Source of the DNA: Pseudobdellovibrionaceae bacterium
GTDB lineage: Bacteria; Bdellovibrionota; FAC87; UBA2466
DNA: 39,487 nucleotides
Assembly (NCBI GenBank): GCA_023250715.1
Contig: JAHFAF010000012.1
Span: 1 to 39,487, forward strand
Direction: 5' to 3'
This document shows, in pieces, positions 1 through 39,487 of the stretch (position 1 is the stretch's first letter; every line of letters starts with the position of its first letter). The translations under genes were made by a program, and so were the position numbers. A model generated the notes under the pieces. The model saw nothing but the letters and a program-made list of their open reading frames with translations, was not told where the DNA came from and did not search any database.

Positions 1-687
1 TACTTTGGGTGAAATGTTGCCGGGTTTTAGAGGGCGAATGATCTCCTCCACCCACTTCTGGCCTAACTCCGATTTCCCCCCCTCCATTTTTCTCATCACC
101 TCAGGAGGAGCGTTGGGAAGGATCCGAGTCCCCTCCTGTTTCTGCACGGGGCTTAAGCCCTCGGTGAGGCTCACCCAAAACTCGCCTACGGATCTTTTTT
201 GTTTTGCGGCGAGCGCTGAAAATGCTTTAGGGTCCGTTAATACCGTGTTCAAGAAAATCTGAGCAGCTTCTCGGCTCTCCTTGTGAATGGAAGGATCCTT
301 CGAAAAAAAATCGTAGAAAATAGTACGCTCAGCCAGAGTAGGGAAAACAAAATCTTTCAAATAGCTTTCCTTATCGTTTCCAAAAACCCCTTTGATTTTC
401 GCAAGCGAATCAGGAGCCGCAGTGTTCTTATCAATCCTCTGATCCTCCTTTTGTACAAGCTCTGGTGTAATCTCATGTCCATGATTCTTGAGAATCTGCG
501 CGTAGGTATAGGCGCGCACGAGCTGATCCAATCCCAAGTTTCGATTATCGTCGGGAAAGTAGATTTTAATGACAGCACTTCGGTAGGCAGCGTCCTTCTC
601 GCTAAGCGTGTAATCGCCGACTTTAGCAACGGGCGAATTTCGCGTGCAGGAAAAAAGAAATAGAAGAAGGGGCAAAAAACGGAGCAT
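1..687 (-). CDS. SurA/PpiC-like (parvulin-type) peptidyl-prolyl isomerase lipoprotein, C-terminus truncated by the window edge
   Basis: Manual translation from ATG at 687 is open to base 1: MLRFLPLLLFLFSCTRNSPVAKVGDYTLSEKDAAYRSAVIKIYFPDDNRNLGLDQLVRAYTYAQILKNHGHEITPE...SELGQKWVEEIIRPLKPGNISPKV. Lipobox LFSC, SurA-N-like 'VAKVGDYTLSEKDAA', parvulin-like 'LKPGNISP'. Not in the ORF track, probably because no stop falls within the window. Confidence 0.72.
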   Translation of the reverse strand, partial: MLRFLPLLLFLFSCTRNSPVAKVGDYTLSEKDAAYRSAVIKIYFPDDNRNLGLDQLVRAYTYAQILKNHGHEITPELVQKEDQRIDKNTAAPDSLAKIKGVFGNDKESYLKDFVFPTLAERTIFYDFFSKDPSIHKESREAAQIFLNTVLTDPKAFSALAAKQKRSVGEFWVSLTEGLSPVQKQEGTRILPNAPPEVMRKMEGGKSELGQKWVEEIIRPLKPGNISPKV

Positions 688-702
688 TCAAAGAAGTATA
701 CT

Positions 703-2990
703 TTAAGGGGTGTAAGAGTAACCAGTGTTTAGATTTCCATTACAGTTACCGCCCCAGAGAATAACCTGCCGGCCCGTAAAGACCCCACTATGACCCCGGC
801 GGTACGCAGTGGCGAAAGCTCCGTCGTACCAGGTGCCATTCGCACCGACGTTCGGATCGAAGAGCTTTGTTTGGCCTTGGTAAAGACTTCCGTCCGTCGC
901 TCCATAAATAAACAACTTCGATCCGGTCCAGACACTGGGAATGGTATTGACCGAATCGTAGAGGAGAACTCTTCCTACGGGCACGTTCGTATTGCTCATG
1001 GCGACCCACGAGCCCTGGCCGCTATAACCGCCGGAATAAGGATCGTACATCGCACCATCCGTTAACTTGTAACCACCGCCCCAGATGAGCATGCGACGGC
1101 CTGTCCAGACCGCAACGTGATTGGTTCTCGCGCTGGGAGCTCCTGTAGTGGTGGTCGTCACCCAGGTATCGGTGTCCGGGCTATACTTTCCACCCGTATT
1201 GCTTCCATTGGAAAATCCGCCACCCCAGATAATCATGTCTCTACCGGTCCACACCACGCTGGCTCCTCCATAGCGGCTCGTCGGAACGTTCGTCGTACTC
1301 ATGGTTGTCCAGGTTCCCACCCCACCCACGCTAAAACCGTTGTAAGGATCAAGACGCGCACCCGATACCTTCGCCTGTGTACTGGAATTGCTGACGGGGT
1401 CAAATTCATAATTTCCAGATCCGCCCCAAACGATAAATTCTCTGCCGGTCCAGACGCTTAAATGTCCAAAACGAGCTGAGGGGGCGCCCGTATTTTCAAT
1501 TGCTATCCAGGTGGAGGCGCCTGTGCCGACGGGATCAAACATCGCACCATCTCCAAGATAGCCGGCAGTGGAGGATCCTCCCCAAATGATCATGTGGCGC
1601 CCTGTCCACGCGTAGGAAAATCCATTTCGGGCGGTGGGGGCATTGATATCCGAAATATCCACAGCCGACCAAGAGTCTGTGGCCGGATCGTAAATGCCTC
1701 CCGTACCCAAATAAGTGCTGACATCCGTGTTGCCACCCCAAATGATCATCTTACTTCCTGTCCACACGGCTGCGTGCCCGTATCTTGCTTCAGGAGCGCC
1801 AGTGCCGTTTGTCGACGATATTTGTACCCAAGTATTGGAAAGATTCGTAATCGGAGGCGTGTAACGTGCGCCCGTACCGACAGCTCCGCCATTCCACCCG
1901 CCCCACATCAGAAATTCTTTTCCAGTCCACGCACTGGCGTAAGCAGCGCGCCCCACGACTTCGGCGGCGGGATTTACCATGGTAGTCCAAGCCGTCGTGG
2001 AGGTGCCGGCGGCATTATCCAACGACGGATCGTAAAGACCGCCAGTATTGGTCGCAGCTCCACCCGTGCCGTTATAGCCACCCCAGATAACTAATTGTTT
2101 ACCGGTCCATTGCGCTTGCACGCCGGCCCTGACCGTGGGAGCTCCCGAGACTGTCATCGGACTCCAGATATCATTGACAGGATCATAACGGCGCCCGTCG
2201 TTAAAGTACGTGGCACCAGGGCATCCTCCGCCTGTGTATCCGCTGATTCCGCCCCAAACCAAGACCTCACGGCCGGTCCACACCATCGAATGCCCCTGGC
2301 GTTTCGTGGGCGCGCCGGCCATGGTAGTTGAACGCCAAGTTCCATTCGGGCCGTCATAGGGATCGAATCTTCCGCCCACGTCCGTTCCGGCGAAGCAGGA
2401 TCCTCCGTCGCCACCCCAGACCACCAATTCCTTTCCTGTCCAAACTCCGATATTGCCGGCCCAGTATCCGATAGAGTACCCGGTGGGAGCATTGGTCGTG
2501 CTCATCGCCGTCCAGGCGTTCACACTATTTCCATTCGCATCCTTAGAGGGATCGTACATCCCGCCGGGTGCAGCGCTGCCAGAAGACCCGCCCCACACAA
2601 GCATGTGCTTTCCCGTCCACACCGCTACATGCATCATCTTGGGAGAGGGCGCACCAGTCGTCGTCGTTTTTATCCAAGTCTGGCTCACTGGATCGAATCG
2701 ACCGCCATTATTCACAGCCGGATAGGAACTGCCTTCATGCGCTTGCCCGCCCCACACGATCATCTCCCTGCCCGTCCAAACTGCAGTGTGATCCTGTCTC
2801 GGGGTAGGAGTATTCGCAGTGACCGGAGTGGAAGTCCAGCTATCAGTTATCGGATCGTACATCGCACCAACCTGAACACTCATCGTTCCGCCCCAGACGA
2901 TCATCTGGCTTCCGGTCCAAACCACAGAGCTTTGAATTTTAGACACTCCAGAAAGCGGCGAGGAAGACATCGTCACCCAGGCCTGGCCGT
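703..2990 (-). repeat. C-terminal Kelch-like repeat region, 14 WTG..hhhWGG blades
   Basis: Fourteen occurrences of the W/F-TG-x(4,5)-W/Y-G motif counted in the translation (e.g. VWTGSQMIVWGG, VWTGREMIVWGG, VFTGRQVILWGG), averaging about 54 aa per unit. Confidence 0.9.
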
Positions 2991-5900
2991 CATAAATGAA
3001 TTTCGGCGCGCTCGCGTGATTGGAGCTGACCTGATTATCCCCGTTTTTCACGATGACATCCGCTGGCCCGATGGCACCACTGGGAACCGTACAAATAATT
3101 TGCGTGCTGGTCGGAGTCCCCACTATCGGGCAGACAGTGCCGTTCACTGCCGGGCTGTCGCTTCCGCCGATAAGAACGGTGGGCGAGGAAAATTCAGCGC
3201 CCGTAAGTGTAATGGACGTTCCCGATTGTCCAAAGGCCGGTGTGAGGCTCGTAAGGGTCGGAGGGGGTGCGTAGGTAAAGGTGCCAATCGTCCTCAAATT
3301 CTGACTATTCGTCAAAACCAAACTGGCAGCACCCTTGACACCGGGGGGAGTGGTACACTGGACCTGATTGTAACTACTGCCAGTGATCTCGCAAATCTGT
3401 CCTCCGATCGTTACCGAGACTGCAGGAAAATTTGTTCCGGAAATCGTCAGAGGAGTTCCGCCCAACGTAGTCCCAGAGGGAGGACTGATGCTAGTAATCC
3501 CGGGCCGTTCGTGGAAATATCCCACGTAAGTCCTGGTGACGCTTTGTCCATCCCAGTTAGTCACAGTGACGCTCGCGTAATCGGCCGGAGGGTGCGGTGC
3601 GAGATTACATTGAATTTGAGTGGATGTCGCGGAGGTGACCGTGCAAGCAGAGGTGGTAATTGAACCATTCATGTTCTGGTAGGATACCGTCGGCAAGGCT
3701 GGGCTTGTCAGGAAATAATTGCCATTAATCGTTACCACCATGGGCGCTACACCATCGATCGTCCCGTCTGTCGAAAGCGCCCAAGGATCCACGGAACCCA
3801 CCGAAGGTGCATATTGATACTTGAACGTAGCGGAAAGTACCTTCGTTTGCCCATCCGAATTCTGCACTCTAGCGCCCACTAGCTCCTCGTACCAGAGACT
3901 ACTGGTGGTGCAAACGATCTGCGTATCATTGGAGAGGGCACCATTCACCGCACAAGGCTTATCTCCACTGGAGGTCACTAATGCCACTGTCGCTCCAGTG
4001 GAAAACTTAGACCCACTCAAGGTAATTTCCGTTCCGCCTTCAACCGCTCCCCCAGCCGGCGTGACACCTGAAATCACAGGAGCAAACCGGTAGGTAAAAG
4101 TAAGCGCCCCTGAAGTAGTCTGACCATCCGGATTCACCAAGGTGACAGCGACGGCTCCTTCCGTGTGCGCCGGCATGGATACGGTAAGTTTTCCGGAGTT
4201 GACGAAGGTAACAAAAGACGCTGCCAGCGCAGATCCATTCAACTTCACAGTGGGCTTAGTGATGAAATTCGATCCCAATACATCGATGCTGAACCCACCC
4301 GCTGGATCACCGGAAGTGACGCTGAGCGAACTCAATGCGGGGGCCAAATTGTAATCGTACGTTGTTGTTGCCGTTTTATTATCCGTGTTCTTCACTGTGA
4401 CGGTGACCGTGCCGCTTGCATGTGCGGGAATCTTAGCCGTGATTTGAGTGGACGTGATGGAAAGGTCGGAGGGCGCGACAAAGGCACCGCCGAAATCCAC
4501 CGTTAGCTTCGGCAAAAATCCCGTACCGTCAATCGTCATGCTAGCCCCCCCAGCGACAGGACCCGCGGTAGGCGTGCGTGAGATAATCGTCGGTGCTGGA
4601 GAGTTCACATAACTGTACTGGACATTATTCGAACTGGATTGAGTATCCCAGTTGGTGACGACTACTGGTGCACCGCCAACTGCGTGAGCACCCGTTTCGC
4701 AGGTAATCGATGTTCCGGAGCTCGACGTTACCGGACAATTCACCCCTCCGATCGAAACCGCTGGGCTAGGAAGGAAATCCGCTCCGCTAATCACTACACT
4801 CGTTCCACCCCCCGATGTGCCGGAGGTGGGGTTAGTTCCCGAGACCGTGGGAGCACGCTGATAGGTATAGCCATTCGACAATTGACCGGAGAGATCCAGT
4901 CCGAACGTCACTTTCACATGGGTGGCACCCGGGATAACTAATCCCGAAGGCGGCGGTGGCGTATCGGCGGTGATGGAATTTGCGCTCACCACTTGAACGT
5001 TTGTCGCCACGGCTTGCGCTCCCGTTCCCGGATTTACGAAGGTGACAGTCACGCCGGGGAAAAATCCTGATCCCGAAATCGTTACATGCGTGCCCCCCGC
5101 AATCGCCCCTCCACTAAGCGCAATTCCATCGACCGTGAAATTGCTTTTGTACGTGAAAAGTACGGCCCCATTCGTTGCCGTTTGCGGGCCAGGGTTTTTA
5201 ATTGCGACGGATGCGGGATTAACTCCCCCGGAAAAAGCCGGTGTCAAGCAGGTCATGCTCAAGGGCGGATTGGGAATGGGATTCGTGCAAGGCAATCCAT
5301 TGATTTCTGCGGTAGACGTATCCAGGATATTCGTTCCTGTAATTGTCACTAAACTGCCTCCCGCGCTATTTCCAATAGTCGGTGAAATGCTCGTGAGAGT
5401 CGGCGGAGGTGCGTAGAAATAAGAGGGTGACGTCGAATCCGATTGCCCTTCTTCGTTGATCACAACCACGTCCATTACGCCCGTGCCATTGGTCGGGCTC
5501 GCAGGAGTCCTGGCTGTAATCGTATTTTCATTCACAACGACAACACTCGTCGCCAAGGCTTCACTGTTTCCTAACTTAAACTTCACTTGAGCATTCGGAT
5601 AAAAACGCAGTCCCGTAATCGTTACAACGGCATTGCCGGCAACCGGGCCCGAGCCGGGATTTATTCCGGTGGCATCCGGAGCCATCCGATAAATAAATGC
5701 ACCGGTGCGTATGGTATTTTGATCGTCAAGATTGGTGATTTTCACGTCGGCAGGGAAAGGAGTCGTCCCGCTCAGTGCGTGGTTCGCTGCCGCGCAAGTG
5801 AGAATCGTGGCCGAGAAAGTGACAATCGGACAATCGACGTCCGCCACTTTTACCGAAACACCTGACAAGAAATTCGTACCAGTGATCGTCAGTATAGTCG

Positions 5901-8900
5901 GTACTACCGGGGCCGGGTTGCCCGCAACCGGCAATACAGTGGCGATCGAAGGAGCGGAGCTAATTTCGTATGTATACCCACCGCTCAACGTATCTGACTG
6001 GTTGTCGGAGTTTTGTATGAAAACGCCTTTCGCTCCGATGGCTGTATTTCGCGGAGTCACTGCAGTAATCGTGGTGTCATTGACTCGCACAACGCCAGTA
6101 ACCGCTTTTCCGTCAATCTGGACCGTGGGACTCGCCAAGAAGCCCGTGCCGGTAATCGTGATACTCGTACCACCGCCGGTGGAACCATGATTCGGGCTTA
6201 CCGATGTAACATGCGGCGGATTTCGATAGGTAAACTGCCCGGAGAGGCTCGCCGTCTGCCCATCTCCATTCGTCAAGACAATCGGGGGACTTGTGAGATC
6301 CGGCCCGGCCGGCGTTTTTCCCGTAACGGTCGTACCGTTTACCCTCACCACGGTTGTCGCACCGGCACCGCCGAATGCCACGGAAACCGTGCCGAAGAAA
6401 CCGGTGCCCGTCAGCGTGAAATCAGTCCCGCCCGCAGGCGGACCCGCTTGAATATTAATACCCGTGAGGGTAGGCGCCGCATTCAGATAGGTAAAGGCAC
6501 TGAGTTTAGTTCGAGCCTGTCCGAAAGCATCCGTCACGACGACATTCACAAGGCCTGCAGCATGGGCTCCGGTGAGACAGGTAATTTTCGTACTCGGCAC
6601 CACTACGTTCACCGGCCCGCAGGCCACACCAACCGTGTCGGTAGTGCTTTTCAAAATCACGGTATCCGACGATCGCAAACCGGAGCCATTGATGGTGAGG
6701 GCATCTCCTCCCCCGACGAGTCCAATTGCCGGAACAACCGTGTCCACCACCGGCGCATCCTTATAGACAAAGGGCAATGGATACTCGACGATTTGACCGT
6801 CTCCATTAGTGAGCTGAATTGTCGCGTTCCCTGCTGTGGTTGCCGCCGGAGTATGGAAACTCACATGGGTAGAATCGACGACGACGGGGTCCGTGGAGCT
6901 GATTCCACCCACCTTCACACTAGCCCCGGAGAGAAAACCTGTCCCCGTGAGCGTGACGAGAGTGCCTCCCGCCATCGGGCCTTCCAACACATCGGCGCCA
7001 CTCAAGGTGGGTGGCGGATTCGTGTAGGTGAAAGCATTTTGCTTCACGCGCGATTGGCCGTAGGAGTCGGTGACAACAACATTCACCTGGCCCGCGCCAT
7101 GCACGCTCGTCACGCAGGAAATTGTTGTATTCGTAGCAACCAAATTTACCGGCCCGCAGCTCGATCCACTTCCCAATTCCGCAGCGCCGATTAATTTCAC
7201 CGTATCGGAAGAGCGTAAACCAGTACCCACGATCGTAAGAACTGTTCCACCGAGCACGGTACCGGTGGCTGGCGCTACGGAATCCACCACCGGCGCGTCT
7301 TTATAAACAAAATTCTGAGGGTAGGTGACATTTTGTCCGTCTGAGTTCGTCAATTCAATGCTAGAGGAAGCCGCTGCCGTGGCAGGAGGAGTGTGGAACC
7401 TCACATGGGTGGAATCGACGACAACGGGGTCCGATGAGCTCACGCCGCCCACTTTCACGCTGGATCCGAGGAAGCCCGTTCCCGTAAGTGTTACCAGAGT
7501 GCCCCCGGCAAGAGGCCCTTCCAAAACGTCCGCGCCACTCAGGGTGGGGGCCGGGTTCACATATTGAAACGCGCTCAGCTTTACGCGCACCTGACCGTAG
7601 GAATCAGTCACCACTACGTTTACGACGCCGGCGGCATGACTACTCGTCACGCAGGAGATTGTTGTATTGGTAACAACCAAATTTACCGGGCCGCAGTTCG
7701 ATCCGCTTCCAATTTCCGCAGCACCGATTAATTTCACCGTATCGGTGGAGCGCAGTCCGGAGCCTACGATTGTAAGTACGCTGCCGCCACCTGAAAGACC
7801 CGTTGCAGGGGTAACCGAGTCAATAATCGGCGCATCCTTATAGATGAAGGGCTGCGGGTAAGTAACCACTTGAGCATCTGCATTGGTCAATTCAATGGTG
7901 GCGGAAACCGCTTGCGCAACACCCGGAGTGTGGAATCTCACATGGGTGGAATCCACAACAGTCGTGTCAGGAGCTGCGATCGCCCCAACTTTTACGGATG
8001 CACCCGTCACAAAATTTGCACCAGTCAGGGTGACTAAACTTCCGCCCGCAAGAGGCCCTTCCAAAATATCCGCCCCACTCAGAGTAGGGGGTGGGCTCGT
8101 GTAGCGAAAAGCTTGAGGTTTTGTCCTGGACTGATTGAAAGAATCGGTGACGACAAGATCAACCGCGGTCGCACTCGCTGTTCCCGTCGGGGCGACACAG
8201 GAAATCTTGGTATTCGTCTCTAAGACGGCAACCGAGGTACAGGGTCTACCGTCCACCTTCACGGTACTTAACTCATTCAAACCTACACCGGTGATGGTGA
8301 GAAGCGTATTCACATTTGCAAGGCCAGTCGCCGGAGTTACCGTGTCGAGGGTCGGTGCATCTTTATAAGTGAACGCTGAAGTGAGGGAGCGCTTTTGGCC
8401 GTCGCCGTTCGTCAACTCCACATCCACCCCACCCGCCACTTCCTGCGACGGAGTAATAATTGTGACTTTTGTTGAGTCGACGAAAGTTACATTCGAGACC
8501 GACTTATTGCCGAATTTGACGGAGACCGGGCTTCGAAATCCACCGCCATTTAAGTCAACAGAAGTTCCGCCAACAAGTGCTCCTTCGGAGACACTCAAAC
8601 TGGTAAGACTGGGCGGCGGGAAAACATAGGTGAATAACCCTGTTTTACTGGAGCTTTGCCCGTCCGGATTAACGACGGTAATCGTGTAAGAGCCTTCGTC
8701 CGTCTGGGAGGGTGAGGTACAACGCAGCTGCGATGCCGAATCGAATAAAACCGGCGTACAGGATTTGGAGCCCAGCTGAACCGTCGCCCCGTCCTTAAAA
8801 TCATTTCCCGTAATCGTGAGGGACTGCCCACCGCTCGTCGAACCAGAAGAAGGAGAAACTGATCCGACGTTCGGAGGGAGAATGAATGTGAATGCATTAG

Positions 8901-11421
8901 AAAGCGCGTGCTGTTGACCGTCGGAGTTAATCACGGCGACTTCCACGGCTCCGGCAATGTGGGACTTTGTTGCAAAAGTGAGGCTGGTATCGCTAGCGAG
9001 AACTACATTGCTAGCATCTTCTCCATCCAACGTAATGCGTACACCCGAAGTGAATCCCGTGCCGACGGCAGTTACGGCCGTTCCGCCATTAGAGGTTCCA
9101 TGATCTGGGGAAATGCTCGTCAAATGCGGGGCCGGAAAGAGGATATAAGTGTACGGTGAAGTGCCTGACTGCCCATCCGTATTCAACACGCGAACGTCTA
9201 CGCTTCCCGCCGCCTCATGCCGCGGAACTTGGCAAACCAATTGGGTAGAACTTACTCGGGTGGTGTCCGTACAGGGCAATCCCCCGACGAATATCTGAAT
9301 TCCCGATAGAAAGTTTGTTCCCGAAACGGTGATATTATTTCCACCGCCCGTAGAGCCAGAGGCCGGGACTACTGCGGAAATGGACGGGGCTGGAACGGTG
9401 ACAAATCGATAAGATCCCAACAAGGAGCCGACGTTCCCGTCCGTGTTCGTTACGGCAACATCTACGGTGCCCGTTGCGTGCTCCGGTGTCTTGCAAGAAA
9501 TTTGCGTATCACTATCGACCACCACGTTGGAAGCACTGTCATTTCCGAATTTGACCGTCGCCCCAAAAACAAACCCGGTTCCCGTAATCGTGACGATCGT
9601 TCCGCCTCCGATAGTTCCAGAAACCGGCGAAAGGGACGTAACGGAAGGAGCAGGAAGACTAACGTAATTGAATCCATCGGCTTTCGCGCCCGATCGAAGA
9701 TCCGTATTTGTTACTTTGACCTCCGCGATCCCAGCCGCGTGAGGCGAAGTAAGACAGCTCATCTGGGAAGAGGAAATCAAAATAGAGTGAGAACAGGGTT
9801 GCCCGCCAACCTGAATGTTCGCTCCATTCAAGAATCCGGATCCGTTCACGGTAATCGGAGTGCTGCCACCTGTCGTGCCTTGCGCAGGGATCACTTGGGT
9901 GACTGTCGGCGGATCGGAGTCGGAGTAGGTGAAGGCATTACTCAGCTCGGAAAATTGCCCGTCGGTATTGGTAACCCTCGCCGCAACAGCTCCCGCGGCA
10001 TGGTTCCGCGTAAGGCAGGTCAGCTTAATGGAAGATTCGACGACAACATCGTCGCAGATACTATTATCGAGTTTCGCAATAGCACCCGGAAGGAAGTTAA
10101 GACCATTAATAACGATCTGCGTTCTACCACCTGTCGTGCCTTGAGCAGGAACGACGGATAAGACAGCCGGCGCAGGAGGAGTGCCGTAGGTGAACCCACC
10201 GCTTAGAGTTCCGGATTGGAAATCACTGTTTGTGAAAACAACGGAAACCGGCCCTTCGGCGTGCGCTGGAGTAACACAACTTGCTTCCGTCGAAGAACGG
10301 ACGACTGCGGAGCCGCAGGGAGTGCCATCTAGAAAAATTGTTGCCGAGGGATAAAAATTCGATCCCCGCAGGGTAATACTGGTTCCGCCGCCCTTGGTTC
10401 CCGTATTCGGAACCACCTGACTGACCTGAGGAGGCGAAACGACGACATAGGTGAAGCCCGCACCCAATGTAGCTTTCTGTCCGTCGTCACTATTTGTGAC
10501 CTCGACGGCCACAGCACCAGCGGCATGCGTGGAAGAGTTGCAAAGAATTGTCGTGCTAGTGAGACTCGTAATCACGCAAGGGGATCCGCCAAAGGAAACG
10601 GAGGCTCCCGGCTTGAAGTTTTTACCGACGAGAGTCATCGGAGTTCCGCCGCCGGCAAGACCCGATGTTGGACTAACGCTGGAAAGAGTCGGCCCGGCTT
10701 GGTATCGATAACCTCCCACTAACAATGAAGTTTGATTATCGTCGCTAATGTATTCGACATCCACCGTAAGAGCTTCGCTCACGGCCGGAGTGGTACATCG
10801 TACTCGGGTTCCCGAATCCACGCTCACGGAAAGACAATCTTGGTTTCCGATTCGTACGGCACCCCCAGAAGAAAATCCTGATCCCGTAAGAGTGACTTCC
10901 GTTCCGCCCGAGATCCGGCCGGCTACGGGGCTCACGGAGGCCAACAGGGGAGAGGCACGCCCCGTAACGCTGACCTGAACCGACTGACTAGATAGCCCGT
11001 CGTTAAAGCCCAGAATCATTTGCGAAGAAAAAGACCCGCCGATTTCGGGGGAAAACTCGACGATAACGGTGCAGTGTTCATTTCCTTTCAAAGTCGATTC
11101 GCACGTACCGCCCTGGCCCGGAAAGGACCCGCCTACGAAATACCAGGGCGAGGCGACGCTGCCCTCGAGGTGCGTGGCCACCTTGTCCCCGTCGTTAGTG
11201 ATGACAAAAACTATGTTGGAAGATTGACCGACGTGAAGCGTGCCGAAGGGGAAAGAATGGGAATCCGTGGATTGAATCGAATTGCTACTGATTTTCAGAA
11301 GAGCAAGTTGAGTCTCGATTCCGGGACTGAACACACCGGCGTTCTTGAATCGCTGGCAGGAAGAAAAAGCCAGGACACAAATCAGCCCAAGCGCAAAAAT
11401 GTTACGAGTCGATGGCACCAC
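703..11421 (-). CDS. Giant exported, probable lipoprotein: Hydin/ASPM-like N-terminal domain, about 30 tandem IPT/TIG domains, 14 C-terminal Kelch-like repeats
   Basis: 3572-aa ORF. N-terminal signal with lipobox-like FSSC. Repeated 'P.v.SvsP..G...GGt.vtitGtgF......v..g...C.......t.i.C.tp.h..G.v.V.vtN.dgq......aFtY' units. C-terminal 14x 'R.gH.aVWTGrem.vWGG....yDP..d.W'. GTG start. Confidence 0.95.
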   Translation of the reverse strand: MVPSTRNIFALGLICVLAFSSCQRFKNAGVFSPGIETQLALLKISSNSIQSTDSHSFPFGTLHVGQSSNIVFVITNDGDKVATHLEGSVASPWYFVGGSFPGQGGTCESTLKGNEHCTVIVEFSPEIGGSFSSQMILGFNDGLSSQSVQVSVTGRASPLLASVSPVAGRISGGTEVTLTGSGFSSGGAVRIGNQDCLSVSVDSGTRVRCTTPAVSEALTVDVEYISDDNQTSLLVGGYRYQAGPTLSSVSPTSGLAGGGTPMTLVGKNFKPGASVSFGGSPCVITSLTSTTILCNSSTHAAGAVAVEVTNSDDGQKATLGAGFTYVVVSPPQVSQVVPNTGTKGGGTSITLRGSNFYPSATIFLDGTPCGSAVVRSSTEASCVTPAHAEGPVSVVFTNSDFQSGTLSGGFTYGTPPAPAVLSVVPAQGTTGGRTQIVINGLNFLPGAIAKLDNSICDDVVVESSIKLTCLTRNHAAGAVAARVTNTDGQFSELSNAFTYSDSDPPTVTQVIPAQGTTGGSTPITVNGSGFLNGANIQVGGQPCSHSILISSSQMSCLTSPHAAGIAEVKVTNTDLRSGAKADGFNYVSLPAPSVTSLSPVSGTIGGGTIVTITGTGFVFGATVKFGNDSASNVVVDSDTQISCKTPEHATGTVDVAVTNTDGNVGSLLGSYRFVTVPAPSISAVVPASGSTGGGNNITVSGTNFLSGIQIFVGGLPCTDTTRVSSTQLVCQVPRHEAAGSVDVRVLNTDGQSGTSPYTYILFPAPHLTSISPDHGTSNGGTAVTAVGTGFTSGVRITLDGEDASNVVLASDTSLTFATKSHIAGAVEVAVINSDGQQHALSNAFTFILPPNVGSVSPSSGSTSGGQSLTITGNDFKDGATVQLGSKSCTPVLFDSASQLRCTSPSQTDEGSYTITVVNPDGQSSSKTGLFTYVFPPPSLTSLSVSEGALVGGTSVDLNGGGFRSPVSVKFGNKSVSNVTFVDSTKVTIITPSQEVAGGVDVELTNGDGQKRSLTSAFTYKDAPTLDTVTPATGLANVNTLLTITGVGLNELSTVKVDGRPCTSVAVLETNTKISCVAPTGTASATAVDLVVTDSFNQSRTKPQAFRYTSPPPTLSGADILEGPLAGGSLVTLTGANFVTGASVKVGAIAAPDTTVVDSTHVRFHTPGVAQAVSATIELTNADAQVVTYPQPFIYKDAPIIDSVTPATGLSGGGSVLTIVGSGLRSTDTVKLIGAAEIGSGSNCGPVNLVVTNTTISCVTSSHAAGVVNVVVTDSYGQVRVKLSAFQYVNPAPTLSGADVLEGPLAGGTLVTLTGTGFLGSSVKVGGVSSSDPVVVDSTHVRFHTPPATAAASSSIELTNSDGQNVTYPQNFVYKDAPVVDSVAPATGTVLGGTVLTIVGTGLRSSDTVKLIGAAELGSGSSCGPVNLVATNTTISCVTSVHGAGQVNVVVTDSYGQSRVKQNAFTYTNPPPTLSGADVLEGPMAGGTLVTLTGTGFLSGASVKVGGISSTDPVVVDSTHVSFHTPAATTAGNATIQLTNGDGQIVEYPLPFVYKDAPVVDTVVPAIGLVGGGDALTINGSGLRSSDTVILKSTTDTVGVACGPVNVVVPSTKITCLTGAHAAGLVNVVVTDAFGQARTKLSAFTYLNAAPTLTGINIQAGPPAGGTDFTLTGTGFFGTVSVAFGGAGATTVVRVNGTTVTGKTPAGPDLTSPPIVLTNGDGQTASLSGQFTYRNPPHVTSVSPNHGSTGGGTSITITGTGFLASPTVQIDGKAVTGVVRVNDTTITAVTPRNTAIGAKGVFIQNSDNQSDTLSGGYTYEISSAPSIATVLPVAGNPAPVVPTILTITGTNFLSGVSVKVADVDCPIVTFSATILTCAAANHALSGTTPFPADVKITNLDDQNTIRTGAFIYRMAPDATGINPGSGPVAGNAVVTITGLRFYPNAQVKFKLGNSEALATSVVVVNENTITARTPASPTNGTGVMDVVVINEEGQSDSTSPSYFYAPPPTLTSISPTIGNSAGGSLVTITGTNILDTSTAEINGLPCTNPIPNPPLSMTCLTPAFSGGVNPASVAIKNPGPQTATNGAVLFTYKSNFTVDGIALSGGAIAGGTHVTISGSGFFPGVTVTFVNPGTGAQAVATNVQVVSANSITADTPPPPSGLVIPGATHVKVTFGLDLSGQLSNGYTYQRAPTVSGTNPTSGTSGGGTSVVISGADFLPSPAVSIGGVNCPVTSSSGTSITCETGAHAVGGAPVVVTNWDTQSSSNNVQYSYVNSPAPTIISRTPTAGPVAGGASMTIDGTGFLPKLTVDFGGAFVAPSDLSITSTQITAKIPAHASGTVTVTVKNTDNKTATTTYDYNLAPALSSLSVTSGDPAGGFSIDVLGSNFITKPTVKLNGSALAASFVTFVNSGKLTVSMPAHTEGAVAVTLVNPDGQTTSGALTFTYRFAPVISGVTPAGGAVEGGTEITLSGSKFSTGATVALVTSSGDKPCAVNGALSNDTQIVCTTSSLWYEELVGARVQNSDGQTKVLSATFKYQYAPSVGSVDPWALSTDGTIDGVAPMVVTINGNYFLTSPALPTVSYQNMNGSITTSACTVTSATSTQIQCNLAPHPPADYASVTVTNWDGQSVTRTYVGYFHERPGITSISPPSGTTLGGTPLTISGTNFPAVSVTIGGQICEITGSSYNQVQCTTPPGVKGAASLVLTNSQNLRTIGTFTYAPPPTLTSLTPAFGQSGTSITLTGAEFSSPTVLIGGSDSPAVNGTVCPIVGTPTSTQIICTVPSGAIGPADVIVKNGDNQVSSNHASAPKFIYDGQAWVTMSSSPLSGVSKIQSSVVWTGSQMIVWGGTMSVQVGAMYDPITDSWTSTPVTANTPTPRQDHTAVWTGREMIVWGGQAHEGSSYPAVNNGGRFDPVSQTWIKTTTTGAPSPKMMHVAVWTGKHMLVWGGSSGSAAPGGMYDPSKDANGNSVNAWTAMSTTNAPTGYSIGYWAGNIGVWTGKELVVWGGDGGSCFAGTDVGGRFDPYDGPNGTWRSTTMAGAPTKRQGHSMVWTGREVLVWGGISGYTGGGCPGATYFNDGRRYDPVNDIWSPMTVSGAPTVRAGVQAQWTGKQLVIWGGYNGTGGAATNTGGLYDPSLDNAAGTSTTAWTTMVNPAAEVVGRAAYASAWTGKEFLMWGGWNGGAVGTGARYTPPITNLSNTWVQISSTNGTGAPEARYGHAAVWTGSKMIIWGGNTDVSTYLGTGGIYDPATDSWSAVDISDINAPTARNGFSYAWTGRHMIIWGGSSTAGYLGDGAMFDPVGTGASTWIAIENTGAPSARFGHLSVWTGREFIVWGGSGNYEFDPVSNSSTQAKVSGARLDPYNGFSVGGVGTWTTMSTTNVPTSRYGGASVVWTGRDMIIWGGGFSNGSNTGGKYSPDTDTWVTTTTTGAPSARTNHVAVWTGRRMLIWGGGYKLTDGAMYDPYSGGYSGQGSWVAMSNTNVPVGRVLLYDSVNTIPSVWTGSKLFIYGATDGSLYQGQTKLFDPNVGANGTWYDGAFATAYRRGHSGVFTGRQVILWGGNCNGNLNTGYSYTP
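2990..10960 (-). repeat. Tandem IPT/TIG repeat region, about 30 units of about 88 aa
   Basis: Thirty successive 'P..(S/T)..P..G...GG' starts ending in '(F/Y)xY' counted in the translation. Confidence 0.88.
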
Positions 11422-11531
11422 GCCCGTTAAGTCCCTTTTGAAATCGAGTCAATTTTGGAATGAATTCGGATGTAGCAGAAATGGGGAGCAGAACGATAAA
11501 CGCGCAACGAGGAACTTGCTACAGTAGCATT

Positions 11532-11560
11532 ATTATACGGGAATTGCCTTACTGCGTCAA
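11532..11560 (-). promoter_or_regulatory. Sigma70-type promoter for the giant IPT/Kelch gene
   Basis: Minus-strand sequence TTGACG-N17-TATAAT (forward: attata...cgtcaa), about 110 nt upstream of the GTG start at 11421. Confidence 0.75.
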
Positions 11561-11617
11561 TGAAGCGATGACATTTAGTAGTGTATTTTCAGATGGTTAC
11601 AGTGGTCAATTATGAAG

Positions 11618-12628
11618 CTAAGGGGAAGAGAAGGTATAGAGTAGGCCTAGCCCTCCCCCTGCCCAAAATCTAGCTTGGTTCAGAATCGTGTTGCGCGTGA
11701 GTTGATAACTGTAGTGCCCGCCGATTTTGATCCAGACTTCGTCGGAGAGAGTGGCATAAGCGCTGATATCCACCCCATGTGCGTAACCGGAAAAAGAACT
11801 CACCTCGCTGGAAAGGGTGGAGAGAAAATAACTTCCGTATCCCATCACTCCTATCGTCAGCGCTTTGGAAAGAGGCTCTTCATAACTCAACCTCAAACCA
11901 ACAGAAGTTGCGGGCACATCGAAAATAGCCAAGTTGTCAGTGCTCACCTCGCGAACAAAGGGAAGTTCTTCGAGATCGAGCTTCAGTCCCAATCGGAAAC
12001 GGTGGCTTGAAAACGGATACCACCCGAGATCCAACTCACCGCCCACCAGATTGAGCTGATTCACAGGGAGCGCTTGCCCTTCCGGTGCGATCATTTCGTA
12101 ATGTTGGAGCCCGACACCCAAACGAAGATCAACTTTAGCGGAAAGAGGAACGAATCCCGCGATATCGACGCCATATATCGTCGGAGAATCCGATGCGGCC
12201 GCCCCTCCCCCCGTGGCGTTGTCTTGGAAGGAGGTATCACTCACCGCAAAATACGGATCGATGAGAATGCGCGTTTGCCGGGAGAACGAAGTTGTTAAAC
12301 TACTCTTGCCATTTACAGAAGCAATTTGCCGAACGATTAATTTCTCGCGCACGCGAGGATCCTTTACCTCGCCCTTGAGCTCTTTCAATACAGACTGGTC
12401 CGAAATTTTTAGGACCGTTCTCCGCACTTTCTCCAAAATTTGATCCTGCGCATTCGCGGGATAAAGCGGGAGCATCTTGTCCAAAAGAAGAAGGAGCTTG
12501 GGATAATCCTCGTTCTTCATCGCTGCTTTCGCATCTCGAATGAGCAGCGCTTTCTGGGAATCACTGGGATCGGCAAACGCCGGCGTCGCCAGAAAAAACA
12601 GGGTCAGAATGTGCGCCCAAGCTCCCAT
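11618..12628 (-). CDS. Exported protein, probable outer-membrane beta-barrel
   Basis: 336-aa ORF with signal peptide (MGAWAHILTLFFLATPAFADPS), a short helical segment, then alternating amphipathic strands (VDLRLGVGLQHYEM, HRFRLGLKLDLEE, ALTIGVMGYGSYFLS, VWIKIGGHYSYQL) ending in GGGLGLLYTFSSP. Confidence 0.7.
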   Translation of the reverse strand: MGAWAHILTLFFLATPAFADPSDSQKALLIRDAKAAMKNEDYPKLLLLLDKMLPLYPANAQDQILEKVRRTVLKISDQSVLKELKGEVKDPRVREKLIVRQIASVNGKSSLTTSFSRQTRILIDPYFAVSDTSFQDNATGGGAAASDSPTIYGVDIAGFVPLSAKVDLRLGVGLQHYEMIAPEGQALPVNQLNLVGGELDLGWYPFSSHRFRLGLKLDLEELPFVREVSTDNLAIFDVPATSVGLRLSYEEPLSKALTIGVMGYGSYFLSTLSSEVSSFSGYAHGVDISAYATLSDEVWIKIGGHYSYQLTRNTILNQARFWAGGGLGLLYTFSSP

Positions 12629-12714
12629 ACAATACGCGGACCCGCGCTTCTTCGTATCGGCAAAAAACGTAACTTTCTTAAGGGCTTTCTTAAGGGCTTG
12701 GGATTACCGGGCGC

Positions 12715-12859
12715 CTTTTTCGGGGCGGCTCCAAACGGCGAGAGATAAAAGCGATTTAATGCTGAATGTCCTTGACGGTTTTTTGAGGATATCGACGAGT
12801 ATTTTGGAAAATAGCGTAAGAAGCCACTCTCTCGATGACAGGAGTCGCCCCGAAAAAAG
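12715..12859. repeat. Imperfect long inverted repeat / hairpin in intergenic DNA
   Basis: CTTTTTCGGGGCGGCTCC (12715-12732) pairs with GGAGTCGCCCCGAAAAAAG (12841-12859), with one G-U pair and one extra A. An inner arm CGAGAGA (12739-12745) pairs with TCTCTCG (12828-12834). Confidence 0.6.
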
Positions 12860-12995
12860 AGAAGGTCCAAAAACCATGAAAATCGACGAAGCAACCCCTA
12901 CCACCCAAAAGACTCGCCGATCCCCCCCAGCCTAAGCTAGTCTGCGACAGTGGTGACATTTTGTGTCCTAGCGCACGCTGTGTTAGCTTACGAAA

Positions 12996-14135
12996 ATGGA
13001 AATGGCTGACGAGACCTTTCAACGATTCTCCGAACTCGACCTCCCGGAGGCCCTTCACCGAGGCCTCGAAAAGATGAAATTTACGGAGCCAACGCCCGTA
13101 CAGGCCGCGACCATTCCAACGGCTCTAAAGGGCAAGGATGTGATGGGAATCGCGCAAACGGGAACGGGAAAGACGGCTGCTTTCGGAATTCCCATGTTGA
13201 CGAGGCTTCACGACGATCGTTACCCGATTGGCCTCGTATTGGCTCCCACTCGGGAGCTCGCGGCTCAGATTCATAAGGTGCTCGAGCAAATGGCGGGGCA
13301 AGGCCTGAAGATAAATGGCTCGCTCGTGGTAGGAGGGGAGTCCTTTCGAAAGCAGTCCAATCAATACGATAGAGGGATTGATTACATCGTAGCCACACCC
13401 GGCCGCCTCATCGATCATTTGCGACAAAAAAGTGTTTCATTGGAGAGAGCGGAAATTCTTGTCTTGGATGAAGTGGATAGAATTCTCGATATGGGGTTTG
13501 CTCCCCAGATTGAAGAAATCATGCGCCACGTTCCGAAAAAGCGCCAAACCATGCTCTTTTCGGCCACCCTCCCCCCGGAAATTCAAAACTTAGCGGCACG
13601 ATTTCTTCACCACCCCCTTCATGTAAGCATAGGTGGGCCCGTCGCAAAGCCCGTCGATCAGATCGAAGAACAGACGGTGGAAACGACAGCCGCGGCAAAA
13701 CAAGGTTTGTTGATCAAGCATCTGCAGGAAAAAAAGGGGAAGGTTCTTATTTTCGTAAAAACGAAGGATCGCTGCGAAATTCTATTCAAGGTTCTGAACC
13801 GCGAGGGATTCGGCTGCGTTCGCCTGCATGGGGATTGTTCTCAAGGCGAGAGAAAAAAGGCGCTCGAGGACTTCAAGCAGGGGCGCCCCGCCATTATGGT
13901 CGCCACCGATCTGGCCGGCCGCGGAATTGATATCGTCGATATCGAGCATGTGATCAATTACGATCTTCCCCATAGCCGCGAGGACTACATCCACCGCATC
14001 GGCCGAACAGCGCGGGCTGGAAGATCGGGAACGGCGCTAAATTTTCTCACCCCTGGCGATATCGACGGCTATTACGCTATCATGAACAAGAAAGCCCCCA
14101 AGCGAGTAGTATTCCGGTCCCATCGCAAGAGGTAA
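12996..14135 (+). CDS. DEAD-box family ATP-dependent RNA helicase (motif II = DEVD)
   Basis: Q-motif FTEPTPVQ, motif I AQTGTGKT, Ia PTRELAAQ, Ib TPGR, II LDEVD, III SAT, IV VLIFVKT, V ATDLAGRGIDI, VI HRIGRTARAG. Confidence 0.96.
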   Translation: MEMADETFQRFSELDLPEALHRGLEKMKFTEPTPVQAATIPTALKGKDVMGIAQTGTGKTAAFGIPMLTRLHDDRYPIGLVLAPTRELAAQIHKVLEQMAGQGLKINGSLVVGGESFRKQSNQYDRGIDYIVATPGRLIDHLRQKSVSLERAEILVLDEVDRILDMGFAPQIEEIMRHVPKKRQTMLFSATLPPEIQNLAARFLHHPLHVSIGGPVAKPVDQIEEQTVETTAAAKQGLLIKHLQEKKGKVLIFVKTKDRCEILFKVLNREGFGCVRLHGDCSQGERKKALEDFKQGRPAIMVATDLAGRGIDIVDIEHVINYDLPHSREDYIHRIGRTARAGRSGTALNFLTPGDIDGYYAIMNKKAPKRVVFRSHRKR

Positions 14136-14138
14136 TGA

Positions 14139-14531
14139 ATGCCCGACGACAAAAAAGATGACAATTATTGGAAGGGTAAACTTTCCCCGGAAGAATTCCA
14201 GATCACACGAAAAAAGGGGACTGAGCGAGCCTTCACGGGGGAGTACAACGCTTGTAAAGATCCCGGAACCTACCTCTGCAAGTGTTGCGGTGAGCCTCTA
14301 TTTTCCTCCGATGCCAAATTCGATTCTGGGACCGGATGGCCGAGCTTCTTCAAGCCGTTGGAGAAACAGGTCGAGTCCGAAGATGATTCCAGTTTTTTCA
14401 TGAAACGCACCGAAGTGCATTGCCGCAAATGCGGCGCACACCTGGGCCACGTTTTCGACGATGGACCGGAGCCCACCGGAAAACGCTACTGTATCAATTC
14501 CCTTTCTTTGAAGCTCGAGAAGAAGACGTAG
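14139..14531 (+). CDS. msrB: Peptide methionine (R)-S-oxide reductase MsrB (cytosolic)
   Basis: Zn-binding CKCCGEP and [21 protein letters not shown], catalytic RYCINSLSL. Starts just after the helicase stop. Confidence 0.95.
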
Positions 14532-15156
14532 AAGGATCAAGAACCGATCTTTGAGTATCGACCATCTTTACATAGATCCGCGCCATATCGACCGCATCAC
14601 TGAGTGCCGTATGAAGCGCCCCTTCGCGGATTCCATAATGCTTGATGATTTTCGACGTCGAGGCGGTTCCCTGCGGCAGGACTCCGCAATCGATAAGAAA
14701 CCTTGCCGCTCCCGTCACGTCGATCGTGTGGTGATGGAATCTTTGATTCATAAATTCCCAGCCAAACGTTCGCGTCAATAATGGAATATCGAGTGCACTC
14801 AAACTTTTTCCAAGAAGAATGGGGCGTTCTCCACCGAAAAATTTCTTAATCTTCGGTGAATCGAGATAGTCCGCCACTTCCTGGCGCAGTTTGGATACTG
14901 CAATACCATCGGAATTAGCCCGGCGAATAAGCCCTTCATTGTGCTCGATCACCCAGGGGTTTAACCTGGGCTTCAACTCCTCGAAGGCGGGGCACTGCAC
15001 GAGCCACTCCACCCCGGATTCCTCGAGCACAAGGCCTTCTTGCACATCGATCGGAACAAATGCCAACTGAATCAGGAGGCAATCCTCGGTTAACCCAGTG
15101 GCTTCGGTATCAAGACTCAAGTAGCGATGAGTATTCGGATCGGCCATTTGAGCCAA
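14494..15156 (-). CDS. DnaQ/RNase T-like DEDD 3'-5' exonuclease
   Basis: ExoI motif '[11 protein letters not shown]' and C-terminal '[19 protein letters not shown]' (H...D, ExoIII-like). Converges on msrB with a 38-bp 3' overlap. Confidence 0.8.
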
Positions 15157-15251
15157 TATTCACCTAATGCTCGTCAACCGGCAAGTTCTCTGGGATTCCG
15201 AGTCCATTTGGGGTGACGACGCGTTACCGGCCGCAGACTCCTCAAGAATGG

Positions 15252-16763
15252 TTACTTAAATCCCTCGAGAAAAAGTAAGAGCCCAGTCTCCTGAAACAAC
15301 TTTTCTTGGCGCTCGGAGTTTAAGCTTTTCAAGAATGGCCAATATTCCTTCAAGACCGCTTTCCTTTCCTTAGTTACTCTTTTCGGATCTCCCATTTCGA
15401 GTCGTGCGTCGCCAAGAGCATCCAACCTCTTCCTCATTTCCTCCAAAATCGGGACATCTTTTTCGTAGCTCATTTCGATCAAAGCGTCGGAGACGTTCCT
15501 CAGATTTCTGCGCGAGAGCCGAAACCTCTTTGGAAGTACTTTACCGAATGGCCGCACCCGTTGGAAAGATCCATTAGACTCCGGATCAAGACATTGAATT
15601 TCATCAAGTTTAGACGCGTAAGCGTTACAGATTTTTTCCGCCCACGCAAATAGGGGGCCGCCGCCTGAATAACTAGCGTAAGCGACCTTCTCGAGCCATT
15701 TACCGTCCTTGTCTTTAAAAATATAACAGTCCCAGTTATAGAGCTGCGTTGGAAAGCATACAGCGCTGCTTGTGGCTGCGGGTGTTCCGCTAGCTTCAAT
15801 CCATGCAAAAGGGTAATCCCACGCATCCTTCTTGGGGATGTATTGGTAGTCTTTATCATAAAGAGTTATCGTCCGCGCTCCGGCCGCGGTATCATCTACG
15901 ACGCGCTTTTCCACCGGTTTAGCCGCGTAAGCAGCCAAAAAATAGGATTGGAACCCTTTGAGCATGAATTCTCTTTTGATACGACAGTAGATTCCTTTTT
16001 TTCGTACCGACTGAACGTATGGTTTTTCTCGGCTCACTTTCACATACCTTTCGGTCACTGGAATGCTCGCCATAAAGCAATACCCCCCAAGCGCCTCGAA
16101 ATAAGTGGGCTCACCCAGAATATCTAAAGACCCGAAAAGAAGACCCTCTTCAATTTTCGAGTAATCACTCCCAATGATGGGTAACTTCCCCCACCAACCC
16201 AGGTCTTTTTCTTTCAAAGGAGATTGGTCGTCACCAAAGGGCGCTGGGAACCATTGGATTTCATATTCTCCCACACGATTTGTTTCCCGGAATTCAGATA
16301 TAGTGTTCCCCGTGGCTTTCAGATAATGCTTGTTATCGAAACGCCCTTGCAAAAGACTTTCTGGCAAAAGGGAGGGGGGATTTTCAGCATATTTAAGAGC
16401 ACGACAAAGGAACTTGTCTCCCAAAAGTCCGCAAACTTGATTATTTCCCAATGACAGAGAGTTCGCCTTGGCGAGTTCAGGATAGTACGAGACTCTTTTA
16501 TCCTTCCATGACCAGCAATAGAGCATGTTGTCATCTTGAGCACATTGCCCTTTTTCGGAGGAAACGATCTGAGAGATAGGTCCGATGTCGTAAAGAAAGT
16601 CTAAGGACTCCGTTTCTCCCGTTGGCCCAAGACAAAAAAGCTCCTTATCCTGGACTGCACAAAGATGCGTGAGTCCACCCGTGACGGAGGCGACGTGACC
16701 TGGCGCCGGTAAGCACATTAGAAAAAAGGCCAGGTACATCACTTTTTCATTCCAACTATTCAT
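15252..16763 (-). CDS. Secreted Cys-rich divergent RCC1-like protein with helical C-terminal region
   Basis: The ORF track extends to 16811, but ATG at 16763 (MNSWNEKVMYLAFFLMCLPAPGHVASV) has a strong SD (GGGAGG) and a signal peptide. RCC1-like units: GGLTHLCAVQDKELFCLG, SSEKGQCAQDDNMLYCWSW, LGNNQVCGLLGDKFLCRA. Confidence 0.7.
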   Translation of the reverse strand: MNSWNEKVMYLAFFLMCLPAPGHVASVTGGLTHLCAVQDKELFCLGPTGETESLDFLYDIGPISQIVSSEKGQCAQDDNMLYCWSWKDKRVSYYPELAKANSLSLGNNQVCGLLGDKFLCRALKYAENPPSLLPESLLQGRFDNKHYLKATGNTISEFRETNRVGEYEIQWFPAPFGDDQSPLKEKDLGWWGKLPIIGSDYSKIEEGLLFGSLDILGEPTYFEALGGYCFMASIPVTERYVKVSREKPYVQSVRKKGIYCRIKREFMLKGFQSYFLAAYAAKPVEKRVVDDTAAGARTITLYDKDYQYIPKKDAWDYPFAWIEASGTPAATSSAVCFPTQLYNWDCYIFKDKDGKWLEKVAYASYSGGGPLFAWAEKICNAYASKLDEIQCLDPESNGSFQRVRPFGKVLPKRFRLSRRNLRNVSDALIEMSYEKDVPILEEMRKRLDALGDARLEMGDPKRVTKERKAVLKEYWPFLKSLNSERQEKLFQETGLLLFLEGFK

Positions 16764-16776
16764 TTTCGTTCCTCCC

Positions 16777-18318
16777 TTAACTCGATTCCAATGATAAATA
16801 AAATCCCACAATCAACCCCATCAGGCCCGGCGTTTTAGTCTTCGGATAAGCTGCCATCCGCTCGAAATATGTCTTATGACGCTTTAGCATGTTACCAACA
16901 GCGCTAATCTCCATCGGATGAGGATCGGCTGCGAACTCACCAAGCGCAGCAACGATAGTATCAAGGGTGGCCTTATCATCTTTGCGCGGTAGAAATTTCC
17001 TATGGGAGTTCAATGCGGTGATCAATAACAGCACAGACATCTCCGCCCTCTTTTCATCCGGTGAAAAATCTTGGAGTGATTTAATTCCATTAGCCAAATT
17101 CATAATGGTAAGTTGGCGCAAAAAATTCGTGGGAATATCGTTTCGAAAGTTTGGGATTTCTACATTTTCTAAAACTGGCCTAAGTAAATTAGCAAAAAAA
17201 AGTTCAGTCCCTGGCTGGCCCGCGAGAACCTCTTTCGCCTTGGCCAACACGGCTGCGTCTCGGTCATATAGCAATTCATCAATCCTTCCCAAGGTGTCTG
17301 CCAGAAAAAGGTCTGAGAAATCAAAATAGCTCATCAGTGTGATCGATCCCCTCACGCTAAACGGCTGGTTTGTCTCTCCAGCTTTCGTACATCGAATAGT
17401 TCCAGTATTTGTCACCAAACAGATCTCCTGTCCCACCATAACAGGCTTCGAGATGTCCGTTGGGGGTAGCGCAATAGTGGTGAGTGCGTTTTGACAAAGA
17501 GTTTCATTGGGATAACGACGAAAGCATTTTGAATCCGGGGCCCTTGCTGTCACCCCACATTGGATCGTCCGTTCATCCAAAGAACGAATACAAAAAGCTC
17601 CGTGAGTGTCCGAAAAGATCGGAGAAATATCCGCTGAGAGATTTCCTCTAAAAAAGGTGGAGAATTTCGGATGTTGAGGAAGGCCCTCCAGCCCCTCCTC
17701 CAGCCCAGTGAGATCGGAGCAGGAAAAATGGCCTGTAAAGACGGGCTTCTGTGGTTGAACGCAGAGCGAATTTCCAACAATTAAGGGTTTTACGTCTGGT
17801 GCCAGACCACTGACCGCGTAAGACGCCTTTTCTTTGCCGTTGATTCTCCCCGTACAAAGCAAGCGAGTTGCGGCTGCATCTTCAAAACGGCAGGTAAATG
17901 ACGCTCCCACCAAAGAATCGCTGGTTGCTAACCCCGTTATTGGTGCAAAAGTGTGTTCGACGCAGGAGACTCTCCCTGATTTTTTTCCGCAAGCGTGGTT
18001 TTCTGTGACGTGGATATTACTAATCTCTGTAAACTCCGGGTGGGAATCTAATATCTCGGGGGCTCCCCATTTCCAACAATGCAACGCAAGCGAATCGCGA
18101 ACACATTGAACCGAATCAGTTGAGAAGGTGGCTAGGGGAAGAGTGAACTGTGGAAGCCTTTCCTTCGCTAACGGAACTCCCTTTTCCCAGCATTTGAACC
18201 CATCGGCATCGATCGCACATACTCGATTGGTACCCCCCGTAAAGTGAAGCCACTTAGCGACGGCGCCATAAGCTCCGCTCGGCTGCAATATTAGAAACAC
18301 GGAAAAGAGCAACTTCAC
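16777..18318 (-). CDS. Secreted Cys-rich divergent RCC1-like protein, paralog of the downstream gene
   Basis: 513-aa ORF with signal peptide (MKLLFSVFLILQPSGAYG). RCC1-like units GGTNRVCAIDADGFKCWEKG, STDSVQCVRDSLALHCWKWG, VTENHACGKKSGRVSCVEH. ATGA overlap with the upstream gene. Confidence 0.72.
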   Translation of the reverse strand: MKLLFSVFLILQPSGAYGAVAKWLHFTGGTNRVCAIDADGFKCWEKGVPLAKERLPQFTLPLATFSTDSVQCVRDSLALHCWKWGAPEILDSHPEFTEISNIHVTENHACGKKSGRVSCVEHTFAPITGLATSDSLVGASFTCRFEDAAATRLLCTGRINGKEKASYAVSGLAPDVKPLIVGNSLCVQPQKPVFTGHFSCSDLTGLEEGLEGLPQHPKFSTFFRGNLSADISPIFSDTHGAFCIRSLDERTIQCGVTARAPDSKCFRRYPNETLCQNALTTIALPPTDISKPVMVGQEICLVTNTGTIRCTKAGETNQPFSVRGSITLMSYFDFSDLFLADTLGRIDELLYDRDAAVLAKAKEVLAGQPGTELFFANLLRPVLENVEIPNFRNDIPTNFLRQLTIMNLANGIKSLQDFSPDEKRAEMSVLLLITALNSHRKFLPRKDDKATLDTIVAALGEFAADPHPMEISAVGNMLKRHKTYFERMAAYPKTKTPGLMGLIVGFYLSLESS

Positions 18319-19805
18319 GGATATTCCACCTTCAGCTCGTCAATTCTGTTTTCCACCTGACGCAGTGTCTTTTTGAGCGCGATCGTTTTTTCTGAATCTA
18401 TATTAAGAAGAATCGCCCAGTCGTCCTTATAGGAACTACGTAAACGGGCGACATCCGAGGAATAGATCACTCGCCATTCGAGTTTCATTAATCTTGCAAG
18501 AAATCCCAGTTCCCGAAACAGCGACTTGGTGGATTCCTTCTTAATGAAGGGGGCCAGGGATAAGAGGCTAGCTTCCATAGTAGTCGCGTAAGCCTGAAAG
18601 TCGGCCGCGCTTTTCGAGTCCGGTTCATCGCCCATTGCGATCTCGACGCTAATCAGTTTAGGATCCTTGCGTTTTACGAAATAATCTTCGACGGAGTGAA
18701 TGGGCTCAGTACTCAACTTTCCCTTTCCCACCCTCTTGAAGAAGAAGGGAATCTTTATTGGGGTAAAACGGGTCCGGTTCTTCACGCCAGCGAACCATTC
18801 TTTGAGAGGGGAATGGTACAGTTTTGTTTTTCCCTCTGAATAATCATTGCGATCGATGGTCAATAAACAGTCCGTTTTCAAATCTAGAACCCCGCCTCCG
18901 ACACCGTCACCACCACCAACCCCATCGCCTCCGCCCACTCCATCTCCCCCGCCAATCTTGAAAGTCGCTTCTGTCCTTTTGCAATTTGAAACCTGGAATT
19001 GCAGACCTTGCGTATGGAAGATAGTTTCTCTTCTCGCCTGCTCCTCAGGATTCCACATGAAGTAAGGGCGATACTCTGAAGGCAGGAAGAAATATTCCGC
19101 AAGCCATTCTGAGACCACATGGCTAGGCAATAGAATAGGTTGGTTTTCGACCACCTTTGATTCCGGTGAAAAGAAGGCCACCTCCGATTCATCGATGGAA
19201 ACCAACTTTCTTAACTGACGCGTTAAGAACCCGTACACCAGGTCGCCTCCCGGTGAAAACACAGGCCCCCCGCTCATACCGAACTCCGCGAACCCCATTC
19301 CCAATAGAACTACCTTACTCAGAAGGGGAAAGCCGTGGAGAGACGTTTGTGGAATCAGAACATAACCCCTTTTGTTATGGATGAGTTCTGTTTCGGTAAA
19401 GGAGGCAAATCCCGTAATCACGACCTTCTCATTTTCTTCGAAGAGATGATCCTTCGCGAGCACTTCGAGAGTGGGAAGATCCGTCGACGGGTATCCCGGG
19501 GGGTCTACTTCGTATAGCGCGAGATCATTTCCCGCTTCCGCCGCCAAAAATCGCAGTTTCTTTCGCTCTAGGTTAATATCTGAAAATTCTGCGCAATAAT
19601 CGGTGTTCTCACGAAGTAAGACGGCGTGGCCTGCCCCCAATACGTATTCTTTGTTATCCCGTTGAAAGCGAAACCCACTTCCTTTCCACTTGAGATCGGA
19701 GGTCTCGCAAAGGCCTGAATGGGTCTTTACGATCGCAAGATCCGAAATAGGTACGGCAATCACCGGAAAGGCAACTATCAACGCGAATAAGGCGATATGT
19801 CTCAT
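18315..19805 (-). CDS. Secreted trypsin-like serine protease with GGGDGV-repeat insertion and helical C-terminus
   Basis: Start at 19805 (MRHIALFALIVAFPVIAVP) with SD GGAGG. Triad candidates: His in VLGAGHAVL, Asp in GNDLALYEV, Ser in FGMSGGPVFSPGGDLVYG. ATGA overlap with the upstream gene. Confidence 0.82.
   Translation of the reverse strand: MRHIALFALIVAFPVIAVPISDLAIVKTHSGLCETSDLKWKGSGFRFQRDNKEYVLGAGHAVLLRENTDYCAEFSDINLERKKLRFLAAEAGNDLALYEVDPPGYPSTDLPTLEVLAKDHLFEENEKVVITGFASFTETELIHNKRGYVLIPQTSLHGFPLLSKVVLLGMGFAEFGMSGGPVFSPGGDLVYGFLTRQLRKLVSIDESEVAFFSPESKVVENQPILLPSHVVSEWLAEYFFLPSEYRPYFMWNPEEQARRETIFHTQGLQFQVSNCKRTEATFKIGGGDGVGGGDGVGGGDGVGGGVLDLKTDCLLTIDRNDYSEGKTKLYHSPLKEWFAGVKNRTRFTPIKIPFFFKRVGKGKLSTEPIHSVEDYFVKRKDPKLISVEIAMGDEPDSKSAADFQAYATTMEASLLSLAPFIKKESTKSLFRELGFLARLMKLEWRVIYSSDVARLRSSYKDDWAILLNIDSEKTIALKKTLRQVENRIDELKVEYP
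18892..18953 (-). repeat. Tandem hexapeptide-coding repeat (GGGDGV)x3-GGG
   Basis: Translation ...KIGGGDGVGGGDGVGGGDGVGGGVLDL. 18-bp units encoded with different synonymous codons. Confidence 0.9.
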
Positions 19806-21712
19806 AATGAGGCCTCCAAGACTTTTGAATGATATCTGGTATGTCTTCCCTTTCCCTCGCGATCGACCAACCCCTTTTCGATCCAACTGGAAAGAATACG
19901 ATTCATGCTGCTTCGTGGTTTCTTGAATTTAAGTTCCAATTCATTACGACTTTGAAAGCCCTGCCAAACGGGCCGTGGAACCACCCCGGCCACCAAGCGC
20001 TCTGCAGATGAGCTAGAAACTAATTTTTTAGAATTTGGAAAGTATCCCGACATCTGCGCCTCATGCGGCCTTCGTTTAAAATCGCAGATACACCAATCAC
20101 CCTCTCCGATAACGAAACCCGCCTTCACACGAAACGTGAAAGTTTCCGGCATTATTTTCTTGAGGCGCGAAAGCAAATTAGAGACCTTGCCACCATGGTC
20201 CAAAAAATCGAACCGAGAAATGTCGAAGACATGCCTTGAAAATTCCTCCAAACTTACAGTGCCCCTTTTCTTTAGGAGGTCCAACGCAAGGACCGCGGAT
20301 TTGGAAATATGATTTCTTCCCTGCCTATCAGTAATTTGATGAAGCGTAAGATCAATGAGGATAATCCTAGCAGGAAAATTCGATGGGACTTTATCTATCA
20401 AAGAACGCAAGGACTCTACGAGAGAAGCAAGACACGTGGGCGCCACTTTGTTGGAGGAAAGAGCAGACTCTATCAATGAACGAAAGAGTAGCTCATCGGA
20501 ACTCCATAAGGGGCTACTCTTGAGATTAAAAAGATACTCGTCAGATTTTGCTATATCTCCGTCTCGCAATGCGACAAACAATTGGATAAAGAGATATTCG
20601 TACTGGAGCAAGGAGTAGCCGGGATTTTCCTTTGATTGGAATAGGGACAAGACTTCTTCGATCTTTGCCTCGCTTTTCGAATCGAAGAGACCAACCCAGC
20701 TGAGAGCATTTCGAATGAGATAATAGTCTTCCCAGGTGGTACGGTGGGACCAATCTAAGTCCAAGTTTTCCACTAGAACCGCGACTTTGAGAAACGGAAA
20801 CTGATTCGGAGCGCAAAGCCATTTCCAAACCCACGAGTAGAGGCGATCCACATGCTCAGATGGCTTGATAATCCTCAGATCATCGGGATGAAAAATACCC
20901 GCTAATGTTCGAAAACGGTAAGCACAGTAATCGATGGTACAACAAGCCCCCGCCAACTCACCCAGAAACTCCCCGCCTGTATCGGCACGATAGCCGGCGT
21001 GGTAAGGAAGCGACTGAAGCCATTCAACGTAATAGGTGGGCTGCTCGACGCCTGAGCCAGCCCCCTCCAAACCTATCTCGATCGCCTTTCTGATCTCGCC
21101 CTTACGAAAAAACAGCCTTTGCTTCAACGCCTTGAGCTGAGATAGGACTTTTGAAACTGTCTTCTTATCCTTTATACCCGATAGAAGGGTCTCGATCTCC
21201 TCTAGTTTGTCATTATAAGGAATCCCCAGGTTCTCTTTGCACAAAACAATGTTGGTCTTCGCGCAGAGTTTCTGAAAAATTGTGGGAGCTTGTCTCTCCC
21301 ATTGAACCAAACTCTCAAATGCCGAGTAGTACTCACCACGACCAAAATCCAACATTGCCTTTTCGTATGAGTAGTAACAATGACTCATCAAGTCTATTTG
21401 TCTTGAGTTTCTTTCGACCTTTTCGAGCATTTCTTTCGAGTAATGATGGGCTTTGTTCGACCTCGCTAAAGAGGAGCTGAGCAGAAGAAGATCAACAATA
21501 CTTTCTCGGTTTGGGGATTTTAGCAACAATTGCACTTCCGCCTCAGAGAGGCTTCCAAGCGGGATTTGTAGTTCCTGTTTGAGCTTCGACAAGAGAGGGA
21601 GACAAGTATCGAAGTCATGATTGATCTTTAGCTCCCATGCTCGATCAATTTCCGCCGCAAGCTTAAGGGACGATTTTTCCCGTGTGGGTGCCACTTCAAT
21701 TCTCGAACTCAA
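19802..21712 (-). CDS. Helical (TPR-like) protein with C-terminal winged-helix/HTH-like segments; putative regulator
   Basis: 636 aa with no signal peptide. Long all-helical body. C-terminus 'SAVLALDLLKKRGTVSLEEFSRHVFDISRFDFLDHGGKVSNLLSRLKKIMP...' and 'SRNELELKFKKPRSSMNRILSSWIEKGLVDREGKGRHTRYH' both read as winged helix folds. Confidence 0.6.
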   Translation of the reverse strand: MSSRIEVAPTREKSSLKLAAEIDRAWELKINHDFDTCLPLLSKLKQELQIPLGSLSEAEVQLLLKSPNRESIVDLLLLSSSLARSNKAHHYSKEMLEKVERNSRQIDLMSHCYYSYEKAMLDFGRGEYYSAFESLVQWERQAPTIFQKLCAKTNIVLCKENLGIPYNDKLEEIETLLSGIKDKKTVSKVLSQLKALKQRLFFRKGEIRKAIEIGLEGAGSGVEQPTYYVEWLQSLPYHAGYRADTGGEFLGELAGACCTIDYCAYRFRTLAGIFHPDDLRIIKPSEHVDRLYSWVWKWLCAPNQFPFLKVAVLVENLDLDWSHRTTWEDYYLIRNALSWVGLFDSKSEAKIEEVLSLFQSKENPGYSLLQYEYLFIQLFVALRDGDIAKSDEYLFNLKSSPLWSSDELLFRSLIESALSSNKVAPTCLASLVESLRSLIDKVPSNFPARIILIDLTLHQITDRQGRNHISKSAVLALDLLKKRGTVSLEEFSRHVFDISRFDFLDHGGKVSNLLSRLKKIMPETFTFRVKAGFVIGEGDWCICDFKRRPHEAQMSGYFPNSKKLVSSSSAERLVAGVVPRPVWQGFQSRNELELKFKKPRSSMNRILSSWIEKGLVDREGKGRHTRYHSKVLEASL

Positions 21713-22472
21713 CGATTTTCTTGTTACCGAACTTGTCTAGGTAGATATCGTTCAGGCCCTCGATCTCCAGAACAATGATGTAGGGAACAGTAGCTGTGGA
21801 GGGGACTTTACGAAACTCCTCATAGAGCTCATTCCGGATCGCAACACTTACTGTAAGGGCTTCATCAAAGGTCTTGGGAACATCTCCTTCATTGGCCTCG
21901 GCGGCTGCGATCACGTCCGCCACTCTATTTTTTACTGATTCAATTTTATTCTGAAAACCTCGGGCGACATCGTGCCGTTCTAGGTCCATTAAAAGACTGA
22001 GAATATTGGTAAATGTCGATAGAGTGTGTTGAGTAATGTAGATTTTTTTCAGGCCTTGGTTTTGGGCAATTTTTTCGGTGAATCGGAGTAATTTATCTAG
22101 AAGAAAACCCGTTTTCCTTGAGGAGATTTCCGAAAAATAGGCTTTGTGAGCCCGGTAATTGTAAATGAGATTTTGAAATTCTTGGAAAGTCTCCGCATGA
22201 CCAATTCCTTTTTCCTTGTCCTCAATTAGATCGAAGACTCGTTTCGAGCTTCCTCTTAGTACGAGAAGCTTTGGCTGATCGGCTCGTTTTACAAAGCCAC
22301 GGACATAGTCAATGACCCTAATCTGCCGGGAAACACAATCCCGAGAATCCATGCACTGAAACTCGGAACTCCCTTCCTCTGGGGTTGGAGGGAGATCCAA
22401 TTTCAGCTCATCCCCAGAGGCCAAGCGAGAAAATAGAATCAGCCCCAACATCAAGAATGCTTGTGCTTTCAT
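21696..22472 (-). CDS. Exported helical protein of unknown function, first gene of the operon
   Basis: ORF extends to 22523, but MKAQAFLMLGLILFSRLASGDELKL at 22472 is a signal peptide and the likely start. A Cys pair follows (FQCMDSRDCVSR). 17-bp overlap with the next gene. Confidence 0.65.
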   Translation of the reverse strand: MKAQAFLMLGLILFSRLASGDELKLDLPPTPEEGSSEFQCMDSRDCVSRQIRVIDYVRGFVKRADQPKLLVLRGSSKRVFDLIEDKEKGIGHAETFQEFQNLIYNYRAHKAYFSEISSRKTGFLLDKLLRFTEKIAQNQGLKKIYITQHTLSTFTNILSLLMDLERHDVARGFQNKIESVKNRVADVIAAAEANEGDVPKTFDEALTVSVAIRNELYEEFRKVPSTATVPYIIVLEIEGLNDIYLDKFGNKKIVEFEN

Positions 22473-22492
22473 TACCAGATGCTTATGAAAAC

Positions 22493-22507
22493 TGACACTT
22501 TGTGTCA
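22493..22507. promoter_or_regulatory. Perfect palindromic operator candidate TGACAC-TTT-GTGTCA, overlapping a candidate -35 (TTGACA)
   Basis: Exact 6-3-6 inverted repeat 21 bp upstream of the likely start at 22472. On the minus strand TTGACA-N17-TAAGCA is a weak promoter match. Confidence 0.6.
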
Positions 22508-22598
22508 ATTCATTACTTCTCACTTCTTCTCACAACCGGTTCTTTTCTATCAAGAGCCCTGGAGGGGGAAAGGAAATGACCTCTCCCCCGAGTTACAA

Positions 22599-23387
22599 CT
22601 ACTCCAATTCTTCTTTGATCGCATAGCGCAAAGCTAGAAGATCAATGGCCTTTCTATCGAGGAATTTTGTTCTCAACAGACGGTCAATGACCGGCCGACT
22701 GTAGTTAATCGCTTCCAGCACAGCCTTTAGTTGAACGCGGACTTCGTGCTTTTCACTTTGTCCAACCGATGCGGCGTACAAACTCGATGCTGCCATTTTT
22801 ACGGGCAGCATGTAGGGGACATACTCAAGCTTCACGTCGAGATGGGGCTCAATCTGCTCCACCTTCCTGATGACAGCTTCCGCTAGAGCGGAGATGATCT
22901 TCGAGTAGGCATGGTAACGAATCTCGTGCTTGTAAATATTTGGATCGAACGCATCATCGAGATCTTCTGCGATTTGCAGAGACTGAGTTACCTTAACATC
23001 GAGAACTCTCACCTCTCCACCGTCGACATGGCGAAATTCAAGGGAATGTACCACTTCATTGATCGCAACGGCATAACTTGGATCGCTGGCAGGTATTAGC
23101 AATGTTGGATGTTTACGATTTCCATTCACCCACACCTCAATTTTGGCCTGGCGATTTAACGCCTCTGCCTGAACGAACGCCGTCTTCACTTTTCGCCAAC
23201 CTTTTTCTAATTCAACTACCTTGACGCTACCCGGGGGCAGATTGAACTTTCCCGATGGCACAGTCACAGTCTCGAACTTCTCTCTCTCTGTGAAAGTCTC
23301 CTCCTCCGCGCTTGCAAAACCCGGTGTCAAAAGGAAAAGGAACGCGGTCAAAAAGACCAAATTTTTAGTTACCGTTTTGAACTTCAT
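22599..23387 (-). CDS. Exported protein of unknown function
   Basis: Likely start at 23387 (MKFKTVTKNLVFLTAFLFLLTPGFASAEEE) with SD AAGGAG. The ORF track start at 23450 is probably too far upstream. Confidence 0.7.
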   Translation of the reverse strand: MKFKTVTKNLVFLTAFLFLLTPGFASAEEETFTEREKFETVTVPSGKFNLPPGSVKVVELEKGWRKVKTAFVQAEALNRQAKIEVWVNGNRKHPTLLIPASDPSYAVAINEVVHSLEFRHVDGGEVRVLDVKVTQSLQIAEDLDDAFDPNIYKHEIRYHAYSKIISALAEAVIRKVEQIEPHLDVKLEYVPYMLPVKMAASSLYAASVGQSEKHEVRVQLKAVLEAINYSRPVIDRLLRTKFLDRKAIDLLALRYAIKEELE

Positions 23388-23604
23388 GGAACTCTCCTTA
23401 GTTAAAAGTTTTTCCGTTGCCAGAATGGGGGGGCGAGGAGGCAGACTCAAGCAGTAAGAATATTTCTTGAGAAGAACGTGAGAAGAAAGAGGGAAAGTAG
23501 ATGGATCGGTTTATCCGTTTTAGAGCTCATAATGGCGTGGCGCGAAACATCATTAGTTGTTAACGGTTGAAGACGGGTAAGGAGAGCAGTAAATTCCCAG
23601 GAAT

Positions 23605-24942
23605 ATGAAAATATTTTTCGCATTTCTTCTAGTTAACTCGATCTCTAGCGCCGCTGCGCCGACATCGATCCTCTCATTACCGCATCGAGTCGAGATACTC
23701 CCGAACGGTTTGAGAGTTTTCATGGTGAACTACCCCAGCCCGGGAGCGGTGGCTTATCAACTTCCCGTTCATGCAGGCTCGCGAAACGAAATTGAAAAGG
23801 GAAAGACCGGCTTCGCCCACTTTTTCGAACACCTGATGTTTCGAGGGACGAAGAATTTAAGTGGAAAAGAGTTTGGAAATCTCTACGCAAGACTTGGCTG
23901 CGAGAATAATGCGTGGACCGCGTCCGACATGACCGACTACCACGGCGAAGTCGCGACGGCCTATCTACCGCAGATCCTCGCTGCAGAAGCCGATCGGTTT
24001 GCGAATCTTTCGTTCGATGAAAAAGCTCTAAAAGACGAAGCGGGGGCGGTATTGGGCGAGTACAACAAGGATATCGCTCAACCTGAATTCATGCTGGAAG
24101 AAACGCTACTCGCCGCCGCGTTCAAGCAACACCCCTACGGGCATACGACAATGGGTTACCGTGAGGACGTTCTAAAATTCACGGAAAGGTATAAAGACGT
24201 TTGGCCCTTTTTTCGCCGGTACTATCGACCGAGCAATGTCGCTGTCGTCCTAGTAGGAGACTTCGATTTTGAAAAAACACTTTCGGTAATTCGCGAAAAA
24301 TTTGGCGGCTGGAAAGATCCCGAGGTGGAAGAAGTAAAGATCCCCCAGGAGCCGACCCAAACAGAAGCACGCAATGCGAAAGTAATTTTGAAAAAACCGA
24401 CGCAAACACGATTGGTCGTCGCCTTCAAAACCCCCGCCTTTAGCACTAAGAATATCGATTCGATGACACTGGCCGTACTGGCGGAGATGACTTTTTCCAC
24501 CACTTCGGAATTTCAAAAGACCTATCGATTCGGGAAAAAATGGCTCGATGCCATCGACGCTGGCCCCAATGAGTCTTTCGACCCCGGGCTTTGGAGCATT
24601 TCGGTGCGGCTCGCGGAGGCGGGAGAAAAACACAGAGCGGAAATCTTGAAGGCTATCGACCAGGAAATAGAGAAGCTAAGAAGCCAACCACCCAAACCCG
24701 CACGCCTGAATGCTACAAAGAAGAGGTTTCGAAATGCCGCCCTCACGAGCTGGTTCTCTTCTCCGGAAGCCCTGGCGGGAAGAATCGCTTGGTACACGAC
24801 ACATGAATCAGATTTGGGCGTACTGGATCGTATCTTCGATCGGTTGGATCAGGTAACTCCCCTCGGAGTGCAAACCTACGCGAAGAAACATTTACTCGCG
24901 TCCGCAAAAACGACCGTCAGCTTGGAAGGAAGTGGCAAGTGA
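23605..24942 (+). CDS. M16 family zinc metallopeptidase, exported, catalytically competent
   Basis: Signal peptide. Inverted zinc motif HxxEH in GFAHFFEHLMFRGT. M16 features 'AWTASDMTDYHGEV', 'HPYGHTTMGYREDV'. Confidence 0.93.
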   Translation: MKIFFAFLLVNSISSAAAPTSILSLPHRVEILPNGLRVFMVNYPSPGAVAYQLPVHAGSRNEIEKGKTGFAHFFEHLMFRGTKNLSGKEFGNLYARLGCENNAWTASDMTDYHGEVATAYLPQILAAEADRFANLSFDEKALKDEAGAVLGEYNKDIAQPEFMLEETLLAAAFKQHPYGHTTMGYREDVLKFTERYKDVWPFFRRYYRPSNVAVVLVGDFDFEKTLSVIREKFGGWKDPEVEEVKIPQEPTQTEARNAKVILKKPTQTRLVVAFKTPAFSTKNIDSMTLAVLAEMTFSTTSEFQKTYRFGKKWLDAIDAGPNESFDPGLWSISVRLAEAGEKHRAEILKAIDQEIEKLRSQPPKPARLNATKKRFRNAALTSWFSSPEALAGRIAWYTTHESDLGVLDRIFDRLDQVTPLGVQTYAKKHLLASAKTTVSLEGSGK

Positions 24943-26438
24943 GGATCTCTCTCGTATTTTTCGGCCTGGTGAGCCTTTACGCCTACTCCGCTGTCGCCCC
25001 CACGCAGTTTCTGCCGAAAGGGGAAACGGGGCTTCCCATTACGACGATCAATCTCACCTTTCGCGTGGGATCGGCCGATGATCCCACCGATCAGGCGGGT
25101 GTTGCATTTCTCACGGGTAGAATGCTTCGCGAGGGGGGCGTCAAAAAAATGAAAGACTTGCCCGCACGCAATCGCGCTCAGATCGAGGACTTTCTCTATC
25201 CCTACTCTGCACACATCGATGTCTCCGTGGAAAAGGAACAAACTTCTTTCACGGTAACTATGTCCGCCAAAGAAGCGATGCCACTTTTCAAGGTGCTGGT
25301 CCAAATGCTCCAAACCCCGGCTTGGGACCCGAAGGAATTCGCTCGTATCAAGGCCGAAACGTTGGATGGCCTTACCCAAAGAATGCCCAGGGAAGATCAG
25401 GAGGAGCTCGGAAAGGCCGCACTTGATCAAGCAATCTATGGAAAGAATCACCCTTACGGACATGTGGATGAGGGTACTGTTGCTTCGGTAAAGGCGGTAA
25501 AGCTCGAGCAGGTAAAGAAGTTTTTCACACAGAGCTACACTCTGAATCGACTCAGCGTGGGGCTCGGCGGAGTCGTGGACGAAGACCTGAGAGCTTTTTC
25601 GAATGGCGCTTTTTCATTTCTCTCGGAATCGCCTTCGATAAAAACGGAGATTCCTTTCCCTGAACCGATGAAGGGAAGACAACTTACTATCGTCACCGGC
25701 CCCTTTGAATCCACGGGCATTCATTTGGGCCAAGCAGTTTCTTTCAATCGCGGAAATCCTGAGTTCGCATCAATGTATCTTGCGGCCACTGCGTTTGGAA
25801 AACACCGCTCCTTCGTAGGAAGGCTCATGAAGAGCGTACGCGAAGTCCGCGGGCTGAACTACGGGACCTATTCCTATGTAGAAGACTTTCCGAATGGCGG
25901 CCAGCAACTCGTCCCGCCGACGCAAAGCGCGCGCAGTCGTCAGGCATTTACCGTGTGGGCACGCCCCACGCCGGTTCCGAATGGCTGTTTTCTTTTGCGG
26001 CAAGTCTTGCGCGAAGTAGACAGCCTCACCACGGAAGGGCTTACTCAAGCAGAGTTCGAGTTAGGCCAAAGTCATCTCGTTGGAAGTCTTCCTCTTCTCT
26101 CGGCAAGCCTCGAGCGAAACTTGGGCGAGCAAATCGATAATGCGTTTTACGGAACCTCGGCACCTCTTGTTCCGCAACTCGAAGCACTAAAATTACGGGA
26201 TGTGAATTCCGCTCTAAAGCATCACCTCACACCCAATTCAATTCACATTGTGGTAGTCACACCCGATGCGGAAAAATTCAAGGAAGCGATTTCAAAACCG
26301 CGTTGCGATATTCAATACGCCGCCGGAATCGAAAAACCCGATGAAGTGAAAGCCGAGGACGAAAAGATCGCGACCTATCCTGTTCACATCGCACCAGCCA
26401 ACATCAAGGTAATCACCGCCGAATCCGTCTACCAATAG
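24939..26438 (+). CDS. M16 family peptidase-like protein, exported, non-catalytic partner
   Basis: GTG start overlapping the previous stop (GTGA). M16 fold signatures 'LTFRVGSADDPTDQAGVAFLTGRML' (no HxxEH) and 'KNHPYGHVDEGTVASVKAV', 'EVRGLNYGTYSYVE'. Confidence 0.88.
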   Translation: MRISLVFFGLVSLYAYSAVAPTQFLPKGETGLPITTINLTFRVGSADDPTDQAGVAFLTGRMLREGGVKKMKDLPARNRAQIEDFLYPYSAHIDVSVEKEQTSFTVTMSAKEAMPLFKVLVQMLQTPAWDPKEFARIKAETLDGLTQRMPREDQEELGKAALDQAIYGKNHPYGHVDEGTVASVKAVKLEQVKKFFTQSYTLNRLSVGLGGVVDEDLRAFSNGAFSFLSESPSIKTEIPFPEPMKGRQLTIVTGPFESTGIHLGQAVSFNRGNPEFASMYLAATAFGKHRSFVGRLMKSVREVRGLNYGTYSYVEDFPNGGQQLVPPTQSARSRQAFTVWARPTPVPNGCFLLRQVLREVDSLTTEGLTQAEFELGQSHLVGSLPLLSASLERNLGEQIDNAFYGTSAPLVPQLEALKLRDVNSALKHHLTPNSIHIVVVTPDAEKFKEAISKPRCDIQYAAGIEKPDEVKAEDEKIATYPVHIAPANIKVITAESVYQ

Positions 26439-26446
26439 GTACGGCA

Positions 26447-26469
26447 TACCTTTGTGAAGGTAAAATTTT
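26447..26469. terminator. Weak stem-loop between convergent genes
   Basis: TACCTT-TGTG-AAGGTA followed by AAATTTT. Low-GC stem; could act in either direction. Confidence 0.3.
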
Positions 26470-26816
26470 CACGGCCCGGACTGAACCTCTGCAGACAATC
26501 CATTTTCAACGGAGAATTTTACCAACACTTTAGATTCTCTTTGGCCGCTTCCAGAGCTAGCGAATAGCGGAATCATGAAAATCCTTTTCCACACCTCTTC
26601 GTTTTTCACGGAGCCGACTATTTCAAATGCCATTTTCACTGAGCGGGGCGCGGCAACGCTTGTCTTCTTGTACGGAGTGATGAAATAGGGACTGTAGGCG
26701 ATTCTTCGTACCGGAAAAACACGAGCTCTGAAAGCATCCGAAGGGGGGATACGAAGAACTACGTCGCTCGGATTACTCTCGTAAATGTTGCCTTGGACGG
26801 TGGCATTTAACTCCAA
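26469..26816 (-). CDS. Small protein of unknown function, possibly the C-terminal part of a frameshifted secreted protein
   Basis: 115-aa ORF from a TTG start without signal peptide, beta-rich. Overlaps the upstream 81-aa ORF by 10 bp in another frame. Confidence 0.45.
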   Translation of the reverse strand: MELNATVQGNIYESNPSDVVLRIPPSDAFRARVFPVRRIAYSPYFITPYKKTSVAAPRSVKMAFEIVGSVKNEEVWKRIFMIPLFASSGSGQRESKVLVKFSVENGLSAEVQSGP

Positions 26817-27034
26817 GACTCCTTAAAATTCGTAACGTTTTGCAGGGCCCCCTGCTTTCTTTCAATTTGAGACTTCGTAATATTCACCGATGTGATCTCC
26901 CAGACTTCGATGGGGTCCTCAGCGATCGGAACAATGGTAAACCCCTCGGGTAATTCATTAGAAAAACCTGGCCGGGGAACGAACGACAAAAATAACAACC
27001 AGATAATCGTCCTTTTAATATTCTTAGTTTTCAT
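26807..27034 (-). CDS. Short exported protein of unknown function (N-terminal part?)
   Basis: MKTKNIKRTIIWLLFLSFVPRPGFSNELPEG signal peptide. Ends shortly after the mature region starts. Confidence 0.5.
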   Translation of the reverse strand: MKTKNIKRTIIWLLFLSFVPRPGFSNELPEGFTIVPIAEDPIEVWEITSVNITKSQIERKQGALQNVTNFKESWS

Positions 27035-27141
27035 ACGGGCTGACCTCTCCAATTGGGAGGTGACTTAACAAGTTTCAAGGCCTCAATCCACAATTCTCAA
27101 GAATTCCCCATGAGGTTCTGGTTGCGCACCTTGAAACCAGG

Positions 27142-28227
27142 CTAGGAATTCCTTGAAAGGAGGCGGCCCAGAAAACCGTCAGACTTCCCTACTCCCCGAT
27201 ACAAGGTCAGGCGCTTGCCCTCCTGCTGGCCGGCTTTGAAAGACTCGCGATCGCGGTACATTCCGCTCCTGCCGAAAGAAGCGAGCCGGGGATAACGGTC
27301 GCGCACGAAAGACGTCAACCGAGGATCTTCTTTGATCTGAAGTGCAAGAGAGTCGGACTCTACCGCGGGCACCTCCAATTTTTTTCGAAACTCGGTAAGA
27401 AGGCCCAAGAAATAGGACGATTTCCCCCGGACAGAAGCTCCCGTCTCAGAGCGGAAAAGCTTCCAGCGTAATTGAATTTGATTCCACAGAAAATGATAGA
27501 CATACTCAGCCATATCTACATTCGTTCGAGTCCCGAGAATCTCTATCATTTTGAACGTGGTATTAGCTTTCGCATCGAACCGACTCGCATGGATCACGCG
27601 CACAAAAAAATAATCATTCAAAATGGAGGCAATCAAGAAGTGATGCCGCTCCATTCTCTTTTTTCCAGAAGAGATCTCCCGGCTCACATAATCCCGTCTG
27701 ATTCCACTCTCTAGAGTTTCCAAATTATGGCGCGCATAAAGTTCCTGAACTTTTTTCATCGCAGCGGTCGCTTCATGTTGGTTCGAGGAGCCCGCCAAGG
27801 CCAACAACTTTTCCACCCTGCCCTGCAATCGCGCTCTTTCGGGATCGGCAAAGGCCTCTCGCCAGGCCTCAAGCGGAAGGGAAGGATCGGTAACCGACTG
27901 ACACGCCCAATCGGCAACTCCAAATCGCTGGCAAGCCAAGCGAAATAGCGGGCCGTGGCCTTCGTCGGAAAGGTCTTTCTCAGTCACCCACTGATGAGCC
28001 ATCTCATGCTTTAAAATCTCGAGCACCACTGCCCAGGGTTGGGTCTCGATAAGGCGCTGAGAAAGAGTCAGGGTGCGGGTCACCGGGTCCCATTGCCCCC
28101 ACCTACTTTTTTCATTATTCACGCGAATGACAGGACGCCGCAGTTTGGAGCGATAGGCGAAGCAGAAATGCTCGTATTCCCTTTCAAGTTGGGTAACCCA
28201 GGCGCGAATTTGTTCAGGGGCATTCAT
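27142..28227 (-). CDS. SprT-like zinc-binding (HExxH) protein with DUF2786-like domain
   Basis: SRWGQWDPVTRTLTLSQRLI, HEMAHQWVTEKDLSDEGHGPLFR (HExxH...H), and 'KLLALAGSSNQHEATAAMKKVQELYARHNLE' (DUF2786-like). Likely start ATG 28227. Confidence 0.82.
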   Translation of the reverse strand: MNAPEQIRAWVTQLEREYEHFCFAYRSKLRRPVIRVNNEKSRWGQWDPVTRTLTLSQRLIETQPWAVVLEILKHEMAHQWVTEKDLSDEGHGPLFRLACQRFGVADWACQSVTDPSLPLEAWREAFADPERARLQGRVEKLLALAGSSNQHEATAAMKKVQELYARHNLETLESGIRRDYVSREISSGKKRMERHHFLIASILNDYFFVRVIHASRFDAKANTTFKMIEILGTRTNVDMAEYVYHFLWNQIQLRWKLFRSETGASVRGKSSYFLGLLTEFRKKLEVPAVESDSLALQIKEDPRLTSFVRDRYPRLASFGRSGMYRDRESFKAGQQEGKRLTLYRGVGKSDGFLGRLLSRNS

Positions 28228-28262
28228 GAGAATGTTATAGTTTGTCCTGAATAGGAGGGCGG

Positions 28263-29255
28263 ATGTCAAAATTTGTTTGGTTTCCAGTAGGGCTGCTCCT
28301 TGCACTTCCCTCTTTTGCAGAAGTCCATGCAAAAGGCCTCCTTTTTCGAAAACACACCGCACCGGAAGTGGTAGCAATTCCGGGAAACCTCGACATCCAT
28401 GACTTTAGACTTATCGATAAGAGTCGAGGAGACCGAGAGATTCCGGTACGCGCCTACGTCCCCAAGGGAAAGGGCCCCTTCCCTACGGTTCTTTTTTCTC
28501 CTGGACTCGGAGGATCTCGAGAGACATATGTTTATCTCGCGATCGCCTGGGCAGCGGCCGGTTATTTAGTTTTGATCCCCACCCACGCCGGCAGCGCCAC
28601 GGACGATATGAATACACTGGGAGGAAATCTCATCGGAAAAGGCATCAAGGCCGTTCGGATCGTTTCTGATCAACGAAACTGGACGAACCGGGTGCAGGAC
28701 ATGCAATACCTTCTCGCCCACACTCAAGAAGTGGAATTTCTCGCGGGAAAAATAGACAAGGAGAAAATTGCCTTGGCCGGCCATTCCTTTGGAGCGCAAA
28801 CCGCCTTAGCGGGAACAGGCGCTAAAATTCATCTCTCTGGAAAAGAAAATCCCTCGCTACTGATTCCAGAAGCTAAAATTGCCATCGCAATTTCTCCCCA
28901 AGGCGAAGGGAGAATGGGATTTAAAGATGATTCTTGGAGTGAGCTCTCTAAACCCACGCTCTTTATCCGAGGAGAAAGGGATGCGGGGATCTTCGGAGAC
29001 GCCCCGGAAACACGAGATCACCCTTTCCAACATGCGCCCTCCAACGGAAAAATGTACCATGCGCTGATCCCAGGGGAACACGCGACCCACATGTTCTTCG
29101 TCGGAGACGGGGTAACAGCAAAAGCGAAAGAGTCGGTGAAAGACGTGGAGGAGCTAACCCTTACCTTTCTGAACAAGTTCCTGAAAAAGAACTCTCCCAC
29201 CGAAATCGCGACAGAGGGAACCCGCGAAGGCCGCGTCGTTCTTAAAACAAAGTAA
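28263..29255 (+). CDS. Exported alpha/beta hydrolase (dienelactone hydrolase / PAF-acetylhydrolase-like)
   Basis: Signal peptide MSKFVWFPVGLLLALPSFAEVHA. 'PFPTVLFSPGLGGSRETY', nucleophile elbow GHSFG, C-terminal 'GEHATHMFF'. SD AGGAGGG. Confidence 0.87.
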   Translation: MSKFVWFPVGLLLALPSFAEVHAKGLLFRKHTAPEVVAIPGNLDIHDFRLIDKSRGDREIPVRAYVPKGKGPFPTVLFSPGLGGSRETYVYLAIAWAAAGYLVLIPTHAGSATDDMNTLGGNLIGKGIKAVRIVSDQRNWTNRVQDMQYLLAHTQEVEFLAGKIDKEKIALAGHSFGAQTALAGTGAKIHLSGKENPSLLIPEAKIAIAISPQGEGRMGFKDDSWSELSKPTLFIRGERDAGIFGDAPETRDHPFQHAPSNGKMYHALIPGEHATHMFFVGDGVTAKAKESVKDVEELTLTFLNKFLKKNSPTEIATEGTREGRVVLKTK

Positions 29256-29357
29256 CACCCGCCTGCCAAAATACGGCTGTATTCCAGTAGTCATCAGCGA
29301 ATCCACTGAGAAAAACCCCTGGCCTGCCGGCTGCACTGAAAGGCCGCGGAGGTCCGC

Positions 29358-29939
29358 ATGAGTAAGCTCATTTCTTGCCTGATTCTTTTTGTTGCGTTAA
29401 GCGCCTTCGCCGAAGACATTCAGATTTTGAAAATGACAACCCACGGACGAAAGTGTCGGGGTCAGGATGTTCAACTCCTCCAAAATGGTAACGCTTTTTC
29501 TCTGCTCTTTAATCGCTTCGCAATTGAACTAAACGCAGGCGAAAGCACGAACGGATACGCGGAAGTGGAAACTTGCGTTGTCACCTTGGATATCAGACTT
29601 CCCGCGGATCGCTGCCTCGAGCAGGTCGATCAAGTCTTTAGTGGCGGAATTTTGAAAAGCTCTCGCTCTCGCGGAAGCCTTCTCATCGCCTACAATATTC
29701 ACGGAGTTTACGGGCAGGCCCTAAAACAGTGGCGCTTGAATAACCCTATTAACCCCGAGGATGCGGACTCGATCTTCTCAATCAATTTCTCAAAACGCCC
29801 ACGGCCATCCTGTATTAAAGGCCGGGTCCGGTACACGGCTTTAATCATCATGGAAGCATTCCGATATTCTTTGGCAAACGATCACTTTCTCTCCCAAATC
29901 GACTCAAATGATGCCGAGCTGTTCCTGCGGCTACGCTAA
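29358..29939 (+). CDS. Secreted protein with four or more Cys, DUF4360-like
   Basis: Signal peptide MSKLISCLILFVALSAFAED. 'KCRGQDVQLLQNGNAFSLLFNRFAIELNAGE...CVVTLDIRLPADRC' resembles the DUF4360 pattern. SD GGAGG. Confidence 0.6.
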   Translation: MSKLISCLILFVALSAFAEDIQILKMTTHGRKCRGQDVQLLQNGNAFSLLFNRFAIELNAGESTNGYAEVETCVVTLDIRLPADRCLEQVDQVFSGGILKSSRSRGSLLIAYNIHGVYGQALKQWRLNNPINPEDADSIFSINFSKRPRPSCIKGRVRYTALIIMEAFRYSLANDHFLSQIDSNDAELFLRLR

Positions 29940-29949
29940 CCCTGAATCT

Positions 29950-30020
29950 GCGAGCGCAAGCGAAGCAGTCTCACTGTCCTAAGATCGAATGCACATGATT
30001 GCTTCGGGCTTCGCCCTCGC
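29950..30020. terminator. Long imperfect stem-loop between convergent genes (bidirectional terminator or REP-like element)
   Basis: Arm GCGAGCGCAAGCGAAGCAGTC (29950-29970) vs GATTGCTTCGGGCTTCGCCCTCGC (29997-30020), with GGGC-TTC-GCCC as an alternative inner hairpin. Confidence 0.45.
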
Positions 30021-30030
30021 AAGTACGGAA

Positions 30031-30477
30031 TTATTTCTTCTTCGCAGCGGGAGTAAATCGCAGACAAACCGAATTGATGCAATACCTCTTCCCCGTCGGC
30101 TTAGGTCCATCATCGAAAACGTGGCCTAGGTGGGCGCCACAGCGGCTGCATTTCACTTCCGTACGGTGCATCCCGTACGCATTATCATCGGTAAGAGTGA
30201 CCTTATCGACGGCAACGGCTTGAAAGAAGCTGGGCCATCCAGTGCCGGAGTCGAATTTTGCCTCCGAAGAAAAAAGTTCCTGGCCGCACGAAGAGCAAAC
30301 AAATGTGCCCTTCTCGGTGAAGTGAGCATACTTACCCGTAAAAGGACGCTCGGTCCCGGCCTCGCGGCAGACGGATATTTCTTCCGGCGTCAGTTTTGTT
30401 TTCCAATACTCGAGAGGTTTTGTTTTCAGATCTTCTGCTGCAAAAGCGGAAACAAAAAATAATATAAGAAAGGTCAT
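30031..30477 (-). CDS. msrB: Exported (periplasmic) peptide methionine (R)-S-oxide reductase MsrB
   Basis: Signal peptide [60 protein letters not shown] overlap with the response regulator gene. Confidence 0.93.
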   Translation of the reverse strand: MTFLILFFVSAFAAEDLKTKPLEYWKTKLTPEEISVCREAGTERPFTGKYAHFTEKGTFVCSSCGQELFSSEAKFDSGTGWPSFFQAVAVDKVTLTDDNAYGMHRTEVKCSRCGAHLGHVFDDGPKPTGKRYCINSVCLRFTPAAKKK

Positions 30478-31166
30478 TTGCGTACTTTATACCCGATTCC
30501 ACGCACCGTCACGATGCGGCCTCCTTCTTCTCCCAATTTTTTTCTCAGCGTCATCACATGCACATCAATATTTCGTTTTACTAGCTCACTTTCATTTCTC
30601 TCTAATCGTTTTAAGAGCTCTTCTCGTGAAAAGGCCTTACCGGCATCCCTTGCCAATTCCCAAAGAAGATCGAATTCAGTCGCGGTAAAAGGAACCACTT
30701 CTCCGTGCACCCTTACTTCGCGGGTTCGTAAGTCCATCCGAATGCCGCCCACATGCAGATCATTCAAAACGGGATCATTCAAATTAGGCCCAGACCGCCG
30801 AAGGACCGCGCGAATACGGGCAATCAATGTGCGGACGCTAAAAGGCTTCGCCACATAATCGTCGGCGCCGAGCTCAAGCCCAAGAGTAACATCGGCCTCC
30901 TCCGAATGAGCCGTCACCATGATGATCGGAATCGCTTTGGTTTTGTCTTCTTCACGCAGCCGCTTACAGACTTCAATCCCATTCATTTGAGGCATCGTAA
31001 TATCGAGAAGCACCAACGAAGGTTGAAAGGAATGCACGGCATCCAGACCCGCCTTCCCATCGGCGGCCCACTTCACCCGAAAGCCCTCCCTCTCCAGCCG
31101 TGCTTGAACCATCTCAGCTATCGCGACATCATCTTCGACGATTAGAATTTTCTCAGCGGCGGCCAT
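30474..31166 (-). CDS. OmpR/PhoB-family response regulator
   Basis: Receiver: ILIVEDDVAIAEMV, VLLDITMP, VTAHS, AKPFS. C-terminal winged helix: 'GEVVPFTATEFDLLWELARDAGKAFSREELLKRLERNE...RNIDVHVMTLRKKLGEEGGRIVTVRGIGYKV'. Confidence 0.96.
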   Translation of the reverse strand: MAAAEKILIVEDDVAIAEMVQARLEREGFRVKWAADGKAGLDAVHSFQPSLVLLDITMPQMNGIEVCKRLREEDKTKAIPIIMVTAHSEEADVTLGLELGADDYVAKPFSVRTLIARIRAVLRRSGPNLNDPVLNDLHVGGIRMDLRTREVRVHGEVVPFTATEFDLLWELARDAGKAFSREELLKRLERNESELVKRNIDVHVMTLRKKLGEEGGRIVTVRGIGYKVRK

Positions 31167-31198
31167 AAACTAAAATTTGTTCCTTGAAATGAGAAGTC

Positions 31199-31255
31199 AC
31201 CGATCTCTTATCGGTTGGAAATTCCGAAAGAAATAGACGAAATAGACCGATAAGA
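31199..31255. promoter_or_regulatory. Divergent regulatory region with ACCGAT half-sites
   Basis: ACCGAT-CTCTT-ATCGGT (31199-31215), and TCTTATCGGT (31206-31215) as a perfect 10-bp inverted repeat of ACCGATAAGA (31246-31255). Also the direct repeat GAAATAGACGAAATAGAC. Confidence 0.55.
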
Positions 31256-31259
31256 AAAC

Positions 31260-32741
31260 ATGGCCGCCCGCCCTGCACTACCAGCCCTTTTGCCGTTGAC
31301 CAAACGCGTCGCTTCTATCGCGGGTGGAGCCCTAATTCTGCTCAGTTGCTCGGCTCGGCCCTTGTTCGCAATGAACGTAAAGGACGCCTTTTCTTTATTC
31401 CTCTTAGGCATCGCTATCTTGAGTTTGCATTGGCCCATGGCCAAGTATCATCAGTTTCTGGGACGCAGCATTGGAATCAGTCTTTTATTAATTAGTGGAG
31501 GAACTCCTTGGGCCATTCGTTTGCTGGACGCGAGCCTTCTCTTTCTCCCCAGTCCCTCTTCGAAAAAATATTGGCTGGGACAGCTTCTGATTTTGACCGC
31601 GGGAAGCATGGGTTTCTATCAAGCACTAAACTATTCGCTCGAAATGAAAGGCGAGTCCGTCTTTCAACCCCACATGCCGCTAGCAACTCTCTCCGGAGTT
31701 CTCCTCTCCGTGATTGGCTTATTCTGTCTCAATCCCCACCGTGGAATTATCGGGCTTCTTACAAAATCTAGCGCCGGGGGCATGCTGGCGAGAAGGCTTC
31801 TTCCCTGGGCACTTGGAATTCCTCTACTTCTCTGGTGGTTTCGAATTTACGGTCAGGCCCATCACTTTTATTCGGAAGAGCAAGGCTTCGCGCTTTTCTT
31901 CACGCTCACCCTGGTGACCCTCGTGATCCTGATCACACGGACTGCGCTGCGATTACACGACATGGATTCTCAGCGCGCAAAATCTGCCGAAGTAATCGAG
32001 ACCCATCGAAAGGCGCTCCTTTACTCCTCGAAGATGTCGGCCCTCGGAGAGATGGCGAGCGGAATTGCACACGAAATCAATAATCCTCTTTCTGTCATTT
32101 ATGGCGAAGCCGAAGGCCTGCGCGAGCTTGCGACCGCTAAAAAACTCAACTTCGAAGAAGTAGCGCGGCTTGCGACAAAGATTGAAGCGACGACCGAGCG
32201 TATCTCGCGAATCGTGAAGGGTTTGAGAACTTTCGCTCGCGATTCCCGCGAGGAGCCTTTTGTATTCGTGCCCCTCTATCAAATTCTCGAAGATACACTG
32301 GCTTTCTGTCGTGAACGTTTCAAAATTCACAAGACCCAGCTGGAAGTCGCTAAAATTCCCCTTTCCTTGCAGATTGAGTGTAGGCGGGTCCAACTCTCCC
32401 AAGTTTTTCTGAACCTTCTCAACAACGCTTTCGATGCCGTTCACAATCAAGAAGATCGTCAAGTTCGAATTGATTGGAAAGAGATCGGCCCCGACATCGA
32501 ACTTCAAGTTAGTGACAATGGCCCCGGCATCCCTGAAAAAATTCGAGACAAAATATTTCAGCCTTTCTTTACGACGAAGGAAGTGGGAAAGGGTACGGGC
32601 CTTGGTCTCTCAATAGCAAATGGAATTATCGAGGCCCACCAGGGGTCACTCCGGGTCGAAACCCCACCGACGGGAAATGGATCGGTCTTTAAGGTACTCC
32701 TGCCCCGAGTACAGGCGAAAGATCAGAAGAAAGCGGCCTAA
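31260..32741 (+). CDS. Membrane sensor histidine kinase (multi-TM, HisKA + HATPase_c)
   Basis: Several hydrophobic segments, H-box 'SALGEMASGIAHEINNPLSVIYGEAEGL', N-box 'FLNLLNNAFDAV', G1 'VSDNGPGIP', F 'FQPFFTTK', G2 'GTGLGLSIANGI'. Confidence 0.95.
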   Translation: MAARPALPALLPLTKRVASIAGGALILLSCSARPLFAMNVKDAFSLFLLGIAILSLHWPMAKYHQFLGRSIGISLLLISGGTPWAIRLLDASLLFLPSPSSKKYWLGQLLILTAGSMGFYQALNYSLEMKGESVFQPHMPLATLSGVLLSVIGLFCLNPHRGIIGLLTKSSAGGMLARRLLPWALGIPLLLWWFRIYGQAHHFYSEEQGFALFFTLTLVTLVILITRTALRLHDMDSQRAKSAEVIETHRKALLYSSKMSALGEMASGIAHEINNPLSVIYGEAEGLRELATAKKLNFEEVARLATKIEATTERISRIVKGLRTFARDSREEPFVFVPLYQILEDTLAFCRERFKIHKTQLEVAKIPLSLQIECRRVQLSQVFLNLLNNAFDAVHNQEDRQVRIDWKEIGPDIELQVSDNGPGIPEKIRDKIFQPFFTTKEVGKGTGLGLSIANGIIEAHQGSLRVETPPTGNGSVFKVLLPRVQAKDQKKAA

Positions 32742-33694
32742 TCCGCCCTTTCAGCCATATTAATCACCGTATCTAGCATGATATTTCTGGACTGCTCTTC
32801 GATATACTTCAGCTCAGCCCGGAAGTCTCCGGCGGTAAAATACCGGATGTAGCCATCCGAATTTAAAAACCACTGCGAAATTACCCCCCCTGCGACCCTG
32901 GATACGCTCACGTTTACCGTACGCCCACTGGCCAGAACGTCCTCGACATTCACTGGAAACTTAATGGTGGAGGGAGTAGGAATTGTCCCTCCTTCAAGAA
33001 AAAATTCTTCAAGGCCGTCTTTTTCACGCGTTTCAAACTTCTGTTCCGCGTAGTACCCGAAGCCCGTTAGAAACCCCAAAAGTTCCGGACCCCGTACCGA
33101 GATTAGTCCTCGCATGGGGGAACTCTCAATTTCATCCTCCTCCGGCAAGGGTTTGTCCGTCTTTATATCGTAAGGAATGAGATCAAGAATGAAGTAAAAG
33201 CCCCCATGCTTATTCGCATACTGTTTCGCATGAAGGATGGAGCTCCGTAACTTTTCAAACGTAGATTTGAGTTTGCTTGAACTTTTTTCGGCCACCTGAC
33301 AAGAGCCATTCGATATATACCAAACCTCCTTCGCGGCCGTGCCCTGAATTACCCGCTTCTCGGTCTTTTGAGCGGTACAAGGACCGCAAAGAGAAACAGC
33401 GTCAATCCACGAGCTGCGCGCCGAGATCGTATGCTTCTCCTGCGCCTCAACGGCGGATGCCTCCCCCTCTTGCTGGAGAGTTTTTAACTTCTGCTTTTCC
33501 GCATCCAAAGCGACCCGTTTTTCCTCCAGGGTCTTTCGGCATTCCGGATTCTCCATCCGGGCCGCAAAAAACTCGCGAGAGGTTTTTCCACCGGTAAGAA
33601 CCAGATCCACACCGGGTTCCGGAATTTTCGGCTTGTCCAAAGCGGTGGCGGAAGTTGAAACCAATACCCAACCCAAAACTACAAATAAACGCAT
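32738..33694 (-). CDS. Exported protein of unknown function
   Basis: Likely start at 33694 (MRLFVVLGWVLVSTSATALDKP). Coiled-coil 'EEKRVALDAEKQKLKTLQQEGEASAVEAQEK' then a CGPC motif (VSLCGPCTAQ). 4-bp convergent overlap with the kinase. Confidence 0.65.
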   Translation of the reverse strand: MRLFVVLGWVLVSTSATALDKPKIPEPGVDLVLTGGKTSREFFAARMENPECRKTLEEKRVALDAEKQKLKTLQQEGEASAVEAQEKHTISARSSWIDAVSLCGPCTAQKTEKRVIQGTAAKEVWYISNGSCQVAEKSSSKLKSTFEKLRSSILHAKQYANKHGGFYFILDLIPYDIKTDKPLPEEDEIESSPMRGLISVRGPELLGFLTGFGYYAEQKFETREKDGLEEFFLEGGTIPTPSTIKFPVNVEDVLASGRTVNVSVSRVAGGVISQWFLNSDGYIRYFTAGDFRAELKYIEEQSRNIMLDTVINMAERAD

Positions 33695-33702
33695 CTTTCG
33701 GC

Positions 33703-34527
33703 TTATAAAGGGTAGTGGTTTAGAAGCCAATCTTTAAAGCTACGCGCTAATAACACCTTAGATCCTCGAATCGTGGTACGTGGAAAAAGCCGGTACATTC
33801 GAAGCATTAGCCGTCCATTCCAGGTGGGGAAAACCTCGGCCTCCCCCCGGGCAAGTGCAGCCAAAATCTCCCGGGCGACAGTATTCGGAGAAACGAGTGC
33901 CCACTCGAGCCATTTGGGAAAACCAAGAGTCTGCCCCTTTGCCAAAATCGACGTATTTACGAATCCAGGAGAGACGAGACTAAGTTTCACGGAGGAACCC
34001 GAAAGACGGAGCTCTTCTCTCAAAGCGCGAGTGAAACCTACTACCGCATGTTTGGTGGCTACATAGGCAGACATGAAAGGGGGGGCCAAATGCCCTGCAA
34101 CGGAAGCAACATTTACAATTCTTCCCTTCCCACGACTCTCCATATCTTTGAGAGCAAGACGAGTTCCCTTCACCACGGCTTGCAAATTAATTTCAATCAC
34201 GCGATCAAATTGCTCCCCGGTAAGTTTCTTGAATTCCCCAAGCCCAGAGACACCGGCATTATTGATCCAAACATCCACCGGAGAGGCCTCTCTAAGAGCT
34301 CTTTCCAAGGTAGTCTCCTCGGAAACATCTCCGACGACAGGATGAACTTTTTGCCCAAGCTTGCGAGCTTCTCTTTCCCACGCAACAAGGCCGATTTCAT
34401 CGAGGTCCACCGCCCAGACCTCCGCACCCGCTTCCAATAGCTTTTCCCCGAGCGCTCGCCCTATCCCGCCGGCCGCTCCGGTGATGACGACTCGCCGTCT
34501 TTGAAAGGCCTTACCAATTTTGCTCAT
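33703..34527 (-). CDS. Short-chain dehydrogenase/reductase (SDR)
   Basis: GAAGGIGRALGE (TGxxxGxG-type), NNAG, catalytic S...YVATK. Confidence 0.95.
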   Translation of the reverse strand: MSKIGKAFQRRRVVITGAAGGIGRALGEKLLEAGAEVWAVDLDEIGLVAWEREARKLGQKVHPVVGDVSEETTLERALREASPVDVWINNAGVSGLGEFKKLTGEQFDRVIEINLQAVVKGTRLALKDMESRGKGRIVNVASVAGHLAPPFMSAYVATKHAVVGFTRALREELRLSGSSVKLSLVSPGFVNTSILAKGQTLGFPKWLEWALVSPNTVAREILAALARGEAEVFPTWNGRLMLRMYRLFPRTTIRGSKVLLARSFKDWLLNHYPL

Positions 34528-35350
34528 CGATCCACTCCGCCCCCTTTGGGGTCACAAGTAAAATCTCTTCGAACTTCGCCCCGAAATATTGGGTTCCCAA
34601 ATGAGGTTCGATCGCCCAAAGCCCTACCCAATCCCCTTCGAACTGCGGACCAAGAAGTTGGCCGAAAAGGCCCCGCGACGTCAGCTCCCAATAAGATTGC
34701 CACCCGAAATTCCAAAATTTGAAACGCCTGGCCTTTTCAGAAGTCCGGTGCACCCGATGGCCCAATACGGAAAACGGGTATTTCTGGTGGATATTCTCGT
34801 AACCCTTTTCTTTGATTTTATCGTCGATAATACGCCAGAGATCCCCACCCAGAATCCATTCGGGAATTCCCGCTCGAAGTTCCTCTAAAAAAGCCCGCGC
34901 GCGTTGAAACTCCGGATTCGAGCCCAAGCTCGCCGTGTAGCCGATATCGCAGATAAAACCTTTGAAGACCGGCGCAACATCCAAAATGAAAACTTCGCCT
35001 GGCAGAATAATTCTCTTGGAAGGCGAGTACTCGGCATAGGTCCGAATTCCGTAGAACCGCGTTCTTTCCCCGAACCAGGCAAATGGGTGATGGAAAAATC
35101 CGTTTACTCCGTGGTCGCCCAGGTAGGTGCCGACGAGCTCGGCCGCCTGCTTCTCTGTCCAGCCTTCGCGGATCATCGCCCCCACTTCTTTTACCGCTTC
35201 CTGCGCTAACCGCTGTGCCGAGCGAAACCCAGCGACGGTCTCGGCGTCGGGGACCGAATTCACGGGAGGAGCATATCTTCGGAAAAGGGGAAGAGCGGTG
35301 ACTCGTGAAGCTCTACGAAGAAAGGGCTCCAATCTCAGATCTGTTCTCAA
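34511..35350 (-). CDS. M24-family metallopeptidase (Xaa-Pro peptidase-like)
   Basis: 'VFILDVAPVFKGFICDIGYTASLG' (paired metal Asp), 'LGHRVHRTSE', 'LWAIEPHLG', 'AKFEEILLVT'. TTG start; overlaps both neighbours. Confidence 0.82.
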   Translation of the reverse strand: MRTDLRLEPFLRRASRVTALPLFRRYAPPVNSVPDAETVAGFRSAQRLAQEAVKEVGAMIREGWTEKQAAELVGTYLGDHGVNGFFHHPFAWFGERTRFYGIRTYAEYSPSKRIILPGEVFILDVAPVFKGFICDIGYTASLGSNPEFQRARAFLEELRAGIPEWILGGDLWRIIDDKIKEKGYENIHQKYPFSVLGHRVHRTSEKARRFKFWNFGWQSYWELTSRGLFGQLLGPQFEGDWVGLWAIEPHLGTQYFGAKFEEILLVTPKGAEWIDEQNW

Positions 35351-36182
35351 AAAACTCCCCTAGAAGCCGGTTCACCCGTTGAGGGTCAACCCGGTGCAGC
35401 CAATGATTACCTGGGAGTATACGGCAGGTAAAGTGCGCGGCGAAAGGTCGAAACTCTTCGTAATTGGGAGGAGCCAGAAAGGCGTCCTTTTCCCCCCATA
35501 AGACAAGAACCGGGCAATTTACCGATGGAACGGGATTGCGAAGTGCCCGAGGCAACTCTTTCGCAAATTCACGGTACTGCTGGAGCGGAGCTTCAAGACA
35601 CTCCTGGACCTGTTCCTTCTGCAAAGCAATCGATTCCGGAATCTCGCCCAATTGATGGGCTACTCGTAAGAGTGTCTTTGGAAAAAATTTTACGGCGAGC
35701 TCAGGAACCCGTGGCATCTGGAAAAAATAGATGTACCAGGATTTGAAAAGTTGATGGGGCCGATTGATCCGCCGGGCCATCACAGGAAGTGGAAGGCCGT
35801 TCATCAATACGAGCCCTTTCAATCTATCGCCGAGATAAAGCGCCAGATTCGACGCATGCACGGCCCCCAGATCGTGGCCTACGCAATAGATCGGCCGCTT
35901 TCCCTCAGGATCGACTCGATTTAGGACCTGCAATAGATCGAGCGCCGAGGCCTTAAGACCAAAGCGGTCTTTCTTGGAGCTATTTTCCGAGGGGCCGGCC
36001 CCGCGCGTGTAGGGGCAAATCACCTCATAGCGGGACTGAAAATGTTCGGCCTGAAATTGCCAGGTCTCCGGGGAATCGGGAAAGCCGTGAAGAAAAAGAA
36101 GAATGGGATGGGAAGAATTCCCGGATCGCCACCAAGCGGTACGAAGGCCCCGTAGACGCGCTATTTCCAAATGCCCCGTCAT
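35313..36182 (-). CDS. Alpha/beta hydrolase, epoxide hydrolase/haloalkane dehalogenase-like (Asp nucleophile)
   Basis: LFLHGFPDSPETW, VGHDLGAVHA (GHDxG elbow), late 'GNHWLHRVDPQRVNRLLGEF'. Confidence 0.9.
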   Translation of the reverse strand: MTGHLEIARLRGLRTAWWRSGNSSHPILLFLHGFPDSPETWQFQAEHFQSRYEVICPYTRGAGPSENSSKKDRFGLKASALDLLQVLNRVDPEGKRPIYCVGHDLGAVHASNLALYLGDRLKGLVLMNGLPLPVMARRINRPHQLFKSWYIYFFQMPRVPELAVKFFPKTLLRVAHQLGEIPESIALQKEQVQECLEAPLQQYREFAKELPRALRNPVPSVNCPVLVLWGEKDAFLAPPNYEEFRPFAAHFTCRILPGNHWLHRVDPQRVNRLLGEFFENRSEIGALSS

Positions 36183-37180
36183 ACGGCGGTTAGAGTCAAG
36201 GAAGGTTGCGGGTAGGGAATGCCGAAAACGCCGAGGCGCTGTGCCTCAAGGAGAGTTTGCGTGTGGTGACGCGTATTCAGAAGAACACTCAAATAAGGCG
36301 CTGAAACGAATAATCGATGAATCACGCTGGGCCAGGATAGGGAATCAAAGAGAGGAATACAACTGGCAAGCGTTTCGAAGAACGGGTGCACTCCCCTCAA
36401 CTCACGCACCCTAAAAAATTTCTGAAGCTCAGCCAAAACCCACCCCGATGTAAAACATTGCGCTGTCAGGAGATCGGTTTTTGCCAGCAGTGCCTGCTTC
36501 ATCCCTCCTCGTGCGCGGCCCATGAGCTCCAGCATAAGAAAGGCATAATTTCTATGGCGCGATTCTTCCTCGAGATGCCTTAAGTGAAGTTCATGATAAA
36601 GCGGATCCACCAATTCCTTTGAGCGGTGGAGCTCTTTGTAAAGTTGAATAGAAACTTCCTCGACGGTGGCTACCGTCCACCAAAACGCTCCTCCGCCTGC
36701 TTCGGAGTTTTTCAAAATCGTATGCAAGTACCAAGAACCCCAGGTTTTGGGTAACAGCTTCTCTACTAAATCTGGACTGAGCCCCATTTGCTCGCAAAAG
36801 AGATCATTGAACCTGCGAAAAGCGAGAGAATGCTTTTCCTCTTCTTCAAAGAAGAGAACACCTAGCTCCTCCATTTCGGGATTAATGGGATAGGAGCGAA
36901 GGACTCTCGCCCACGCGGGATCTCGCATTTTATTAATGACCGATTCGGTTTCGGCAATCATGGAATTAATGACGAGTCCCAACCACTGCGAGAGAGCCAG
37001 GCGTTGCTCGCCGCTTGCGCCGGGAAAAGCTATCGCGTCCGCATCGAGCGGAAGAAAGGAGCGAGTAAGATCAATACCGCCACCCCAGGAAATACTATCC
37101 TCTAAGTGCCATGCATGCCTTCGCTGGCTCTTGACCTGAGATTGCAGCTTTTGTTCGTCGAACGGGTTCCATCCCGCCAT
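36179..37180 (-). CDS. AurF-like / ferritin-like diiron protein
   Basis: 'MIAETESVINKM', 'FFEEEEKHSLAF' (EExxH), 'TVATVEEVSIQLYKEL', 'YHELHLRHLEEESRHRNYAF' (EExxH): a four-helix diiron ligand pattern. Confidence 0.72.
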   Translation of the reverse strand: MAGWNPFDEQKLQSQVKSQRRHAWHLEDSISWGGGIDLTRSFLPLDADAIAFPGASGEQRLALSQWLGLVINSMIAETESVINKMRDPAWARVLRSYPINPEMEELGVLFFEEEEKHSLAFRRFNDLFCEQMGLSPDLVEKLLPKTWGSWYLHTILKNSEAGGGAFWWTVATVEEVSIQLYKELHRSKELVDPLYHELHLRHLEEESRHRNYAFLMLELMGRARGGMKQALLAKTDLLTAQCFTSGWVLAELQKFFRVRELRGVHPFFETLASCIPLFDSLSWPSVIHRLFVSAPYLSVLLNTRHHTQTLLEAQRLGVFGIPYPQPSLTLTAV

Positions 37181-37205
37181 GTCTTAATGTTATAGCTACC
37201 GCATC

Positions 37206-38591
37206 ATGGACGAACTACGCACCGCATTCGATCCCGAACAATTCCGACGGCACGGCCACAAACTAGTGGACCACTTGGCCGACTACTTGAATGGAGTCCT
37301 AGAGGGCAAGGGCCCGGTACACCCTTGGATAGAACCGGAAAAGAGACTGGCAAATTGGCCCAAGATCGAAACTCCAGCACCGAACTTGAGCCAAATTTTT
37401 TCCGATCTCATCGAGCAAAGCCAGCATTTGCATCACCCCTCCTACGTGGGACACCAAATGGCAGTGCCCCTTCCCCTAACGGCTCTAGCCGATCTCGCCA
37501 CATCGGTTTTGAACAATAGTAGCGCCATTTACGAGATGGGCCCCTCAGGCGTTCTCATCGAAAAGAGATGCCTCGAATGGATGGCGAAAACTCTGGGTTA
37601 CAGTCCCGAAGCGGACGGCGTCTTTACTTCCGGTGGGACATTGGGAAATCTCACGGCCCTCTTGGCCGCCCGCCAAAAAAAGGGCGGGGGAAATTGTTTC
37701 CTCGTTTCCGATCAAGCGCATTACTCCATTGATCGGGCGGTAAAAATCATGGGGTGGGGTGAAGAGGGGCTGGAAAAAGTCCCGGTCGATGAGAAATTCA
37801 AGATGCGGGTCGAAGCACTCGAGCCGACACTTCGCAAAGCTCGCGATGCGGGAAAGAGAGTCATCGGCATTAGCGCCAATGCCTGTTCGACTTCGACCGG
37901 ATCGTTTGATCCGCTGCCCGAAATAGCAGCCTTCGCAAAAAAACAGGGCCTTTGGTTTCACGCGGACGGTGCGCACGGGGCGGCCACTTGTTTGAGTGAA
38001 AAATACCGCTCCCTAGTAAAGGGAATCGAGCAGGCCGATTCCGTTGTGTGGGACGCCCACAAAATGCTCATGGTCCCGGCCCTCACTACAGCGGTACTCT
38101 TCAAGGACGGAACGGACTCCTTCGAGACGTTTTCCCAGGAAGCCTCTTACCTATTTCAGAAAAGCGCCCGAGAGGAATGGTACAACCCCTGCCATCGTAC
38201 TTTAGAATGTACGAAGAGAGACTTTGCCTTTCGCCTCTACCTAGTATTGCGCGCATATGGGCAAGGCCTGTTCGCCGATTACGTGACCCGGCAATATGAT
38301 CTGGCCCGAGCCTTCGCGAGAAAGCTCGAGGATACGGATGACTTCGAAATAGCCATTAAGCCAGAGTCCAATATCGTGTGCTTTAGATATACGGCAATGA
38401 AAAGTGCGGACTTGGATAGCTTTCACACCCAAGTCCGTAAGAAAATAATTGCGTCAGGAAAAACTTATCTGGTGCAGGCACAACTCCCCAAGGGAGTTTA
38501 TCTGCGCACCACAATAATGAACCCCTTCACGACGGAAGAGGTTCTTGAAAATGTGATCCAGGAAGTGCGAGCTGAATTCGAGAAGCTCTAG
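37206..38591 (+). CDS. PLP-dependent group II decarboxylase (aromatic amino acid/glutamate decarboxylase-like)
   Basis: 'HHPSYVGHQM', 'GVFTSGGTLGNLTALLAAR', 'WFHADGAHGAA', 'VVWDAHKMLMVPALTTAVLFKD' (PLP Lys). Confidence 0.92.
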   Translation: MDELRTAFDPEQFRRHGHKLVDHLADYLNGVLEGKGPVHPWIEPEKRLANWPKIETPAPNLSQIFSDLIEQSQHLHHPSYVGHQMAVPLPLTALADLATSVLNNSSAIYEMGPSGVLIEKRCLEWMAKTLGYSPEADGVFTSGGTLGNLTALLAARQKKGGGNCFLVSDQAHYSIDRAVKIMGWGEEGLEKVPVDEKFKMRVEALEPTLRKARDAGKRVIGISANACSTSTGSFDPLPEIAAFAKKQGLWFHADGAHGAATCLSEKYRSLVKGIEQADSVVWDAHKMLMVPALTTAVLFKDGTDSFETFSQEASYLFQKSAREEWYNPCHRTLECTKRDFAFRLYLVLRAYGQGLFADYVTRQYDLARAFARKLEDTDDFEIAIKPESNIVCFRYTAMKSADLDSFHTQVRKKIIASGKTYLVQAQLPKGVYLRTTIMNPFTTEEVLENVIQEVRAEFEKL

Positions 38592-38594
38592 GGT

Positions 38595-38924
38595 CTACCA
38601 CCAGTAAGGGCGACCAAAGAGAACTCTGCCCGTGAAGCGAACCGCTCTGAAGCCAGCCCAAAATGCCCGGCGACCGAGTCCGAAGGCCAAGCGGCCCGCG
38701 AACCAGCCCGCTCTGCGAACAGGGGCGAAGCATCCGGGTCCCACTCCACCAATGGGGCAAACGGGACGGTAAGGATAAAACGGGCGAGGCCCATAGAATC
38801 CACCGGAGCGAATCGAAAGATTCAGGTTAAAACTGGAAGCGTGGCCACCAGCCCGCGCTTCAGTCGGCAAGACCGCGCTTACCATAAAAAGAGCCAAGAG
38901 GAAGGACACTACCAACTTTTTCAC
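38595..38924 (-). CDS. Small exported Gly/Arg/aromatic-rich protein
   Basis: GTG start at 38924 with SD GGAGG gives (M)KKLVVSFLLALFMVSAVLPTEARAGGHASS, then SGGFYGPRPFYPYRPVCPIGGVGPGC...FGRPYWW. The ORF track start at 39008 looks too far upstream. Confidence 0.65.
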   Translation of the reverse strand: MKKLVVSFLLALFMVSAVLPTEARAGGHASSFNLNLSIRSGGFYGPRPFYPYRPVCPIGGVGPGCFAPVRRAGWFAGRLAFGLGRRAFWAGFRAVRFTGRVLFGRPYWW

Positions 38925-39175
38925 GACAAGAACCTCCGCAATTACAGCACACAAATCCATCAAGTGCCTGAAGACAATCTCCAGACAACCATGTCCCAAG
39001 CTCAACAAAAATTAGAGCAAGCTGTGTGCCAGGAATTTAAGCAGTACGATTCAACGTAATGGGGTGCGAAGTGCCAAAAAACGCCACGACAGTTGTTTAG
39101 GGATAAGTCGTATTCATTCGGGCTACTTAATCCCGACAATTCTCTCACTATGGGAAACTTCTTTACCGGGACAGA

Positions 39176-39487
39176 ATGAATCACATGAAACACCTCTCTC
39201 TACTTATGATCCTCTGGTCTTTGACCACAAACGCAAACTCATATGGCGAGTTCTCCACCCAATACACGCTTGGCTCGGGGAAGACGGCGAAGATCCTAAT
39301 TTTCTCCCCGACAAGCTCCTCAGCGCACCTGCCAATTTTCATTTGGGTTCACGGGACCAATTGCAAATACGACGATTCCATTTCGAGGGGAATTTTGGCC
39401 TCCTTTGCCGAGCGCGGTCTCGTTTCGGCGAGCATCGAGTACGCGGATGGCTATCTCGCGGGAAACAGCTGCAACGTCGTTCAGCCG
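39176..39487 (+). CDS. Exported alpha/beta-hydrolase/esterase-like protein, truncated by the window edge
   Basis: Manual translation MNHMKHLSLLMILWSLTTNANSYGEFSTQYTLGSGKTAKILIFSPTSSSAHLPIFIWVHGTNCKYDDSISRGILASFAERGLVSASIEYADGYLAGNSCNVVQP..., open to the end of the window. Absent from the ORF track. Confidence 0.62.
   Translation, partial: MNHMKHLSLLMILWSLTTNANSYGEFSTQYTLGSGKTAKILIFSPTSSSAHLPIFIWVHGTNCKYDDSISRGILASFAERGLVSASIEYADGYLAGNSCNVVQP

Follow-up and report, generated by a model that had tools for sequence, protein, structure and literature searches.

A 3572-residue predicted lipoprotein with an IPT/TIG stalk and a 14-blade Kelch tip in a Pseudobdellovibrionaceae bacterium

The window analyzed here (the whole stretch of 39,487 nucleotides of contig JAHFAF010000012.1 from a Pseudobdellovibrionaceae bacterium) carries on its minus strand a complete gene (703..11421, GTG start) for a protein of 3572 amino acids (∼360 kDa), in which a lipobox, an ASH/HYDIN-like Ig domain, 30 IPT/TIG domains and 14 Kelch blades follow one another from N to C terminus. 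We consider it reasonably probable (about 0.6) that this protein is a fibre for recognition or adhesion, anchored by lipid, that holds two propellers out at a distance from the cell. A first-pass annotation had described a 3572-residue protein with about 30 IPT/TIG domains and 14 blades; Pfam matches and motif spacing gave exactly 30 and 14, and chance is excluded as the source of these repeat counts. A reading-frame check found many stops on the plus strand of the same interval. The source assembly comprises 4.5 Mb in 542 contigs with 8.6% contamination; however, the closest homologue of the gene downstream of the giant lies in another genome of the same family (G012), suggesting that the contig itself is not contamination. 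No phage structural family was found on the protein or on the neighbors tested, which speaks against a phage origin; in a PHROG comparison the TIG part matched only one PHROG, of unknown function, and a search of a plasmid collection returned no match.

The Kelch head occupies residues 2834-3572, where motif spacing identified 14 blades of the VWTGxxMIVWGG type (18-55% identical to each other) and two Pfam Kelch models matched (PF24681 at 6e-59, the second at 1e-32). Blades 1-7 (1837..2988, minus strand) carry the N-terminal closing strand AWVTMSSS, and blades 8-14 (703..1836, minus strand) the closing strand NTWVQISS, the protein ending at TGYSYTP-stop. When the halves were aligned by blade, each stayed in register with 21 complete seven-blade segments of other genomes; nearly all of these place the closing strand first and end just past the last blade, often at ...TGGxYxP. 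For each half, this supports the earlier proposal that the 14 blades make two seven-bladed propellers. Blade counts of Kelch relatives in samples of two phyla peaked at 7 (or 8 if an N-terminal closing half-blade is included), with a second cluster at 12-14, and the existence of relatives with seven blades and no more speaks against a single 14-bladed ring. Three-sequence alignments of the head ran one blade out of register, and a 23-row alignment was used for modeling. AlphaFold, proposed earlier as a check of the C-terminal 760 aa, modeled the second half alone with a pLDDT of 87.0 and a pTM of 0.88, whereas a model of the whole 14-blade head from only a two-row alignment (pLDDT 54, pTM 0.44) was too poor to use. 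Foldseek searches of the PDB with the second-half model recovered the Kelch propellers KLHDC2, LZTR1 and KLHL12 and plant specifier proteins (E down to 8.5e-15), at TM-scores normalized by query of 0.5-0.63, which are limited because most targets are six-bladed. The head thus has the sequence matches of a Kelch β-propeller, and model confidence and the predicted strands suggest that the second half closes into the ring of 6-8 four-stranded blades that defines this class; two seven-bladed rings are the likely arrangement for the head as a whole. The division of consecutive blades between two rings resembles that of a 15-blade WD40 protein modeled as 7+8 (PMC9218822), although that protein is eukaryotic, is built of WD40 rather than Kelch repeats and has near-identical blades. 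An origin of the second propeller by duplication of a whole propeller was unsupported: blade n and blade n+7 shared on average 39.7% identity compared with 33-46% at other lags, and identity within halves (38.6%) equaled that between halves (38.3%).

The stalk consists of 30 consecutive IPT/TIG domains (residues ∼159-2814; 2980..10947, minus strand), delimited with PF01833, NF058597 and a repeat alignment. The protein belongs to the IPT/TIG proteins by its match to the Pfam TIG model (PF01833; 1014 bits, E=0, 30 separate stretches; curated domain cut-off of 20.9 bits), and the NCBIfam model CoaZ_rpt_PGGG (NF058597) also matched above its cut-off in 26 stretches; both families define the repeats only, and not the whole layout of the protein or its tip. 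Unit spacing was regular (81-97 aa, mean 88.5 aa over the 30 units), in agreement with the figure of about 88 aa given previously. In a PDB search the closest solved structures were the IPT domains of plexin-A1 and MET. With a length of ∼4 nm per Ig-fold bead, the contour of a rod made from this stalk would be at most roughly 120 nm, and since plexin IPT arrays curve, the rod may be bent. Within the stalk, TIG12-17 (6475..8082, minus strand) form three diverged copies of a two-TIG unit at a spacing of 537-540 bp, in which corresponding domains share 67-80% identity (57-62% in comparisons with TIG17); the copies are unlikely to be an assembly artefact because their DNA is only 67-76% identical. 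Over the whole stalk, identity was 40.8% at a lag of two domains versus 31% at a lag of one, and by these comparisons the stalk seems to have grown through pairwise duplication of TIG units. Cysteines occur as none or two in 29 of the 30 domains (37 cysteines in all), a number that 200,000 random redistributions of these cysteines never reached (best 27). This pattern fits one internal disulfide per domain, which would probably form in 18 of the 30, and hence an oxidizing, extracytoplasmic location.

At the other end of the protein, the N terminus MVPSTRNIFALGLICVLAFSSCQ reads as a signal peptide and a lipobox ending at C22 (AFSS-C22; 11356..11421, minus strand), with Q at +2. By eye, RNIFALGLICVLAFSS-C22 shows the arrangement characteristic of bacterial lipoproteins, a hydrophobic signal and then a lipobox with a terminal Cys, and MVPSTRNIFALGLICVLAFSS-C22 fits the PROSITE PS51257 lipobox rule. 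Together with Q at +2, the lipobox suggests that the giant is probably an outer-membrane lipoprotein. The domain that follows (residues 54-154; 10960..11262, minus strand) is a HYDIN/ASH-like Ig domain with its own cysteine pair (residues 107 and 117), assigned by a PF22544 match (E=1.2e-5) that at 25.9 bits barely exceeds the cut-off of 25.5. Neither the lipobox nor this domain, the TIG12-17 copies or the gene downstream had been recorded in the first-pass annotation.

That downstream gene (1..687, minus strand) starts 15 bp past the stop codon of the giant and is cut by the contig end; the 229 aa that are kept belong to a SurA/PrsA-like, exported, lipoprotein-like protein. The window copy itself had no significant family match, SurA_N_3 included, whereas SurA_N_3 matched 5 of 14 members of its family (best 1.7e-6); the only PDB match of the family was PrsA (E=0.057). 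Of 369 genomes, 13 contain the family, with 16 members in total. In G003, G284, G357 and G103, a homologue (phmmer E 8e-26 to 1.5e-5) comes directly after a Kelch protein; counting the window, this adjacency is seen in five genomes from four families, far above chance placement. The figure of 5 in 16 is biased because the seed set was found through adjacency to Kelch genes. The remaining 11 members are not beside Kelch genes (L196, for example, adjoins a Gly-rich secreted protein), which rules out a dedicated Kelch partner. In the proposed mechanism, the product is probably a periplasmic chaperone that helps the giant to fold or to cross the periplasm. Other features of the neighborhood include a run of six exported or unknown proteins (15252-23450, minus strand), two of which have RCC1-like Cys/Trp repeats by eye and one of which is a trypsin-like protease (PF13365) with a GVGGGD repeat, the others having no Pfam family. 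In a genome of the same order (G014; L071:3147-4280, plus strand), a Kelch protein is followed by an RCC1-like exported protein that by eye resembles the pair at 15252-18318 of the window. Two SelR (methionine sulfoxide reductase B) genes also lie within the 39 kb (14139-14531, plus strand; 30031-30477, minus strand).

Taken as a mechanism, the giant would leave the cytoplasm through Sec, receive its lipid on Cys22, be sorted to the outer membrane (Q at +2) and then be displayed outward, the ASH-like domain and the 30 TIG beads, 18 with a probable internal disulfide, forming a rod with two seven-bladed Kelch propellers in tandem at its free C terminus. The exposed propeller faces would bind a partner, which might be a substrate, a matrix, or a glycan or protein on the surface of another cell, and the length of the stalk would evolve through duplication of one or two TIG units. 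Indirect support for a surface location comes from the lipobox, from the paired cysteines and from a stalk whose length would not fit upright into the periplasm. Counting against outward display, lipoproteins can remain in the periplasm, and neither a flippase nor a SLAM-like exporter was identified. The giant might accordingly be placed inside the envelope, as a scaffold running along or within the periplasm whose propellers bind peptidoglycan or envelope proteins, for example in cell shape or envelope integrity. Lipobox and disulfides suit the periplasm equally well, and the SurA-like neighbor is periplasmic by family, but 30 TIG domains, if extended, would be several-fold wider than the periplasm, and the range of 2 to 44 TIG units per protein among relatives is easier to reconcile with outward reach than with a constant distance inside the periplasm; we regard such a scaffold as unlikely.

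Assuming that the protein is a surface fibre, it would probably act as an adhesin or in recognition, and the present data fit recognition of foreign partners and of the organism's own kind alike. Long Ig-like stalks of the type seen here are typical of biofilm adhesins, so the giant could hold cells of its own kind together in biofilms or aggregates and not serve to recognize foreign organisms or surfaces. No RTX (haemolysin-type) calcium-binding family was among its Pfam matches up to E=1, however, unlike in LapA or BapA, and the protein does not appear to belong to that class of giant adhesins (RTX calcium repeats with a type I secretion signal); a purely own-kind adhesin is in our estimate quite improbable. 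Enzymes are known among the Kelch propellers of bacteria and fungi, but a secreted or surface enzyme with catalytic heads (galactose-oxidase-like or sialate-epimerase-like) on a spacer stalk is a very doubtful reading of this protein, given that no enzyme family scored above cut-off in Pfam or NCBIfam and that, in structure, plant specifier proteins and Kelch domains that bind peptides or proteins matched best. Neither a ligand nor catalytic residues were identified in the protein.

The first-pass annotation had called the combination of a long IPT/TIG stalk with a Kelch-like head unusual, and a survey of relatives, which it had also proposed, sustained this for size only: the window protein is the largest TIG-plus-Kelch version found among the genomes sampled, while the pairing itself recurs. 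A genome of the same family (G003) encodes two lipoproteins of 927 aa (six TIG domains and seven blades; L062) and 561 aa (two TIG domains and seven blades; L061), both ordered like the window protein as lipobox, TIG stalk and Kelch tip. In a sample centered on a Planctomycetota genome, two TIG domains are joined to 14 contiguous blades (L247), and four TIG domains to ∼14 blades in broken clusters (L252). These four proteins, along with long TIG stalks across the phylum, mark the architecture as recurrent. Bacterial Kelch-propeller lipoproteins (for example, L062, L061, L053, L242 and L243) share with the window protein the blade signature, the seven-blade unit, the C-terminal ending and often a lipobox, but most have 7 blades and 0-6 TIG domains, compared with 14 and 30 here. 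In the sample of the window's phylum, CoaZ/TIG matches at 1e-8 occurred in 58 of 369 genomes, and stalks of 17-44 domains carry non-Kelch tips. Many are lipoproteins with 17-24 TIG domains, a ∼110-aa C-terminal cap that by eye looks ASH-like, and a conserved gene downstream (L139-L141, L144, L145, L147, L148, L150-L154 and the fragment L160). Three other lipoproteins (L142, L143 and L149) combine 17 TIG units with a conserved Gly-rich head of 500-590 aa containing GGGGGRIAIIS-type stretches; one such head was tested and had no Pfam match. Immediately downstream of the TIG giants of family f9 lies a conserved exported gene of ∼220-280 aa (for example, L144:3321-3986, minus strand; L148:9595-10284, plus strand; L160:2807-3649, plus strand) with the motifs FGNGxGxDxIS and ITGNVAPxR and no Pfam family, which looks like a dedicated partner of these giants. 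Another same-family contig (L138:2-17470, plus strand; G003:C12) has a 44-TIG open frame of 5823 aa or more; its C terminus runs through EF-hand-like sequence and a hydrophobic stretch to RRR, resembling an anchor or a sorting signal. Nor are large TIG arrays confined to the window's phylum: a Planctomycetota genome (G369, that of L051) has 53 TIG matches, in open frames of up to ∼5458 aa. No description of the TIG-stalk/Kelch-tip architecture was found in a literature search that reached few subscription papers, and the window protein is apparently an extreme variant of a recurrent, undescribed kind.

Among known systems, the ectodomains of plexins and MET likewise present a seven-bladed propeller on an IPT/TIG stalk. 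Their propeller, however, is N-terminal and made of Sema blades, their IPT units are few, and they are transmembrane and eukaryotic, whereas the window protein has C-terminal Kelch blades and a lipobox; Pfam found no Sema or PSI domain in the giant. With blades, order and anchor all differing, this is a likeness rather than membership, and the layout is convergent. In Bdellovibrio, the long fibres of the mosaic adhesive trimer (MAT) carry different tips (PMC10769870), and in their long stalk and exchangeable tips they resemble the TIG-stalk proteins. MAT fibres are trimeric β-helices that often end in S74 chaperones, but no S74 or β-helix family was among the Pfam matches of the giant, and S74 had no match in the whole genome of the window or in the same-family genome G003, which separates the giant from the MAT class. 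A complete genome of the same phylum encodes 12 Peptidase_S74 proteins, one of which matches the MAT fibre Bd1334 (8OML, E=5e-26), while two others had no PDB match; the window's phylum is thus probably that of Bdellovibrio.

We tentatively propose that the phylum may possess an undescribed modular fibre system of lipid-anchored stalks of 2-44 TIG domains with exchangeable C-terminal tips (Kelch heads of 7 or 14 blades, ASH-like caps, Gly-rich heads or EF-hand/TM tails), often with a conserved partner gene downstream, that could recognize cells or surfaces in lineages without S74 MAT fibres. If the giant is a surface fibre, one lineage would build receptors of ∼100 nm out of duplicated TIG units and interchangeable tips, as a bacterial parallel to plexin/MET and to the MAT fibres of Bdellovibrio, and the conserved partner genes would offer genetic handles in organisms known mostly from metagenomes.
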